Below, piece after piece: positions 1 through 64,000 of a stretch of DNA of 64,000 nt. Where the stretch lies: positions 1,970,001 to 2,034,000 of the forward strand of contig NZ_WTYD01000001.1 in NCBI RefSeq assembly GCF_009827295.1, read 5' to 3'. The notes beneath the pieces are model-generated. The model saw only the letters and a list, made by a program, of their open reading frames with translations. It searched no databases and was not told where the DNA came from. Source of the stretch: Qipengyuania pelagi (lineage in GTDB: Bacteria > Pseudomonadota > Alphaproteobacteria > Sphingomonadales > Sphingomonadaceae). Position numbers and translations under genes: made by a program. The stretch's first letter is position 1. The number at the start of each line of letters is the position of its first letter.

Positions 1-42
1 AGTCTATATAAGGGTTCGGATGCGGGAGGGTTTGCGGGCCGT

Positions 43-1506
43 GTGCGCCATGCGCTCGCGTGGCGATATGGCAGCCAGATCATGGCGCAGATCATCACCT
101 GGGGTTCCACCCTGATGGTGGTGCGCCTGCTCGAACCCAGCGATTACGGCCTTTTCGCGATGAGCCAGGTGGTGCTGGCCGCCCTCGCCTTCATGAACGG
201 ATGGGGTTTCGCGAACTCACTGGTGCAGGAAGCCGAGATCGATCGCAGAAAGATCGGACAGGTCTTCGCGCTTCTCCTTCTGCTCAACGGCACGCTGGCC
301 GTCGTGCAATTCCTGATCGCTCCTCTGGCGGCCGACTATTATGGCGAGCCCATCATCGCCGACATGCTGCGCGTCCAGGCGGTCCTCTTCCTGACCACCC
401 CCTTCATCGCCCTGCCGAGCGCGCTTCTCTCGCGCGAGATCGCTTTCCGTTCGCAAGGCGTCGCCAATATGGCGGGCGCCGTGACCGGGGCGGTCAGCGC
501 GCTCACGCTCGCATGGTTCGACTTCGGCGTGTGGGCTTTGGTCTATGCACCCCTGCTCGCCTTTTCCGCGCGGGCGTTGGTGCTGACAGTGTCGTCGCGC
601 CTGCTGGTCTGGCCGGTCTTCGATTTCCGCGGCGCGGGCGCGATGGTGAGCTATGGCGGCGCGATGACGGTGGTCCAGCTGCTGTGGATCATCCAGAGCC
701 AGAGCGACATCTTCATCGCGGGCCGCGTGTTCGAGCCTTACGCACTGGGCCTCTATTCCGAAGCCCTGTTCCTGACTCTGATCGTCACCGGGCGATTCCT
801 GCCTCCGCTGAACGAGGTTGCCTTTCCCGCCTATGCCGAGATGCACAAGCAGGGCCGCCCGCTTGGGCCCTATTTCATCCGCACGCTCCGCGCGGTCGCA
901 TTGATCACGGCGCCCATCTATATCGGGCTTGCCCTGACTGCGCCTGAAGCGATCGGAACGATTTTCGGCGACAAGTGGCTGCCGATGGCACCGATCGTGG
1001 CAGGCCTCTCTCTCGTCATGCCAGCCATGGCGCTCCAGATCGTGTGCGCACCCGCGACCAATGCGACAGGCCATGCACGGATCTCGGTCTATACCAGCCT
1101 CATCGGCGCGGTGCTGTTTCCCCTGTGCTTTCTCGTCGGGATCACCAACGGCCCCTTCGGCCTGGTCCATGCCTGGTGGATCGCCGCGCCGGTCCTGTTG
1201 ATCGCGACGCTCGTCCTGACATTGCCGATCGTGCAGGTGGGCGCGGTGGAGTTCCTGCGCGCAATCCTTCCCGCAGCGGTCGGCTGCCTCGCCATGGCCT
1301 GCGCGGTCTTCGCGCTAAGGATGGTCCTGCCGGACTGGCCCGCTCCGCTCCGCCTGCTGGCGCTCGCGATAACCGGGGCGCTGACCTATGCGGCGGTGAT
1401 GTGGTTCGGTTGGCGCGCTCTGGTGGATGAGAGCCTCAACCTGATCAGGCGGCGGCCCTTATCCGTGCCAGAGCCCGGCGATCGAATTCAAACCACAGCG
1501 GGTTGA
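43..1506 (+). CDS. Polysaccharide flippase (Wzx-like, MOP superfamily)
   Basis: This is an integral membrane protein of 487 residues. Hydrophobic segments run along almost its whole length, and the N-terminal stretch after LAWRYGSQ, with the phrase VVRLLEPSDYGLFAM, is typical of O-antigen/exopolysaccharide flippases of the MOP exporter superfamily. It probably moves lipid-linked oligosaccharide across the inner membrane. I used the GTG at 43 because a GGGAGG lies at 25-30. The frame has no stop back to base 1, so the true start could lie outside the window. The 3' end overlaps the convergent glycosyltransferase gene by 62 bp. The family is clear; the sugar substrate is not. Confidence 0.8.
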   Translation: MRHALAWRYGSQIMAQIITWGSTLMVVRLLEPSDYGLFAMSQVVLAALAFMNGWGFANSLVQEAEIDRRKIGQVFALLLLLNGTLAVVQFLIAPLAADYYGEPIIADMLRVQAVLFLTTPFIALPSALLSREIAFRSQGVANMAGAVTGAVSALTLAWFDFGVWALVYAPLLAFSARALVLTVSSRLLVWPVFDFRGAGAMVSYGGAMTVVQLLWIIQSQSDIFIAGRVFEPYALGLYSEALFLTLIVTGRFLPPLNEVAFPAYAEMHKQGRPLGPYFIRTLRAVALITAPIYIGLALTAPEAIGTIFGDKWLPMAPIVAGLSLVMPAMALQIVCAPATNATGHARISVYTSLIGAVLFPLCFLVGITNGPFGLVHAWWIAAPVLLIATLVLTLPIVQVGAVEFLRAILPAAVGCLAMACAVFALRMVLPDWPAPLRLLALAITGALTYAAVMWFGWRALVDESLNLIRRRPLSVPEPGDRIQTTAG

Positions 1507-2281
1507 GCCGCGGGCGCAGACGGTCGAGGTAAAGGTCGTAGACATCCGCCAGCCGCGTCGGGATCATCCGGGCGCCCTCGTTCTGCATGATGTCGCTCAA
1601 GATGCGATTCTGGAAATGGCGCAGGGCATAGGATTCCATGCGCTTCATCTGGCGCCGCAGCCCGGCGGGCGTGATAGGATTGGGCTCGCAGTAAAAGCCC
1701 GCCCCCAGGCATTGGACCACGGCGCCTTTGCGGAAATCGCGATCCGCGCCGAGATCGGTGTTGGCGAGCGCGTTGACGAGGCTGTCGTCTCCGACGAGAT
1801 CGTCGGGCAGGCGCACCCCGCTGTCGCGCATCGCCCGCACGAAGGCGCCGCTCAGCGCGTAACAATCGCCGAAGAAGCCTTGGTTATTCAGCATCGAGCG
1901 CTGGTAGAACGCCATGCTCCGACCGTTCAAAGGCAAGGCGGCGGCGGCATTGGCCTCCGGGTGGCGCGCAAGACAATCGGCGAGCGCGCCGACCGATCCC
2001 GGCGCCAGCACGGCATCGCCATCGACGAAAACGAAAACATCGGCCTCAGGCGCCTCGTCGAGCACGAAACGGTTCCAGCTTCGCGCCTTGCCGGGTTCGG
2101 TATATTCGACGAGCCTGACGCCGCGCGGCTCGAACTCTCGGACGATATCGGCCGTGCGGTCGCTGCTGCCGTTGACGACCACCGTGGCAGACACTTCCGC
2201 ATCGTCCAAGGGAAGGCTCGCCAGGCAGGCGCCGATGCGCAGCTCTTCGTTATGGGCCAGAATTGCGATGAGTTTGTCCAT
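1445..2281 (-). CDS. Family 2 glycosyltransferase (GT-A fold)
   Basis: The 278-residue product has an N-terminal GT2 domain. AHNEE near residue 9 opens the nucleotide-sugar fold, VNGSSDRT follows, FVDGDA is the metal-binding DXD-like motif, and LVGDDSLV is the likely acceptor or base region. There is no signal peptide, so it should act at the cytoplasmic face. The frame is open upstream to 2620, but those residues look non-coding, and the ATG at 2281 (MDKLIAIL) begins exactly at the first beta strand. With the convergent flippase it probably belongs to a surface polysaccharide pathway extending to the left. Donor and acceptor cannot be read from the sequence. Confidence 0.8.
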   Translation of the reverse strand: MDKLIAILAHNEELRIGACLASLPLDDAEVSATVVVNGSSDRTADIVREFEPRGVRLVEYTEPGKARSWNRFVLDEAPEADVFVFVDGDAVLAPGSVGALADCLARHPEANAAAALPLNGRSMAFYQRSMLNNQGFFGDCYALSGAFVRAMRDSGVRLPDDLVGDDSLVNALANTDLGADRDFRKGAVVQCLGAGFYCEPNPITPAGLRRQMKRMESYALRHFQNRILSDIMQNEGARMIPTRLADVYDLYLDRLRPRLNPLWFEFDRRALARIRAAA

Positions 2282-2464
2282 GTACCTCGAGTGAGCCTGC
2301 AATTGACGGTCTATCGATCTGACCGGGTTTGCTCCCCAGCGACCTGATCCGAGAGAAACCGACAGAGATTTTTTTGGTTTCCCATCTCTTTCAATTCTGG
2401 TTTGCTGTGCAGATTGCAGTGCGAAGAAGCTTATGAAGGCACTCTTGGCCCTATTCTGGAGATC

Positions 2465-3457
2465 ATGATGAGGGGACTTCGAAACGCTTTTCTCGCGGTG
2501 GTACTGATTGGTTTGCCAGTAACGTCGTTCGCGAAGGTCTCGCAATCGACCACCATGGACCTCTCTGCCGACGCTCCGATCATAGAACTTGCAGCCGTCT
2601 CTGAGGAAGACGCCCTCCACAAATCATCGCTTGATCGCGATCATTTCGCCCGCTGGACACTTCCAGTCACTATCAATGGAGCCGGCCCATTCGACTTCAT
2701 GGTAGATACCGGCGCTCAGACGACGGTAATCACTCATGGGGTGGCGGACAGGCTCGCGTTGGAGCCTAATGGGTCAGCCAATCTCATGGCTTTGGGCGGC
2801 AGCCGTTTGGTAGAAACGGTGGAGCTTAACGGCCTGGAATTCGCCGATCATGCGTTCGACAGTCTGACCGTACCATTGCTCGAACGTCTTCATGTCGGAG
2901 CCGATGGGATCATCGGTCTCGATGTGTTGGGAAATCTGCGGGTGCTGTTCGACTTCACCAACGACAGCCTCATGATCGCCCCTGCGCAGGAGCGGGCTAG
3001 TAATCTGGGTTACGAGATCGTCGTCCGTGGCCGACGCAAATCTGGTCGGATGATCGTCACCGATGCCGACATTGACGGTGTGAAGACAGCTTTGATCATC
3101 GATACAGGAGCCCAGACTTCCTACGGCAACGATGCATTGCGCAGAAAGCTCAGAGCTCGCCATATCGCGATGGCCAAAAGCACCGACGTCAACGGCATTG
3201 TCCTGAACAGCTCTTTCACGCTCGCCGGAACTCTCCGCATCGCGAGTGTCGCTGTTTCGCCGATCTCGGTGGGCTATTCGCAAAGCCCGGTATTCGCGCA
3301 ACTTGACCTCGAAGACCGGCCTGCATTGCTTCTCGGGATGGAAGGGTTACGAGGTTTCGATCGCGTGGCCATCGACTTCAACACCGGAAAAATCCTTTTC
3401 GACCTTCCGCGCGAAGAATCTCTCATGCCCCTCCCCAGCTTCGAATTCGTGCCGTAG
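2465..3457 (+). CDS. Exported retropepsin-like aspartic protease with two DTGA motifs
   Basis: The 330-residue protein starts at an ATG after GGAG (a second ATG follows at 2468) and carries a signal peptide, MMRGLRNAFLAVVLIGLPVTSFA. Two copies of the aspartyl protease active-site motif are visible: VDTGAQTTVI with Asp about residue 81, and IDTGAQTSYG with Asp about residue 213. Each sits in a half with a hydrophobic-hydrophobic-Gly element (GIIGLDVLG and LLLGMEGL). A single chain with both halves suggests an intramolecular pepsin-like dimer built from retropepsin-type lobes, acting in the periplasm. Substrate unknown. The flanking genes, a glycosyltransferase and an ABC exporter, give no pathway clue. 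Confidence 0.7.
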   Translation: MMRGLRNAFLAVVLIGLPVTSFAKVSQSTTMDLSADAPIIELAAVSEEDALHKSSLDRDHFARWTLPVTINGAGPFDFMVDTGAQTTVITHGVADRLALEPNGSANLMALGGSRLVETVELNGLEFADHAFDSLTVPLLERLHVGADGIIGLDVLGNLRVLFDFTNDSLMIAPAQERASNLGYEIVVRGRRKSGRMIVTDADIDGVKTALIIDTGAQTSYGNDALRRKLRARHIAMAKSTDVNGIVLNSSFTLAGTLRIASVAVSPISVGYSQSPVFAQLDLEDRPALLLGMEGLRGFDRVAIDFNTGKILFDLPREESLMPLPSFEFVP

Positions 3458-3605
3458 TCCACCGGCATATTCGCGGAGGCTAATGCGCTGAATTGGCCTA
3501 TGGCTGGTTATTGTCGGCGTAGCTCATCCATGCGGCGCCTCGGCTTCTATTCGGCGAGATAGTGCCCGCATTGCCGGATCGCCTTCGGGTCCCCATCTTC
3601 GCACC

Positions 3606-5411
3606 GTGCCTCCCGAGAACCAGACCCAGACCAAACCGATCGACGCCGAGAGCTGGGCGATCCTCAAGCGGTTCCTCCCCTATCTCTGGCCGCGCGACAA
3701 TCCGGGGTTGCGGCGCCGCATCGTGATCGCGCTGATGCTGGTGCTGCTGGCGAAGGCCGTGACGCTGGCGCTCCCCTTCGCCTACAAGAAGGCAGTAGAC
3801 GCGATGGCGGGCGAGGTGGGCGAGGCCGCGATGCTCGCCATGGCGCTGGTGCTTGCCTACGGGCTGGGCCGGTTCGCGGGGACGGCCTTCGACAATCTTC
3901 GGAACATCGTGTTCGAACGGGTCGGCCAGGAAGCGACGCGGCATCTGGCCGAAGACGTGTTCCGCCGCCTCCACCGCCTGTCGCTGCGCTTCCACCTCTC
4001 GCGCCGCACGGGCGAGGTGACCAAGATCATCGAGCGCGGGACCAAGAGCATCGATTCCATGCTCTATTTCCTGCTCTTCAACATCGCGCCGACCATTATC
4101 GAACTCGTCGCCGTGGCAGTGATCTTCTATCTCAATTTCGGCTGGGGCCTGGTCGCCGCCACCGCCTTCACCGTGGTCGCCTATATCGTCGTGACCCAGC
4201 GGATCACCGAATGGCGCACGCATCTCAGGCGCGAGATGAACGATCTCGACGGGACCGCCCTGTCGCGCGCGGTCGATTCGCTGCTGAATTACGAGACGGT
4301 CAAATATTTCGGCGCCGAACACCGCGAGGAAGAGCGCTACGCCAACTCCGCTCGCGCCTATTCCGAGGCCGCGATCAAATCCGACGCCTCGCTCGGAATG
4401 CTCAATATCGCGCAGGCGCTCATCACCAATCTGCTGATGGCGGGCGCGATGGCCTATACGGTGTGGGGGTGGAGCCGGGGCCAGCTGACGGTGGGCGATC
4501 TCGTCTTCGTGAACACCTATCTGATGCAGCTCTTCCGCCCGCTCGACCTCCTCGGCTTCGTCTATCGCACGATCCGGCAGGGCATGGTCGACATGGCGCA
4601 GATGTTCACTCTGATGGATACCGAGGTCGAGGTGGCGGACAGGCCCGGTGCCCCGGCGCTGATCGTCCGCCGCCCGACCCTCGCCTTCGAGAATGTCCGC
4701 TTCGGATACGAGGCCGAGCGCACGATCCTGCATGATCTCAGTTTCGAGGTCCCGGCAGGGAGCCATACCGCGATCGTCGGTCCATCCGGCGCGGGCAAGA
4801 GCACGATCGCGCGGCTGCTGTTCCGCTTCTACGATCCCTGGAGCGGGCGCATCCTGATCGACGGGCAGGATATTTCGCAGGTCGAGCAGAAAAGCCTGCG
4901 CGCCGCGATAGGCATCGTCCCGCAGGACAGCGTGCTGTTCAACGACACGATCGGCTACAACATCGCCTATGGCCGCGAGGGCGCGGGCGAGGAAGAGATC
5001 GTGCGGGCAGCGCGCGACGCGGCGATCCTGCCGTTTATCGAGGCATTACCCGATGGGTTCGAGACCGAAGTGGGCGAGCGCGGCCTGAAATTATCGGGCG
5101 GCGAGAAGCAGCGGGTCGCCATCGCGCGCGCGCTCCTCAAGGACCCGCCGATCCTGCTGCTGGACGAGGCGACCAGCGCGCTCGATTCCAGGACCGAACA
5201 GGGCATTCTCGCCACGCTCGATCGCGTGTCGGAACACCGCACCACGCTCGCGATCGCGCACCGGCTCTCGACCATCGCCGATGCCGACGCGATCCTGGTG
5301 CTCGAACATGGCCGCCTCGCGGAACGCGGCACCCATGCCGAGCTGTTGTGCGCGGATGGGCTCTATGCCGAGATGTGGGCGCGGCAGGCAGTGGAGCGGG
5401 AGGAGGCCTAG
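3606..5411 (+). CDS. Atm1-type ABC exporter (fused membrane and ATPase domains)
   Basis: A 601-residue half-transporter that should work as a homodimer in the inner membrane. Residues about 35-320 form a six-helix type I exporter domain, and the C-terminal part is the ATPase: Walker A GPSGAGKST near residue 391, Q-loop VPQDSVLFNDTI, signature LSGGEKQRVAIARALL near 495, Walker B ILLLDEATSALDS near 519, and H-loop AIAHRLSTIADAD. The N-terminal RFLPYLWPRDNPGLRRRI block is typical of bacterial relatives of mitochondrial Atm1, which export glutathione persulfide or metal-glutathione conjugates. The start is a GTG with no strong ribosome site. It appears monocistronic. Confidence 0.85.
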   Translation: MPPENQTQTKPIDAESWAILKRFLPYLWPRDNPGLRRRIVIALMLVLLAKAVTLALPFAYKKAVDAMAGEVGEAAMLAMALVLAYGLGRFAGTAFDNLRNIVFERVGQEATRHLAEDVFRRLHRLSLRFHLSRRTGEVTKIIERGTKSIDSMLYFLLFNIAPTIIELVAVAVIFYLNFGWGLVAATAFTVVAYIVVTQRITEWRTHLRREMNDLDGTALSRAVDSLLNYETVKYFGAEHREEERYANSARAYSEAAIKSDASLGMLNIAQALITNLLMAGAMAYTVWGWSRGQLTVGDLVFVNTYLMQLFRPLDLLGFVYRTIRQGMVDMAQMFTLMDTEVEVADRPGAPALIVRRPTLAFENVRFGYEAERTILHDLSFEVPAGSHTAIVGPSGAGKSTIARLLFRFYDPWSGRILIDGQDISQVEQKSLRAAIGIVPQDSVLFNDTIGYNIAYGREGAGEEEIVRAARDAAILPFIEALPDGFETEVGERGLKLSGGEKQRVAIARALLKDPPILLLDEATSALDSRTEQGILATLDRVSEHRTTLAIAHRLSTIADADAILVLEHGRLAERGTHAELLCADGLYAEMWARQAVEREEA

Positions 5412-5433
5412 GCCCCCTCCCTCCTCCGGAAAA

Positions 5434-8265
5434 TCAGTCCAGCCCCAGATCCTTGCTCGACAGGTCGAGCGAGGACGCCGGGATCACCTCGACATCGGGC
5501 CGGATCGCGCGCAGATCGTCGAGGAATTCGGCCGCATTGCCGACCACGATGATGCTGGCCTTGTCCGCCGTCACGTAATCCGCCGCCGCCTTGGCCGCCG
5601 CTTCGGGAGACACGGCCTGCAGGCGATCGGCGTAGCGCGCCGCCTCGGCAGGCTCCAGCCCGTCGAGGATGAGGTTCGCGACGATGGCGTTGAACCCGCC
5701 CGAGGTTTCAAGGCTGCGCGCGTAATTCCCGCCGAGATAGAGGCGGCGGCGGTTCAGCAGATCGTCGGCGACCGCTTCGCTGCCCAGCCGGTCGAACTCG
5801 TCGAGGAACACCTGAACCACCTCGTCGGCGGTCGCGTTCTGCGTCTGGGAGGAGGCGACGAGGCGGTCGGTGATGAGCCCGCTTCCCGCCCCGTAGCTGA
5901 TCGAGCGCTTGGTGCGCACCTCTTCGAACAACCGCCCGCTCGATCCGCCGCCGAGGATCGCATTGGCGATCTCGATCGCGTAATAATCGCCATCGGTGCG
6001 CGAGGGTGCGCGCAGGCCGGCATAGACCGCGGCCTGCCCCGCATCGGGCATGTCGATCACGACCGTGCGGACCGGTTCGCCCGCACCTGTCGGCTGGGCG
6101 ATGTCGGCGGGCGGCGCGCTCGCCACCTGCCAGTCACCGAACAGCGCGTTCGTGAGCGCGACGGCCTGATCGGGCGCGATGCCGCCGCTGACGATGACCT
6201 TGGTGCGCGCGGGGTGCCAGTATGTCTCGCGATGCTGGATCAGATCCTCGCGCGTCAGCGAGGCAAGGCTAGCCTGCGTTCCGCCGGGCAGTGTCCCATA
6301 GGGCGCATCGCCGTAGAGGACGGGCCGTGCGACCATGCCGGCAAGCGCGCCGGGGTCCTTGAGGCTGACCGCCAATCCGTCGATGGCGCGCTTCCGCTCC
6401 CGCTCGAACGCATCCTCGGGATAAGTCGCGCCCTTGATGACTGCGGCGAGAATCCCGCCCGCCGCCGCCATATTGGCGACCGGCGCGGTCAGGCTGAAGA
6501 ACGAGCCTTCCGATCCCGCCGTCGCGCCGAAGCTGGCGCCGAGCGATTCGAGCTTCTGCGCGATCTCCTGAGCGCTCATATCCGCCGTGCCCTGATCGGC
6601 GATGCTGGCGGCCATGTTGGCAAGGCCCGCCTTCATGCGCGGATCGCTGATCGAGCCGCCGGGCACCAGCACGGTCATGGTCGCGATCGGCACGTCGCCG
6701 GTCTGCGCCGCAACGACAGAGACGCCGTTCGCAAGGTCCTGTTCCACGATAGCGGCACGCTCGACACTGGGCACCATGCCCGGTCCGGGCGGCTCCTGCC
6801 GCTGGCCTTCGGGGAGGACCGCAAGCGGCTCGCCCGTTGCGGCGGGCAGGCTGCGGAAGGTCGGCATGGGCACCGGATTGGCATAGGCCGCCGGATTTTC
6901 CTCACCCGCGACATAGCGCATGTCGACGCGCGCCTGCGGGTCCATCCATTTGGCCGCCACGCGCTGGACATCGGCGGCGGTCACTCGCCCGATCGCTTCC
7001 AGCCGCGCATCGGCGGCGCGGGGATTGCCCGTCGATACCAGCGCCTCGCCCAGTTCGAAGGCGCGGCCCCGTGCGGTCTCGCGGCGGCGGAGCGAATCGG
7101 AGAACAGCTCGCTCTTGGCTTCGGCCAGCTCGGCGGCGGTCACCGGCTCGCTGCGGATGCGATCGAGTTCGGCTTTCAGCATAGCCTCGACAGCGTCGGC
7201 ATCGGCCTGCGGATTGGTGATCGCGAAACTGGCGATGAAACCGCCCTCCTCGCTTTCCGAATAGAACAGCGAGGCATCGACCGCCTGCCCGCTGCGCACC
7301 AGCGCATCGTAAAGGCGGCTGTTTTGCCCTCGCGCCATGATGGCGGCCATCACGTCGAGCGCGGCGGCATCCGCCTCGCCCGCGCCCGGCCCCTTCCACA
7401 AGGTCCCCGCGACCGGCAGCGGCACGTTGGGCGCGGTGGCGACGAAGCTGCGCGGCGCGGTCCGCTCGGGCTCGCGCGCCGAGATCGTCAGGTCGACCGG
7501 ATTGGCGCGGCGCGGGATGTCGGCGAAATACTCGTCCACGAGGGCACGCAGATTGGCCATCTCGAAATTCCCCGCCACGATCAGCGTCGCGGTGTCGGGT
7601 CCGTAATAGGCCTGGTGGAAGGCGCGCGCATCGTCGAGCGTGGCGCTGTCGAGATCCTCGATAGACCCGATCCCCGGCCGACGCTGGGGCAGCACGTCAT
7701 AGGCATTCTCGGCGATGACGAAACGCTGGAACCGGCCATAGGGCGGTGCGAGGACGCGCTGGCGCAATTCCTCCTTCACCACGTCACGCTCGCGGTCGAA
7801 CACCTCCTGATCGACCACCGGCTTGAACATGCGTTCGCGGTGGGTCCACAGCATGGTTTCGAGATAGGCCGCCGGGACCGTCTCGTAGTAATTCGTGCGG
7901 TCCGACCCGGTCGAGGCGTTGCGCGTGCCGCCGACATCGGCGGTCAGGCCGTAGATCTGGTTGTAGAACATGTTCTCGGTCTTGCGGCTGAGAATGTGTT
8001 CGAAAAGATGCGCGAAGCCGCTGCGGCCTTCCGGATCGTGCTTCGATCCGACCTCGTACCACAAAGATGTCGTGACCTGACCGGTGCTGTCGTCCGGGAT
8101 CGCGATGACGCGCAGGCCATTGTCGAGCGTCCATTCGGTGAATTCGATCTGCGGCGCGCTGAGGCTGGCGGCGTCCTGTGCCAGAAGCGGAGCGGGCGCG
8201 GCGGTGGCGAGCGCGGTGGTCAGCGCGATGGCGGCAGCGCCGTTGGCGAGAATAGTGCGAAACAT
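5434..8265 (-). CDS. Periplasmic M16-family zinc metallopeptidase, double domain
   Basis: A 943-residue protein with a signal peptide (MFRTILANGAAAIALTTALATAAPAPLLAQ). The inverted zinc motif HLFEH is at residues 86-90, with the downstream RDVVKEELRQR helix supplying the third ligand. The C-terminal half repeats the M16 fold without the HxxEH motif, as in pitrilysin-like enzymes where the second half helps close the chamber. It probably degrades short peptides in the periplasm. It is convergent with the Atm1 gene (22 bp apart) and diverges from the SulP gene. Confidence 0.88.
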   Translation of the reverse strand: MFRTILANGAAAIALTTALATAAPAPLLAQDAASLSAPQIEFTEWTLDNGLRVIAIPDDSTGQVTTSLWYEVGSKHDPEGRSGFAHLFEHILSRKTENMFYNQIYGLTADVGGTRNASTGSDRTNYYETVPAAYLETMLWTHRERMFKPVVDQEVFDRERDVVKEELRQRVLAPPYGRFQRFVIAENAYDVLPQRRPGIGSIEDLDSATLDDARAFHQAYYGPDTATLIVAGNFEMANLRALVDEYFADIPRRANPVDLTISAREPERTAPRSFVATAPNVPLPVAGTLWKGPGAGEADAAALDVMAAIMARGQNSRLYDALVRSGQAVDASLFYSESEEGGFIASFAITNPQADADAVEAMLKAELDRIRSEPVTAAELAEAKSELFSDSLRRRETARGRAFELGEALVSTGNPRAADARLEAIGRVTAADVQRVAAKWMDPQARVDMRYVAGEENPAAYANPVPMPTFRSLPAATGEPLAVLPEGQRQEPPGPGMVPSVERAAIVEQDLANGVSVVAAQTGDVPIATMTVLVPGGSISDPRMKAGLANMAASIADQGTADMSAQEIAQKLESLGASFGATAGSEGSFFSLTAPVANMAAAGGILAAVIKGATYPEDAFERERKRAIDGLAVSLKDPGALAGMVARPVLYGDAPYGTLPGGTQASLASLTREDLIQHRETYWHPARTKVIVSGGIAPDQAVALTNALFGDWQVASAPPADIAQPTGAGEPVRTVVIDMPDAGQAAVYAGLRAPSRTDGDYYAIEIANAILGGGSSGRLFEEVRTKRSISYGAGSGLITDRLVASSQTQNATADEVVQVFLDEFDRLGSEAVADDLLNRRRLYLGGNYARSLETSGGFNAIVANLILDGLEPAEAARYADRLQAVSPEAAAKAAADYVTADKASIIVVGNAAEFLDDLRAIRPDVEVIPASSLDLSSKDLGLD

Positions 8266-8512
8266 GATCGAGAAACCCCTTCCCCAGTGAATTCAACACG
8301 CTGACCCTAACGCCTCCCCCATGAAGGGCAACCGCACGCCCCAGGGCATCGGCGAGCGCGCGACCGGGATCGGCGAACGGCATGGGGTGCGAGAAACCGA
8401 GCCAATTGGCACGGGTTGTGTTGCAATGCAGCATGGGCCATAGGCGGGGCACTTCTTTCGCCGCGGTCCCTCGTCAGGAGGCCCTTGCGCGGCACAGACC
8501 CACGGACAGACC

Positions 8513-10030
8513 ATGATCAACACCAGCGCAATCAAGCGCGACTGGCTCTCGAACATCCGCGCCGACATCCTTGCCGGAATCGTCGTGGCGCTCGCGCTCA
8601 TTCCCGAAGCGATCGGATTTTCCATCATCGCGGGGGTCGATCCGCGCGTCGGGCTCTATGCCTCCGTCGCGATCGCGATGGTGATCGCGTTTACCGGCGG
8701 GCGGCCCGGCATGATCAGCGCCGCGACTGCTGCGGTGGCCGTGGTGGTGATCCCCTTGGTGCGCGAATACGGGGTCGAATATCTCTTCGCCGCGACCATC
8801 CTGATGGGCGTGTTCCAGGGCATCGCCGCTTTGTTGCGGCTCGACCTCCTGATGCAGTTCGTCAGTCGCAGCGTCATCACCGGCTTCGTCAACGCGCTGG
8901 CGATCCTGATCTTCATGGCGCAGCTGCCGCAGCTCCTCCCCGGCAATCCGGGTGTCGGCATGGAAACCTGGATCATGGTCGCCGCTGCGCTGGCGATCAT
9001 CTATCTCTTCCCGCGCCTCACCACTGCCATTCCCAGCCCGCTCGTCGCGATCGTGGTGCTGACCGCGCTCGCGATCTGGCTGGGGACGCCGGTCAACACG
9101 GTGGCCGATATGGGCGAGCTGCCCGAAGGCCTGCCCTATTTCGTCCTGCCCGACGTGCCGCTGACCTGGGAAACCTTGCGCATCATCGCGCCCTATTCTC
9201 TCACGATGGCGGCGGTCGGCCTGTTGGAATCGCTGCTGACGGCGCAGATCGTCGACGACATGACGCACACCGGCTCGAACAAGCGCCGCGAAAGCGCAGG
9301 TCAGGGCGTCGCCAACATCGTCGCGGCCCTCTTCGGCGGGATGGGCGGCTGCGCGATGATCGGCCAGTCGGTCATCAACGTGACGAGCGGCGGGCGCGGA
9401 CGCCTGTCCACCTTCGTCGCCGGCCTTGCGCTTCTTATCATGCTGTTCCTGCTCGGCGGCCTCGTCGGTCAGGTGCCGATGCCTGCCCTCGTCGCGATCA
9501 TGATCATGGTCTCGATCGGTACGTTCAGCTGGAATTCGATCCCCAATCTCGCCAAGCATCCCTGGCAGTCGAGCACCGTCATGCTGGTGACGGTCGGCGT
9601 GGTGGTGGCAACGCACAACCTCGCTTTGGGCGTGGCGGCAGGCGTGCTGCTATCCGGCGCTTTCTTCACGCAGAAGGTGATGACGCTGTTCGAAGTCGTG
9701 CGCACCCGCACCAGCGGGCCGGAGGGCGACATCGCGACCTACACCGCCAAGGGCCAGATCTTCTACGCCAGCGTCGAACGGTTCGAAGCCGCGCTCGGCC
9801 CGGAAAGCACCCAGCCCGATCCGGCCGACCACGTCGTGATCGACGTGTCGAAAGCGCATTTCTGGGATATCAGCGCGGTCGGCGCGCTCGACAAGGTGGT
9901 CGAACGGATGCGGCGCAACGGGCGCAGCGTGCAGGTCATCGGCCTGAACCGGGCGAGCGCCGATCTGGTCGACAAATTCGCACTGACCGACAAGACCGGG
10001 GTGGAGATCGGGCTCGCGCCCCACCCGTAA
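8513..10030 (+). CDS. SulP-family anion transporter with C-terminal STAS domain
   Basis: The 505-residue protein has a SulP membrane domain (about residues 10-390). It includes [25 protein letters not shown], the family's TM1 substrate-pocket region, and [25 protein letters not shown], the conserved TM8-10 region. A STAS domain follows (about 415-500, [29 protein letters not shown]). SulP proteins carry sulfate, bicarbonate or dicarboxylates; the ion cannot be chosen here. The start at ATG 8513 gives a normal family N-terminus. The stop lies 6 bp from the stop of the convergent MCP-like gene. Confidence 0.87.
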
Positions 10031-10036
10031 CGCGCT

Positions 10037-11086
10037 TCAGGCGGCGCGGTTTTTCAGCATCTGCTCGGCCTGATCGGTCGAGCGGCGTGCCGCGTTCGCC
10101 AATTCCTTGACCTCGCGCGCGACGACCGAGAAGCCCGAGCCGTGCTCGCCCGCGCGCGCCGCTTCGATGGTGGCGTTGAGCGCGAGCATCTGCGTCTGCG
10201 TGGCGATGCCGGAAATCGTCGTCACAATGCGCTGCACCTCGCCCAGCATCCGCTCCAGCTCGTCCTTCTGGCCACCCAGTTCGGCGCGCAGCGATTCGCT
10301 GTCGGCAAGCTGGGAATGAACCGAAGTCTCCAGCTCGACCTCGCGCGTGATGTCCGTCGCGAGTTTCACGATCCTGACCGGCTTGCCTTCGAGGTCCATA
10401 ACCGGATTGTAGGTCGCCTGAATCCAGACGTCCTGGCCCTTGCGATCAACCCGGCAGTACCGACCCGATGCGTGCTCTCCCCGCCGCAACCGTTCCCAGA
10501 ACTGGCGATAGTCGTCGCTTTGCGCGTGGCCCGTCTTGCACAGAACGCGATGGTGCTTCCCGAAGAGGTCCTCGCTCGCATAACCGAACAGGGCGAGGAA
10601 GACGGGATTCGCGTCGAGGATCTCGCCATCGAGGCCGAATTCGATGACCGCATGGGAATGGCGGACCGCATTCGAGAGGGCCTGGAAGCGCGATTGGCGC
10701 AGCACCTCCTCGGTCACGTCCGCAGCGACCTTGAGGACACCGACGACCTCGCCATCGGCCGAGCGGACCGGACTGTAATTGGCGCGCAGCCGAACGATCG
10801 AACCGTCCTTGGCGATGCGGCGATAAGTGCCCTGGTCCGGCTGGCCTGCGGCGAGACGCCGCCAGAAGGCGCGATATTTCTCAGACCCGGAAGGATCCTT
10901 GGTGCAGAACAGGCTGTGGTGCCGCCCGGCGATTTCTTCGAGCTGGTATCCCATCGCGTCGAGAAAGAGGCGATTGGCCCAGACGATCGTGCCGTCGAGC
11001 GCGAAGTGGGCGCACAGATTGCTCTGATTCACCGCATCCCACGCCGCCTCGACCTTCGTCGCGCGATCAAGATTGGCGTCCTCCAT
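10037..11086 (-). CDS. Soluble PAS-PAS protein with short methyl-accepting chemotaxis signalling tip
   Basis: The 349-residue protein has no membrane segment. Two PAS domains with PAC motifs (roughly 10-135 and 140-260) share nearly the same core: [20 protein letters not shown] and [20 protein letters not shown]. The C-terminal 85 residues hold the MCP hairpin tip, [37 protein letters not shown], which is the CheA/CheW contact region. Only a short arm follows before the stop, so the hairpin is much shorter than in canonical chemoreceptors. It probably senses a cytoplasmic redox or ligand cue. No che genes are in the window. Confidence 0.8.
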
Positions 11087-11124
11087 CAGGCCGCAATTAA
11101 AGAGGAATAGTTAAATCGAAGTAA

Positions 11125-11176
11125 CGGTCAGGTCCGGGCGGTGCGTAACTTACGCGAACCCGCCCGGACCTGACCG
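11125..11176 (-). terminator. Strong hairpin downstream of the sugar permease gene
   Basis: A perfect 16-bp inverted repeat (CGGTCAGGTCCGGGCG at 11125-11140 against 11161-11176) flanks a 20-nt loop that contains a second palindrome, GCGTAA-C-TTACGC, at 11143-11155. It lies just after the permease stop and before the MCP-like gene's start. It could terminate transcription from the permease gene, but the run after the stem is only weakly T-rich, so another role is possible. Confidence 0.55.
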
Positions 11177-11187
11177 GACTCGGTCGA

Positions 11188-12480
11188 TCAGGCAGGCCGC
11201 CGCGCGAACAGGCCGAAGCTGGCGATGATCGCATAGCAGATCGCAGGCAGGATCAGCGCGAAGGCGAGGCTTCCCGAAAGATCCGCCAGCGCACCGAAGG
11301 CCAGCGGCACGACCGCGCCGCCGAAGATCGCCACGTTGATGATGCCCGACCCGTCCGCCGCGCGCGGCCCCAGTTTCTCGCAGGCGAGCGAGAAGATGGT
11401 CGGGAACATGATCGAATTCATCAGGCCCACCGCGAGCAGCGTGTACCCGGCGAGCGTGCCGCTCGTGCTGGCGCTGATCGCAATCAGCAGGATCGCTCCC
11501 GCGGCGTTGAAGGCCAGAATCTTGCCGGGCGAGAACACGCGCAGGATTGCCGAGCCGATGAACCGGCCCACCATCGCGCCGCCCCAATACAGGCCGATCA
11601 TCCAGCCGATGACGCTTTCCGGCTGTCCGAGGACGCGCTCCAGCGCCAGATAATTGATGATGATCGATCCGATCGAGACTTCCGCCCCGACATAGAGGAA
11701 AATGCACAGCGCACCGAAACCGAACCGCTTGCGCTTCAGGAGGTCCAGTCCGGCAAGGCCCGAGGAGGCTTCGTGCTTTTCGCCCTGGAGGCGATTGCGG
11801 AACAGCCAGACCGCCAGGGCGACCAGACCGATGAGGGCGGCGACGCCGAGATAGCCCTGCCAGATCGCCTCGCTCTCCGCCTGGCGATAGGCCTGAAGTT
11901 CGGCGCCCGACAATTGATCGGCGCTGACGGTGGCGAGGCTGCCGAGAATGACGACCGACCCGACGAGCGGGAAGATCGTGGTGCCGAGCGAATTGAAGGC
12001 CTGCGCGAAGGTCAGGCGGCTATGCGCCGTGCGCGGCGAGCCGAGCAGCGAGATCAGCGGATTGGCGACCACCTGCACGATGACGACACCGCTCGCGAGG
12101 ACGAACAGCGCCAGCAGGAACACCCAATAGGTCGCGGTCTGGCTGGCGGGGATGAACATGAGGCAGCCCAGCATCATGGTGACGAGGCCCGCCACCGCGC
12201 CGCGCATATAGCCGAGGCGCTTGACCAGTTTCGCGCCCGGAATGCCGATCAGGAGATAGGCGGTGAAGAAGCAGAACTGCACCAGCATCGCCTGGGTGTA
12301 GTTGAGCGTGAACAGCTCCTTCAGCTTGGGAATGATGACATCGTTGAGCGAGGTGATCCCGCCGAAGATGAAGAACAGACCGAAGACGAAATATTGCAGG
12401 CCCGGCGCCTCTACCGGCGGCGTGTCGGGATCGATCTTATGGGGGTCGGTGCTCGACGCTATGTCGGGTGCAAGGGCCAT
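11188..12480 (-). CDS. MFS sugar permease of the FHS (fucose/glucose:H+ symporter) type
   Basis: A 430-residue, twelve-helix major facilitator. The stretch YFVFGLFFIFGGITSLNDVIIPKLKELFTLNYTQAMLV, then FFTAYLLIGIPGAKLVKRLGY, is the signature N-terminal region of FucP/GluP-type proton sugar symporters. The start at ATG 12480 has an AGAGGAC ribosome site. It should import a monosaccharide, most likely the glucose released by the neighbouring GH3 and GH16 enzymes. It shares direction with the halogenase-like gene upstream but is separated from it by 123 bp that include a LacI-type site. Confidence 0.85.
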   Translation of the reverse strand: MALAPDIASSTDPHKIDPDTPPVEAPGLQYFVFGLFFIFGGITSLNDVIIPKLKELFTLNYTQAMLVQFCFFTAYLLIGIPGAKLVKRLGYMRGAVAGLVTMMLGCLMFIPASQTATYWVFLLALFVLASGVVIVQVVANPLISLLGSPRTAHSRLTFAQAFNSLGTTIFPLVGSVVILGSLATVSADQLSGAELQAYRQAESEAIWQGYLGVAALIGLVALAVWLFRNRLQGEKHEASSGLAGLDLLKRKRFGFGALCIFLYVGAEVSIGSIIINYLALERVLGQPESVIGWMIGLYWGGAMVGRFIGSAILRVFSPGKILAFNAAGAILLIAISASTSGTLAGYTLLAVGLMNSIMFPTIFSLACEKLGPRAADGSGIINVAIFGGAVVPLAFGALADLSGSLAFALILPAICYAIIASFGLFARRPA

Positions 12481-12520
12481 CGCATTTGTCCTCTTCTGAT
12501 AGCCGCAGGTTCTACGCCTG

Positions 12521-12534
12521 CGTAACCGGTTTCA
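12521..12534. promoter_or_regulatory. Candidate LacI-family operator upstream of the sugar permease
   Basis: CGTAACCGGTTTCA matches the LacI-family pattern TGNNANCGNTNNCA at seven of eight fixed positions. It sits 41-54 bp upstream of the permease start. Two sites of the same pattern lie between the halogenase-like gene and the TonB receptor, so the LacI protein encoded at 18573 probably controls both promoters. Not tested by binding data. Confidence 0.5.
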
Positions 12535-12603
12535 TTGTTGATATTGCGGCCTTGCCGACAAGTCTATCGCAATCGCGCGGTGACAGGTTCGGCGAAACAG
12601 GCG

Positions 12604-14130
12604 TCACGCGGGCGGCGCCGGGCAATAGCGTTGCAGATAGTCGCCATGGCCGGGCATGTGCTCGACGAGAAAGCGGATCGATTGCTCGATCCCGTCGACT
12701 TCCTTCGCCACGCCCTGATCCGCGATGCCGTGGGCCATCACATTGTGGCCGCCCATCTTTATCCCCTGCCCCATCATCACCGCCGCCCAGCTGGTTTCGG
12801 TGAACAATTCGTCATCCTCGCGGAAGATCTGCCCGTTGGCGCGGAACAGCTCCATCTTCTCGGTCAGGCTGTCGGGCACGCTCATCGTGCGGCAGTAATT
12901 CCAGAACTCGGAATCGTCGCGCGCGGTCGCGTGGTAGTGCAGGATCAGGAAATCCCTGATCCGCTCATATTCCTTGTTGGTGAGCCGGTTGAAGGCGCTG
13001 CGCTGCGTCTCGGTGATGCCGTCTAGCGAGAGCAGCGCGACCAGCTTGTTGATCCCGGTGTTGATAAGATGGATCGAGGTCGATTCGAGCGGCTCCATGA
13101 ATCCCGCCGCAAGCCCCAGCGCGACGACATTGTGGTTCCAGAACTTCCTGCGCCGCCCGGTCACGAAGCGCAGGAAATTCGGCTCGGCAGTCGGCTTGCC
13201 CGCCATGTTGGCGACGAGGATATCATGCGCCTCGGCATCTTCCATATGCGCGCTCGCATAGACGTGGCCGTTGCCGTTGCGATGCTGCAAGGGCACCTGC
13301 CATTGCCAGCCCGCCCGATGCGCGGTCGCGCGGGTGAAGGGCGGCGGGGGCGATCCGTCGTCGCGCTTGCACGGCAAGGCCACGGCCCGATCGCAAGGAA
13401 GCCAGTGCGTCCATTCCTCGTATCCGGTTTCCAGCGCCTGTTCGATCAGGACGCCGCGAAATCCGCTGCAATCGATAAACAGGTCGCCCGCGATCGTGGT
13501 GCCGTCATCAAGGACCAGCGCCGCGACATCGCCGCTTTCGCCATCGCGGCGGACCTCGGCCACCCGCCCCTCGCGCCGCACGACGCCGCGTTTTTCGGCA
13601 TAGGCGCGCAGGAAACGCGCATAGGCGCCCGCATCGATGTGGTAGGCGTAATTCATCGGCGGCATGTCGTCGCGATTATAGTCTTCGGTGCGCGCGAACT
13701 TGCCGAAATGGGCGGCCATCGTTTCGAGGTTGAAGACCTGGATGGGGCGCTTGTCCCCCTTCATGCGGTTGCGCTGCCACAAATGGTGGAAGGACACTCC
13801 GTCCACTTCGTAGCCGTAATTCCCGAAGGGGTGGATGTAGCTGTCGCCTTTGTTGCCCCAATTCACGAACTGGATGCCGAGCTTGAAGGTGCCCTGGACG
13901 GCGGACAGCATTGCGCGCTCGTCGATGTCGAGCAGCCTGTTGAAATCCACGAAGGGCGGGATCGTCGCTTCGCCCACGCCGACCGTGCCGATCGCTTCCG
14001 ATTCGACGAGCTTGATCGCGACCGGCCCCTGCGCGCCGCTCTTCCCCGAGATACGCGACAGCGCGGCAGCCGCCATCCAGCCGGCGGTTCCGCCACCAAC
14101 GATGACGATCCTTTCGATACTGTGCCGCAT
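12604..14130 (-). CDS. Tryptophan-halogenase-family flavoprotein of a glucan locus
   Basis: The 508-residue protein belongs to the PrnA/RebH flavin-dependent halogenase family. It has the FAD-binding motif IVIVGGGTAGWMAAAAL at the N-terminus, FKLGIQFVNWG containing the conserved lysine region, and GWQWQVPLQHR, equivalent to the halogenase WxWxIP motif. Such genes are common beside TonB receptors in Caulobacter and sphingomonad sugar loci, where chlorination has not been shown as the general role. I chose ATG 14130 (MRHSIERIV) because it is preceded by GGAGCGGATCGGGAC and begins at the FAD fold; the frame is open to 14223. It is transcribed divergently from the receptor. Confidence 0.82.
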   Translation of the reverse strand: MRHSIERIVIVGGGTAGWMAAAALSRISGKSGAQGPVAIKLVESEAIGTVGVGEATIPPFVDFNRLLDIDERAMLSAVQGTFKLGIQFVNWGNKGDSYIHPFGNYGYEVDGVSFHHLWQRNRMKGDKRPIQVFNLETMAAHFGKFARTEDYNRDDMPPMNYAYHIDAGAYARFLRAYAEKRGVVRREGRVAEVRRDGESGDVAALVLDDGTTIAGDLFIDCSGFRGVLIEQALETGYEEWTHWLPCDRAVALPCKRDDGSPPPPFTRATAHRAGWQWQVPLQHRNGNGHVYASAHMEDAEAHDILVANMAGKPTAEPNFLRFVTGRRRKFWNHNVVALGLAAGFMEPLESTSIHLINTGINKLVALLSLDGITETQRSAFNRLTNKEYERIRDFLILHYHATARDDSEFWNYCRTMSVPDSLTEKMELFRANGQIFREDDELFTETSWAAVMMGQGIKMGGHNVMAHGIADQGVAKEVDGIEQSIRFLVEHMPGHGDYLQRYCPAPPA

Positions 14131-14210
14131 GTCCCGATCCGCTCCCATCGCTTGGTTGTATACGATTTTTCGTAAGGCGGAACCCGGTGATGCGAAAATG
14201 CAACGCAGAT

Positions 14211-14247
14211 TGATAACGTTCACTTTGGCGTCTTGTGAACGCTAACA
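14211..14247. promoter_or_regulatory. Tandem candidate LacI-family operators in the divergent promoter
   Basis: Two sites lie 23 bp apart centre to centre, about two helical turns. TGATAACGTTCACT (14211-14224) matches TGNNANCGNTNNCA except at the last base, and TGTGAACGCTAACA (14234-14247) matches fully. They sit between the halogenase-like gene and the TonB receptor and could repress both directions. Confidence 0.55.
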
Positions 14248-14314
14248 ATGGCAGCTATCCGACACGTTCTAAAAAGATCTGGCACCGGGATGCCCGATCA
14301 TCGGAGGAGGATAT

Positions 14315-17300
14315 ATGCTGCGCAACGCAACTCAGGCCGAAGCCACGCTTTCACGGCGCCTGATCGCTCTCACCACCGCTTCGGGCCTGGCCATCGGCGC
14401 GCTGACCGCATCGCCGGCCAATGCGCAGGTTGCCGACCCGAATGAGGAAGAGACGCGCGAGAACGAGGCGGGCATTCCCGAAGGTCTCGATCCCGAAAAC
14501 CTGATCATCGTCAGCGGCTATCGCCAGTCGCTCGAATCGGCGCAGGATTTCAAGGAAAACGCCGACACCGTGGTCGACGTGATCACTGCCGAGGATATCG
14601 GCGCCTTGGCCGACCGTTCGGTGGCCGAAGCCTTGCAGCGCGTCCCGGGCGTCAACATCTCGCGCTTCGAACAGCGTGACGATCCCGACCGTTTCTCGGT
14701 CGAAGGCTCCAACGTCATCATTCGCGGCCTGCCCTACGTCCTTTCGACCCTGAACGGGCGCGACATCTTCTCCGCCAATGGCGGCCGCACCCTGTCGTTC
14801 AACGACGTGTCGCCCGAACTGCTCGGCCGCGTCGAGATCTACAAGAACGTCAGCGCCGACATGATCGAGGGCAATATCTCGGGCCTCGTCAATCTCGTCA
14901 CGCGCAAGCCGCTCGACAATCCGGGCCTCAACCTCGCCGGCACGGTCGAGGTCAATTACGGCGATCTCGCCGAGGAATGGTCGCCCGGCTTCTCCGGCCT
15001 GATCTCCAACACCTTCGAAACCAATGTCGGCACGTTCGGCCTCCAGTTCGGCTATGCGCAGCAGGAACTGGTCACGCGCACCGATGCCTCGCAGCTGACC
15101 GATCCCTGCTATCGTGCCGACACGCTCGACGGGCCGTGCCTGCGCGTCGTCAATGTCGGGTCGGGCGGCTATTTCGGCGATCCGAACTTCAACGCATCGA
15201 ACTTCCCGCCGCCCGGCTCGGTCGTCGTGCCCAAGGGCGCGGGCGTCCGCACCACGGACCTGACGCGCGACCGCAACGCCTATTCCGGCGTCGCCCAGTG
15301 GGAAAGCAATGACGGCCGTGCGCTCGTCACGCTCGAATATCTGCGCGCCGAAACCGAAGGTACGCTGAACGAATTCGCGGCGCTGGCGCTCGTCAACGAC
15401 GATGCGCTGTTCCCGGTCCCCGTTCCCGGCACCACGCCGACCTTTAGGGACGGCATCTTCCAGAGCGGATCGCTGACGCAGACCCAGCCCTTCAATGGCG
15501 GATTCGGCATCCCGACCGAGCTGCTGCGCTTCCAGCGCGAAGACGACGCCAAGACCGAGGATTACTCGATCGACGTCCAGCTGGAGCCGAGCGATCGCCT
15601 GCGCTTCAACATCGAATTGCAGCACATCAAGTCGGATCGGAACGAAAACGGCTTCATCGCCGCGATGCAGACCTATACCGATCTCTTCATCGACAATTCG
15701 GGCGAGACGCCGCAGGTCCAGTTCTTCGAGCCGGGCACGATGGGCGATTCGACCGGATACTTCACCGATCCGGCGGCCACCTTCTACTGGTTCCTGCTCG
15801 ACAACCAGGTCCGCAACGAAGGCGACCTCACCAGCATGCGCGCCGATGCCGAATACGACATCAGCGACGAAGGCTTCTTCAAGACGGCTCGTTTCGGTGC
15901 GCGCTTCGCCGATCGCAACCGCGTGACGCGCAGCGCCAACTTCTCCAACTGGGGCAATCTCGGCGCGCCCTGGACGGGTCGTGGCGGCAATTGGAACTGC
16001 GGCGATTTCCAGCGCTTCGGCTGCGGCGGCGCCTATGCTTTCGATTTCCCCGAAAGCTCGCAGGTCCGCAATCCGTTCGGCAACAATTTCCAGCGCGGCA
16101 ACGCGCCCACTCCGCTGGGCGATGGTTCGGCCTTCTTCTTCGGCGGCGACAATCTCGTTAACGAATATCTCAACGGCACCGCCGAAGCGCGCGCGAACGC
16201 GATCACTGCTTTCACGCTGACGCCGAACGCCTGGGGCCCGATCTACAACCGCACCGGCCTTGTCGACGGCACGGTGTTCCTGCCCGGCGAGATTTCCGAC
16301 GTCGAGGAATCGACCGATGCCTATTACGCGCGTCTCGATTTCGGCACGGTGTTCGGCAATGGTTGGGAACTGACCGGCAATATCGGTGCCCGTTACGTTC
16401 AGACCACGGTCCGCACGCAGGGCGAAATCAACTTCCCGTTCGGCAACTTCTTCGACACGAACGGCGATAACCGCGTGACCGTGGGCGAGATCAACGCAGC
16501 GTGCGGCAACGTCCAGCAGGGCCAGGACACGCCGAGCTATTGCAAGCTCTCCCCTGCCCGCAAGGCCGAGTTCGCCTCGGTCTTCACCGGGGAAACGATC
16601 CGCGACAACGCCAATATCGAATTCGACAACTGGCTGCCTGCCGGTAACATCAAGCTCGATTTCGGTGGTGGCCTGCTGGCCCGCGCCGCGATCTCCAAGG
16701 CGATTTCGCGTCCCGACCTCGCGGCATTCCGCACCGGGGGCGCGATCGGAGATAACACCCGCGCGCTGGAACTGGCTGGCGCGCTGGAAACGGGGCCGCT
16801 GTTCCAGATCGAGACCGGCAACCGCCTGCTCGGCCCGATCACGGCGTGGAATTACGACCTCAGCATCGAATATTACTTCGACGATGTCGGCTCGATCACG
16901 GCGGCCTTCTTCTACAAGGATTTCGACAATCTGTTCGGGAACGGCCCGACGGTGCGGAACTTCACCTCGCCCAGCGGTGTCTCGACCGATGTCGAGGTCA
17001 ACGGACCGATCAATTTCGGTTCGGCCAAGCTCCAGGGTGTCGAACTCGCCTATCAGGACGTGTTCGAATTCCTGCCCGGCCCGCTCGGCAATCTCGGGAC
17101 GCAGTTGACCTACACCTATATCGATTCGAAGGACTTCAGCAGCTCGGGCGATGTCTTCGGCGACCTGCCGCAGCCGGGCGTGTCGAAGCATACGGTCAAT
17201 GCGACAGTGTTCTACGAGGATGACGCGCTGTCGGTCCGCGCTGCCTATAACTGGCGCTCGGACTTCCTGCAGACCCCACGCGACGTGATCTTCCCGTTCT

Positions 17301-17509
17301 CGCCGGTCTATGGCGAGGCGACCGGGCAGCTCGACGCGTCGATCTTCTACACGCTGACTCCGCAGATCAAGCTGGGCGTGCAGGGCGTGAACCTGCTCGA
17401 TGAGGTCACGCGGACGAGCACCCAGATCGACTTCGACGGCAACCGCATCACGCGGTCCGCCTTCCGCAACGATCGCCGCTTCACCTTCCTGGCGCGCTTC
17501 GATTTCTGA
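14315..17509 (+). CDS. TonB-dependent receptor for glucan oligosaccharides
   Basis: A 1064-residue outer-membrane receptor. It starts at ATG 14315 after an ideal GGAGGAGG site and has a signal peptide ending near ANAQ. A TonB-box-like IIVSGYR precedes the plug domain (DTVVDVITAEDIGALADRSVAEALQRVPGV, then VIIRGLPYVLSTLNGR). The long beta barrel ends in FTFLARFDF with the terminal Phe needed for outer-membrane assembly. It belongs to the TonB-Xanth-Caul type found in carbohydrate loci. The GH16 and GH3 genes directly downstream suggest that it takes up beta-1,3- or mixed-linkage glucan fragments. Confidence 0.88.
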   Translation: MLRNATQAEATLSRRLIALTTASGLAIGALTASPANAQVADPNEEETRENEAGIPEGLDPENLIIVSGYRQSLESAQDFKENADTVVDVITAEDIGALADRSVAEALQRVPGVNISRFEQRDDPDRFSVEGSNVIIRGLPYVLSTLNGRDIFSANGGRTLSFNDVSPELLGRVEIYKNVSADMIEGNISGLVNLVTRKPLDNPGLNLAGTVEVNYGDLAEEWSPGFSGLISNTFETNVGTFGLQFGYAQQELVTRTDASQLTDPCYRADTLDGPCLRVVNVGSGGYFGDPNFNASNFPPPGSVVVPKGAGVRTTDLTRDRNAYSGVAQWESNDGRALVTLEYLRAETEGTLNEFAALALVNDDALFPVPVPGTTPTFRDGIFQSGSLTQTQPFNGGFGIPTELLRFQREDDAKTEDYSIDVQLEPSDRLRFNIELQHIKSDRNENGFIAAMQTYTDLFIDNSGETPQVQFFEPGTMGDSTGYFTDPAATFYWFLLDNQVRNEGDLTSMRADAEYDISDEGFFKTARFGARFADRNRVTRSANFSNWGNLGAPWTGRGGNWNCGDFQRFGCGGAYAFDFPESSQVRNPFGNNFQRGNAPTPLGDGSAFFFGGDNLVNEYLNGTAEARANAITAFTLTPNAWGPIYNRTGLVDGTVFLPGEISDVEESTDAYYARLDFGTVFGNGWELTGNIGARYVQTTVRTQGEINFPFGNFFDTNGDNRVTVGEINAACGNVQQGQDTPSYCKLSPARKAEFASVFTGETIRDNANIEFDNWLPAGNIKLDFGGGLLARAAISKAISRPDLAAFRTGGAIGDNTRALELAGALETGPLFQIETGNRLLGPITAWNYDLSIEYYFDDVGSITAAFFYKDFDNLFGNGPTVRNFTSPSGVSTDVEVNGPINFGSAKLQGVELAYQDVFEFLPGPLGNLGTQLTYTYIDSKDFSSSGDVFGDLPQPGVSKHTVNATVFYEDDALSVRAAYNWRSDFLQTPRDVIFPFSPVYGEATGQLDASIFYTLTPQIKLGVQGVNLLDEVTRTSTQIDFDGNRITRSAFRNDRRFTFLARFDF

Positions 17510-17540
17510 TCGGAGCCGCCGGACGATCGGGAGACCTGAG

Positions 17541-18569
17541 ATGATGTCTGCTTGGCGCGCCGCTCTTCTGGGAGCGGCCCTGATCGGCGCGAGCGGGTGC
17601 AGCACACTCGCCGAACCGATCGACACGATCGAACGGGAAAGGATCTCGATCGCTAAGGTCGCTCTTCCCGCCCCCGGCACCGCGCGGATGCCGGGGCGCG
17701 AGGACGGGTGGCAACTGGTCTGGTCGGACGAATTCGACGGAACCCGGATCGACAGCGCGAAATGGGATTTCGACGTCGATTGCTGGGGCGGCGGCAATGA
17801 CGAGCGGCAATGCTACACCGATCGGCCCGAAAACGCCCGCGTCGCGGACGGGCGGCTGATCATCACCGCGCGCAAGGAAGACTATTCCGGCCCCGCCTGG
17901 CCCCCGCATATGCGCAACGGGGATCGCGATCCGAAGGCGCGGGCGACCAAGCCCTTCACCTCGGCGCGGATGGTCACCCGCGGCAAGGCGGCGTGGACCT
18001 ATGGCCGGATCGAGGTGCGCGCCAAGCTGCCACAGGGTCAGGGAACCTGGCCCGCGATCTGGATGCTGCCCGAAGATCAGGATTACGGGACCTGGGCGGC
18101 ATCGGGCGAGATCGACATTCTCGAAGCGGTCAATCTCGGCGTTGCGTGCTCCGACTGTCCCGGTGGGCGCGAGGACACGATCCTCGGCACGCTGCATTTC
18201 GGCGGTCAGTGGCCGGACAACGCGCTCGCCAGCACCGAAACCCACGCAGCCAGCGTCCTCGACGGGTTTCACACCTTCGGGATCGTCTGGGCGCCGGGCC
18301 GGATCGACTGGACCTATGACGGGCAGGTCTATGCCAGCCAGACCAGCGACGCATGGTGGTCGAGCGGCTCCGACGCGCCCGATGCGCCTTTCGACCGGCG
18401 CTTCCATCTGCTTTTAAACCTCGCGGTGGGCGGCAAGCTATCCGAAGAGCGCGGCTTGAAGGGTGTCGACGAGACCGGCTATCCCAAGCAGATGGAAGTC
18501 GATTGGGTTCGCGTGTGGCAATGCCCCGATGCCGGATCGAGCGCGAACGCCTGCAACAAGGTTCGATAA
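17541..18569 (+). CDS. GH16 beta-glucanase lipoprotein (laminarinase-type)
   Basis: A 342-residue secreted lipoprotein starting at ATG 17541 (a second ATG follows directly), with lipobox ASGC about 20 residues in. The GH16 domain begins at WQLVWSDEFDG. The catalytic motif EIDILE spans residues 190-195 (nucleophile Glu190, Asp192, acid/base Glu195), the ExDxxE form typical of endo-beta-1,3-glucanases, after GTWPAIWMLPE. It should cut glucan at the cell surface before uptake. It lies 31 bp after the receptor and 3 bp before the LacI gene, so the three are probably cotranscribed. Confidence 0.88.
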   Translation: MMSAWRAALLGAALIGASGCSTLAEPIDTIERERISIAKVALPAPGTARMPGREDGWQLVWSDEFDGTRIDSAKWDFDVDCWGGGNDERQCYTDRPENARVADGRLIITARKEDYSGPAWPPHMRNGDRDPKARATKPFTSARMVTRGKAAWTYGRIEVRAKLPQGQGTWPAIWMLPEDQDYGTWAASGEIDILEAVNLGVACSDCPGGREDTILGTLHFGGQWPDNALASTETHAASVLDGFHTFGIVWAPGRIDWTYDGQVYASQTSDAWWSSGSDAPDAPFDRRFHLLLNLAVGGKLSEERGLKGVDETGYPKQMEVDWVRVWQCPDAGSSANACNKVR

Positions 18570-18572
18570 TAG

Positions 18573-19643
18573 ATGGCGCGACGCCGACAATCCGTAACGA
18601 TCAAGCATGTCGCTGCCGATGCCGGCGTTTCGCTCCAGACGGTCAGCCGCGTCATCAATGACGAGCCGAACGTGCGCCCGGCGATGAAGGAACGGGTCCA
18701 GGCGTCGATCGACAAGCTCGGCTACACGCCCTCCATCGCCGCGCAGCGGATGAGCGGTTCGCGCAGCTATCTGATCATGGCGCTCAACGATCGCGAACGC
18801 ACGATTGCGGACTGGCGCGAGCGGCGCGGGACCGACTGGGTCGACCAGATGCTGCTCGGCGGGATGCTGACCTGCGCGGAGCATGGCTATCGCATGATTG
18901 TCGAACTGATCGACACCCACAGCGATCATGTCGAACGGGAATTGAGCGCCGCGCTCATGGCCTTGCAGCCCGATGGCGTGGTGCTGACTCCGCCGCACTC
19001 CGAAAACGCGCTCATCACCGGGCTGCTGGCGGATCGCGGTATCCCGTTCGCGCGCATCGGATCGATCGCGCCCGGTCCCGGCTTCGCCCTGACCATGGGC
19101 GACACGAAAAACGCCCTCGACGCGACGCGCCGCCTGATCGAGCTCGGCCATAAGCGGATCGGCATGATCGCCGGGCCCGACGCCTACAGCCTCAGCGGTT
19201 GGAGGATCGAAGGATGGCGCCAGGCGCTCGGCGAAGCGGGCCTGCCGCATGAGGGCCTGTGCGCCGCCGGCGATTTCGGCTTCGAAAGCGGAAACGAAGC
19301 GGCCCGCGCTCTGCTGACGCAGGATGATCCCCCCACCGCCATCGTCGCCAGCAGCGACCAGATGGCCCTGGCGACGCTGGACGTGGCGCGCGAACTGGGT
19401 CTTTCGGTTCCGCGCGACCTGTCCGTCATCAGCTTCGACAACACGCCGATCGTGCGCTTCACCGATCCGCCCCTGACGGCAGTGGACCAGCCGATCGCCG
19501 AAACGATTTCGCGCGCCGTCGAACTGATCATCCGCGCGCGCCGCGATGCGGCACCGGACGCGGTGATCGATGTCGAAGGCAGTGTGGTCGAACGCGGTTC
19601 GACAGCACCGGCGCCGCATCTGACAGGCGTCAAGCGCGCCTGA
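18573..19643 (+). CDS. LacI-family transcriptional regulator of the glucan locus
   Basis: The 356-residue protein has an N-terminal LacI helix-turn-helix (VTIKHVAADAGVSLQTVSRVIND, about residues 8-30), a hinge helix region (PSIAAQRMSGSRS) and a periplasmic-binding-protein-like sugar domain ending near residue 345. It begins 3 bp after the GH16 stop and is followed within 30 bp by the GH3 gene. The three palindromes at 12521-12534 and 14211-14247 are its likely operators, with a glucose or short glucan ligand as inducer. The ligand is an inference from the neighbours. Confidence 0.87.
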   Translation: MARRRQSVTIKHVAADAGVSLQTVSRVINDEPNVRPAMKERVQASIDKLGYTPSIAAQRMSGSRSYLIMALNDRERTIADWRERRGTDWVDQMLLGGMLTCAEHGYRMIVELIDTHSDHVERELSAALMALQPDGVVLTPPHSENALITGLLADRGIPFARIGSIAPGPGFALTMGDTKNALDATRRLIELGHKRIGMIAGPDAYSLSGWRIEGWRQALGEAGLPHEGLCAAGDFGFESGNEAARALLTQDDPPTAIVASSDQMALATLDVARELGLSVPRDLSVISFDNTPIVRFTDPPLTAVDQPIAETISRAVELIIRARRDAAPDAVIDVEGSVVERGSTAPAPHLTGVKRA

Positions 19644-19671
19644 AACGATTACGATCTTGGGAGATACGAAA

Positions 19672-22092
19672 ATGGCGAAACGCAACAGGCTCACCGGTCT
19701 TGCAGGTTCGGGGAAATTGGCCTTGGCAGCAGCATTGGCGATGCCGGGGGCGGCAACGCTGGCAGGCTGCGCCACCATCCCCGCCGCGAGCGAAGCGCCC
19801 GTCGCTCCCGTGGCGACCGCCCGGCTGACTGGCGAAGCGCAGATCGCGGACCTCGTTTCGCGCATGACGCTGGAACACAAGATCGCCCAGCTCATCCAGC
19901 CGCAGATCAACACCGTCACGCCTGAGGAGATGCGCCAGTATCGCTGGGGCAGCTATCTGAACGGCGGGAATGGCGGCCCCTATGGCGAGGAATTCGCCCC
20001 CGCTGGCGAGTGGCTGCGCCTCGCCGACGAAATGTGGAACGCGTCGACCGCCCCCCTCCCCAATGGCGAGCCCGCGATCCCGACGATCTGGGGCACCGAT
20101 GCCGTCCACGGTCACACCAACGTCATCGGAGCGACCATCTTCCCGCACAATATCGGCCTCGGCGCGACGCGCGACGCGGACCTTGTACGCCGCATCGGCC
20201 ACGCCACCGCGGTCGAGATCGAGGTGACCGGGATCGACTGGAACTTCTCCCCGACCGTCGCGGTCGCGCAGGACGATCGCTGGGGGCGCACCTATGAAAG
20301 CTATTCCGAAGACCCTCGCCTCGTCGCCACCATGGGCGCGGCGCTGGTCGAAGGCTTGCAGGGCCGCAAGGGTGCTGACGATTTCCTCGGTGAAGGGCGC
20401 GTGATCGCCACCGCCAAGCATTTCTTCGGCGATGGCGGCACCGATCAGGGCGTCGACCAGGGTGACGTCAATGGCGACATCGACGCGCTGAAGAGCATCC
20501 ACGCGGTCCCTTACCCGGCAGCCATCGCCGCCGGGGTCGAGACGATCATGGCCAGCTTCAACTCGATCAACGGGAAGAAGATGCACGGCAACGAGGCGCT
20601 TCTGACCGGCGTGCTGCGCGGCGAGATGGGCTTCGATGGCCTCGTTGTCGGCGACTGGAACGGCCACGGCCAGGTCGCGGGCTGCACGGTCAGCAATTGT
20701 CCGCAATCGCTGATGGCGGGCCTCGACATCTATATGGTGCCCGACGATGCGGTGGCGCTGCACAGCTCGCTGTTGTCTCAGGTGCGCGACGGGACGATCC
20801 CGATGGCGCGGGTGGACGAGGCGGTGACGCGCGTGCTGCGCGTCAAGCAGGCGGCAGGGCTGCTGGCCCCGAATGCCCAGAAGCCCTCCGAGCGTGCCAA
20901 TGCGGGCGACCTGACCAAGCTCGGCTCGCCCGAACACCGCGCCATCGCGCGCGAGGCGGTGGCGAAATCGCAGGTTCTGTTGAAGAATGACGGCGTGCTG
21001 CCCTTTGCCGCGGGCACGAACATCCTCGTCGCGGGACAGGCGGCGGACAGCATCGCGCAGGCATCGGGCGGCTGGACGCTGACCTGGCAGGGCGGACGCG
21101 AGCTCGACAACGACATGTTCCCCAGCGCGACCTCGATCTTCGCCGGGATCGAACAGGCCGCCCGCGCATCCGGCGGCAGCGCGACGCTCTCGGAAGATGG
21201 CAGCTACACCGTCAGGCCCGACGTCGCCGTGGTGGTGTTCGGCGAGGAACCCTATGCCGAATTCGCGGGCGACCGGAAGACGCTGGTCTTCCCCGATGAC
21301 GAAGGGCTGGACCTGCTGCGCAAATTCGAGAGCGAAGGCGTGCCGACAGTCGCGGTGTTTCTCTCGGGCCGCCCCCTATGGATGAACCGCGAGCTGAACG
21401 CCGCCGACGCCTTCGTCGCCTCCTGGCTGCCCGGCAGCGAGGGCGCGGGCGTGGCCGATGTCCTGTTCGACGCGCGTCCCGCCACGGGCAAGCTGTCCTT
21501 CAGCTGGCCCGCGACCTGCGAAGGCACGCCGCTCAATTCGGCACAGGGCGCGCTCTTCCCCTTCGGCTACGGACGCGCTCTTTCCGACACCGCGCCGATG
21601 GGCAAGCTCGACGAGACCTGCGCCTTCCTCGGCGGGGGCGCCGCGGCCGAATGGTATGGCAATGGCCGCCTCGCCAATGGGATCACCGCCACGGCGGGGG
21701 GCACCGACCTGCCCAATCTGCGCGGAACCGGCGGCGGGGTGACCGCGATCGGGCTCGACAAGGATCGCCAGGAAGATGCCCGCCGCATCGCGATGGCCGC
21801 CGGATCGTCGCTGGCCCTGCGCGGCGAGGGCAGCGGATCGTTCCGCCTTTCCTATTCGCTGGAAGCCGCGCCGTCCGGGCCGGTGCGCGCCACCAGCGGC
21901 ACGGCGACGACCGATCTCACCACCGGGCTGACGCTGGCTGCGGGCAAGGGCTGGCGCGAAATGCTGCTGACGCCCGCCTGTCTCGCTGATGCAGGCGATT
22001 CTTTGACGATCCGCACCGAAGCGCCGCTGACCTTCTCGCTCGCCAGCGTGGAGCGGGTTTCGCTTCCCGAAGGGACCGCCTGCTCGTTCTAG
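19672..22092 (+). CDS. GH3 beta-glucosidase / exo-beta-glucanase lipoprotein
   Basis: An 806-residue protein with a lipobox (LAGC) at the end of its signal peptide. The GH3 barrel domain carries GLVVGDWNGHG with the nucleophile Asp328, and KHFFGDGGTDQGVDQG upstream is the substrate-binding region. The alpha/beta second domain follows (about 430-640). An extra C-terminal beta domain of about 150 residues resembles that of marine ExoP-type exo-1,3/1,4-beta-glucanases. ATG 19672 is preferred over the in-frame TTG at 19657 because TTGGGAGATACGAAA gives it a good ribosome site. It should release glucose for the FHS permease. Confidence 0.88.
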   Translation: MAKRNRLTGLAGSGKLALAAALAMPGAATLAGCATIPAASEAPVAPVATARLTGEAQIADLVSRMTLEHKIAQLIQPQINTVTPEEMRQYRWGSYLNGGNGGPYGEEFAPAGEWLRLADEMWNASTAPLPNGEPAIPTIWGTDAVHGHTNVIGATIFPHNIGLGATRDADLVRRIGHATAVEIEVTGIDWNFSPTVAVAQDDRWGRTYESYSEDPRLVATMGAALVEGLQGRKGADDFLGEGRVIATAKHFFGDGGTDQGVDQGDVNGDIDALKSIHAVPYPAAIAAGVETIMASFNSINGKKMHGNEALLTGVLRGEMGFDGLVVGDWNGHGQVAGCTVSNCPQSLMAGLDIYMVPDDAVALHSSLLSQVRDGTIPMARVDEAVTRVLRVKQAAGLLAPNAQKPSERANAGDLTKLGSPEHRAIAREAVAKSQVLLKNDGVLPFAAGTNILVAGQAADSIAQASGGWTLTWQGGRELDNDMFPSATSIFAGIEQAARASGGSATLSEDGSYTVRPDVAVVVFGEEPYAEFAGDRKTLVFPDDEGLDLLRKFESEGVPTVAVFLSGRPLWMNRELNAADAFVASWLPGSEGAGVADVLFDARPATGKLSFSWPATCEGTPLNSAQGALFPFGYGRALSDTAPMGKLDETCAFLGGGAAAEWYGNGRLANGITATAGGTDLPNLRGTGGGVTAIGLDKDRQEDARRIAMAAGSSLALRGEGSGSFRLSYSLEAAPSGPVRATSGTATTDLTTGLTLAAGKGWREMLLTPACLADAGDSLTIRTEAPLTFSLASVERVSLPEGTACSF

Positions 22093-22688
22093 CCCAACCG
22101 CGCCAGATCGGCCCGCGTATCGACATCGCGGGCCGATCCGGGATCGTCGGTTTCGAGATGCACGATACCCGGCAACCGCTTCAAAGCCGCGCGCGCGCCG
22201 CGATCGCCCGACAGGCGCTTCAGCCGGTCGAACACTTGCGGCGACAGCGCGACCGGATGCGCGGGACGATTCCTGTATTGCGGCAGCACCGCCGGAGCGC
22301 CGGTCAGGACGTAGGCCAATGCGGTGTCGGCTAGGCCGGGATCGATCAGCGGCATATCGCCCAGAGCGACCGCCACGGCGCGGCAATCGGGTGGAAGCGC
22401 CGCGATCCCGCATCGCAGCGAGGCCGAAAGGCCTTCCCGCCAGTCCGGGCACTCGACGATTTCGAGACGCGGTGACGCCAGATCGGCGAGCGCTGCGGCC
22501 ACCTCGACGCCGCGCGCTCCGACCACGACAGTCACGCGCTCGACCCGGCTGGCGAGCATGGCGCGGACCGCATGGCGCACCAAGGCCTCGCCGCGAAACG
22601 CCGCCAGCAATTTCGCCCCATCGAAGCGGGTGCCCGCCCCTGCGGCCAGCACGAGGGCATGGCAGCCCGCTAGCGTCTCAGTCGTCAC
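22089..22688 (-). CDS. MocA-like molybdenum cofactor cytidylyltransferase
   Basis: The 199-residue protein starts with the nucleotidyltransferase motif LVLAAGAGTRFDGAKLL and has VALGDMPLIDP as the metal-binding aspartate region, both typical of CTP:molybdopterin cytidylyltransferase. It would make the MCD form of the cofactor used by PaoABC-type enzymes, fitting its place as last gene of that operon. It overlaps the end of xdhC by 11 bp, and its stop overlaps the convergent GH3 stop by 4 bp. Confidence 0.8.
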   Translation of the reverse strand: MTTETLAGCHALVLAAGAGTRFDGAKLLAAFRGEALVRHAVRAMLASRVERVTVVVGARGVEVAAALADLASPRLEIVECPDWREGLSASLRCGIAALPPDCRAVAVALGDMPLIDPGLADTALAYVLTGAPAVLPQYRNRPAHPVALSPQVFDRLKRLSGDRGARAALKRLPGIVHLETDDPGSARDVDTRADLARLG

Positions 22689-23631
22689 GCGCCGCGATCA
22701 CTTCCGCGATGACGGACACGGCCACCTCCCATGGCGAGCGCGCCGGAATGGCGAGCCCGATGGGTGCGCGCAGCCGGTCGATCTGCGCCTGCGACAGGCC
22801 CGCCGCTGCGAGGCGTTCGATCCGCTCGGGCAATTTCCGCCGCGAGCCGAGCACGCCGACATAGCCCGCTTGCGAATTAAGGGCAGGGACAAGCGCCCGC
22901 TCGTCGAGATCGAGATCATGCGTCGCCACCGCGACCGCACTCCAGCGATCGAGGGCGAGGTCGCCCCATGCCTCGTCGAGCGCGCGGCGGTCGCAGTCCA
23001 GACCGAACGGAGCCGCTTCCGAGGGGCCGAACGGGCTAAGCAGCGTGACATCCCAGCCGAGCGTTTGCCCCATGCCACCGATCGCGAGCGCAAAGGGATC
23101 GGAGCCGATCACGATCAGGCGCTGGACCGGTTCGTAGAGCTTGCGGATCGGAGCGATTGCACTGGCCTGCTCGACGGGCAGGCAGGTTCGCTGCTCGCCA
23201 TCGCTCGACCACAGGGCAGGCACGCGTTTCGCGGTCAAACGCTGCAAATCCGCGACGGCCCTGTCGCCCGCCCCGACCCGCTCGATCATGACTTCGATCC
23301 GGCCACCGCAGGGCAGGCGGATATCGACGAACGGGCTGCCCTCGCCGTAGACGAGGTGGCGCACCGCTCCATCGGCAATGGCTTGCCGGGCGTTGAGCGC
23401 CACGTCATCCTCGATGCAGCCGCCCGACAGGAAACCCCAGCTCTCGCTATCGGTCACCACCATCTGCGCGCCCACGGGCCGCGGCCCGCCATCCGCCGCG
23501 ACGATCGTCGCCAGCGCGAAGGGCTCACCCCGCTCGGCAGCGGCGAACATATGCGGGCGGATGTCGTCCTCCAGCCCGGACACGAGCCAGCCGGGGCCGG
23601 TGACCGCCCCATCCTTGTCCGGCTCGTCCAT
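22678..23631 (-). CDS. XdhC/PaoD-family molybdenum cofactor insertion chaperone
   Basis: The 317-residue protein has the XdhC N-terminal signature GGPRPVGAQMVV ... WGFLSGGCIEDDVALNARQA. Its C-terminal Rossmann-like domain has RLIVIGSDPFALAI and GYVGVLGSRRKLPERIERL. XdhC proteins bind matured molybdenum cofactor and deliver it to the large subunit. I chose the ATG at 23631 (MDEPDKDG); the frame continues upstream but overlaps the large-subunit gene there. It lies 5 bp after that gene. Confidence 0.85.
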   Translation of the reverse strand: MDEPDKDGAVTGPGWLVSGLEDDIRPHMFAAAERGEPFALATIVAADGGPRPVGAQMVVTDSESWGFLSGGCIEDDVALNARQAIADGAVRHLVYGEGSPFVDIRLPCGGRIEVMIERVGAGDRAVADLQRLTAKRVPALWSSDGEQRTCLPVEQASAIAPIRKLYEPVQRLIVIGSDPFALAIGGMGQTLGWDVTLLSPFGPSEAAPFGLDCDRRALDEAWGDLALDRWSAVAVATHDLDLDERALVPALNSQAGYVGVLGSRRKLPERIERLAAAGLSQAQIDRLRAPIGLAIPARSPWEVAVSVIAEVIAARDD

Positions 23632-23636
23632 CACGC

Positions 23637-25832
23637 TCAGGCGATCGCGGGCAGGCGATCGAGATATTTGTCGAGCGTCAGCGGATAGTCGCGCACGCGA
23701 ATGCCAGTCGCGTTGTAGATCGCATTCGCCACCGCCGCACCCGGCCCGCAAATCCCGAGTTCGCCGACGCCCTTCGCCTTGAGAGGCGTCGAGACCGGAT
23801 CGAGCGTGTCGAGGAACACGCATTCCTGATGCGGAATGTCGGCATGGACCGGCACTTCGTATCCGGCGAGGTCGTGATTGGCGAAGAAGCCGAAACGCTT
23901 GTCGACATGGAGATCCTCGGTCAGCGCCGCGCCCGCCGCCATCACCATGCCGCCGATCACCTGGCTGCGCGCCGAAAGCGGGTTGAGGATACGCCCGGCA
24001 TCGCACACCGCCAGCATCCGGGTGATGTGGGTTTCGCCGGTATAGGCATCGACCTTCACTTCCGCGAAATGGCCTGCATAGGTGCCGACATCGTAGTCCT
24101 TCTTGAACGCGCCGAAACTCATCGAATCCTCCGCCGTCAGCGCGCCGGCATCGCGTATCGACCAGCTTTCGCCGCCCAGCATCGCGCGCCCGCCATCGAA
24201 GGTCGCCGCATCCGCATCGAAGCCGAGCTTTTCCCCGATCATCCGGCGCAAAGCGACGCAGGCGGCATAGACGCCCGCCGTGGAACTCGCCGCGCCCCAC
24301 TGGCCGCCCGACCCTGCGGATACGGGAAAGGCGGAATCGCCCAGTTCGACCCGCACCGCATCGAGCGGCAGGCCCATGGTCTCCGCCGCTGTCTGGGCCA
24401 GAATGGTGTAGGTGCCGGTGCCGATATCGGTCATGTCGGTTGCGACCACCAGCTGGCCGCGATCGGTCAGGCGAACCCGCGCGCCCGATTTCATCGTCGG
24501 CGCCGCGCGGTATCCCGCTGCCACGCCCATCCCCGTCAGCCAGCGACCCTTGCGGCTCTGGCCGGGGCGCGCCTCCCGCTTCGACCAGCCGAACATTGCG
24601 GCCCCTTCGCGCAGGCACCGGGTCAGATTGCGGTCGGACAGCTTGGTATCGGGCTCTCCCGGCACCATGCCCTGCGCATCGTTGACGATCCTGAGTTCGA
24701 CCGGGTCCATGCCCAGCTTCTCGGCCAGTTCGTCCATCGCGACTTCGAGCGCGAGATGCCCCGGCAATTCGCCCGGCGCACGCATGGCGTTGCCTTCGGG
24801 CAGGTCGAGCTGCGCGATGTGGTTCGCGATCAGGCGGTTGGCGCCGCTATAGAGTTTCGGCGTCTGGAGCGTGGCATTCTCCCCCGCTTCCCCGGTGATG
24901 TTGCCCGACCAGTTCTCGTGCCCGATCGCCACGATGCGTCCGTCCCGCTCCGCCCCGATCCGCAGGCGTTGCATGGTGGCGTGGCGGTGGGTCGCATTGT
25001 TGAACATCAGAGGCCGCTGCATCGCGATCTTGACCGGGCGCTTCGCCGCCTTCGCCCCCAGCGCGGCCATCACCGCATCCGAGCGCACGAACAGCTTCCC
25101 GCCGAAACCGCCGCCAATATAGGGGGAATCGACGCGGATATCGTCGGCATCCATCTTCAGGATCGAGCCAAGAGCCTGGCGGCTCCATTCGATCATCTGA
25201 TTGGAGGTCCATACGGTCAGCTTGGGGCCATCCCAGGCCGCGATGGTGGCGAAGGGTTCCATCATCGCATGGGCCTCGTCGGGCGTGGTGTAGCGCTCGT
25301 CCAGCTTGACCGGCGCCGCGGCAAAGGCGGCGTCGAAATCGCCGATCTTCGCGCTGTCCGAAGGCCGATCGCTCGCCAGCGGCGCGCCGGGAGCGGCTTT
25401 CTTCAGGTCGAACGCGCCCTCGCCATTGGCATAGCTGGTGCGGATCAACCCGGCGGCGGCGCGCGCCTGTTCGAACGTCTCGGCCACGACGACCGCGATG
25501 GCCTGGTGGTAATGCGATACTTCGCGCCCGCCGAACAAAGGCGCGAAATTGTAGTCGCTGCTGCCGACCGGCTCGTGCTCCGTCGCCGCGACGATCGCGA
25601 GGACACCGGGGGCACGGCGCGCCTCGCTGAGGTCCATCGAGCGGATGCGGCCCTTGGCGATCCCAGCGCCGACGATCCAGCCATAGGCCTGGTTGGCGGC
25701 GACATCGTGCCGTTCGGCGGCATAGGGCGCGCGGCCCGAAACCTTGAGCGGGCCGTCGATCCGTGGCGTCGACTTGCCGACGATCTTCGCGCGGTCGAAC
25801 AGGTTCTCACCTGCGGGAGCGTTGAATTCCAC
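23637..25832 (-). CDS. Aldehyde oxidoreductase molybdenum-binding subunit (PaoC-like)
   Basis: A 731-residue xanthine dehydrogenase family large subunit. Visible landmarks are the substrate-channel and cofactor-binding segments (VDSPYIGGGFGGKLFVRSDAV, TDMTDIGTGTYTILAQ) and the C-terminal KGVGELGICGPGAAVANAIYNATGIRVRDYPLT, which carries the catalytic Glu. It begins with GTG 25832, only 4 bp after the FAD subunit gene. With the two subunits upstream it should form a periplasmic trimer that oxidises aldehydes to acids. The precise substrate is unknown. Confidence 0.87.
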   Translation of the reverse strand: MEFNAPAGENLFDRAKIVGKSTPRIDGPLKVSGRAPYAAERHDVAANQAYGWIVGAGIAKGRIRSMDLSEARRAPGVLAIVAATEHEPVGSSDYNFAPLFGGREVSHYHQAIAVVVAETFEQARAAAGLIRTSYANGEGAFDLKKAAPGAPLASDRPSDSAKIGDFDAAFAAAPVKLDERYTTPDEAHAMMEPFATIAAWDGPKLTVWTSNQMIEWSRQALGSILKMDADDIRVDSPYIGGGFGGKLFVRSDAVMAALGAKAAKRPVKIAMQRPLMFNNATHRHATMQRLRIGAERDGRIVAIGHENWSGNITGEAGENATLQTPKLYSGANRLIANHIAQLDLPEGNAMRAPGELPGHLALEVAMDELAEKLGMDPVELRIVNDAQGMVPGEPDTKLSDRNLTRCLREGAAMFGWSKREARPGQSRKGRWLTGMGVAAGYRAAPTMKSGARVRLTDRGQLVVATDMTDIGTGTYTILAQTAAETMGLPLDAVRVELGDSAFPVSAGSGGQWGAASSTAGVYAACVALRRMIGEKLGFDADAATFDGGRAMLGGESWSIRDAGALTAEDSMSFGAFKKDYDVGTYAGHFAEVKVDAYTGETHITRMLAVCDAGRILNPLSARSQVIGGMVMAAGAALTEDLHVDKRFGFFANHDLAGYEVPVHADIPHQECVFLDTLDPVSTPLKAKGVGELGICGPGAAVANAIYNATGIRVRDYPLTLDKYLDRLPAIA

Positions 25833-25836
25833 GAGC

Positions 25837-26787
25837 TTAGCTCCTCATCTCGGCAAGAATGCCCGCCAGCGTGCGTTCCGCGAGCGGGATCTTGAAGGCG
25901 TTCTGTTCGGTCGGGCGCGCATCGGCGAAGGCCGTCTTAACGACGGCGGTGGCCCCATTGGGCAATTGCGCGTCCGCCGCCGCGCTGCGCCAGGGCTTGG
26001 GCGCGACACCGCCAAAGGCGACTCTACCCGTCCCATCGGGCTGGATCACCGCCGCGACCGATACCAGCGCATAGGCGTAGCTGCGCCGGTCGCGGACCTT
26101 GTGGTAGAAATGCCGCCCGCCGAGCGGTGCGGGCAGGCGCACATGGGTGATCATCTCGCCCGGTTCGAGCGCGGTTTCGATATGCGGCGTATCACCCCAC
26201 AGGCGATGGAAGTCGGCCACCGGGATCGCGCGGGCGGTGCCATCGGGCTTCACCGTCTCCACCACCGCGTCGAGCGCGCGCATCGCCACCGCCATGTCGC
26301 CCGGATAGGTCGCGATGCAGCTGTTTGACGTGCCGATCACGCCCAATTGGCGCGAGAAACCGTCGATCGCGGCGCAGCCATCGCCGGGCTTCCGTTTGTT
26401 GCACGGCATATTGGTGTCGTAGAAATAGGCACAACGCGTGCGCTGGAGCAGATTGCCGCCCGTCGATGCCTTGTTCCTGAGCTGGCCGGAAGCACCCGCC
26501 TGGATCGCGCGGGTCAGCACCGCGTAATCCTCGCGCACACGGGGGTGGGCGGACAGCGCGGTGTTCGAGACGAAGGTGCCGATCCTGAGGCCGCCCCCGT
26601 CGGTTTCCTCGACCCGGTCGAGCCCCAGATCCTGCACGTCGACAAGATGCGTCGGCGTCTCGATCTCCAGCTTCATCAGGTCGATCAGATTGGTGCCGCC
26701 CGCGATGAACTTCGCGCCCTGCGTGGTCGCCACGGCCCGCGCCGCTTCGGCGGGGGTGGCGGCGCGTTCATAGGTGAAACTGCGCAT
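25837..26787 (-). CDS. Aldehyde oxidoreductase FAD-binding subunit (PaoB-like)
   Basis: The 316-residue protein has the FAD subunit fold of xanthine dehydrogenase family enzymes. [16 protein letters not shown] is the FAD pyrophosphate-binding loop, and [26 protein letters not shown] follows. The cysteine-containing insert ([22 protein letters not shown]) is like the extra [4Fe-4S] region of E. coli PaoB, so this subunit probably carries a cluster as well as FAD. It lies 4 bp from both neighbours in the operon. Confidence 0.86.
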
Positions 26788-26791
26788 CGTC

Positions 26792-27427
26792 TTATCCTTT
26801 CGCGACCTGGGCCATCGCCTCGGCGATGTTCGAATAGGCGCCGCAGCGGCAGATATTGCCGCTCATCCGCTCGCGCATTTCCATCTCGGTGGCGCGCATC
26901 CGGCCGGTCAGGTCCTCGGTCACATGGCTCGGAATCCCGTTCCTGATCTCTTCCAGCACCGCGACGGCGGAACAGATCTGGCCCGGCGTGCAATAGCCGC
27001 ACTGATACCCATCATGTTCGACGAAGGCGGCCTGCATGGGGTGAAGATCCTCGGGGCTGCCGAGACCTTCGATCGTCGTAACCTCGTCGCCCTGATGCTG
27101 GACCGCGAGGCTGAGGCAGGAATTGATCCGCGTGCCGTTGACCATGACCGTGCAGGCGCCGCACTGGCCGTGATCGCAGCCCTTCTTGCTCCCGGTGAGC
27201 TTGAGATGTTCGCGCAAGGTGTCGAGCAGCGTGGTGCGAGGGTCGAGCTCGAGTTCCTGCGGGGTCCCGTTGACCGTCAGCCTGACGGGCACCTTGGCCT
27301 GTTTCGCCGCTGCGGCGGTCGAGGACTCCTGCGCCCGCAGGATCGACGCCTGCCCGACCGCCGCCGAGGCGACCCCGCCCGCCAGCACGCCGCGGCGCGA
27401 CACCTTCATGAAATTATTGTCCGCCAT
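26792..27427 (-). CDS. Aldehyde oxidoreductase [2Fe-2S] subunit with Tat signal (PaoA-like)
   Basis: The 211-residue first gene of the operon has a twin-arginine signal, [16 protein letters not shown], so the assembled enzyme is exported folded. Two [2Fe-2S] sites are visible: a plant-type one ([16 protein letters not shown] ... [10 protein letters not shown]) and the C-terminal helical one ([12 protein letters not shown] ... [14 protein letters not shown]). It hands electrons from the molybdenum centre to the FAD subunit. The export signal and gene order A-B-C-D match PaoABC rather than cytosolic xanthine dehydrogenase. Confidence 0.87.
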
Positions 27428-27610
27428 TTGCGCCTCGCCTCAATCTTTTCCGGGACTTCTCTCCCTCTCTCTGGCGCAGCGAGCAGGTGAGCGCAACGGC
27501 GCAGCTTTCCGGGCATCATGATCGGTTGCAGATGGCAACGGGGTAGCAAGGCCGTCCGCAAGGCTGTAAACCGTCTTTGAGAATTGGGGGGGAGAATGGG
27601 GGAGAACGAC

Positions 27611-29143
27611 ATGGCAGGCCCGACAGCGCAGACCGATTTCGATGTCCTGATCGTGGGGGCGGGGATTTCCGGCATCGGCATGGCCGCCCACATGGAGGAA
27701 AAGGCGCCGCATCACAGTTACGCCATTCTCGAACGCCGCGCCAATCTGGGCGGGACCTGGGACCTGTTCCGCTATCCCGGTATCCGCTCGGACAGCGATA
27801 TGCATACGCTCGGCTTCGATTTCGAACCGTGGCGGCACGAGAAATCGATCGCCGACGGGCCGTCCATTCTCGACTATCTCAACCGCATCGTGGACGAACG
27901 CGGCATCCGCCAGCACATCCGCACCGGCCACACCGTCATCGCCGCCGACTGGCGCGAGGCGGATGCCTGCTGGCACGTTTCGGTCGAAACGGGAGACGGC
28001 GAGTCAGGAGGGGGCGGGCGCAAGCATCTGACCGCGAACTGGCTCTATCTCGGATCGGGCTATTACGATTACGACGAACCCTACGATCCGGGCTTCGATC
28101 TCGGCGCCTTCGAAGGGCGCGTCGTGCATCCCCAGTTCTGGCCCGACGATCTCGATTACGCGGGCAAGCAGGTGGTGGTGATCGGGTCGGGCGCGACGGC
28201 GGTGACATTGGTCCCCTCGATGGCGAAGGGCGCCTCCCGCGCCGCCAAGGTCACCATGCTGCAACGCACGCCGACCTGGATGTTCAGCCGCCCCGCCAAG
28301 GACCGGATCGCGAATATCCTGCGCAAGGTCCTGCCCGAAAAGCTCGCCTATCGCATCACCCGCTGGAAGAACATCACGCTCCAGCATCTCGGCTTCAAGC
28401 GCGCGCGCACCAAGCCGGAAAAGATGAAGCAATTCCTCCACAAGCGGATCGAGAAGGCGCTGGGGCCGGATTACGACCGCGCCAGCTTCACCCCGCCCTA
28501 CGATCCGTGGGACCAGCGGCTTTGCCTGATCCCCGACGACGATCTGTTCAAAGCGATGAAACAGGGGCGGGCCGAAATCGTCACCGGCCATATCGCGGCC
28601 TTCGAGAAGGGCGGCGTCCGCCTGACGGACGGTTCGCACCTGCCCGCCGACATTGTCGTCACCGCGACCGGCCTCAAGCTCGCGGTCGCGGGCAAGATCG
28701 CGATCAGCCAGGACGGCACGCCGGTCGATCTGGCCGAGCGGTTCTATTACAAGGGCTGCATGTTCTCGAACCTGCCGAATCTGGCGGTCGTTTTCGGCTA
28801 TCTCAATGCCAGCTGGACGTTGCGGTCGGACATCAATGCCGACTTCATCTGCCGCGTGCTCGAACACATGCGCCAGAGCGGCGCGACGATCGCCGAGCCG
28901 GTCCTCGCCGCCGACCACGATCTGGAGGAGGACGATATCTTCGATTTCTCCAGCGGCTATATCCAGCGCTCGAAGCATCTCATGCCCCGCAACGCGGTCG
29001 CCTATCCGTGGCGCCTCAACCAGGAATACGTCACCGATCGCAAGCGCATGGCGAACGACCCGATCGCGGACGGGATATTGGAGCTGCGGCGGCCTAGTGG
29101 GAGCGCTTCAGAAAAGGAAACGGCCCACCTCGAACCTGCGTGA
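27611..29143 (+). CDS. Flavin-containing monooxygenase with Baeyer-Villiger fingerprint
   Basis: A 510-residue FAD/NADPH enzyme. The FAD motif GAGISGIGMAAHM is at about residues 17-29, GTWDLFRYPGIRSD follows, the NADPH-binding VIGSGATAVTL is in the middle, and the Baeyer-Villiger fingerprint FxGxxxHxxxWP is present as FEGRVVHPQFWP. It should insert oxygen into ketones or oxidise soft heteroatoms. ATG 27611 is preferred for its GGGGGAGAACGAC leader; an alternative ATG is at 27596. Substrate unknown. Confidence 0.85.
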   Translation: MAGPTAQTDFDVLIVGAGISGIGMAAHMEEKAPHHSYAILERRANLGGTWDLFRYPGIRSDSDMHTLGFDFEPWRHEKSIADGPSILDYLNRIVDERGIRQHIRTGHTVIAADWREADACWHVSVETGDGESGGGGRKHLTANWLYLGSGYYDYDEPYDPGFDLGAFEGRVVHPQFWPDDLDYAGKQVVVIGSGATAVTLVPSMAKGASRAAKVTMLQRTPTWMFSRPAKDRIANILRKVLPEKLAYRITRWKNITLQHLGFKRARTKPEKMKQFLHKRIEKALGPDYDRASFTPPYDPWDQRLCLIPDDDLFKAMKQGRAEIVTGHIAAFEKGGVRLTDGSHLPADIVVTATGLKLAVAGKIAISQDGTPVDLAERFYYKGCMFSNLPNLAVVFGYLNASWTLRSDINADFICRVLEHMRQSGATIAEPVLAADHDLEEDDIFDFSSGYIQRSKHLMPRNAVAYPWRLNQEYVTDRKRMANDPIADGILELRRPSGSASEKETAHLEPA

Positions 29144-29168
29144 CGCAGGCCAGGTCGGGCGCCAAGAG

Positions 29169-29309
29169 TCACTCGATAAGCAGGAAACCGGCGAAACCGG
29201 CCACGATGATACCGCCCACCGCCACTGCAAGCTTGCCGAGCTTGCGGATGCGGTTTTCGCGACGCGCGCGCTGCCGCCGAGCCGCTTCCTTGGACCCGCC
29301 TTGTACCAT
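29169..29309 (-). CDS. Small basic single-pass membrane protein (46 aa)
   Basis: A short minus-strand frame encodes a strongly basic N-terminal half (KEAARRQRARRENRIRKLGK) followed by one hydrophobic helix (LAVAVGGIIVAGFAGFLLI) ending Glu-stop. The charge pattern predicts an inner-membrane anchor with a cytosolic N-terminus. It lies in the gap between the monooxygenase and the CinA-like gene. The ribosome site is weak, and the call rests on composition only. No family is recognised. Confidence 0.5.
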   Translation of the reverse strand: MVQGGSKEAARRQRARRENRIRKLGKLAVAVGGIIVAGFAGFLLIE

Positions 29310-29466
29310 GTCGTCAATTCCGTAGTCACAACCGATAAAAGAAGTTCCGATAGCAAACCGCGATTGCTTGGCAAGCGGTTACACCGCCGTTTCGGGGGCC
29401 AAAAGGAGCGGCGCCGCTGTCGCAAGGGACTGGCGAAGCGAAACCCGCTCGGTTACGCCCACGGAC

Positions 29467-30240
29467 ATGACCTCAGACCCGCAAACCGACCGCATCTACA
29501 CCGCCGGCCTCCTCGTGATCGGGGACGAAATCCTTTCCGGGCGCACGCACGACAAGAACATCGCCCAGGTCGCCAGCTGGTTGCAGGTGCAGGGCATTCG
29601 CCTTTCCGAAGTGCGCGTGGTCGCCGATGTTATGGAACGGATCGTCGAAGCGGTGAACGCCTTGCGCGAAACCTACGATTACCTCTTCACCACTGGCGGG
29701 ATCGGCCCCACCCATGACGACATCACGGTGGACGCCGTGGCCGAGGCGCTGGGCGTCCCCGTCATCGTCCATCCCGAAGCGCGCGCGATCCTCGAACGCT
29801 ATTACGCCGACAAGCCCGGCGGACTGACCGAAGCGCGCCTGCGCATGGCACGCGTTCCCGAAGGATCGGATCTCATTCCCAATCGCATGTCGGGCGCGCC
29901 GGGGATCAAACGCGGCAATATCCACCTGATGGCGGGCGTCCCCCACATTACGGCGGGAATGCTCGACGCGCTGACCGGCACGCTGGAGGGTGGCGCGCCC
30001 CTGAAGGCGGAGACGATCGGCTGCTGGACCGCGGAGAGCGAGGTCGCCGACATCTTGCGCGAAATTGAAAAGGCGCATGAAAACTGCCAGATCGGCAGCT
30101 ATCCCTTCTTCCGCGAAGGCCGCGTGGGTGCGAATTTCGTTGTCCGCTCGACCGATGAGGCGGAACTGGCGGCCTGCGTCCACGCGCTTTGCGATGCGTT
30201 GAGCGCGGCGGGATACGATTTCACGCCGGGCGGCATCTGA
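29467..30240 (+). CDS. CinA-like molybdopterin-binding domain protein
   Basis: The 257-residue protein has the MoCF/MoeA-type domain of CinA: LVIGDEILSGRTHDKNIAQVASWL near the N-terminus and YLFTTGGIGPTHDDITVDAVAEALG in the middle, then a second short domain ending HALCDALSAAGYDF. The C-terminal nicotinamide mononucleotide deamidase domain of full CinA is absent, so this is the short, stand-alone form. ATG 29467 (MTSDPQTD) is chosen because upstream residues look non-coding. Function of the short form is uncertain. Confidence 0.8.
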   Translation: MTSDPQTDRIYTAGLLVIGDEILSGRTHDKNIAQVASWLQVQGIRLSEVRVVADVMERIVEAVNALRETYDYLFTTGGIGPTHDDITVDAVAEALGVPVIVHPEARAILERYYADKPGGLTEARLRMARVPEGSDLIPNRMSGAPGIKRGNIHLMAGVPHITAGMLDALTGTLEGGAPLKAETIGCWTAESEVADILREIEKAHENCQIGSYPFFREGRVGANFVVRSTDEAELAACVHALCDALSAAGYDFTPGGI

Positions 30241-30319
30241 CCGCGCCGCCGGTTCCAGCGCCCGTCAGAGAAGCGGGCGTAAAATAAATCGCAACCCTCT
30301 TTCTTTAGGCAGGGGTGGC

Positions 30320-31294
30320 ATGACTGACGTCTATATCACGGTGGACACGGAGTATTCCTCGTCGCTCGCGCATCGGCCTTGTCCGGTCGACCGGGCGGAG
30401 AACTTCGCGCGCTCCATCGCCGGTATCACGCCAGCCGGTCCGCTCGGCCTGCCGCACAAGCTCGCGCTGCTGAAGCGATACGGGCAGCGCGGGGTCTTCT
30501 TCGTTGATCCGATGCCCGCCCTTGTCTGGGGCACTGCCGCGATCGAGGATGTGGTCGCTCCCATTCTCGAGGCGGGGCAGGACGTCCAATTGCACTGCCA
30601 TACCGAATGGCTCGCCCATGCCGGGCCCGACAGCCCGTTTTCGAGCCTTGCAGGCCGCAACATCAAGGATTTCCCGTTCGAGGAGCAATGCCGCATCCTG
30701 GAATGGGCGCGCGACACGCTGATGGCGGCGGGCGCCCCGAATCCCTGCGCGTTCCGGGCCGGGAATTACGGCGCCAATCGCGACACGCTGCGCGCCCTCG
30801 ACGAACTCGATATCGCCTACGATACGAGCTTCACCCCCGCCATTCCCGATGGCCATTGCGACATCCCGCTATGCGAACAGACGACGCAGCCGGTTCTGAT
30901 GGAAGGCGTGATCGAAGTGCCCACCGGCTGCATCCGCGACGCGACCGGCAAGCTCCGCCATGCGCAGATCACGGCGCTGTCCCTACGCGAAATGACCACC
31001 GCGATCGTCCATGCGCGCGAGACGGACCTGCCGAACTTCACCTTCGTCTCGCACAGTTTCGAACTCGTCAATCGACGCCGCCTCTCGGTCAACCGTATCG
31101 TGCGCAACCGCTTCGAGGGATTGTGCCGCACTCTCAAGGCCCTGCGCGGCGTGCGGACGGCGACCTATCGCGACGATCCGCCAAGCCGCCTCTTCGATCG
31201 CAAGGCCATGCCGGAGCCGCCCGTTTCGGGTCCCTTCTCGACCGGTATGCGCTATGCCGAACAGGCGGTATCGAACGCGCTTTACGGCGCCTGA
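30320..31294 (+). CDS. Polysaccharide deacetylase family protein
   Basis: The 324-residue protein has the NodB-type opening VYITVDTEYS (Asp10 and Glu12 region), VQLHCHTEWLAH with the likely metal histidines, and FRAGNYGANRDTLRALDELDIAYDTS, the conserved motif 3. It has no signal peptide. It may remove acyl groups from a polysaccharide precursor or be a WalW-like member. It is followed 19 bp later by an acyltransferase-like gene, a likely two-gene operon. Ribosome site AGGGGTGGC precedes the ATG. Confidence 0.75.
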   Translation: MTDVYITVDTEYSSSLAHRPCPVDRAENFARSIAGITPAGPLGLPHKLALLKRYGQRGVFFVDPMPALVWGTAAIEDVVAPILEAGQDVQLHCHTEWLAHAGPDSPFSSLAGRNIKDFPFEEQCRILEWARDTLMAAGAPNPCAFRAGNYGANRDTLRALDELDIAYDTSFTPAIPDGHCDIPLCEQTTQPVLMEGVIEVPTGCIRDATGKLRHAQITALSLREMTTAIVHARETDLPNFTFVSHSFELVNRRRLSVNRIVRNRFEGLCRTLKALRGVRTATYRDDPPSRLFDRKAMPEPPVSGPFSTGMRYAEQAVSNALYGA

Positions 31295-31313
31295 GACCGA
31301 TTGGGGCGATTTG

Positions 31314-32240
31314 ATGGAGCGTTCCGATCCGGTCCCAATCGCCTTTACGATCGGTTCGCGGAGCCTGCTCCGCTTCGATCGGTATCTGACAGATATCGCC
31401 TATTCACTCGACCATCTGACGCAAGGCCAGCGTCCGCGACCTGCGGCCGAGATCACTAGCGCGCAAACCGAGGACGGGCTGCGCATCCTCTCCGCCCCTC
31501 CTTCCGACATAGCCTATTGGCGGGCGCAATTCCCCCGGCATCGCTTCGGCGCGGTGCAGTATTACCAGCGCCATTTCATCGCGATGGAGGGCGGGTTCGA
31601 CGCGTATCTCGCGCGATTTTCGGGCAAGACCCGCTCTACCCTGCGGCGCAAGCGGAGGCGGTTCGAAAAGGCCGATGGCGGCAGGCTGGACCTGCGGGCC
31701 TATCGCGGCGAGGCGGCCATGTCCCATTTTCTCGACCTCGCAGGCCCCCTGGTACGCCGGACCTATCAGGCGCGCCTGCTCGATGCCGCCCTGCCCGACG
31801 ATGCGCGATCCCGGCGCGCGATACTGGACGCAGCGACGCGCGACGAGGTCCGTGCCTTCCTGCTGTTCCTGAAGGGAGAGCCGGTCGCCTATCTCTATCT
31901 ACCGGTCGACGGGACGACGCTGATCTACGCCTATCTCGGCTACGATCCCGCTCATGCGGGTCTCTCGCCCGGCACGGTTCTGCAAATGGCAGCTCTCGAA
32001 AGCCTGTTCGCCGAGGAGCGCTTCACCCATTTCGATTTCACCGAGGGCGACGGGCCGCACAAGAAGCTGTTCGGAACCGACAGCCTGAGCTGCTGCACCT
32101 TCGTTCTTCTTGAGCCGCAATGGCGCAACGCATTCGTGCTGTCGGCGCAGACCCTGTTCGATCGCAGCATCGCTCAGGCGAAGGCGATGCTTGCGCGGCT
32201 GGGCGTCGACAAGAAAGTGCGGCGCGCCATCGGTCGCTGA
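31314..32240 (+). CDS. BioF2/FemAB-like GNAT acyltransferase
   Basis: The 308-residue protein has the CelD/BioF2-type acetyltransferase pattern: FSGKTRSTLRRKRRRFEK in the middle, then FLLFLKGEPVAYLYLPVDGTTLIYAYLGYDPAHAGLSPGTVLQMAALESLF and FDFTEGDGPHKKLFGT. Proteins of this kind occur in exopolysaccharide loci and transfer acyl or aminoacyl groups. The frame is open well upstream, but ATG 31314 avoids overlap with the deacetylase gene. The deacetylase-acyltransferase pair suggests remodelling of acyl groups on a surface glycan. Confidence 0.75.
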   Translation: MERSDPVPIAFTIGSRSLLRFDRYLTDIAYSLDHLTQGQRPRPAAEITSAQTEDGLRILSAPPSDIAYWRAQFPRHRFGAVQYYQRHFIAMEGGFDAYLARFSGKTRSTLRRKRRRFEKADGGRLDLRAYRGEAAMSHFLDLAGPLVRRTYQARLLDAALPDDARSRRAILDAATRDEVRAFLLFLKGEPVAYLYLPVDGTTLIYAYLGYDPAHAGLSPGTVLQMAALESLFAEERFTHFDFTEGDGPHKKLFGTDSLSCCTFVLLEPQWRNAFVLSAQTLFDRSIAQAKAMLARLGVDKKVRRAIGR

Positions 32241-32280
32241 TCGCGCCCCCGCATCGCGGTAATGGCTATGCGGCTCACAG

Positions 32281-32317
32281 GAAAGGGGCCCCCGCCGGAT
32301 CGGCAGGAGCCCCTTTC
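32281..32317. terminator. Bidirectional terminator between the acyltransferase and rplA
   Basis: A perfect stem GAAAGGGGC (32281-32289) pairs with GCCCCTTTC (32309-32317), with additional GC pairing in the loop. It lies between two convergent transcription units, 33 bp beyond the rplA stop, and can serve both. Confidence 0.75.
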
Positions 32318-32349
32318 TAAATTCGACCCGCCCGAAAGCGGATGGGGGA

Positions 32350-33042
32350 TCAGGCGCCGGCGACTTCGCTGAGGTCGACCTTGAGGCCCGGACCCATCGA
32401 GCTGGTCAGCGTGACCTTGCGGACATACTTACCCTTGGCGCCCGAGGGCTTCGCCTTGACGATCGCGTCGGTGAGCGCCTTGAAGTTGGTCTTCAGGTCC
32501 TCGTCCTTGAACGACAGCTTGCCGATGCCCGAATGGATGATGCCCTGCTTTTCGACGCGGAATTCGACCTGGCCGCCCTTGGCGTCCTTCACGGCCTGTT
32601 CCACGTTCGGCGTCACGGTGCCGAGCTTGGGGTTCGGCATCAGGCCCTTGGGGCCCAGAACCTTACCCAGACGGCCCACGACACCCATCATGTCGGGCGT
32701 TGCGATCACGCGGTCATAGTCGAGATTGCCGTTCTGCATGTCTTCCATGAGATCTTCGGCACCGACCTTGTCGGCTCCGGCGGCAGTCGCCTTGTCGACA
32801 TTGTCGCCACGCGCGAACACGGCGACGCGGACGTCCTTGCCGGTGCCCGAGGGCAGCGACACCATGCCGCGGACCATCTGGTCGGCGTGGCGCGGATCGA
32901 CGCCGAGATTCATCGCAACTTCGACCGTCTCGTCGAACTTCGACTTGTGCTCGCGCAAAGTGGCGAGCGCTTCATCGACGGTGTAGAGCTTCTCGCTGTC
33001 GAGCTTGGCGAGCGTCTGCTGGCGCTTGGTCTGCTTGGCCAT
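32350..33042 (-). CDS. rplA: 50S ribosomal protein L1
   Basis: The 230-residue protein has the full L1 fold, with [43 protein letters not shown] near the N-terminus and the L1 signature [36 protein letters not shown] in the centre. It binds the L1 stalk of 23S rRNA, and in many bacteria represses its own operon by binding the leader mRNA. It follows rplK by 2 bp and ends the operon before a hairpin terminator. Confidence 0.98.
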
Positions 33043-33044
33043 GA

Positions 33045-33476
33045 TCAGCCCTCCACCACTTCGAGGCCCATGGAACGGGCGCTGCCGGCGATGATCTTCA
33101 TCGCCTGATCGATGTCGTTGGCGTTGAGGTCCGCCATCTTGGTTTCGGCGATTTCGCGCACAGCGCTCGCCTTGATGGTTCCGGCCGAAACCTTGCCCGG
33201 CTCCTTCGAACCCGACTTGAGGTTGGCGGCCTTCTTCAGCAGGAAGCTCGCCGGCGGCGTCTTCGTGATGAAGGTGAAGCTGCGATCCGCATAGACCGTG
33301 ATCTTGGTCGGGATCGGCATGTTCTTCTCAAGGTCCTGCGTGGCGGCGTTGAACGCCTTGCAGAATTCCATGATGTTCACGCCGCGCTGACCCAGCGCAG
33401 GGCCGATCGGCGGGGAGGGGTTGGCAGCGCCCGCAGGCACCTGAAGGTTGATGTAACCTTCGATCTTCTTGGCCAC
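33045..33476 (-). CDS. rplK: 50S ribosomal protein L11
   Basis: The 143-residue protein shows the L11 hallmark N-terminus: [35 protein letters not shown]. The C-terminal RNA-binding domain ends [35 protein letters not shown]. It forms the GTPase-associated centre of the ribosome. The start is a GTG with a very strong GAAAGGAGG ribosome site. Confidence 0.98.
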
Positions 33477-33499
33477 GATGGGCCTCCTTTCTCACTGTC

Positions 33500-33523
33500 G
33501 CCGCCCGCATAGGCGAAGGCGGC
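33500..33523 (-). promoter_or_regulatory. Leader hairpin of rplK-rplA, possible L1 autoregulation site
   Basis: GCCGCC (33500-33505) pairs with GGCGGC (33518-33523) in the 5' leader, ending 24 bases before the rplK start and just ahead of its ribosome site. L1 represses the L11 operon through its leader in several bacteria. This hairpin is a candidate, but the pairing is short and no L1 consensus was scored. Confidence 0.3.
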
Positions 33524-33666
33524 TCATGGTAAGCGGTCGAACGAACGGCCCGATCTCAGGCCGTTCTCCCGCGATGGTATCCGACACCCGCAGGCCCGGA
33601 AGGGCGCGCGTTTAGCGGAAACTCCGCAAAACGCAAGATTTTCAGATCAGATGTAAAGGCAGCGGC

Positions 33667-34203
33667 TTACTTGGTCAGCTCGACCTGTTCGAATTCGAGT
33701 TCGACCGGGGTGGCGCGCCCGAAGATCGAGACCGAGACCTTGACCTTCTGCTTGTCGAAATCGAGTTCCTCGACCAGCCCGTTGAAGGTCGCGAAGGGGC
33801 CGTCCAGCACCTTGACCGAATCGCCGATCTCGTAATCGACCTCGACCTGCTTCTTCGGCGCGGCCTTGGCTTCCTCGACCCCGCCGAAATAGCGCGCGGC
33901 CTCTTTCTCGCTGATCGCCTGCGGCTTGTTGTTGGTGCCGAGGAATCCGGTCACCTTGGGCGTGTTCTTGACGAGGTGATAGACGTCGTCGGTCATGTTG
34001 AGCTTGGCGAGGACGTAGCCGGGCATGAACTTGCGTTCGACCTGGACCTTCTTGCCGCGCTTCACCTCGGTCACGGTCTCGGTCGGCACCTCGACCTCCT
34101 CGACCCCTTCGGACAGGCCCAGCCGCTCGGCCTCGGCGATGATGGAATCGCGCACCTTGTTCTCGAAACCGGAATAGGCGTGGATGATGTACCAGCGTGC
34201 CAT
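33667..34203 (-). CDS. nusG: Transcription termination/antitermination protein NusG
   Basis: The 178-residue protein has the NGN domain ([29 protein letters not shown] ... [30 protein letters not shown]) and the C-terminal KOW motif ([49 protein letters not shown]). It binds RNA polymerase and couples it with Rho or ribosomes. It lies 65 bp after secE in the conserved order secE-nusG-rplK-rplA. Confidence 0.98.
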
Positions 34204-34268
34204 GATCGTCGAATTACCCTGTCAAAATATCTGTGTCGGTGGCCAAAGACGCGGCCTCGGTTGCGGCC

Positions 34269-34499
34269 TCAGGCGAGCGTGAGCAGCCAGCGCACGACCG
34301 CGCCGAAGGCCGAATCCACGCCCAGGAAGAACAGCGAGAGGATCACCATCATGATGAAGACGAAGATCGCGGTGCGGACCGTCTCCTCGCGCGTCGGCCA
34401 GACGACCTTGCGCGTTTCGGCGCGGACCTGATTGACGAATTCCGCAGGCGACGTCTTGGTCGCGGGTTTGGACGCAGCCTTGGGAGCGTTATCGGCCAT
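34269..34499 (-). CDS. secE: Preprotein translocase subunit SecE
   Basis: The 76-residue protein has the conserved amphipathic segment EFVNQVRAETRKVVWPTREETVRTAIFVF and one C-terminal membrane helix (MMVILSLFFLGVDSAFGAVVRWLL). It stabilises SecY in the translocon. ATG 34499 (MADNAPKAASK) fits the normal family length better than the longer in-frame extension to 34553. Confidence 0.95.
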   Translation of the reverse strand: MADNAPKAASKPATKTSPAEFVNQVRAETRKVVWPTREETVRTAIFVFIMMVILSLFFLGVDSAFGAVVRWLLTLA

Positions 34500-34812
34500 C
34501 GGGAACTCACTCGCTTTCGAATCGAATTGTCGTGGCTTCCGGGATGGGGTCATCGCCGCCCCGATTCAAGATCGGGAGGGGCTGGATGATACCGCCGATG
34601 TCGGAAGACGCCCCGCTGATAGGCGCAGACGCGAGGAAAGGCAAGGGCACGCAGACCCATGCGAGAGGCGGGACCAGCGCTCATGCCGACCGTTCGATTG
34701 CGGCCGGCCCGAGAGCGGTGGCGACCAGACGATGGGGGACAGCTTGCCCGCTTGGGGCTGGCCTTGGCGGCGCCCGCGCGATAGGCAGTCCGCCTAGGGA
34801 CGGAAAATCCGC
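34500..34812. other. Divergent promoter region between secE and the alanine symporter
   Basis: This 313-bp gap should contain the promoters of the secE operon and the symporter gene. I looked for the tRNA-Trp gene that often precedes secE and found no cloverleaf or TpsiC-arm sequence on either strand. No clear repeat or operator is visible. Confidence 0.5.
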
Positions 34813-36351
34813 ATGAATGAGGGGGCATCGGCCTTGACTACAACCGACATCGCACCGGTCACGTTTCTCGACCGGGTAACCAATATTTCGGACTTCATCT
34901 GGGCCGGCTTATGGAACGGAGAAGAGGTTCTGCCCTTCCCGCCCATGGTGATCGTCCTGTTCGGCATCGGTATGTGGATCATGGTCGGTCTGCGGTTCTA
35001 CCCGCTGCTCAAACTGGGCAGCGCCTTTGCCGGCCTGTTCAAGGGCCGCAAGGGCGAAGGATCGGGCGAAATCAGCCCCTTTGCCGCCCTGTCGACCGCC
35101 CTTTCGGGCCAGGTCGGAACCGGCAATCTGGCAGGCGTCGCCACCGCGCTGGCGCTGGGTGGGCCAGGCGCGATCTTCTGGATGTGGATCACCGCGCTGA
35201 TCGGGATGGCGCTCGCCTTCGCGGAAGGCTCGCTCGCCATCCGCTATCGCGAAAAGACCTCGGACGGAGTCTATCGCGGCGGTCCGATGAGCTACATCAT
35301 GATGGGCCTCGGCCCGAAATGGACGTGGCTGGCAGTGGTGTTCTGCCTCGGCACACTATTCTCCGCGCTCGTCACCGGCAACTCGATCCAGGCCAATGCG
35401 ATGGCCGACGGGATGAATGAACTGTTCGGTATCGAGGAATGGCTCGGCGGCCTCATCACCGCGCTGCTCGTCCTGATCGTGATCCTCGGCGGCATCAAGT
35501 CCATCGGCAATGTCGCGGAAAAGGTCGTTCCGTTCATGGCGGCGACCTATATCGTGATGGCGCTGATCGCGCTGATCCTCGACGTGCAGGACCTGCCCGA
35601 AACCTTTGCCCTGATCTTCAACGGCGCCTTCAACCCGCAGGCAGCAAGCGGCGGCTTCGTCGGCGCGGCGCTGATCATCGCGATCCGGGCGGGTGTGGCG
35701 CGCGGCCTCTTCTCGAACGAGGCGGGCCAGGGTTCCACCCCGATTGCCCACGCCGTGGCGCAGACCGACGATCCCGAAGTGCAGGGCCGCATGGCGATGC
35801 TGGGCACCTTCATCGACACGATCGTGATCTGCACGATGACCGCGCTGGTGATCCTGACCGTCGAGGGCGACTTCACCGGAGCCGGCCAGCCTGTCATTCA
35901 CGCCTGGCAATCCGACCTCACCGGTTTCGCGATGACCAGCGGCGCCTTCGCGGCGGCCTTTCCGCTCGACATCGCGTCGATCCCCATCGGCACGCTGATC
36001 GCCAGCGTTGCGCTGATCCTGTTCGTGTTCACCACCCTGCTCACCTGGAGCTATTACGGGGAACGCGCGATTACCTTCCTGTATGACCGGGTGCCGGGAT
36101 CCAATCGTCGCGGAGAAAAGGCGCTGCACATCATCTGGCGGGTGCTGTGGTGCGTGGTGATCTTCATCGGGGCGAGCCGCCCTTCGGAAGAGGTCTGGCG
36201 CCTCGGCGACATCTCGAACGCCGCGATGGCGCTGCCCAACCTGCTCGCGCTGGCGCTGCTGTCCGGCGTGGTGTTCAAACTCGCGCGCGGCGATCGCACG
36301 GCGGGCAAGGACCATCATGCCGATACGCCGGAAGAGCCGGAGGAATACTGA
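34813..36351 (+). CDS. Sodium:alanine/glycine symporter (AGCS family)
   Basis: A 512-residue inner-membrane transporter. The family signature is clear: FAALSTALSGQVGTGNLAGVATALALGGPGAIFWMWITALIGMALAFAEGSLAIRYRE, and later ARGLFSNEAGQGSTPIAHA. It carries alanine or glycine with sodium. It is a single-gene unit followed by a strong terminator. Confidence 0.92.
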   Translation: MNEGASALTTTDIAPVTFLDRVTNISDFIWAGLWNGEEVLPFPPMVIVLFGIGMWIMVGLRFYPLLKLGSAFAGLFKGRKGEGSGEISPFAALSTALSGQVGTGNLAGVATALALGGPGAIFWMWITALIGMALAFAEGSLAIRYREKTSDGVYRGGPMSYIMMGLGPKWTWLAVVFCLGTLFSALVTGNSIQANAMADGMNELFGIEEWLGGLITALLVLIVILGGIKSIGNVAEKVVPFMAATYIVMALIALILDVQDLPETFALIFNGAFNPQAASGGFVGAALIIAIRAGVARGLFSNEAGQGSTPIAHAVAQTDDPEVQGRMAMLGTFIDTIVICTMTALVILTVEGDFTGAGQPVIHAWQSDLTGFAMTSGAFAAAFPLDIASIPIGTLIASVALILFVFTTLLTWSYYGERAITFLYDRVPGSNRRGEKALHIIWRVLWCVVIFIGASRPSEEVWRLGDISNAAMALPNLLALALLSGVVFKLARGDRTAGKDHHADTPEEPEEY

Positions 36352-36371
36352 TCGCCGGCCTGCCTGAATAA

Positions 36372-36436
36372 TCGGGCGAGAAGCCCGACCCGAAACGAAA
36401 AAGGGGCCGGAAGCAGCGCGCGTCCGGCCCCTTTTT
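36372..36436. terminator. Bidirectional terminator after the alanine symporter gene
   Basis: Two hairpins stand in a row. A small one, TCGGGC/GCCCGA, is at 36372-36388. The main terminator, AAAAAGGGGCCGGA (36398-36411) paired with TCCGGCCCCTTTTT (36423-36436), has A and T runs on its two sides, so it can work in both directions. It separates the symporter gene from the minus-strand exopolysaccharide block. Confidence 0.85.
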
Positions 36437-36451
36437 CCTGTTTAAATCGCC

Positions 36452-36601
36452 TCAGCCGCGTCCGAACAGGCGAGCCCAGAAACCGGGCTCCTCCATCGGC
36501 AGGATCCGTCCATACACCTGGCGGCGCAATCCGGCATCATGCGCCGTCTTCGGAACGGTCCAGCCATCGGGGCGGCTGCTGCGGAAGGACAAACTCGACA
36601 T
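36452..36601 (-). CDS. Small hypothetical protein (49 aa) at the end of the exopolysaccharide operon
   Basis: The 49-residue product begins MSSLSFRSSRPDGWTVPKTA and ends PMEEPGFWARLFGRG, an amphipathic aromatic tail. ATG 36601 has a good AAGGGG ribosome site eight bases upstream. The gene lies 41 bp after the GT87-like gene and just before the terminator, so it is probably the last gene of that operon. No family recognised. Confidence 0.55.
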   Translation of the reverse strand: MSSLSFRSSRPDGWTVPKTAHDAGLRRQVYGRILPMEEPGFWARLFGRG

Positions 36602-36642
36602 GGTGGATTTCCCCTTGAAGTTCTGCCCTCCGTCCGAAGAGT

Positions 36643-37818
36643 TCAACCTTCAGAGCCGCGATCCGGTTCCCGCCCGCCCCGGCTCCAGACCAGCCAGACC
36701 AAGACGATCGAGGCCAACGGCATGAAATTGAGGCCCAGCGGCAGCGCCATGGCGCGCAGGCCGTAGGGCGCGAGGTACAGGGCGACGAGCGCAAGCTTCT
36801 CGAACGGGCGAAACCCCTGCTGCAATCCCCGTTCGACCAGAAACAGCGTGGGAAACAGCAGGAAGGGCAGGTCGTAGGAAAAGAGATAGGGCGTCGCGAT
36901 CGCGCTCGCCGCCAGCATCAGCGCGGCGCTCGCCCGAAGATCGCCTGCGAAGCGCCGCCACGATGTCACGGCTAGCCAGATCGTCACCAGCGTCAGAAGA
37001 ACGGCCAGGGCGATCGCGATAGGATGCGCAAGATAGAGCCGCGCCTGCGCGTAGAGGCTGACCATGCGCAGGTAGAATTCCGCCGCATCGCGCCGCATCA
37101 GGCTGGCGCTTGCATCCCAGCTCTCGCCATAGCCCAGCCAGGTCGCCGTGCCGAACGCGGCCCAGCTGAGCAGCGCGAGTACGAGCACGGTGAGCGCCGC
37201 CGCGACAAAGGCGCGCCAGCGCCGCCCTGCCGCGAGCCAGAACGGCCACAGGATAGCGAGATGCGGCTTGACCATCAGCGCCCCCACCATCGCGCCCGCC
37301 CGCGCCGGATATCTGTCCAGCACGGTCACCGCAGCGATCAGCAGCGCGCCGGTGAAGAGGCCGGTCTGCGCATGGGTCGCTGCGATCAGGGCGCCGGGAT
37401 AGGCCAGGACGACGGGCCAGAGGCGCGGGAAGGCCCGGATGCCCGCCCAGGCGAACAGGGTATACCCAATTGCGACCCACGCGATCCAGGCGAGCGGATA
37501 GGGTAGCAGGCCGAACGGGAGAGCGAGGAACAGGAAGGGTGGCGGATTGACGAAGGCGAACCAGCCCCGGCTCCCCGCCCCCGTCTGCACCTGTTCCTGC
37601 ACGGCCAGATCATATGCGAGAGCGGGATCGCCCCCCGCCGCCACCTGCCCTGCCCCCCAGAAAGCGAGGAAATCGCTGCCGATCCCACCGGTCGCTTCGA
37701 AAAAACCGATTGCCAGCACGCCCAGCGAGGCGAGGCCCAGCATCGCGGCATAGGCCCTGACCCGGCGCGCCGTCAGCCAGTCTGCGTCGCGCAGAAACGA
37801 GAGGAAAGCGTGCCCCAT
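36643..37818 (-). CDS. GT87 / DUF2029-like polyprenyl-sugar glycosyltransferase
   Basis: A 391-residue multi-pass membrane protein with about ten hydrophobic helices. An acidic/aromatic loop follows the first helix (IGSDFLAFWGAGQVAAGGDPALAYD), which is where GT-C enzymes of the GT87 (alpha-mannosyltransferase-like) family carry their catalytic acidic residue. MVKPHLAILWPFWLAAGRRW is also typical. It should transfer a sugar from a polyprenyl-phosphate donor on the periplasmic side. It is not a recognisable Wzy polymerase, although the topologies are similar and that alternative is not excluded. Confidence 0.65.
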   Translation of the reverse strand: MGHAFLSFLRDADWLTARRVRAYAAMLGLASLGVLAIGFFEATGGIGSDFLAFWGAGQVAAGGDPALAYDLAVQEQVQTGAGSRGWFAFVNPPPFLFLALPFGLLPYPLAWIAWVAIGYTLFAWAGIRAFPRLWPVVLAYPGALIAATHAQTGLFTGALLIAAVTVLDRYPARAGAMVGALMVKPHLAILWPFWLAAGRRWRAFVAAALTVLVLALLSWAAFGTATWLGYGESWDASASLMRRDAAEFYLRMVSLYAQARLYLAHPIAIALAVLLTLVTIWLAVTSWRRFAGDLRASAALMLAASAIATPYLFSYDLPFLLFPTLFLVERGLQQGFRPFEKLALVALYLAPYGLRAMALPLGLNFMPLASIVLVWLVWSRGGREPDRGSEG

Positions 37819-38306
37819 GGACGCCCTCTAGCCGAAAAGATGCGGCATCCCCAATGGCCAGGATCGCCGGACTCGCACAAGACTGCACGGGTGGCGACGC
37901 CCGCGATGCGTATCCATGGGGCAATTCCTCCGCTGTCGCAGGCTGTTGCGCGGATCGCTCGCCCCGATCGGCGCCTTTACGAGGAGGACGGTTACGGCGT
38001 CGCTATCCCAGCCCTGCTGTTCCTATCGGGCTTCGCGCTCCGACGGTCGCAGCTTGGAGCGAAGGCAGGCGGGTGTTTTCCCTGCGAAAGCCTGGAATGG
38101 CGGTGAGCGTTGCAGCCCTTCGAGCGCTCCTCGAAACCGATTCGCTATCCGGCCCGATCATTGGGGGGATATCGGCAGCCTATCGATTATCGGCACGACC
38201 GGTCTCGGCGCGCCGGTGTCGGCCCTCTCGGGTCGGCGATTTCAGGGCGGCGATGGCTTTCCCAACTGGAAGAGGCCCTTATCACCGCCAAACCGATCCA
38301 GTCCGA
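37819..38306. other. 488-bp gap inside the exopolysaccharide block, no gene seen
   Basis: The stretch between the GT87-like gene and the sugar transferase gene has open frames on the plus strand, but their translations are low-complexity arginine/serine-rich reading of GC-rich DNA and run into the antisense of the sugar transferase. No RNA gene, repeat or terminator was recognised. It may hold the promoter of the GT87-like gene. Confidence 0.4.
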
Positions 38307-38987
38307 TCAGTAACTGCCGCGACTTGCCAGCACCGAAGGGACGGTCAGGACGAGGATGCGCAGATTGTCATACACACCCGACGTGCGGACATAGAGCACG
38401 TCATAGGCAACGCGGCGGCGATAGCTGACATCGTTGCGGCCACTGATCTGCCACAGGCCGGTCAGGCCTGGGCGCACGGCGCAGTAATGCTGGAGATAAC
38501 GGCCGTAGCGCGCCGCTTCCTTTTCCACGATCGGGCGCGGCCCGACCAGGCTCATATCGCCCTTGAGGACGCTCCAGAGTTGGGGAAGCTCGTCGAGGCT
38601 GCTCTTGCGCAGGAACCTTCCGACCCCGGTCACGCGCGGGTCGTCGCGCAGCTTGTGATCCTTGTCCCATTCGGCACGCGCCGCCGGATCGCTCGCGAGA
38701 AGCGCGTCGAGTCGCGCTTCGGCATCGGTCGCCATGGTGCGGAACTTGTAGCAATCGAACAGGCGACCGTCGAAGCCGATACGCTTCTGGCGGAAGAAGA
38801 CCGGCCCAGGATCGCCGATGTAGACCGCGAGTGCCACCACCAGCATGACGGGGGCGAACAGCACCAGCAGGACAAGCGCGCCCGCCATGTCGACGACGCG
38901 CTTCTGGCGGGGATGCGCAATGACGAATTTTTGCGGTGCACCAAGCTGCGGAGCCCGATATTCGCGCTTGATTGCGGTCATTTCCAT
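38307..38987 (-). CDS. Initiating sugar transferase (WcaJ/ExoY type)
   Basis: The 226-residue protein is a short-form polyisoprenyl-phosphate hexose-1-phosphate transferase: one membrane helix ([25 protein letters not shown]), then [49 protein letters not shown] and [14 protein letters not shown]. It attaches the first sugar phosphate to undecaprenyl phosphate and so begins repeat-unit synthesis. It lacks the extra N-terminal helices of full-length WcaJ. Confidence 0.9.
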
Positions 38988-39108
38988 ACCAGCCCCCTAT
39001 TTCTATGGTGCGGTGCAGCATACGCATAGGGCGGCGTTAGGGCTTTGTAAACTGTCTTTGTCGGCGCACCCTACGGTGCGTCATATCGGGACAACCTCCC
39101 GCGGCTGC

Positions 39109-39294
39109 TTAAAGATAGGACAGGATCAGGCTCCACGCACAAAGGCCGAGAATGGTCGGCAGGCCGAGCTTCCCGAAGGCATAGGTCCCGTCCCGCAGGA
39201 TCGCGCGATCGTACATCCCGCGCGCGATTTCGGGGTGATGGGGCGAACCGCGCATCGAGGCGCGATCGGACGCGATGAGGCCGGTGTCGATCAT
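39109..39294 (-). CDS. Small hypothetical protein (61 aa) with C-terminal membrane helix
   Basis: The 61-residue product ends with a hydrophobic segment, LGLPTILGLCAWSLILSYL, after a polar region with two MxRG/MYDR-like stretches. It lies between the outer-membrane protein gene and the sugar transferase gene on the same strand, and 41 bp after the former. The ribosome site is poor. Position and one clear helix make it a plausible real gene; no family recognised. Confidence 0.45.
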   Translation of the reverse strand: MIDTGLIASDRASMRGSPHHPEIARGMYDRAILRDGTYAFGKLGLPTILGLCAWSLILSYL

Positions 39295-39335
39295 GCCGTT
39301 TTATAGGCTTGATCGGGTGAAGAATGTGTTGCCGG

Positions 39336-40622
39336 TCAGAAAGTATAGGCGGCCGACACCATCGCGCGCTTCTGATTACCTTCCGAAAGGCCCTGACGCC
39401 GGAACGTCTCGCCACGGAAATTCAGGGAAACGCGCGGCGACACGTAATAGATGGCGCCGATCACTGCACGAAACTCGTCACCGATATTACCGAGGTCACC
39501 GGCGGAAAATTCCACATATTCGAGATCGCTGCGCAGGATCAGATTGCGCCGCAATTCGTGTTCGCCCCGCAAGGCCACACCGGTGCTGAGGAGGTTGCTG
39601 AAAAGCGGGTTTATGGTTTCGTCGACCGACCGCCTCGCCTGAAGCTGGAACCGGGTCAGGCGCGTGGGGCTGTAATAGGCGTTCGCTTCGAACGAGACGG
39701 CTTCGATCGCTGGTTGCGACGGATCGTCATAAGTCAGGCGGCTGAACCCGACATTCCCATCGAAGGACAGCAATTCGGTCGCCTGGAACTGAATTCCCCC
39801 GACCACCGCGAGATTGTCGCCCGAACGGTCCGCCGCAAACACCTCCGGAAGCGTCAGCGCGGCAGCGGGCAGCGTCCCGTCATACTCGAAACGGCCATAC
39901 CGCCCCTCGACATAGAGGCGCTGATCCGGTCGGGTAGAATAGCTCACCCGTCCGCGCCCTTGATAGAGCATGTTGTCGCGAAAACCGACATCGAAGACCT
40001 GATCGCGGAAGATGTATTCGCCGTCATACTGGTTGCGCGCGATCCGCCCCTCGCCTTCGAGCGTGAAGGACCCGATGTCCTGCGCCACGCCCGCATTCGC
40101 GCCATAGGTAAAGGCGCGCAGCGGTTGGTTGATATTGCCCCCCACGGTCACCTGCGACTGGCTGGAATCGTTCAGCCTGACCTCGGCCCCGGCAAACGGC
40201 CGGGTCGACGTGCCGAGGCCGAACCGCAGGCGCGTGCTCGCGAGAAGCTGGAACCGATCGTCGGCATTGCCGTCGAGGAAGGTCTGGTATCCGGTGGCGA
40301 GATTCAGCCGGATTTCGCGGTCCGGGCGACGATCGGTGACCGAAACGCTGGGCTTCACCGAGATGATCACGTCATCGACATCGAGAAGATCGGACGCGAA
40401 GAGATTGTCGACATATTCGACTCCCGCTTCGACCTGCGGCACCAGTTCGAACGCCCCGATCGTGATCGGCGGGCTGGCGAATTCGGGCCGCGCCCGGTCC
40501 TCTATCCGCGTCCGGGGATCGAAGTCCTGCGCGCTCGCGCCGGCTGCCACACAGGACAGGCAGACGCCCGCTCCCCAAAGCGCCCGCCTGCGGTGAAATG
40601 CGCGATCGATTAGCATAGCCAT
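39336..40622 (-). CDS. Outer-membrane beta-barrel protein of the exopolysaccharide locus
   Basis: The 428-residue protein has a signal peptide ending near AAGASAQ and then alternating beta strands through to a C-terminal aromatic residue (AMVSAAYTF), typical of BBP2-like outer-membrane barrels in exopolysaccharide loci. It follows the Wzc-like gene by 39 bp. It may form or assist the outer-membrane export path. An in-frame ATG two codons later is an alternative start. Confidence 0.75.
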   Translation of the reverse strand: MAMLIDRAFHRRRALWGAGVCLSCVAAGASAQDFDPRTRIEDRARPEFASPPITIGAFELVPQVEAGVEYVDNLFASDLLDVDDVIISVKPSVSVTDRRPDREIRLNLATGYQTFLDGNADDRFQLLASTRLRFGLGTSTRPFAGAEVRLNDSSQSQVTVGGNINQPLRAFTYGANAGVAQDIGSFTLEGEGRIARNQYDGEYIFRDQVFDVGFRDNMLYQGRGRVSYSTRPDQRLYVEGRYGRFEYDGTLPAAALTLPEVFAADRSGDNLAVVGGIQFQATELLSFDGNVGFSRLTYDDPSQPAIEAVSFEANAYYSPTRLTRFQLQARRSVDETINPLFSNLLSTGVALRGEHELRRNLILRSDLEYVEFSAGDLGNIGDEFRAVIGAIYYVSPRVSLNFRGETFRRQGLSEGNQKRAMVSAAYTF

Positions 40623-40661
40623 CCTGCCCTCACTTTCGCCCGTGAATCGATCGGATCGCGA

Positions 40662-42827
40662 TCAGTTCTGGTAGTAACCCTGGAATTTCTTGGTGTAGGC
40701 GTAAACATCGCCGTCACCGGTGCTGGCGTATTTCCTGATATTGACCTGCGACAGCGCCAGGCCCGTGATCTTGGCCTTGGCGTCGACCAGCATCATCACC
40801 GCAGCCTCGACCGCGCGCATGGAGGTGTTCTTCCACCGGGTGATGACGAGGACGCGATCCGCCGCACTGGCCAGAATGCGCCCTTCCGCCACGCCGAGGA
40901 TCGGCGCGGTATCGACAATGACGATGTCGAACCGTTCGCGCAGATTGTCGAAAAGCTCCCTCACCTTCGCTTCGGTGAGAGGGTTGTAGGCCGAACTCGG
41001 CACATCGCCCGTCCCCAGGACGGCAAGGCCGGACAGGGGATCGATCTTGAGGCACTCGTCGAGCGAGGCTTCGCCGGTCAGATAGGATCGCAGGTCCCGC
41101 TCATTGTCGTAATCCATCAGCACGCTTGCGCCGCGACGGCGCAAATCGGCATCGACGAGGACGACGCTCAACCCCTCGGCGGCGCTGGTCCGTGCGATAC
41201 AGACCGAGGTGGTGGTCTTGCCCTCGCCCGGCAGGGCGGAGGTGATCGCGATGGTCCTCGGCCTGGCTCCTGGCGACAGCGTCAGGAAGGTCCTGATCGA
41301 TCGGAACGCTTCGGCGAACAGCGAATGGGAATGCGCGATGACGTAATCGTGCGGCGGCTCCAGCGCCTTGCGTCCCTTCACGGTCGAGGAAAGCGCCGGG
41401 ATCGCGCCCGCATAGCGCAGCTTCAGGCGCCGCTCGACATCGCGCTTGGTCTGGACGCCCCGGCGCAGATATTCCGCGACCAGGATCGCGAACAGGCCGG
41501 CGCTCAGCGCGAGCACCAATCCCGCGAGGCCGATCAGCACGTAATTCGGGCTCGACGGCGCGGTCGGCACGATCGCGCGCGAGGCGATGGTCGCATCCGG
41601 CATGGCGCTGTTGCGCAAGGCGCCCGATTCCTGCGAGCGTTCGAGGAAGGATTCGTAGATCGCCTGCGCGGCATCGGCCTTCTGCTCCAGGGCGCTGAGG
41701 CCCGTCTGCGCGACGCTGTTGCCGCGCACCACGCCAAGCGCCCGGCCCCGGCTCGATTCGAGCGAAGCGACGCGCGATTGCGCGGTCTGCACCTCGGCTT
41801 CGAGATTGGAGAGGACCCGGTCGATCTCGTCCTGGATGCGCTCGCGGATATCGCGCAGCTCTTCCTCGACCTGGCGCCGTTCGGGATAGAGTGCGCCGTA
41901 TCGCTCGCGCAGCACTGCCAGCCGCGCGCTTGCCGTCGCTTCCTGCTGGCGCAGGCTGGCGATCGTCCCGGATCCCAGCGCCGCCCCGACATCGGCCCCG
42001 CCGCTGCCACGAGTCAGCTGTTCGCGCGCGGAATTGTAGCGCCCCCGCTTTTCAGCCAGATCGGCGCGTGCCTGCGCCAGTTCGGTGTTGAGGTTGGAGA
42101 CCTCCTGTTCCGCATTCGTGCCGCTATTGCTGCTGGAGAGCCCGCGCGAGGCGCGATACTGGTCGACGGCGGCCTGTGTCGAAATCGCATTGCGCTGCAA
42201 TTCGGACAGGCGCGCATTGATGAATTCCGAAGAGGAATCGCTGCGCGCGGTCTTCGCCTCGACCTGGCTGACGAGATAGGCTTCGGCGACGAGGTTCGCG
42301 GCTGCGGCGGTGAAGGCCGCATCGTCGCTGACGGCGGAAATATCGACCACCCGCACGTCGCCGGTCCGCGTTACATTGGTGATCCCACCGATCCGCATAC
42401 CGATCGCCTCGATCTCGTCGGCGGTGAACGGATCGCCATCGGGAGACGCGAAGCGATCGGCGTAAAGCTCCGCCGCGCGCTTCGCCACCAGGGGGGACGA
42501 GATCAGCGCGATCTCGGTATCCACCTCGTCGACCCCGACGATGTTAGGGTCCGAATTGGGGCCGGTCGTGCGAATGGGCTCGGAGGTGGGCTCGATCAGG
42601 ACGCTTGCCGAAGCGAAATATTGCGGCGTTAGCGTCGCCATGATCGCCCCGGTCAGGCCGAGGATCGCCAGGACGACAATGCAGAACAGCAGGAAATTGC
42701 GGCGGAAAACCTGCCAGATCAGCCCCGGATCGGGCAGCAGGGGCGCACCTGACGAGGACGAAGGCGCCTCGGCCGCGGCATCGCCCGGATCGTTGGGATC
42801 GAAATCTTGGTGTTCTGTGCCAGCCAT
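40662..42827 (-). CDS. Wzc-like polysaccharide co-polymerase / tyrosine autokinase
   Basis: A 721-residue protein. Residues about 30-450 are the Wzz-type chain-length domain, with membrane helices near 45 and 440 around a coiled-coil periplasmic part (QRNAISTQAAVDQYRA, REQLTRGSGG, EVQTAQSRVASLESSRG). The C-terminal BY-kinase has Walker A TSALPGEGKTTTSV, Walker A' VVLVDADLRRRG and Walker B DIVIVDTAPIL. It ends in a tyrosine cluster (YAYTKKFQGYYQN), the usual autophosphorylation site. It should control polymerisation and export of the polysaccharide. Confidence 0.92.
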   Translation of the reverse strand: MAGTEHQDFDPNDPGDAAAEAPSSSSGAPLLPDPGLIWQVFRRNFLLFCIVVLAILGLTGAIMATLTPQYFASASVLIEPTSEPIRTTGPNSDPNIVGVDEVDTEIALISSPLVAKRAAELYADRFASPDGDPFTADEIEAIGMRIGGITNVTRTGDVRVVDISAVSDDAAFTAAAANLVAEAYLVSQVEAKTARSDSSSEFINARLSELQRNAISTQAAVDQYRASRGLSSSNSGTNAEQEVSNLNTELAQARADLAEKRGRYNSAREQLTRGSGGADVGAALGSGTIASLRQQEATASARLAVLRERYGALYPERRQVEEELRDIRERIQDEIDRVLSNLEAEVQTAQSRVASLESSRGRALGVVRGNSVAQTGLSALEQKADAAQAIYESFLERSQESGALRNSAMPDATIASRAIVPTAPSSPNYVLIGLAGLVLALSAGLFAILVAEYLRRGVQTKRDVERRLKLRYAGAIPALSSTVKGRKALEPPHDYVIAHSHSLFAEAFRSIRTFLTLSPGARPRTIAITSALPGEGKTTTSVCIARTSAAEGLSVVLVDADLRRRGASVLMDYDNERDLRSYLTGEASLDECLKIDPLSGLAVLGTGDVPSSAYNPLTEAKVRELFDNLRERFDIVIVDTAPILGVAEGRILASAADRVLVITRWKNTSMRAVEAAVMMLVDAKAKITGLALSQVNIRKYASTGDGDVYAYTKKFQGYYQN

Positions 42828-42855
42828 ATGTGTGCGTATTCCCGAGATAAGTCCT

Positions 42856-44394
42856 CTACCGGATCCGGCGAGTTGGGTTCGTCCCCGTCCTCGCTCGCGG
42901 TTTCACCCTCGCCAGTCCCGCAAGTGCGAGGCCCGCAAGTTCCCGTTCCGAACTGGCAGGCCCGCCAAACATGGCGTGAAGGGCGAAAAGTGACGCGGCA
43001 TACGCCGCTATGCCTGCCGCGATGATCGCAGCCAGTGTCAAGATCGAGGGGAGATCCGTCCCCGCCGCCGGAAACATCCCGACCAGCAGCAGCACGAGCG
43101 CCGCCATCACGACCGAAGCCAGGAACGGCCTCGCCGCAAGGCTGATCTGTTCGCTGAACGGACTGGCGACCAGCTTCCTGACCATGGCCATGTTGATCGC
43201 GGAATTGGCGATGGCGGACGCCACAAGGGCGATCGACAATCCCTCCAGCCCGCCCAGGGCGCTTCCCCGTCCGACTGCGAGGCCGAGGACGAGGAGCGGC
43301 ATCTGGATCAGGAAGGAGCGGACATTGCGCCACAGGATCTCGTTCGTCCGCCCCGTCGCCATTGCGAGCGGAAGGGCGTTCTGGATCGCCTGGACCGAAC
43401 TGGCGATCGCGACCGCCTGCAACACCGGCACGGCGGGCAGCCATTTCGCGCCGAGAACGATCAGGACGACCGGCTGCGCCACGGCGGCCAGGCCGAAGCC
43501 GAAGGGCAGCGCCGCGAGGCTGGTCATCGCCTGCGCCCTTACATAGGCTGCGCGCATCCGTCCGAGATCGTCCGCCATGCGGCTGAAGGCGGGGAACAAT
43601 GTCGCCTGCAAGGCGCCGATCGATTCGCGCACCGGCATGGAGGCGACGCGCTCGCCGACGGAAAACTGACCCACCGCCACGGTCGGAAGGAAGGCGCCGA
43701 CGACCAGCGGCACCGCGCGCAGGCTGATCGTCTTCACGATTTCGCTGAAGGTCAGCCAGATCGAAAAGGACATCAGGGCGCGCCAGCGGGACAGATGGAA
43801 GCGCGGCCGGTAAGGCATCTTGATATAGGTCAGCGCGACTCGCGCCAGCGTGGCCGCCGCAGCGCCGAAGATCAGCGCCCAGTAGGAACGCAGCACGAAG
43901 GCGATGGCCACCGCGACGACGAGCGAGACGATCTTCTCCACCACGTCGAATTCGAAATCGGGGCGAAAATCGAGCGCGCGCCGGAAGACGACGATTCGGG
44001 GGTTTTCCAGCGCCCGCGCGGCGGCGGTGAAGGCGACCACCGCGAATATGGGGATCAGGCGCGGCTCGGAATAGGCGGCGGCCATCGGCCAGGCAATGGC
44101 CATGAGGATCGCGGAAATCGCACAGGCGCGCAGGAGATTGAGCGTCCAGGCGGAATGATAATCGTCATCTTCAGGATCGTCGAACTGGACGAGCGCCTGT
44201 GTCAGCGACAATTCCGACACGGAACCCACCACGGCGGCAGCGGCCATGGCGATCGCGACGAGGCCGAAATCATCGGGCGAAAGCAAGCGCGCCAGCACGA
44301 TCGTGCTGATAAAGCCGCTTAAATTCACGACTATGCGCCCCGCCCCCATCCAGGCTGCGCCTTTCAGCACCTTGCGGCCGCTCTGATTATTCAT
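42856..44394 (-). CDS. Polysaccharide flippase (Wzx-like, MOP superfamily)
   Basis: A 512-residue membrane protein with about twelve to fourteen helices. The N-terminal block KVLKGAAWMGAGRIVVNLSGFISTIVLARLLSPDDFGLVAIAMA is the characteristic opening of exopolysaccharide flippases. It is the first gene of the minus-strand block that continues with the Wzc-like gene 28 bp downstream. It is a second flippase in this window, besides the one at 43-1506, suggesting two separate glycan pathways. Confidence 0.88.
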   Translation of the reverse strand: MNNQSGRKVLKGAAWMGAGRIVVNLSGFISTIVLARLLSPDDFGLVAIAMAAAAVVGSVSELSLTQALVQFDDPEDDDYHSAWTLNLLRACAISAILMAIAWPMAAAYSEPRLIPIFAVVAFTAAARALENPRIVVFRRALDFRPDFEFDVVEKIVSLVVAVAIAFVLRSYWALIFGAAAATLARVALTYIKMPYRPRFHLSRWRALMSFSIWLTFSEIVKTISLRAVPLVVGAFLPTVAVGQFSVGERVASMPVRESIGALQATLFPAFSRMADDLGRMRAAYVRAQAMTSLAALPFGFGLAAVAQPVVLIVLGAKWLPAVPVLQAVAIASSVQAIQNALPLAMATGRTNEILWRNVRSFLIQMPLLVLGLAVGRGSALGGLEGLSIALVASAIANSAINMAMVRKLVASPFSEQISLAARPFLASVVMAALVLLLVGMFPAAGTDLPSILTLAAIIAAGIAAYAASLFALHAMFGGPASSERELAGLALAGLARVKPRARTGTNPTRRIR

Positions 44395-44726
44395 GGCATG
44401 GCTTCATATTGCAGTGCACAATGATAGGCTCTAGAAACTGCTCTGCATAGCCTCTTGCATTGCTGCCCTGTGCCGCAGGCGCGCGACAGTACTGCAAAAG
44501 GCCAGAACACCGCGGCGGCGAGAGCATTCGTCATGGAAATCAAACTTGGTCGCGTTGAGTATTGTCAGTTCGCTCGCCGCAAGCAGCTTGATCGATTGTC
44601 CGGTCGGGACATGGCTCGCGCTGCGTTACTCGGCAACCAAGCGCGTCGTGACAGGGGCTTGAAAAGGCTCTTAATTCGCGGCGAAATCGGTGCGCTTGGT
44701 GCTATCGGAATGAAAGGCTTGGGCAC
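44395..44726. other. Divergent intergenic region, no gene seen
   Basis: This 332-bp gap separates the flippase gene from a plus-strand glycosyltransferase. Base composition drops compared with the flanking genes. A 91-codon plus-strand frame covers most of it, but it has no ribosome site and no recognisable features. It probably holds promoters for both directions. Confidence 0.4.
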
Positions 44727-45590
44727 GTGAGGATACCTGGCCTCTGGCGGATGAAGAATCTGATCTCTGGGCTGCGGCGAAAGGTTCGAACGACCCGAGC
44801 CTTGAAAGCCGTGAGGCAGTTCCCGCGAATTTCGGCGAAATGTCCGCACGGCCTCGACAGACCGCTGGTTATCACGCTGACGTCCTATCCGCCGCGCTTC
44901 TCCCATCTCGGCAAGACACTTCGCAGCCTGCTCGACCAGACTGTGGAGACTGACGGTGTCGTTCTATGGCTCGCCCTTGGGGATGTCGCTTCGCTGCCGC
45001 AGGATGTGCGTGCGCTCGAGGCCCATGGTCTTCAAATCAGGACGTGCGATGACGTGCGCTCATACAAGAAGCTGGTTCCCGCTTTGGCAGAGGACATGAA
45101 CCGCTACTACGTTACGGCCGATGACGACATTTACTATCCGCCCGACTGGCTTCGGGGCCTTGTCGACGCCGCAAGGGACCATCCTGGTGCCATCACGGCC
45201 TGGCGTGCCCGGCTGGCTTACCTCACGGATACGAACGAATTCGCCCCCTATCGCGATTGGCCCCTGGCTTCCCTACCTTCGCAGCCAGGCGATCGCCGCG
45301 CGAAACTCTTTCCGACGGGAATGGGCGGCGTTCTTTATCCGCCCCACGCATTCGACGCACGCGTGACCGATCAGGAGCTATTTCTCGAACTCGCGCCAAA
45401 GGGAGACGATATCTGGTTCTACTGGATGGCCCGGCTCGCAGGCACCCGCCATGAACTCGCAGGCAGCGGATCCGATCTCCTGGAATGGCCGACCGCGCAG
45501 GCATCCGCCCTCTATTTCGACAACGCTCTTGGCGAAGGGAACGACCGGCAGATATCGGCAATGCACCGGCATTTCGGAGCAGTGCCATAG
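44727..45590 (+). CDS. Glycosyltransferase (GT2-like)
   Basis: The 287-residue protein opens with VITLTSYPPRFSHLGKTLRSLLDQ after about 45 basic residues. It contains RYYVTADDDIYYPPDWL, a DXD-type metal site, and DDIWFYWMARLAG near the C-terminus. Family 2-like capsule glycosyltransferases share this arrangement. The start is a GTG at 44727; ATG 44751 is an alternative. Base composition is lower in GC than the window average, as in the next gene. Confidence 0.65.
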   Translation: MRIPGLWRMKNLISGLRRKVRTTRALKAVRQFPRISAKCPHGLDRPLVITLTSYPPRFSHLGKTLRSLLDQTVETDGVVLWLALGDVASLPQDVRALEAHGLQIRTCDDVRSYKKLVPALAEDMNRYYVTADDDIYYPPDWLRGLVDAARDHPGAITAWRARLAYLTDTNEFAPYRDWPLASLPSQPGDRRAKLFPTGMGGVLYPPHAFDARVTDQELFLELAPKGDDIWFYWMARLAGTRHELAGSGSDLLEWPTAQASALYFDNALGEGNDRQISAMHRHFGAVP

Positions 45591-45704
45591 CTTCCCGCTA
45601 TCTAATTACCTTCCGATAGTGCGATCTTGGACAGTGCGGTCACGGGGCATTGCCTCGGGCGGGTAAGCTTGCCGCAGAGCGCCGACCGCCTGCCTATCGA
45701 TGCG

Positions 45705-46592
45705 TCACTGGTGACTATATAGCCCTCTGTGCCAATGATAGCCCCAGAAAGCGCGCTTGGAACCTGCGAGCATACGCAGTTTCAAAAGGCCCAACTTCAA
45801 AGCTGATCGTATCCTTGGGAAGCGACCGAGTGCTATACTGTTTCGCAGCGCGTATCCGCGCCCATGCCGGAACGCGCGCCCCGCGACGAAGCCGATCTTG
45901 GTCTGATGAGGGCGGATCTGGTGTTCGACCATCGGCGCCGAGCTGAACCGGGATATTAGATTGCACTCTTTTTCGGCTCGGACGCAAAATTCGGTTTCGC
46001 TGCCCATGGGATAGTTCGAATCGTCCGAACTCGGTCCGATCCCCTCATTGAAGCGCAAACCAGCGGCAAAGACCGATCGCCTTACGCCCATATTGGGACC
46101 GAAGATGTCCGACGCCTCTATGAGCCCGTCTTCGCGATCGTTAATCGCGTAAAGCACGTCGAACTCATCCTCGAACGCATCCAGCCATTCCGGTTTTCCC
46201 TCAAGAAAATAAGGCTTTATCTTACCGGCAAACAACGCCGCATCGAAATATGTCTCGCTGACGACCTCCCAGGCGCGCATGAAATCAGACTGCGGGATAG
46301 CATCATCATCGGTCAGAATGACGAAGTCGTCTTCGTCACGAAGGGTTTCGAGCGCCCTGTTCAGGGCGACGTTTTTGCCAGGTTTCTCGACAAAAATCGT
46401 CGTCAAGGGCAAATGCTCTTCGAAATACTCGAGAATTTCGGCGGTATCGTCCAAACTATTGTTGTTCGCTATAACGATCCGCCACTTACGCTTCGGCGGC
46501 TCAAGGTGACGATACGCTTCAAGCGTTCGTCGCAACACTTCACCTCCATTGAAGGTGGATAATATGACTACTAGGCCTGGCTCTGAAGACAT
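45705..46592 (-). CDS. Family 2 glycosyltransferase
   Basis: The 295-residue protein has the GT2 fold: VVILSTFNGGEVLRRTLEA, IVIANNNSLDDTAEIL, the DXD-like FVILTDDDAIP, and FGPNMGVRRSVF before the acceptor region. ATG 46592 is chosen for the GGGGGG ribosome site eight bases upstream. It faces the GT gene at 44727 (convergent). Relatively AT-rich for this genome, which suggests lateral acquisition. Confidence 0.8.
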   Translation of the reverse strand: MSSEPGLVVILSTFNGGEVLRRTLEAYRHLEPPKRKWRIVIANNNSLDDTAEILEYFEEHLPLTTIFVEKPGKNVALNRALETLRDEDDFVILTDDDAIPQSDFMRAWEVVSETYFDAALFAGKIKPYFLEGKPEWLDAFEDEFDVLYAINDREDGLIEASDIFGPNMGVRRSVFAAGLRFNEGIGPSSDDSNYPMGSETEFCVRAEKECNLISRFSSAPMVEHQIRPHQTKIGFVAGRAFRHGRGYALRNSIALGRFPRIRSALKLGLLKLRMLAGSKRAFWGYHWHRGLYSHQ

Positions 46593-46623
46593 TATACCCC
46601 CCGTTATTCGCAATCCCGGACGG

Positions 46624-47046
46624 TCTAACCCACCGCATGGATCATTCCGGCTTCGTCGGCTGTAGAGCCGCTGACAAAGGTGATGGCGCGAAACTGGCCG
46701 GGATCGTACTGCCGATAAATCCCACCCGTTTTCGCCTCGTGAAGGCGATCAATGCTGCTGGTTTACAAGTTAAAAGACCCGACCACAGGCCAGCAAGAAT
46801 GCCACGATCTTTTCCCGCTTCAAGCAATTCCCGAACATGGAACCGCAGCAAGGACGCTCTGGCTTGTCTGCAATCTTGCGTGCAGCCCGGATCGTGCCGC
46901 TCAAGGAATACTCGGTGGATGACCCACTGCGGACAGGCGGCGATTATCACGACCAACGACCGGTCCGGGGTCATGTCCGATCCTTCGGACGAGAAAGGCG
47001 GCGCTGTCGCATCGACACTCCTCCAATAACGGCGAAGGATCGCCAT
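46624..47046 (-). other. Possible decayed gene in a 500-bp gap
   Basis: A minus-strand frame of 134 codons (ATG 47046, AGAGAGG upstream) runs to 46642, but its composition is odd: several cysteines and no family pattern. The adjacent frame reads IDRLHEAKTGGIYRQYDPGQ and ends IHAVG-stop near 46624, which looks more protein-like. The pattern suggests a frameshifted remnant between two glycosyltransferase genes, but a non-coding gap is equally possible. Confidence 0.22.
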
Positions 47047-47093
47047 CCGCCTCTCTTTACCGAATCTGTTTCCTTCGGCAACACGGCACACAC

Positions 47094-48203
47094 ATGCATA
47101 TCGGCTATCTCGTCCACAATCTGAACGACCCTGCCGTGGAACGGCGCTGCGCCATGCTGGAGCGTGGCGGCGCAAGGGTGAAGCTGGCCGGATTCTGCCG
47201 GGATGCGCGATTGTCCGACGCGATCGCGCAGAGGCGCCCGTTCCTGCTGGGCCGGACGCAGGATTCCGCCATGGTCCAGCGTATTCTGGGCACTCTGCGC
47301 GCGACCGCGTTCCATGGCGATCTCGCGCACTATCTCGGCGAATGCGATGCTCTGGTGGCCCGCAATCTCGAACAATTGGGTGTGGCACGCGCAGTGGTGG
47401 GCGATCGGCCGCTGGTCTATGAATGCCTCGACATCCACTACACGCTGGTGGGCCACGGACCGCTTGCGAAACTGGTGCGCGCCGTCGAAGCTCGCCTCCT
47501 GCCCCGCGTCGACCTGCTCTGGACCTCCTCGACGGCCTTCGTCGACAACCATTTCGCCCACACCGCGCTCGATTGCCCGATCGAACTGGTGGAGAACAAG
47601 CTGCTGGTCGACAGCGTGGAGGATTTTCCCGCCATCCCGCAGCCCGATCCCCACGGCAGGATCTGCATCGGTTGGTTCGGAATGCTGCGATGCCGCAAGA
47701 CCCTCGCCGTGCTGACGGACCTCGCCGCCGCCATGCCCGATCGGCTCGAAGTGCTGATCGCCGGAAAACCGTCGCCGGCGGAGTTCACCGATTTCGAAGG
47801 GCAGGTCGCCCGCGCGGACGGCGTCACCTATCACGGCCCCTATCGGTATGGCGATCTGCCGGACCTTTATGGCCGCTGCCATTTCGCCTGGACGATCGAC
47901 TGGTTCGAGGAAGGTTTGAACAGCAGCTGGCTGCTCCCCAATCGCATCTACGAATCGCACGCGCATGGCAGCGTGCCGATCGCGCTGGCCGATATCGCTG
48001 TCGGGCGCTGGTTGCGCCGCCACGACGCCGGAATGGTGATCGCCGACCCGGACGAGATCGCCGCAAGACTCGCCAGCCTGACCCCCCAGGACATCGCCGC
48101 ACACCAGGCGCGGGTGCGCGCAATTCCCCGCCGCGCGGTGCTGGCGGACGATCGGGACTGCCGCGACCTCGTGGACACTATCAAGGCACTGGTCCCCGCA
48201 TGA
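47094..48203 (+). CDS. GT4-like glycosyltransferase
   Basis: The 369-residue protein has a GT-B layout. The N-terminal Rossmann half starts MHIGYLVHNLNDPAVERRCAMLERGG. The C-terminal half has ICIGWFGMLRCRKTLAVLTDLA, VTYHGPYRYGDLPDLYGRCHFAWTID and NRIYESHAHGSVPIALADIAVGRWL, the usual nucleotide-sugar region. Its stop overlaps the start of the next gene by 4 bp (ATGA), so the two are translationally coupled. Confidence 0.75.
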   Translation: MHIGYLVHNLNDPAVERRCAMLERGGARVKLAGFCRDARLSDAIAQRRPFLLGRTQDSAMVQRILGTLRATAFHGDLAHYLGECDALVARNLEQLGVARAVVGDRPLVYECLDIHYTLVGHGPLAKLVRAVEARLLPRVDLLWTSSTAFVDNHFAHTALDCPIELVENKLLVDSVEDFPAIPQPDPHGRICIGWFGMLRCRKTLAVLTDLAAAMPDRLEVLIAGKPSPAEFTDFEGQVARADGVTYHGPYRYGDLPDLYGRCHFAWTIDWFEEGLNSSWLLPNRIYESHAHGSVPIALADIAVGRWLRRHDAGMVIADPDEIAARLASLTPQDIAAHQARVRAIPRRAVLADDRDCRDLVDTIKALVPA

Positions 48204-49192
48204 GCCTGCTCGCTGTCATCCCCTGCCTCAACGAAGAGGCGCATCTGCCGCAGCTCCTCGCGCAGATGCTCGGCGATCCTGCCATCGACCTGCTCGTCGT
48301 GGCGGATGGAGGCAGCACGGATCGAAGCCGCCAGATCGTGTCCGAATACACAGAGACCGGACGTGTCGTCCTGCTCGACAATCCGGCCCGCATCCAGAGC
48401 GCGGGCGTCAATCTGGCAGTGCGCGAATATGGCGAAGGGCATGACTGGCTGCTGCGGATCGACGCGCATTGCCTCTACCCGGACGATTACGCGTCCCTGC
48501 TGCTCGATGCGGCGCGGGCGCATGATGCCTCCGCCGTGGTCGTCCCGATGGAAACGGTCGGGCGGCAGGGGTTTCAGAAAGCCGCCGCCGCCGCGCAGAA
48601 CAGTGTCCTCGGCACGGGCGGCTCCGCGCACCGGCATCTGGGCGCGGGGCGTTTCGTGGAACACGGCCATCACGCGCTGATGACGATCGACCTCTTCCGG
48701 CGCATCGGCGGATATTGCGAGGCGATGCCCTGCAACGAGGATGCCGAGCTCGACCATCGCCAGATCGCGGCGGGCGGGCGCATCTGGCTCGAACCAGCGG
48801 CGGCGCTCACCTATTTCCCGCGGAACAGCGTTTCCGCCCTGTGGAGGCAGTATCGCCGGTACGGGCAGGGCCGCGCGCGCAATCTGCGGCGGCACCGCAT
48901 GACGCCGCGCCTGCGCCAGCTCGTGCCGCTCGCCGTGCCCGCCGCGCTCGCTTTGCTGCCGTTTGCGCTCATCCATCCGATCTTCGCCCTGCCTGCGCTG
49001 GCCTGGGCGGTGCTGTGCCTCGGTTTCGGATTCCTCGTCGGTTTGCGGGCCGGAGGAGGCTTCGCGCTCCTCGCCGGGGTGGCGGCGATGACGATGCAAG
49101 TGAGTTGGGCGGTCGGGTTCCTGATCGAGTGGATCGGCAATCCGCGCTCGGCCGCGCCGCGTTACGGTCTGGCCAACACCGCCGCCCCCTGA
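48200..49192 (+). CDS. ExoA-like family 2 glycosyltransferase with membrane helices
   Basis: The 330-residue protein begins LAVIPCLNEEAHLPQLL and contains VVADGGSTDRSRQI, LRIDAHCLYP as the DXD-like site, and MPCNEDAELDHRQ; the QYRRYGQGRARN motif corresponds to the QxxRW-type acceptor region. Two hydrophobic stretches at the C-terminus anchor it to the inner membrane. It resembles succinoglycan ExoA-type enzymes. Coupled to the preceding GT gene by ATGA. Confidence 0.82.
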   Translation: MSLLAVIPCLNEEAHLPQLLAQMLGDPAIDLLVVADGGSTDRSRQIVSEYTETGRVVLLDNPARIQSAGVNLAVREYGEGHDWLLRIDAHCLYPDDYASLLLDAARAHDASAVVVPMETVGRQGFQKAAAAAQNSVLGTGGSAHRHLGAGRFVEHGHHALMTIDLFRRIGGYCEAMPCNEDAELDHRQIAAGGRIWLEPAAALTYFPRNSVSALWRQYRRYGQGRARNLRRHRMTPRLRQLVPLAVPAALALLPFALIHPIFALPALAWAVLCLGFGFLVGLRAGGGFALLAGVAAMTMQVSWAVGFLIEWIGNPRSAAPRYGLANTAAP

Positions 49193-49290
49193 CACGCGTT
49201 TTCGGCGGAAATTAACCGTCCGGCTTTACTCGAAATTAGGATCGTTCGCTCAGATTCGGTTGAGCCGAATCCCTGTGCGTGGAGGTCCCG

Positions 49291-50169
49291 ATGCGTCGTT
49301 CCCTCGTGGCTGTCATGGCCGCTTCCGTTACAGTGTCAGGATGCGGGGCCGACGGTTCCAAACCCGCGCCGCAAGTCTCTTTGGCCCAGCCCGTTGCCGT
49401 CGCTCCCGCCCCGGCGCCCACTCCGACCCCGACGCCCTCACCCACCCCGACCGCGACAACGCCGCCGGACAGCGTGACGACGGCGGGGGTCAAGCAGGGC
49501 CTCCCCCCGCTCGACCTGTCCGAGATGCGCCTGTGGAATTATGCGGCCAAATGGCACGCCTCACAGTGGAACAACGATTTCGGTGCCCATCCCTGGCGGT
49601 TCGATCATGTGCGCCCGCGCAAGAACGGCAATGTCGATTTCGTCCTCGATTCGATCGCTGCGCCCGAACTTATCGGCCAGCAATCCAATGGGTTTTACGA
49701 TAGCGGCTTGTGGGAGGCCGACGTCACCATTCCCGAACTGCGCGAAGGCATGGTGGTCGCGCCGCTCTGGCTCTACAATAACAACACGCGCGAGGAATTC
49801 GATTTCGAATTCGCCGGAACGCGCGGGCTGGATGTGACGATCCACGCCTATCCGGGCGGCCAGCACAAGACGTTCACCAAACGAGTCTCTACCGGCGAAG
49901 GCTGGGCGGGCCGCCGCGCCCGCTTCGGGATCCGAGTGGACCAGAAGGCGGGTTGGACGGAAATGCTGATCAACGGCAAGATCGTGCACCGGTTCACGCG
50001 CGAGGATCTCGGCTATTTCGCGACCGACAAGTTCAAGCCGATATTCTCGGTCTGGGCGACGCGGCCGGGGCACGCCAGCCTGGAAGCCTGGACCGGGCGC
50101 TGGATGGGCCTCGAGCCCGGCCAGGAGGTCACGATGACGGTGCACGGTTACAGATACACGCCTCTTTAG
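49291..50169 (+). CDS. GH16-like lipoprotein with Pro/Thr linker
   Basis: The 292-residue protein starts at ATG 49291 after GGAGG. A lipobox (VSGC) is near residue 18, and a proline/threonine-rich linker covers about 35-65. The C-terminal beta domain contains EEFDFEF, where Glu169, Asp171 and Glu173 form the ExDxE motif of GH16 enzymes. Hence it probably cleaves or transglycosylates a glycan at the cell surface; in exopolysaccharide loci such enzymes trim or release the polymer. It is distinct from the GH16 protein of the glucan locus, which has the ExDxxE form. Confidence 0.7.
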   Translation: MRRSLVAVMAASVTVSGCGADGSKPAPQVSLAQPVAVAPAPAPTPTPTPSPTPTATTPPDSVTTAGVKQGLPPLDLSEMRLWNYAAKWHASQWNNDFGAHPWRFDHVRPRKNGNVDFVLDSIAAPELIGQQSNGFYDSGLWEADVTIPELREGMVVAPLWLYNNNTREEFDFEFAGTRGLDVTIHAYPGGQHKTFTKRVSTGEGWAGRRARFGIRVDQKAGWTEMLINGKIVHRFTREDLGYFATDKFKPIFSVWATRPGHASLEAWTGRWMGLEPGQEVTMTVHGYRYTPL

Positions 50170-50197
50170 ACTCGGACCGAGCGCGCCCGCGCCGCGC

Positions 50198-51736
50198 TCA
50201 GGGGCTATAGGCGGCTCCAAGGCTCGTCGTTCCCAGAATATCGCGCAGCTTGGCGTAATAGGTCTGCGGGTCGGCATAGATCCCGCCCGGCGCCCCGGCG
50301 AGATACGCATAACCGAGCGACGAAGGATGCAGGCCATCGGGATAGAGCGTCGTGTCGCTCTCATTGCCGTTCCCCATCGTCGGGTTCGCGGTCAGATCGA
50401 GAACCGCATCCGCCATTGCCGCGTTTCCGCGCACCGCGTCGTTGTACTCCACCCGCCGCGCTTCGGCTGCCGCATCCCAGCTTCCGCCTGTGCGCGGCAG
50501 GATCGTTGCGACAACGACCTTGAAACCGAGCGACTTGAGGTAGGCGACGAGAGGCGAGGTCGTGTTGGAGTAAAGCGCCGCTCCCGCCGTTCCGCCAGCG
50601 AGGTCGTTGGTGCCGCCCGAGATAAAGGCGACGTTCGGAATATTCGCCCGAAATTGACTGCTGAAACGGCCCGCCCGATTGGTGTAATCGTCTGCCAGCA
50701 CCTGCCCATGAATACCCGCATTGGTCATCAGGGCCCTGGTGTTGAGGCGCATGGAACGGGCGGTGTTGAGCAAATTGCGCGATCCTGTCCCCTCGGTGAT
50801 GCTGTCGCCGATAAAGAGGACATGGTAATCGAAGGCGCTCGGCTTTCCGATCGCCGTGTTGAGGCTGTCCCGGACCGTCGCGCCTGTCGTTTGGGAAAGG
50901 GCCGTGTCGTACAGGGCGAAGCCGAACAGGGCCATCATGGCCGGTTTACCGGCCCCATTGCGTCCAACTCGCAACCGCGTGGCGGTCGTCGCGGCATTGC
51001 TGGCGGACTGGTTCAGCACCGCGCCTTGCGAAAAATACAGGCGGTTGGACGCCGAAAGCGCAAAGCCCATCGTGTCGGGGCTGGAATCCACCCCTCTCGC
51101 CTGGCCGTTGATGTTGGAGCCGAGCGTATTGACTGCCGAAACGCTCGGCGCGTCCAGCCCCACATTGTCGCCACCAGCGTTGTTCTCGAAGGCAAACGGC
51201 GTCGAGGTATTGAACGAGACTTGCGATTGAGCCGCGACGAAAGCCGTCATGTTCGCGCGGCTGAAGGACAGCCCGTTCGCTTCGAGAAACCGCTCGCGAT
51301 TCGGGTTCTGGGGCGATGCGCTGCGGCTGTAGCCGTCGAACAGGATCGGGCAGGCATTCCCGAACCGCTGGCCGGTGTCGAAACCGGGCTGGTTGGCGAC
51401 ATTCGCCTGTAGCAAATGCCGCCCCTTGCCCGACTGATCGTGCAACGTGGCGATCGTCGGGATGGCCGACCCCGCCCATGCGTCGATCGCGGCGTAATCC
51501 GGGTAGTCGCCGCCTGCCTGCGGCGCCACGTCCATCGTCGCACCGTCCGCGCGGCGGAGCGTGAACAGCGGGCCGGAATATCCCGACACGACACGCAGCG
51601 CGCCATAGGCGGCATAGGGCGCGATCGCGTCGGCGAGATAGCCGGGCGCCGTGGGTGCGGCCACGGCTACGGGCGGCAGCACCGGCAGGACCGCGCCATG
51701 GCGGTGCGCGAGGTGAAGGCCGAGCGAGAACTCCAT
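50198..51736 (-). CDS. SGNH/GDSL hydrolase, candidate GTA or phage head-spike fibre protein
   Basis: The 512-residue protein has no signal peptide. Residues about 35-290 include YAAYGALRVVSGYSGPLFTLRRADGA and TIATLHDQSGKGRHLLQA, resembling the catalytic-domain fold of AbfB-type arabinofuranosidases. Residues about 310-500 are an SGNH esterase: block I FIGDSITEG, block III GGTNDLAG, block V DGLHPSSLGY. Its start overlaps the stop of the 87-residue spike-base-like gene by one base (TGATG). Together they resemble the head-spike base/fibre pair of the Rhodobacter gene transfer agent. A plain exopolysaccharide esterase is the alternative, though lack of a signal peptide argues against it. Confidence 0.65.
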   Translation of the reverse strand: MEFSLGLHLAHRHGAVLPVLPPVAVAAPTAPGYLADAIAPYAAYGALRVVSGYSGPLFTLRRADGATMDVAPQAGGDYPDYAAIDAWAGSAIPTIATLHDQSGKGRHLLQANVANQPGFDTGQRFGNACPILFDGYSRSASPQNPNRERFLEANGLSFSRANMTAFVAAQSQVSFNTSTPFAFENNAGGDNVGLDAPSVSAVNTLGSNINGQARGVDSSPDTMGFALSASNRLYFSQGAVLNQSASNAATTATRLRVGRNGAGKPAMMALFGFALYDTALSQTTGATVRDSLNTAIGKPSAFDYHVLFIGDSITEGTGSRNLLNTARSMRLNTRALMTNAGIHGQVLADDYTNRAGRFSSQFRANIPNVAFISGGTNDLAGGTAGAALYSNTTSPLVAYLKSLGFKVVVATILPRTGGSWDAAAEARRVEYNDAVRGNAAMADAVLDLTANPTMGNGNESDTTLYPDGLHPSSLGYAYLAGAPGGIYADPQTYYAKLRDILGTTSLGAAYSP

Positions 51737-51999
51737 CAGAACAGCCCGACCAGATCGGTGGCGCTCGTCCCGTCCGACAGGATATGGGCGGCGCGGACCG
51801 GCAGGATGGACCCCGAGGGAATGTTGCGGAACAGGACGGGCGCGTCATCATCCGTGCATCGCAACCGGATATCGCCTCCCGAACCGACGAACAGCGCCTT
51901 CGGAATCTGGGCGAGAGGCTCAGCATCGGAGGGGATGACGGGGGCGGCGCGGCGCGCCGGATCGGAAACGCAATCGCCAAAATTCTCGAATCGGTCCAT
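51736..51999 (-). CDS. Spike base protein-like (RCAP_rcc01079 family), 87 aa
   Basis: The small protein has the pattern IPKALFVGSGGDIRLRC, VLFRNIPSGSILPVRAAHIL and SDGTSATDLVGLF. It matches my memory of the spike-base family of Rhodobacter capsulatus rcc01079, a head component of its gene transfer agent (typical form: ALYVGxxGDxxV, then VPAGxxLPVRVxxVxxTGTTAT). ATG 51999 follows GGAGACACTC, a good ribosome site. No signal peptide or membrane helix, as expected for a virion part. No other GTA or phage gene is in the window. An orthologue search would settle it. Confidence 0.6.
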   Translation of the reverse strand: MDRFENFGDCVSDPARRAAPVIPSDAEPLAQIPKALFVGSGGDIRLRCTDDDAPVLFRNIPSGSILPVRAAHILSDGTSATDLVGLF

Positions 52000-52064
52000 G
52001 AGTGTCTCCAGTTCTGCTATGAGCGAACCATGGCGGTTACAGGTGCGTGTAGGAAAGTTATTTT

Positions 52065-53282
52065 TTGACCAGATCGGTTAAAATAGCGCTGCTGCTATCG
52101 CTGCTCGCCGCGCTGTCGGCGGCGGCGCTTCTCACCTATTCGGTTCGCGAAGCGTCGAAGCCCATCGAACGGCCCCAGCGCGCCGCAGCCGCGCGTAAGG
52201 CTTTGCCCGCCCTCCCCACCATCGGCCTGCCCGGCGCCGTCGCGCCGGAGGACGAATTGCTGGAGGTGACGCCGCAGACTGCGCAGGAAATCAACAAGAG
52301 CCGCCCCTTCGTCGCGGGCGAGTTCCCCCCAGCGTCCGCCTTTCGCTCCCGCCTCGAAGGGGCGGACCGGGAGCGGGCGATCGCCTGTCTGGCGACGGCC
52401 GGGCTCTATGAGGCGGGTGGTCGCAGCGGCGATCAGAGCGCGGTCATGCAGGTCGTCCTCAACCGGGTGCGGCACCCGGCCTTTCCCAACACGATCTGCG
52501 GCGTGGTCTTCCAAGGGTCGGAGCGCAGCACCGGGTGCCAGTTCTCCTTCACCTGCGACGGCTCGATGCGGCGCAGGCAGCCCGGCGCCGCCGCCTGGCG
52601 ATCCGCGCAGGGGCTGGCCATGGCGATGCTCGACGATACGGTCGACGAACGAGTCGGCCTCGCGACCCATTTCCATACCGATTGGGTGGTTCCGTATTGG
52701 AGCGCGAGCCTCGACAAGCTGACCGAGGTGCGCACGCATTTGTTCTTTCGCTGGAAGGGCTATTGGGGCACGCGCCCGGCTTTCCGGCGACCGCCCGCCA
52801 CGAAAGAACCGATCGTCCCCGCGCTGGCAGGCCTGTTTCCCGCACATCAGCTGGTCGATAGCGAGGCGGTGGAGGAGGCCCTGGCCGAAGCGGCGGATGA
52901 CGGGCGCGACACCGACGCGGACGCAACCGCCCGATCGGCTGGCCAGGGTCTCACCCGCACCGCCCAGCCCCCAGCCGCCCCGCCGGTCGTCCGCCAGCTG
53001 GCCCCGACGAGCGGGATGGCCGCCGGTCGCTGGGCGATCGATGCGCTGGCCGTGTGCAGGGGCCAGCCGGTGTGCCGGGTCGTCGGGTGGAGCGACCCTT
53101 CGGCCGTTCCGGCGACGATAACCCGCGCGACGCTCGTGGACTCGCCGCCGGACCTCGTCTTCGTGCAGATCTCGCGCGACCGGACGCAGCAAGCCTATTG
53201 GAATTGTTCGCGCTGGCCCCGCGCCTCGACCAGCCGCTGCCTCGGCAGCGCGGAGGCGACCGCGGCCCTGGTGACTGAGTGA
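52065..53282 (+). CDS. SleB-type cell wall hydrolase (Hydrolase_2 family)
   Basis: The 405-residue protein has an N-terminal membrane anchor (VKIALLLSLLAALSAAALLTYSV). A cell wall hydrolase domain (about 105-235) has ERAIACLATAGLYEAGGRSGDQSAVMQVVLNRVRHPAFPNTICGVVFQG and CQFSFTCDG, the pattern of SleB amidases/lytic enzymes. A Pro/Ala-rich C-terminal region follows. The start is a TTG at 52065 supported by AGGAAAG seven bases upstream. It diverges from the spike-like gene pair. It acts on peptidoglycan; a specific link to export or to the spike genes is not shown. Confidence 0.78.
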   Translation: MTRSVKIALLLSLLAALSAAALLTYSVREASKPIERPQRAAAARKALPALPTIGLPGAVAPEDELLEVTPQTAQEINKSRPFVAGEFPPASAFRSRLEGADRERAIACLATAGLYEAGGRSGDQSAVMQVVLNRVRHPAFPNTICGVVFQGSERSTGCQFSFTCDGSMRRRQPGAAAWRSAQGLAMAMLDDTVDERVGLATHFHTDWVVPYWSASLDKLTEVRTHLFFRWKGYWGTRPAFRRPPATKEPIVPALAGLFPAHQLVDSEAVEEALAEAADDGRDTDADATARSAGQGLTRTAQPPAAPPVVRQLAPTSGMAAGRWAIDALAVCRGQPVCRVVGWSDPSAVPATITRATLVDSPPDLVFVQISRDRTQQAYWNCSRWPRASTSRCLGSAEATAALVTE

Positions 53283-53300
53283 AGTTACGCAGTGAGCGGA

Positions 53301-54044
53301 TCAGGTATGGAGCGTTTCCCGCTCGGTCCCGTCGAAACAGACGCAGGACAGTCGCTCGCTCGCGAAGGCCCCGGTGTCGATGGCGATCCGGTTGGGATGG
53401 AACTCGACCTCCTCCACGATCGAGTGGCCGTGAACGATCATCGCGCCATGGTCGCGGTCCGACCGGGTGAAATCCTCCCTGATGAACAAGAGGTCCTGTT
53501 CGTCCTGCCGGTCGATGGCGATGCCGGGGCGCACCCCGGCGTGGACGAAGAGATAGTCCCCGCTGCGAAAGGTCAGCGGCGCGGCGCGCAGCATGGCGAC
53601 CAGATGGCCCGGCAAAGCCCCGCCCAGCCGCTCGCCGAAATCGAAGCTGTCCTCGTCCGGGCGCGGCGGGGCGATCCCGAAGCTTTCGAGGAAGGCGAGG
53701 CCGCCATGGTCGAGCCAGATATCCTGCGCGATGGCGCTGCCGTCGATGGTGTTCAGCAGCAGATCCTCGTGATTGCCCTTGAGAAGCCGCACGCCGGACT
53801 CGGTCACGAGCTTGTTGGCCAAGTTCAGGCAGGCCGCGCTGTCGGCACCGCGATCGATGATGTCGCCGAGAAGGACGAGCTGGACCGCCTCGGCTTCGCG
53901 CGGTCCGCTCTCCCAATGCGCGATGATTTTCCTTACCAGGCTCTGAAACAGATCGTGACGTCCGTGAATATCCCCGATAGCGTAGACGCGCTCCCCAGCA
54001 GCTGTGCTGGCCGTTCTGCCGTCTTTGCGAAAATGCCACACCAT
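53301..54044 (-). CDS. Metallophosphoesterase (PPP-type protein phosphatase family)
   Basis: The 247-residue protein has the three PPP metal motifs in order: YAIGDIHGRHDLF, VLLGDIIDRGADS and LLKGNHEDLLL, with the late histidines in YLFVHAGVRPG and MIVHGHSIVEEV. This set fits bacterial serine/threonine phosphatases or diadenosine tetraphosphatases. In polysaccharide loci it could dephosphorylate the BY-kinase, but that is inference. The start at ATG 54044 leaves 28 bp to the divergent glycosyltransferase gene. Confidence 0.85.
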   Translation of the reverse strand: MVWHFRKDGRTASTAAGERVYAIGDIHGRHDLFQSLVRKIIAHWESGPREAEAVQLVLLGDIIDRGADSAACLNLANKLVTESGVRLLKGNHEDLLLNTIDGSAIAQDIWLDHGGLAFLESFGIAPPRPDEDSFDFGERLGGALPGHLVAMLRAAPLTFRSGDYLFVHAGVRPGIAIDRQDEQDLLFIREDFTRSDRDHGAMIVHGHSIVEEVEFHPNRIAIDTGAFASERLSCVCFDGTERETLHT

Positions 54045-54072
54045 CCCGCCAGTATGGCCCAAGGTTCGTGCA

Positions 54073-55059
54073 ATGTCAGGTGATACCTCGCCCACTCCGC
54101 CCGCGACCGGAGGCCCGACCGGCCAGCCGATCGACGTCAGCTTCGCCGTCGCCTGCTACAATGCGGGCGCCTATCTCGAACCGGCGATCCGCTCCGCCCT
54201 CGCGCAGCAGGACGTCACGCTCGAAGTGCTGATCGTCGATGACGGCAGCAGCGATAGCAGCCGCGAGGTCGCCCGGCGGCTGGCGGAGGAGGATTCGCGG
54301 GTGATCGCCCTCAATACGCCGCGCAATAGCGGCCCGGCAGGCGCCCGCAATGTCGCGCTGAAGGCCATGCGCGGGCGATGGTATGCGATCCTCGATGCGG
54401 ACGATCTCCTCCTGCCCGATCGCAGCCGGAAATTGCTGGACCTCGCCGCGAAACGCTCGGCCGACATGGTGGCCGACAATCCGACCGAGTTCGGCGAGGG
54501 GATTTCGGAAAGCCCCATGTTCGACCTCGCCCCGAAAGAGGGCGACGCGCTGCTCGATCTCGACCGCTATTTCCTCGATTCCCGCCTGTTCGGCCCCAGG
54601 CCCGGTCCGGGATATCTGAAACCGATGATCCGGCGCGACGCGATGCTGCGCGCAGGTCTGTCCTACAACGAAGAACTCCAGATCGGCGAGGACGACGAGC
54701 TGGTGATCCGCGCCCTGATCGCCGGGCTTCGCTACGCCGTCGCCGATTATTCGGGCTACCGTTATCGCAAGCACGCCAGTTCGATTTCGCACCGGCTGTC
54801 GCTCGACCATCTCAACAGGATGATCGCCGCCGAAGAGACCATCGCCACCCTGCTCCCGGACGACGTGCGCACATCCCCCGCCTATCGCGGCCGCCGATCG
54901 GCCCTGCGCCGTGCTGCGGCATTCACCCGGTCGATCGAGGCGCTCAAGCGCAGGGCGCCCCTGGCGGCGGCTTGCGAGATCGCCCGCCATCCCGCTGCGC
55001 TGACGCTCTATTCCCTGCCGCTGAAGGCGCGGTTGCGCAGGATGCTGGCGGCCCGATAG
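54073..55059 (+). CDS. Family 2 glycosyltransferase
   Basis: The 328-residue GT-A enzyme starts after a Pro/Thr-rich leader: VSFAVACYNAGAYLEPAIRSAL, VLIVDDGSSDSSREVARRL, AILDADDLLLPDR with the DXD motif, and GEDDELVIRALIAG, the likely base region. ATG 54073 gives a normal N-terminus. It is followed 67 bp later by the Wza-like export gene and likely adds a sugar to the same polymer. Confidence 0.87.
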   Translation: MSGDTSPTPPATGGPTGQPIDVSFAVACYNAGAYLEPAIRSALAQQDVTLEVLIVDDGSSDSSREVARRLAEEDSRVIALNTPRNSGPAGARNVALKAMRGRWYAILDADDLLLPDRSRKLLDLAAKRSADMVADNPTEFGEGISESPMFDLAPKEGDALLDLDRYFLDSRLFGPRPGPGYLKPMIRRDAMLRAGLSYNEELQIGEDDELVIRALIAGLRYAVADYSGYRYRKHASSISHRLSLDHLNRMIAAEETIATLLPDDVRTSPAYRGRRSALRRAAAFTRSIEALKRRAPLAAACEIARHPAALTLYSLPLKARLRRMLAAR

Positions 55060-55126
55060 GAGGTTGTCGATATTGGCGCCGTTCTTTATGCAGGTCCGGC
55101 ATCCCAACTCCTATCCAGGACGACCC

Positions 55127-55702
55127 ATGCCCGGCCACAGAAGCGTCTTTCGCGCCCTTTTCGCAACGCTCCTGCTCACCATCGTGAGCGCATGTGCCGG
55201 CACCAACGCCGCGCCGGGATCGGCGGCCTACCAGCCGACGGTCTATCGCCTCGCCGCGGGCGACCAATTGTCGATCACGGTGTTCGGCGAAGAGAACCTG
55301 AGCCGCGAATATTCGGTGACGCCGCAGGGCGATCTCGCCTTCCCGCTGCTGGGCGATATTCCGGTGGCGAACCAGACCGTTGGCGACTTGCAGCAGCTGC
55401 TGCGCGATCGCCTGGCCGAAGGATATCTGAACGATCCGCGCGTCACGGTCGAAGTGCTCAATTACCGGCCCTTCTACATCCTCGGCGAAGTCAACAATGC
55501 GGGTGAGTATCCGTTCAAGAACGGGCTGACCGTCGTCCAGGCGGTCGCGCAGGCCGGTGGGTTCACCTACCGCGCCGACAAGGACACCGTGTATATCCTG
55601 CGCCCGGGCCAGACGGCGGAGGAAAGCTACGATATCGATTCGGGCCGACCGGTCTATGTGGCGCCCGGAGACACGATCCGGGTCGGCGAGCGGTATTTCT
55701 AG
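55127..55702 (+). CDS. Wza/GumB-like polysaccharide export lipoprotein
   Basis: The 191-residue protein has a lipobox (VSAC) and the Poly_export domain: YRLAAGDQLSITVFGEENLSREYSVTPQGDLAFPLLGDIPVANQTVGDLQQLLRDRLA, then a SLBB-type domain, YILGEVNNAGEYPFKNGLTVVQAVAQAGGFTYRA. It lacks the long extra domains and terminal helix of full-length Wza, so it may form part of the exit channel with another outer-membrane partner. It is separated by about 12 kb from the Wzc-like gene. ATG 55127 has AGGA upstream. Confidence 0.88.
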   Translation: MPGHRSVFRALFATLLLTIVSACAGTNAAPGSAAYQPTVYRLAAGDQLSITVFGEENLSREYSVTPQGDLAFPLLGDIPVANQTVGDLQQLLRDRLAEGYLNDPRVTVEVLNYRPFYILGEVNNAGEYPFKNGLTVVQAVAQAGGFTYRADKDTVYILRPGQTAEESYDIDSGRPVYVAPGDTIRVGERYF

Positions 55703-55792
55703 CCCCGCAAAAATGACCATGCGATCCCGCGATTCCGGCGATCGGCCCTTTTCGGACATTCTCCGGTCAGAAAGCTCTGCTGGTTTGATGCC

Positions 55793-57028
55793 ATGACGTC
55801 TTCAGAGCGGCCTGTCGCGACGATCGTGTCGAAGCAAAGACTTTTAGGCTCGACCAACGGCAGTTCGACCTATCTGCTTTCGATCGCGCGCTCGATCGAA
55901 CAGGCTGGCTATGAAATCCATCTGATCCAGCCCTCTCCCGCCATCGCGGGGCGAACGCCTCTCATGCGGTTTCTCCCCGAGATGCGTGTCTTTGCCGAAC
56001 ACAAGATCAGGGGCGCGGTGAAGACCGGTTCACGAGCGCTCTTCCTGTCGCCGAAGGTTTGGACAGGCTTCATGGGGGGTGCAGCACGGTTGCTGCTGAG
56101 AAAAATCGGCATTCGGGGGAGCCTGGTAGCTGACCGGAAGGCGCCCTATGCTGTCGCGAGCGACTGGTCGTCGGAAGACATCGCCTTTCTTGCATCCGCG
56201 ATATCCCCACGAACCCGCCTGATTGTCGCGGATTACATTTTCTGCGCTCCGGCCTTCGAATTTGGTCCGCCAGACGTCTCCAGGGCGACCGTCATGCACG
56301 ACCTTTTTCACAGCCGTGCCGGAGGCGGCGCGGATTCCGTAGCCATCATCTCCCGCGAGCGGGAAATCGCCTTGCTGGCCGAAGCCGATGCGATTTTCGC
56401 CATCCAGGAAGCAGAGGCGGCCTTCTGCCGGGAGACCGTGCCGGATACCGAAACCGTTCTCGTACCCATGCCCGCCGAGCCGGTCGAACGGGTTCAGGAA
56501 GGATCCGACGATCTCGTGCTGTTCGTCGGCAGCGACACCGCGCCGAACATCGTTGGCCTGGAATGGTTTCTCGACTCGGTGTGGCCCCATGTTCGTACGA
56601 AAAGGCCGGATTGTCGGTTGAAAATAGCGGGAACGGTCCATCGTGCGTTCGCAGGGCGAGCATGGGACGGGGTCGATTTTCTCGGCCTGGTCGACGATCT
56701 GGGTGCGTTGTACACCGAATGCGGGGTCGTGATCTCTCCGCTGACCTTCGGATCTGGCCTGAAAATCAAGCTCGTGGAGGCATTGGCGCGCGGCAAGGCG
56801 GTGATCGCCACATCCGTCACATTGCAAGGCGTCGAAGATATCTGCCGTGATGCCGTTATTCAGACCGACGACGCCACTATCTTCGCCGATGCCCTTGTCG
56901 ATCTCGCCGGCTCCTCACACTCTCGAAGAGACCTCGCCCAGCGCGCCCTTACCTGTGCGCAACGCAATTTCTCCCCCGACACGACGCATCGCGATCTGCG
57001 GAACTGGTGCGAGAAAGCACGGGCTTAG
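55793..57028 (+). CDS. GT4 glycosyltransferase
   Basis: The 411-residue GT-B protein has an N-terminal domain starting VSKQRLLGSTNGSSTYLLSIARSIEQAG. Its C-terminal domain contains VLFVGSDTAPNIVGLEWFLDSVWP, VDFLGLVDDLGALYTECGVVISPLTFGSGLKIKLVEALARGKAVIAT, the classic GT4 nucleotide-sugar motif with the ExxxxE-type acidic region. It ends 19 bp from the stop of the lasso cluster's exporter gene (convergent). Lower GC than most genes here. Confidence 0.85.
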   Translation: MTSSERPVATIVSKQRLLGSTNGSSTYLLSIARSIEQAGYEIHLIQPSPAIAGRTPLMRFLPEMRVFAEHKIRGAVKTGSRALFLSPKVWTGFMGGAARLLLRKIGIRGSLVADRKAPYAVASDWSSEDIAFLASAISPRTRLIVADYIFCAPAFEFGPPDVSRATVMHDLFHSRAGGGADSVAIISREREIALLAEADAIFAIQEAEAAFCRETVPDTETVLVPMPAEPVERVQEGSDDLVLFVGSDTAPNIVGLEWFLDSVWPHVRTKRPDCRLKIAGTVHRAFAGRAWDGVDFLGLVDDLGALYTECGVVISPLTFGSGLKIKLVEALARGKAVIATSVTLQGVEDICRDAVIQTDDATIFADALVDLAGSSHSRRDLAQRALTCAQRNFSPDTTHRDLRNWCEKARA

Positions 57029-57046
57029 ACCGGGCTTCGGTCCGAC

Positions 57047-58816
57047 CTAACCACCCGATATCATTCGCGCGATCTTACTCTCGTCGCGCGCCGCCAGCTC
57101 GCTGTAGCTGCCCTGTTCGACGATGCGCCCGTTCTCCAGCGCGACGACATGGTCGGCGAAGGAAACCAGCGAGGGGCGATGCGCGATCGTCAGGATCGTC
57201 AGCTCTCCGCGCAGCGCGGTAATGGCCGCCACGATCATGCGCTGGTTTTCCCAGTCGAGCGCGCTCGTCGCCTCGTCCAGGATCAGCAATTGCGGCTTGC
57301 GCAACAGGGCGCGAGCGAGGGCGAAACGCTGCCGTTCCCCGCCCGAAAAGCGCGTGCCGCGATCCCCGGCGACGGTTTCCAGCCCGTCCGGCAGCGCGCG
57401 CACCAGTTCCGCGATATTGGCGCGTTCGAGCGCGTCCCATATCTCGGCATCCGTCGCGTGGGCATTGCCGAGCCGCAGATTGCTCGCCAGCGTCGTGTGG
57501 AGCAATTGCGATTCCTGCGGGACGCTCGCCACCGTCGAGCGCCAGGCGCGCCGGTTGGCCGCATCGATCGCTACCCCGTCGATCGTCATGATGCCTGCGG
57601 TCGGCGCGAACAGGCCCGCCATGATATCCGCCAGCGTGCTCTTCCCGCTGCCGGAGGGGCCGATCATCGCCACGATCTGACCCTTCGGGATTTCCAAGGT
57701 TACATCCCGCAGCGAAGGCGTCTCGGCCCCGGCATAGGTCATCCCCACGCCGGTCAGACCAATGCTTTCCCGCAAGGACGGCGCCGTCGCGCCCGAGAGC
57801 GCCGGTTCCTCGCGATGGGCATCGAAATGGTCGGCATTGCGGCGATAATTGGCGAAGGCCGGGGCTTCGGTCAGGAAGGTCTGGACGTTTTCCTGAATCG
57901 CGGAAAAGCGCGGCGCGATGCGCGCGAAGACGACCAGCAGCGTCGCGAGGCGGGCGAAATCGAGCGCGAACACCTCGATCGCCAGATAGACGAACAGCGC
58001 CGCCACAAGCGCCGCGCCGATCTGGAAGAACACCCCGCCCCAGGTGCTCAGCGCCGCGAAATCCAGCACCGCGCCCCTGATGCGCCCGACATTGCCCGAA
58101 TATTCGCGCACCTGCCGGTCCTCGGCGGCGAACAGCTTGGCCAGCCTGATGCTGCCGATGAACTCCAGCACGGTGGCGTTCTGGTCCTGATACATCGCGA
58201 TCAGCCGCTTGCCGTGGCGGTTGGCCCGGCGGCGCAGGGGATAGAGGGCAAGGAACAGCGCCCCGCCGATCACGAAGGCGAACAGCGCCATGGGCCAGGA
58301 GATCAACAGCGCCAGCACGAGATAGATCGCCAGCATCAGGCAGGCCTGGACGATCGCCAGAACGCTGCCGATCGATCCCATGACATTGTCGATATCGTGG
58401 GTCAGCGCGTGGTTGAGATCGCTGCTGCGGCGATTGTGCAGCGCCTCCCAGCGCGCATAGCTGATGCTTTCGAACAGCCGCGTTCGCAATTGCGCGCTCA
58501 CATCCTGGATCGTGCGCTGGTTGAACAAGGCCTTGGCCCGGCTCAGAAGCGCCTGCGCCACGACCAGCGCGATGAAGATCATCAGCAGCGTCACCAGATC
58601 GGGCGACCAGCGCGCCAGCGTCTCTCCGACGAGCGGTAGATCACTCAGGACCGAGCCACCGCCGGGCATGGCGATCGCGACCAGGGGGATCAGGATGACG
58701 AGCGAAAGCCCTTCGGTCAGTCCGGCGAGCGCCGTCAGCCCCACGCCCGCGAGGAGGCGACCGCCGGCGACGGCCCAGATCGTCGCGAGATAGTCCCTCA
58801 GCCCGGCGAGAGTCAT
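57047..58816 (-). CDS. Lasso peptide ABC exporter (D protein)
   Basis: The 589-residue transporter has a six-helix exporter domain (about 15-310) and an ATPase: Walker A GPSGSGKST, Q-loop VPQESQLLHTTL, signature FSGGERQRFALARALL, Walker B LLILDEATSALDWEN and H-loop AHRPSLVSF. There is no peptidase C39 domain, as in other lasso D proteins, because leader removal is done by B2. It starts within the stop of the kinase gene (ATGA). It should export the finished peptide and give self-protection. It is the last gene of the cluster. Confidence 0.88.
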   Translation of the reverse strand: MTLAGLRDYLATIWAVAGGRLLAGVGLTALAGLTEGLSLVILIPLVAIAMPGGGSVLSDLPLVGETLARWSPDLVTLLMIFIALVVAQALLSRAKALFNQRTIQDVSAQLRTRLFESISYARWEALHNRRSSDLNHALTHDIDNVMGSIGSVLAIVQACLMLAIYLVLALLISWPMALFAFVIGGALFLALYPLRRRANRHGKRLIAMYQDQNATVLEFIGSIRLAKLFAAEDRQVREYSGNVGRIRGAVLDFAALSTWGGVFFQIGAALVAALFVYLAIEVFALDFARLATLLVVFARIAPRFSAIQENVQTFLTEAPAFANYRRNADHFDAHREEPALSGATAPSLRESIGLTGVGMTYAGAETPSLRDVTLEIPKGQIVAMIGPSGSGKSTLADIMAGLFAPTAGIMTIDGVAIDAANRRAWRSTVASVPQESQLLHTTLASNLRLGNAHATDAEIWDALERANIAELVRALPDGLETVAGDRGTRFSGGERQRFALARALLRKPQLLILDEATSALDWENQRMIVAAITALRGELTILTIAHRPSLVSFADHVVALENGRIVEQGSYSELAARDESKIARMISGG

Positions 58817-59727
58817 TTCCCCGCGCCGGAAAGCATGGCCTCCACCATGGCGACGGTTTCGCCCAGCCGGTCGCGATCGTGGGGAATATGCAGCCGCCCC
58901 ACGCGCGTCGTGTCCGCGATCCGCGCCGCCTGCCGGAACTGGCGCGCGCGGTCCTGCATGGCGAGGGGCGCGAGCGTGAAACGGACGTTGTAGCTATAGC
59001 GGAACAGCGGCTCGATCGCGTCCGCCGCGCTCAGCCATTCGATCCTCGGGGTGTCGCCGCCGCGTTGCAGGATGAAGATGCAGTCCGTGTCGGCAGGGTC
59101 CTGCGCCATTGCGGGCAGCCTGTATTGCCGCTTCTCGAACCCTTCCATCACCAGCGGCAACACGGTCGCCTGCGGGATATCGGCATTGGGCGCATCGGCA
59201 TTCAGCTTCATCTGGGCAAAGGCGGGCTGGATCTGCGGCTGCCCCTCCCCCTCGCAATCGATCGCGAGAAGGTCGTCCGTCATCAGCGCCCAGCCCGCTT
59301 TCAGGAAGGCCGACGCCGTGGTGGATTTGCCAGCCGTCTTGTCGCCCAGGAAAGCGACCGAGCGCCCGTCGCGCCGCGCCGCACTGGCGTGCAGCACGAA
59401 CAGGCCGCGCATATGCAGCATCCAGCCCATGACGGGCCCGAGCAGGGGAAAAGCGAGATAGTTTTCCGGGACGCCTTCGAACGGCTGGATGTGGACCAGC
59501 GAAGGGTTCTCGATCCTGATCGATGCCGCACCCGGCCACATCATTTCGACACCCTTCGGCCCTTCGAAATCGAAGCGCGCATAATGGCCGAGCGGCGGGA
59601 TGGTCTCGCCAAGGTCGGACCGCACGATGCGCAGATCGACCTTTGCGCTCTCGTCGGGCTGCGGCGCCAGCTCGTCGAGGCGAACATCGCTGCCAATGGT
59701 CAATCCGAAAGCTCGATATCGGTACAT
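58813..59727 (-). CDS. HPr-kinase-like lasso peptide kinase
   Basis: The 304-residue protein resembles HPr kinase/phosphorylase-fold enzymes that modify lasso precursors (PadeK of paeninodin is the reference). It has LFVLHASAA with His113, P-loop FLGDKTAGKST (Gly128-Ser135), and LMTDDLLAID with Asp151/152 as the Walker B-like acidic pair. It would phosphorylate the C-terminal Ser of the precursor using ATP. ATG 59727 is used; an upstream TTG at 59736 would instead overlap the cyclase stop by 4 bp. Kinase function is inferred from the family and the precursor's terminal Ser. Confidence 0.78.
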   Translation of the reverse strand: MYRYRAFGLTIGSDVRLDELAPQPDESAKVDLRIVRSDLGETIPPLGHYARFDFEGPKGVEMMWPGAASIRIENPSLVHIQPFEGVPENYLAFPLLGPVMGWMLHMRGLFVLHASAARRDGRSVAFLGDKTAGKSTTASAFLKAGWALMTDDLLAIDCEGEGQPQIQPAFAQMKLNADAPNADIPQATVLPLVMEGFEKRQYRLPAMAQDPADTDCIFILQRGGDTPRIEWLSAADAIEPLFRYSYNVRFTLAPLAMQDRARQFRQAARIADTTRVGRLHIPHDRDRLGETVAMVEAMLSGAGK

Positions 59728-59732
59728 GGCGC

Positions 59733-61535
59733 TCAATTATCCGAATTGGCCAGGGGGGCGGCGGTAAGGGGCGCGTGCGCGATGTCCGCCCACATGGCCA
59801 GTATTGCCACACGCCAGAGGAAAAAGGCATCCCCCAGGGCGATTCCAGCCCCATTCCGGTACAGGCTTTCGCGCGCCTCGGTCAGCGACTGACGATCGAC
59901 CAGCCCCCAGGGATCGGCGACCGCCGGATCGGTGAGGTCGAGCACCTTGTCGGTCTGGCTCACCAGCCCAGCGACGAAGGCGGAGGTGAAATCGAACTTG
60001 TCCTGCCGGTTCAGCGTCTCTTCCGGCAGATCACCCCGATAGGCGGCCCGCAGGATATAGCGCGACAGCCCATCGCGCAGCTTCCATTCCGAGGGCAGCG
60101 AGAAAGACTGTTCGACCAGGTCGACGTCGTAGAACGGCAGGCGGGTATCGACGCCCGCGGCATGGCTGCACAGGGCGAAAACCTCGAGCGAGCCGGGTTG
60201 CAGGGCGTGGTCGAGCACCTCGAGCTGGAGCATCCGTTCGTCATGGTCGAGCCGACCGGCCGCGGGACGGATCTCGTAGCGATCGGGTTCGATCGCGCGA
60301 ACCGCATCGTCGCTCAGATAGCGCCGCTGAATGGGCGATGCGGCGACGGCGTTACGCCCCAGTCGTCGGATCAGGCGGCGCAGATAGGGTTTGTGGGAGA
60401 GATACCGCCGGAACAGGGCGATCCGATCGTCGCCATAGAGTTGCGAAGCGGCACGCGTCTCGCGCCAGAGCTGCCACCATTTGCCGCGTTTCGCCAATTC
60501 GTTGAGGCGCCCGAACCCGTAGGACACCACCTCGTCCCCGCCATGGCCCGACAGGACCACGCCATCGCCCATCTGCCTTGCCAGATGGAGCAGCTGGAAC
60601 GACACCGAATGCCCTCGCGGCAGATGCGGGCCGTCGACCGCGCGAAGCCAGAACGCCATGTCCTGAAGTGGATCGTGGACGTCACCCGCGACCTCGACGG
60701 GGTCGAGCCCGGTCATAGCAGCGACGGCGGCGAGATGCCGGTCGTCGCACCAGCTCGGCGTCTCGCGATAGGTGAGCGACAACGCATCGAGCGGGCGTGA
60801 ACCCGATAGCGGGCCCGATAGCGAGGCCGACGCCGCGATCGCCGAGGAATCGAGCCCCCCGCTCAGCATCAGGGCGGTCTGCCCCGGCCGGATGCACCGC
60901 GCCACGGACTGGTCGAGCAAGTCCCGGAACCGTTCGACCGGCGCATCGGGATGCGGGTCCGCCGCCACGTCTGACAGGGACCAATATCGCTGGCGCTGGC
61001 GATCGTCGTGGCGATACAGCGCCCAATGGGCGGCTGGAAACCGTGCGATTCCATCGAAAAAGGTCCGCTCGCGCTCGAGATAGGCCCCGGCGATGAAATC
61101 GGCGAGCATGGTGCGATCGTCGGATGGCGAGAACCCAAGCGCCGCACGCAGGCTTTGCGAGGTCTGACCGAAAAAGAGGTCATTTTCGGTTTCGCTGACG
61201 AAGAGTGGCGCCAGCCCGAAATGATCGCGCGCAACATAGATCATGCCGTCCGTAGGATCGCGCAGGACGAATGCGAAAGCGCCCCTAAGCTGCGCCGCAA
61301 GGCCCGTTCCCCATCGCCGCCAGCCCGCCGCCAGCATATCTTCGAGGCCAGCCTCGGGTGAGATATCGCAGGACTCGGCGATGGTAGCGCGATTGTCGAT
61401 GCGGATGTTCACCGCCGCGAGAAGCAATTCCGCGCCATTGGCCTGCCCCTCGCGATCTCGGGCGTGAAAAGGCTTTTCGATCCGGCAGGCCGTGCCGGAC
61501 GCCGGCCCGGACATAGGGATCGGGGTGGGATTCAC
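59733..61535 (-). CDS. Lasso cyclase (asparagine synthetase-like C protein)
   Basis: The 600-residue protein is related to asparagine synthetase B. The N-terminal glutamine-amidotransferase-like domain (about 1-200) lacks the N-terminal Cys nucleophile. The C-terminal synthetase domain has the PP-loop LSGGLDSSAIA and VVLSGHGGDEVVSYG. In lasso systems it adenylates the Asp/Glu side chain and links it to the new N-terminus, closing the ring. GTG start within the B2 stop (GTGA, 61532-61535) shows tight coupling. Length is normal for the family. Confidence 0.9.
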   Translation of the reverse strand: MNPTPIPMSGPASGTACRIEKPFHARDREGQANGAELLLAAVNIRIDNRATIAESCDISPEAGLEDMLAAGWRRWGTGLAAQLRGAFAFVLRDPTDGMIYVARDHFGLAPLFVSETENDLFFGQTSQSLRAALGFSPSDDRTMLADFIAGAYLERERTFFDGIARFPAAHWALYRHDDRQRQRYWSLSDVAADPHPDAPVERFRDLLDQSVARCIRPGQTALMLSGGLDSSAIAASASLSGPLSGSRPLDALSLTYRETPSWCDDRHLAAVAAMTGLDPVEVAGDVHDPLQDMAFWLRAVDGPHLPRGHSVSFQLLHLARQMGDGVVLSGHGGDEVVSYGFGRLNELAKRGKWWQLWRETRAASQLYGDDRIALFRRYLSHKPYLRRLIRRLGRNAVAASPIQRRYLSDDAVRAIEPDRYEIRPAAGRLDHDERMLQLEVLDHALQPGSLEVFALCSHAAGVDTRLPFYDVDLVEQSFSLPSEWKLRDGLSRYILRAAYRGDLPEETLNRQDKFDFTSAFVAGLVSQTDKVLDLTDPAVADPWGLVDRQSLTEARESLYRNGAGIALGDAFFLWRVAILAMWADIAHAPLTAAPLANSDN

Positions 61536-61972
61536 AGATCGACAATCGGTGTGAAGTCTTCGATCCGTTCCTCCTGCCCCCCGATCATCACGGCATCACC
61601 GGCGATCACCCAGGCATGGGCTTCGAAGGCCTTGCCCCGTTCCTGCCTGACACCGATGCGGATCGTGCATTCCTGCCCTTCGCGCGCGGCGAGATATCGC
61701 AGGGTCAAGGCCTGCGTCAGGCAACTGGCATTCGGCACCAGCGGAGCCGTCCTTTCGACGGCCCAGGCCAGCAGTGGGAGGGGGATGCCGAGGTCCTGGC
61801 GAGGAGGAATGCCCTTGATGCGGGCGAGGACAGGGCGATAGCTGCGCAATGTCAGGGTCAGGCGGATCGCAACGAGGAGAACCAGTGCCTTGAGCAGCAG
61901 AAGATGATGCCGCCGGATCAACCTGCCCCAGCGCGCGATCCGGTCAATCGCCCCGGACAACGAGTCCTGCAT
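61532..61972 (-). CDS. Lasso leader peptidase (transglutaminase-like B2)
   Basis: The 146-residue protein has the lasso B2 pattern: the catalytic Cys in PNASCLTQALTLRYLAAREG, then His in AFEAHAWVIAGDAVMIGG and the acidic residue nearby. It would cut the leader after the residue following Thr22 of the precursor. ATG 61972 is chosen because it starts at the conserved helix; the open frame extends to 62029. It overlaps the end of B1 by 29 bp. Confidence 0.87.
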   Translation of the reverse strand: MQDSLSGAIDRIARWGRLIRRHHLLLLKALVLLVAIRLTLTLRSYRPVLARIKGIPPRQDLGIPLPLLAWAVERTAPLVPNASCLTQALTLRYLAAREGQECTIRIGVRQERGKAFEAHAWVIAGDAVMIGGQEERIEDFTPIVDL

Positions 61973-62228
61973 CCTCGAAAGACGCGACGACCGCTTGTAC
62001 GTCGTCAGCGCAAACCTCACGCTCGACATCGAAGGTTTCCAGCATCCGATCGATGAGTTCCGCGACAGTCGCGCCCGAACCGAGCCATTCCCAGATCATC
62101 GCGGCAGAGCCGTTCAGCGTATAATAATTGCTGGAGGCAAGATCGAGAAGCGCGTTACCGCCTTCAAGCGTACAGGCAACCACATCGGGAGCTTGCCGCA
62201 AGCGGACACTGTCGTCTGAACCTGTCAT
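61944..62228 (-). CDS. RiPP recognition element protein (PqqD-like B1)
   Basis: The 94-residue protein is a stand-alone RRE of the PqqD fold: LRQAPDVVACTLEGGNALLDLASSNYYTLNGSAAMIWEWLGSGATVAELIDRM, followed by the winged-helix C-terminus. It should bind the YxxPx-aromatic motif of the precursor leader and guide it to the peptidase. ATG 62228 follows GGGGGCGGATAAA, a strong ribosome site; an in-frame TTG at 62243 is less likely. It is separated from the precursor by a hairpin. Confidence 0.87.
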   Translation of the reverse strand: MTGSDDSVRLRQAPDVVACTLEGGNALLDLASSNYYTLNGSAAMIWEWLGSGATVAELIDRMLETFDVEREVCADDVQAVVASFEDAGLVVRGD

Positions 62229-62276
62229 TTTATCCGCCCCCAATCCGTTCGTGTCACCAAACGGTCAGGGACGAGA

Positions 62277-62304
62277 AAAGGCAACCGAAAAATCGGCTGC
62301 CTTT
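62277..62304 (-). terminator. Attenuator-like hairpin between precursor and B1
   Basis: On the minus strand, AAAGGCAGCCGA (62304-62293) pairs with TCGGTTGCCTTT (62288-62277), one G-U pair, with a TTTT loop and a T-rich tail. It begins 24 bp after the precursor stop. Partial termination here would make the precursor mRNA far more abundant than the enzyme mRNA, a common need in RiPP clusters. Confidence 0.6.
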
Positions 62305-62328
62305 CTCCTTAACCATTCAACGGTGTGC

Positions 62329-62472
62329 TTAGGAAAGCGCGCCGGTGATCAGCGGAGCTTGATTGGCATAGGCCGCGTCGGTGCGGTTGCCGCTGCTCGT
62401 GCTCTTGGTGATGGCTTCGATCGAACCGACCTTCTTGAAGGTGGGACGCTCGTAGGTGGCCTTGGTGGACAT
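62329..62472 (-). CDS. Lasso peptide precursor (A), predicted Ser1-Asp9 ring
   Basis: The 47-residue precursor starts MSTKATYERPTFKKVGSIEA. Its leader has Tyr7-x-x-Pro10-x-Phe12, the lasso RRE recognition motif, and Thr22 at the position two before the cut. The predicted 24-residue core starts at Ser24. Its ring STSSGNRTD joins Ser1 to Asp9, the only acidic residue after Thr22, and the tail AAYANQAPLITGALS ends with Ser24 (precursor Ser47), the site expected for the kinase. Ribosome site GAAGGGG is eight bases upstream. Candidate steric plugs are Tyr12, Leu18 and Ile19. Confidence 0.87.
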   Translation of the reverse strand: MSTKATYERPTFKKVGSIEAITKSTSSGNRTDAAYANQAPLITGALS

Positions 62473-62655
62473 AGTTTTCCCCTTCTTTCGGAGTGCACGG
62501 GTATTCTTGCGAGGCCGAGTGCAACCCATCGGAATCGACCTGTTGTCACAATCGCAATGAATTAACTTTCTGACAACCATGATTCTGCTGCATTGCACCA
62601 TGACAAAGCCAATTTCACATTTTTGTGCCAATATGGGACAGCGTAACACTACGTA
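62473..62655. promoter_or_regulatory. Divergent promoter region of the lasso cluster
   Basis: This AT-richer 183-bp gap lies between the precursor and the divergent nucleotidyltransferase gene. An inverted repeat, GTTGTCA (62542-62548) and TGACAAC (62571-62577), has 22 bp between arms. A further TGACAA lies at 62601-62606. On the minus strand TTGTCA (62576-62571) followed after 17 bases by GATTGT could be the precursor promoter. The repeat may be an operator. No regulator gene is adjacent in the window. Confidence 0.4.
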
Positions 62656-63906
62656 ATGCCCGCATTCCGTAACGTCATAAGGCTTTGCTGCGATGCGGCA
62701 TTCCGGCTTGCCAACGAGTCGCTGGGGGTGACATACTTCGCAGGAATTTCGTACGATCGATCGCTATTATTCTGTCCAGGGGAACACGCCATCGCGTCTT
62801 CGAAGCCTTCAGGTTCCGGACCTTCTGATCGTGGACGTGCCGCGTCCTCTCGAGAAGTGTTCGCGCTGATTGCCATCCTGCGCGGTTGGATGGGGAGCGG
62901 TCCGGGCGAGCTGCTTCGCGAAAAAACCCGAGAGGGCGACGACCTTGACGCCGTCCTCGCCTTGGCCATTCGCACCAAGACGCTGGGATTGTTGAGCGGC
63001 GGCTTCGATCGGTCGGAGACCGCGATCCCCACCCGCCTCTCCGATGAACTCGCGCGTCGTCACGAGGAAATCCTCGCGATCAACCTGCGCGCCCTCACCA
63101 CGATCGCGAAGGTCGCGCAGGCATTCGCGGAAGAGAGGCTTCCCTATGTCGTCATCAAGGGTCCCTTGCGCGCCGAACAGGTCTACGGATCGATGGACGT
63201 GCGCTTCGGCAGCGATGTCGACGTCTATACGGACCGGGAGCATTACCGCGCTGCCGAGCAGGTGCTCGAAAGACGGCTGGGCTATAAGTGCCTGGTGCCG
63301 GAGGACGACACATGGTGGCACGATTATCTGGGCGAGGCGCCTTTCGCCGCACCGGATCCGAGCGCGGTGCTCATCGATCTGCACAACCAGCTGCAACAGC
63401 CCGGCGGGCCGTATCCGCGTGACGTGAAGAGCTTCGTCGAGAATGCGGAGACGCGCGCGATCGGGCGCGCTTCGGCGCGTATCCTGTCGCCGGACAATGC
63501 GCTCATGCTGACCGCGATCAGCTTCGGCAAGGCGGTGCGCAATGCCGAGCCGTGGATCGCCTATGCCCACGAGCTGACCTACGCGCTCCATCAGATGCCA
63601 TCGTCGGCGGAAGAAACCCTGACGCGCCGCGCGCGCGCAATCGGCATCGGGCGCTTGTTCGACGAGTTCCTCCGATCCTCGAAGGCGCTGTTCGGCGCCC
63701 CGATCACGGACAACACCCCGGAGTCGCGAAAGCGCCTCGCAATGTCTTCATGCGGGTTCGCACCCCATGCCCTGCTCGCCCGGTCGCGAGCCAGCTGGCG
63801 GTGGACAGAAGGTGCCGTTTTGGCGCGGTCGGCTAGATTTTCCCGTGCGATCCTGCGCGAGGCCCAGGGGCGCATGGCCTACCGCACGAGCACGAGGTTC
63901 GATTGA
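62656..63906 (+). CDS. Nucleotidyltransferase (NTP_transf_5-like) of the lasso cluster
   Basis: The product of up to 416 residues has the family motif IKGPLRAEQVYGSMDVRFGSDVDVYTD (Lys-Gly, then Arg and the Asp-x-Asp metal pair) at about residues 170-197, followed by a helical domain. Relatives accompany kinase-containing lasso clusters, where they are linked to extra phosphate/nucleotide transfer, as in pseudomycoidin. The first 67 residues look unlike coding sequence, and the true start may be GTG 62857, giving 349 residues. It is divergent from the precursor gene. Confidence 0.75.
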   Translation: MPAFRNVIRLCCDAAFRLANESLGVTYFAGISYDRSLLFCPGEHAIASSKPSGSGPSDRGRAASSREVFALIAILRGWMGSGPGELLREKTREGDDLDAVLALAIRTKTLGLLSGGFDRSETAIPTRLSDELARRHEEILAINLRALTTIAKVAQAFAEERLPYVVIKGPLRAEQVYGSMDVRFGSDVDVYTDREHYRAAEQVLERRLGYKCLVPEDDTWWHDYLGEAPFAAPDPSAVLIDLHNQLQQPGGPYPRDVKSFVENAETRAIGRASARILSPDNALMLTAISFGKAVRNAEPWIAYAHELTYALHQMPSSAEETLTRRARAIGIGRLFDEFLRSSKALFGAPITDNTPESRKRLAMSSCGFAPHALLARSRASWRWTEGAVLARSARFSRAILREAQGRMAYRTSTRFD

Positions 63907-63961
63907 GACTGGGCGCTGCCGATCGCGTCGCGGCGCTCCACGATGAAAAGACAGGAACCGC

Positions 63962-64000
63962 ATGATCACGAGCCACCCTTCCCGACCCTTTGACGGCCAG
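63962..64000 (+). CDS. Start of an unidentified gene cut by the window end
   Basis: ATG 63962 has a GACAGGAACCGC ribosome site and an open frame (MITSHPSRPFDGQ) to the last base. It lies 55 bp after the nucleotidyltransferase stop on the same strand and may belong to the lasso cluster. Too short to identify. Confidence 0.4.
   Translation, partial: MITSHPSRPFDGQ

Follow-up and report, generated by a model that had tools for sequence, protein, structure and literature searches.

A stretch of 64,000 nucleotides from Qipengyuania pelagi (assembly GCF_009827295.1, contig NZ_WTYD01000001.1, positions 1,970,001 to 2,034,000 of the forward strand; hereafter the window) carries a locus that, with a probability of roughly 0.8, makes a phosphorylated class II lasso peptide of the paeninodin/pseudomycoidin kind within a co-inherited exopolysaccharide locus. 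This assignment draws on the gene content, catalytic motifs, precursor family, embedding and co-inheritance, as read from the sequence. The peptide would probably carry a phosphate, and perhaps a sugar too, at its last residue. The biosynthetic genes (57047-63906) form a split-B cluster of the order A-B1-B2-C-K-D, accompanied by a divergent nucleotidyltransferase, N (Table 1).

Table 1. Features of the lasso cluster and of the surrounding exopolysaccharide locus, in window coordinates.
Feature	Position	Strand	Basis or remark
WbaP-like initiating transferase, EpsL/BBP2-like outer-membrane protein, Wzc-like tyrosine autokinase, Wzx-like flippase	38307..44394	-	
Exopolysaccharide genes adjoining the cluster	53301..55702	.	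profile matches
Metallophosphatase	53301-54095	-	
GT2	54004-55059	+	
Wza-like export protein	55064-55702	+	
GT4: family-4 glycosyltransferase, convergent with D, 18-bp gap	55793..57028	+	profile matches
D: ABC exporter	57047..58816	-	PF00005, PF00664
K: HPr-kinase-like precursor kinase	58813..59736	-	start TTG 59736 or ATG 59727
C: asparagine-synthetase-like macrolactam synthetase	59733..61535	-	NF033535 E 1.1e-79; PF00733 E 2.8e-39
B2: transglutaminase-like leader peptidase	61532..61972	-	NF033537 81.0 bits, cut-off 33
B1: PqqD-type RiPP recognition element	61944..62243	-	profile matches; TfuB1 6jx3 E 6.3e-7
Terminator-like hairpin with T-rich tail, between A and B1	62272..62308	-	fold of 71-nt stretch
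A: lasso precursor, 47 aa	62329..62472	-	homologue alignment
N: NTP_transf_5 nucleotidyltransferase, divergent	62857..63906	+	PF14907

A sequence-only reading of this DNA had proposed a lasso cluster with a kinase, a nucleotidyltransferase and an ABC exporter, and the profile matches of the genes confirm that the cluster is real. B1 is of the PqqD type, B2 lies above the NF033537 cut-off, and C matches PF00733 above the cut-off, its NF033535 match falling below the strict NCBIfam cut-off; the predicted set thus comprises a recognition element, a leader peptidase and an asparagine-synthetase-like cyclase. A PDB sequence search with B2 returned no match. The open reading frame of B2 begins at 62029, with relatives suggesting a start at 61972, and that of N begins at 62656, with a probable start at 62857. 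The same reading had also placed the cluster apart from the sphingomonad lasso clusters in which an isopeptidase and a TonB receptor lie beside A-C-B, and this likewise stands: neither found an NCBIfam or Pfam match among the 28 proteins chosen for scanning around the cluster, from window position 34813 to about 5.8 kb past the window end. Between A and B1, the 71-nt stretch folds at -37.4 kcal/mol (z -7.65), and a clear hairpin with a T-rich run recurs in six of nine other loci. The consensus terminator scan did not list the A-B1 hairpin, which is probably an attenuator that yields an excess of precursor.

The precursor leader ends YERPTFKKVGSIEAITK, and the predicted core, STSSGNRTDAAYANQAPLITGALS, would form a Ser1-Asp9 ring with a C-terminal Ser (computed monoisotopic lasso mass 2347.140 Da). 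Residues Y7, P10, T22 and D32 fall at positions -17, -14, -2 and core 9, giving the YxxP leader motif, the Thr(-2) and the Asp or Glu at core position 7-9 of lasso precursors. Among the matches listed, Thr(-2) and Asp9 are invariant in the 120 best precursor homologues and the C-terminal Ser is present in 116 of these. A itself scores under the leader-model cut-offs of the NCBIfam scan. A register with a penultimate Ile rather than Thr (Ile21 precedes Thr22) was rejected: it would require a ten-residue ring, whereas the YxxP register, with Y at -17, sets Thr22 at -2 and closes the ring at Asp9. The product had been proposed to be new and C-terminally modified; in agreement, the core is a novel one, with modification expected at its C-terminal Ser. 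The predicted core lacks cysteine, as in class II; two relatives (L042 and L043) have Cys4 and Cys23 in the core. The precursor family also has a branch whose single cysteine pair spans ring and tail, from which disulfide-locked phospho-lasso peptides are predicted. A precursor of the family was also found in Erythrobacter sp. YT30, a cultured relative.

The lasso cluster sits inside a Wzx/Wzy-type exopolysaccharide locus, with a family-4 glycosyltransferase gene adjoining that of the exporter, a setting that the earlier reading had missed. This lasso subfamily was found in eight of the 396 genomes of the order, spanning four genera and several gene orders, and in each of the eight an export gene lies no more than 35 kb away, for which the chance expectation is about 5.5%. 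Lasso divergence follows exopolysaccharide divergence across genus borders. By these patterns the cluster is inherited together with the exopolysaccharide locus, here and in close relatives; such co-inheritance is to be expected of linked neighbours and is no proof of a shared function. Genome G344, with N, a distant K and no lasso genes in the first 20 kb, might have passed for a plain exception; this was rejected, because its A, B1, B2, C and D lie on the other side of the same polysaccharide locus, at a distance of about 27 kb. The phosphatase was rejected as a specific lasso partner, since homologues at E 1e-15 occur in 318 of the 396 genomes; its six best matches do come from five lasso genomes and G344, but the copy in G266 is about 29 kb off. 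GT4, found in ten genomes, adjoins D in five of the eight lasso genomes and in three of them overlaps its stop on the same strand (ATGA, TGATG and GTGA in G266, G381 and G065, respectively); at E 1e-40 two of the eight (G139 and G291) have none. Nor is it a lasso-only gene: four of its ten carriers showed neither this lasso subfamily within 20-kb stretches nor a kinase match, and GT4 may therefore serve the polysaccharide alone.

We give about even odds to the polysaccharide locus being a plastic insertion hot spot, which carries along the lasso cluster as an independent antimicrobial or signalling cluster, with GT4, the phosphatase and Wza devoted to the polysaccharide only. The region may simply be such a hot spot because lasso B2 loci with no listed kinase nearby also have an export gene near them above the roughly 5.5% chance level (7/35); however, this has to be set against the unbroken association in the eight subfamily genomes despite their differing genera and gene orders. 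Similarly, GT4 and the phosphatase are also found where a polysaccharide locus lacks this lasso subfamily, and GT4 is convergent, not co-directional, with D in the window, but the overlaps of GT4 with the stop of D in three genomes point the other way, as do the paeninodin-like clusters of Bacilli, which are described as similarly embedded and, in one strain, as up-regulated synchronously with an exopolysaccharide gene (PMC13381572).

The assignment to the paeninodin kind draws on K, which has the His, P-loop Lys-Ser and Asp-Asp of such kinases, together with the C-terminal Ser of the precursor. Its residues H116, G131, G136, K137, S138, D154 and D155 are invariant in 16 aligned rows, and their spacing is that of BsfK residues H148...D187. 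K thus retains the motif seen in lasso kinases that have been tested, and is predicted to be an active kinase, for which the C-terminal Ser of the core is the likely phosphate site. The core also offers Ser at positions 1, 3 and 4, and BsfK phosphorylates Ser3 of its lasso precursor (PMC10368454), as LppK is reported to do on a linear peptide (PMC13381572). Nevertheless, we consider it improbable that K acts on a ring residue (Ser3 or Ser4) in the manner of BsfK: all 80 distinct 24-residue cores end in Ser vs. 55% with Ser/Thr at position 3, BsfA is without a C-terminal Ser (PMC10368454), and SyanK, from the same order as the window genome, is described in a review as targeting the C-terminal Ser. 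A literature search for an HprK-related kinase with PqqD or exosortase found nothing.

N has the nucleotidyltransferase fold with invariant D120, D122 and D174, i.e. a D-x-D and a further Asp, the acidic active-site residues expected of a pseudomycoidin-type system. We take PsmN to belong to PF14907 as well. The N profile was built including these loci, and the gap to the next match is thereby inflated. For phosphorylation at the C terminus, we infer the following steps and their order. B1 would capture the leader and present precursor A; K would phosphorylate Ser24, probably ahead of cyclisation; B2 would cut the leader off after Lys(-1), and C would close the Ser1-Asp9 ring around the tail. 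N would then act on the phosphorylated C terminus, and D would export the product. Given the nucleotidyl-transfer fold with its D-x-D and further Asp, N might either add a nucleotide or sugar-phosphate itself or prime the site for a separate glycosyltransferase, for which the GT4 adjoining D is the best candidate. A silent or decayed cluster that yields no product is suggested by the bsf cluster, with no lasso peptide detected in several hosts (PMC10368454), and by the pba and lpp clusters of Paenibacillus alginolyticus, for which no product ions are reported (PMC13381572), but is very improbable here: all reading frames are open with catalytic motifs kept, and the closest relative retains the same genes (K 93% identical) with a different core.

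More tentatively, and with the odds against it, we infer that the lasso peptide might itself function within the exopolysaccharide system: after phosphorylation by K, it would be given a nucleotide or sugar-phosphate by N and sugars by glycosyltransferases of the locus (GT4 first), and would then bear a glycan and be attached to, prime or control the polysaccharide. This would account for the location of kinase/nucleotidyltransferase lasso clusters in polysaccharide loci in two phyla, and for the evolution of the lasso and polysaccharide gene sets as a unit; that the polysaccharide link recurs in a second phylum raises the likelihood of a shared function. What paeninodin-type lasso peptides do biologically is described as unknown in PMC13381572, and PMC9266682 leaves open whether sugars are added by the partner nucleotidyltransferase itself. 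In the present subfamily, K, N, a candidate glycosyltransferase and the polysaccharide locus are linked and inherited together in a compact Gram-negative system, and deletion strains could address both questions.

The paeninodin cluster (pade) of Paenibacillus dendritiformis has, like the window cluster, a split B and a nine-residue ring, and is not known to include an N. It also resembles the window cluster in being class II with a kinase and a C-terminal Ser, according to a review, and differs in gene order. In the pseudomycoidin cluster (psm) of Bacillus pseudomycoides, reviews describe PsmK, an HPr-kinase-like enzyme that targets the C-terminal Ser, and PsmN, which is annotated as a nucleotidyltransferase and needed for hexose addition; psm is from Bacillota and its product is characterised, whereas the window cluster is known from its genes alone, with N divergent and GT4 adjoining D. 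A 2025 paper, by its title, concerns iterative glycosylation of a lasso peptide. The sequence-only reading is supported on gene content and on the expected C-terminal modification, but the novelty it derived from a format better known from Bacillales is not supported: K, N, C, B1 and B2 occur together in five further loci of the order, with differing gene orders, and the format extends beyond Bacillales, as the published SyanK of Sphingobium and BsfK/BsfN of Bradymonas show. SyanK of Sphingobium yanoikuyae and its substrate SyanA date from 2016; reviews state that SyanK of strain ATCC 51230, of the same order as the window genome, polyphosphorylates the C-terminal Ser, the likeness being drawn from description rather than sequence alignment. 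The bsf cluster of Bradymonas sediminis, published in 2023 with related precursors in Sphingomonadales, shares A, B1, B2, C, D, K and N and the kinase motif with its spacing, and differs in having Ile(-2) rather than Thr(-2), a phosphate on Ser3, an Asp8 ring and a C-terminal Asp. Finally, paeninodin-like and LPP clusters were described in 2026 in capsular polysaccharide loci of Bacilli, with an HprK-like kinase, an NTP transferase and an MsbA-like transporter (PMC13381572). Those clusters are from Bacilli; the polysaccharide embedding described here is in alphaproteobacteria, involves a Wza/Wzc system and comes with a measure of co-inheritance.

We consider the presence of an intact lasso cluster in the window (positions 1970001-2034000 of contig 1 in an assembly of 3.03 Mb) to be well supported. 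The sequence-only reading had described a precursor gene (A), B1, B2, C, an HPr-kinase-like K and an exporter D, with a divergent nucleotidyltransferase, N. These genes are indeed present, in that order: after A come B1 (PqqD-type RiPP recognition element), B2 (transglutaminase-like leader peptidase), C (macrolactam synthetase), K (HPr-kinase-like precursor kinase) and D (ABC exporter). The overlaps claimed at B2/C and K/D were confirmed on the sequence. The family assignments held up in profile searches for B1 and B2, which score above the cut-offs, while C, K, D and N fall into the families expected of them, K and C without reaching the strict model cut-offs. For A, the matches to lasso leader models all stay below cut-off. 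The best solved-structure relatives of B1 are lasso B1 proteins. The PqqD, Transglut_core3 and NTP_transf_5 profiles each return one match in the whole genome, and the nearest named relative of K, among the matches listed, is from an Erythrobacter MAG (93% identity). The starts of N and B2 in the table are the most likely ones because of the lengths of their relatives. The predicted product should carry a phosphate on its last residue and perhaps also a sugar on that residue.

Coordinates of features in the window and in other loci
Feature	Location	Position	Strand
A, B1, B2, C, K, D, in that order	window	A 62329-62472; D ends 57047	minus
B2 start, most likely	window	61972	minus
N, divergent from A-D; start, most likely	window	62857	plus
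Promoter-like matches, A/N intergenic	window	62579-62757	one minus, two plus
Weakly glycosyltransferase-like gene	window	47094-48203	
GDSL-type esterase domain protein, 512 aa	window	50198-51736	
Spike base protein	window	51736-51999	
Hydrolase	window	52065-53282	
Cys4/Cys23 precursor	L042	6683-6841	
Cys4/Cys23 precursor	L043	12937-13098	
Tandem precursor genes	L040	6513-6938	
Split cluster (L054, L098, L100)	G344, contig 8	14500-16924; 43716-49069	

The three intergenic promoter-like matches belong to a total of four in the 7.1-kb stretch scanned, against 1.3 expected. Folding revealed a strong hairpin between A and B1 in the window (z -7.65), which is absent from the matches of a consensus terminator scan; in the nine other loci, folded without shuffle controls, a hairpin accompanied by a T-rich run is clear at this gap in six (L002, L003, L004, L039, L040, L041). 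The hairpin probably permits more precursor than enzyme in the cell.

In an alignment of 11 precursors from ten related loci, including that of the window, all end in Ser and share Y(-17), P(-14), G(-8), E(-5), T(-2) and D9. Searching a database with this alignment at E up to 10 recovered 464 proteins, of which the best 120 all have T(-2) and D9; core residue 1 is Gly in 61, Ala in 42 and Ser in 17, and the C-terminus is Ser in 116, with three ending in SD and one in SDTP; these counts are family traits and no unbiased survey, because the search profile favours such sequences. Among 113 distinct cores, 80 are 24 residues long; all 80 have Asp9 and Ser24, and position 3 is Ser or Thr in 55%. 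The window core is STSSGNRTDAAYANQAPLITGALS, with a computed lasso mass of 2347.140 Da. A ring Cys4 is always paired with a tail Cys23 (28 of 28 distinct Cys4 cores among the 113), and this branch is predicted to form one ring-to-tail disulfide in a class III-like manner; K and N accompany such precursors in both loci inspected. Separately, locus L040 has tandem precursor genes (60- and 45-aa ORFs) ahead of a single B1-B2-C-K-D set.

Kinase-like matches at E 1e-10 occur in 135 of 396 genomes of the order, and 20-kb stretches were fetched round 40 of these matches. All eight top-ranking ones (E 3.3e-52 or better) combine N with the gene order A-B1-B2-C-K-D. Of the remaining 32, three (L055, L071, L074) group K and N with B1, B2, C and D, and two (L065, L076) group K and N with B1, B2 and C, all five departing from that gene order; hence, the kinase/nucleotidyltransferase format is wider than the subfamily of the window. 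The N profile gave nine strong matches (E 1.2e-74 or better), the next best being 1.8e-29, a gap inflated by building the profile with these loci. Eight of the nine are lasso genomes of this subfamily; in the ninth, G344, the polysaccharide locus separates N and a distant K from A, B1, B2, C and D, and the precursor retains Thr(-2), Asp9 and the terminal Ser. Many Sphingomonadales genomes (L045-L076) place an HPr-kinase-like gene close to genes of the PqqD-like and Asn-synthetase-like types; in some of them no B2 is recognisable, and such loci may hide other RiPP types.

Besides the lasso cluster, the window encodes a WbaP-like initiating transferase, an EpsL-like outer-membrane protein, a Wzc-like autokinase, a Wzx-like flippase, a Wza-like export protein, several glycosyltransferases and a phosphatase; past N lie phosphoglucomutase, GalU, one more glycosyltransferase and a Wzy-like protein. 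In 8/8 genomes of the subfamily a Poly_export gene lies 3.6 to 30.2 kb from K and a Bac_transf gene also lies within 30 kb. The flanks of the two fragmentary loci also contain polysaccharide genes, namely Wzc and GT2 (L003) and Wzy, Wza, GT2 and a phosphatase (L004). The chance of an export gene within 35 kb of a random place is about 5.5%, a rough value from 2.5 export genes per genome and 3.2 Mb. Counting same-contig pairs among the matches listed, an export gene falls within 35 kb of 8 of 20 lasso B2 loci that have a listed kinase no more than 12 kb away (window and G065 included), 7 of 35 without one (including the split G344 cluster) and 6 of 53 from genomes outside the kinase search; conversely, 27 of the 85 listed kinases lie within 35 kb of an export gene, the subfamily's eight among them. 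Taken together, these distances and controls indicate that the polysaccharide link, which is a correlation, holds throughout this subfamily and is weaker outside it. The polysaccharide locus of the window also encodes a 'spike base protein, RCAP_Rcc01079 family' (NF048002, 98.2 bits, cut-off 28) and, next downstream on the same strand, the GDSL-type esterase protein; the two are similar to the head spikes with which a gene transfer agent binds capsule.

A family-4 glycosyltransferase (GT4) adjoins D. Its homologues (46-84% identity to the GT4 of the window) lie behind D, their start overlapping its stop, in G381 (ATGA), G065 (TGATG) and G266 (GTGA); in the window and G259 GT4 is on the opposite strand, its end 18 bp from that of D, and in G349 the distance is about 6 kb. 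No homologue was found in lasso genomes G139 and G291. At E 1e-40, GT4 occurs in only 10 of the 396 genomes, six of them lasso genomes; in the other four (G209, G282, G313, G384) it sits amid polysaccharide or glycosyltransferase genes, and the 20 kb fetched contain no lasso genes of this subfamily, so GT4 cannot be called lasso-specific.

Across the eight genomes, we compared how far C, K and D have diverged on average with the divergence of polysaccharide homologues chosen by best score, among which paralogues are possible (Spearman, 5000 label permutations). The correlation was 0.91 for Wzc (8 permutations as high), 0.86 for WbaP (2) and, in seven genomes, 0.92 for the weakly glycosyltransferase-like gene (7) and 0.84 for EpsL (23); without permutation, it was 0.86 for Wza (seven genomes) and 0.72 for the hydrolase. 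Genus does not explain this, since Wzc of G139 (genus 1) and G349 (genus 3), both with the cysteine-pair core type, are 62% identical, against 41% for G139 and the window (both genus 1) and 43% for G349 and G381 (both genus 3). Gene order varies both between and within genera. Hence, lasso and polysaccharide genes are inherited together, for which linkage alone could be sufficient.

According to reviews, SyanK of Sphingobium yanoikuyae phosphorylates a C-terminal Ser and the pseudomycoidin cluster has a kinase and a nucleotidyltransferase. Bradymonadales have kinase clusters, part of them with a nucleotidyltransferase, and Sphingomonadales have related precursors (PMC10368454). In Bacilli, according to PMC13381572, paeninodin-like and linear polyphosphorylated peptide clusters, whose roles are given as unknown, often co-localise with capsular polysaccharide loci, and lasso and exopolysaccharide genes rise jointly in one strain. 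Hence, the kind of cluster in the window was already known, and the point of interest is the polysaccharide link. Judged by titles, we found no earlier report of such embedding in alphaproteobacteria; the present analysis adds a similar embedding there, with counts, controls and co-inheritance.
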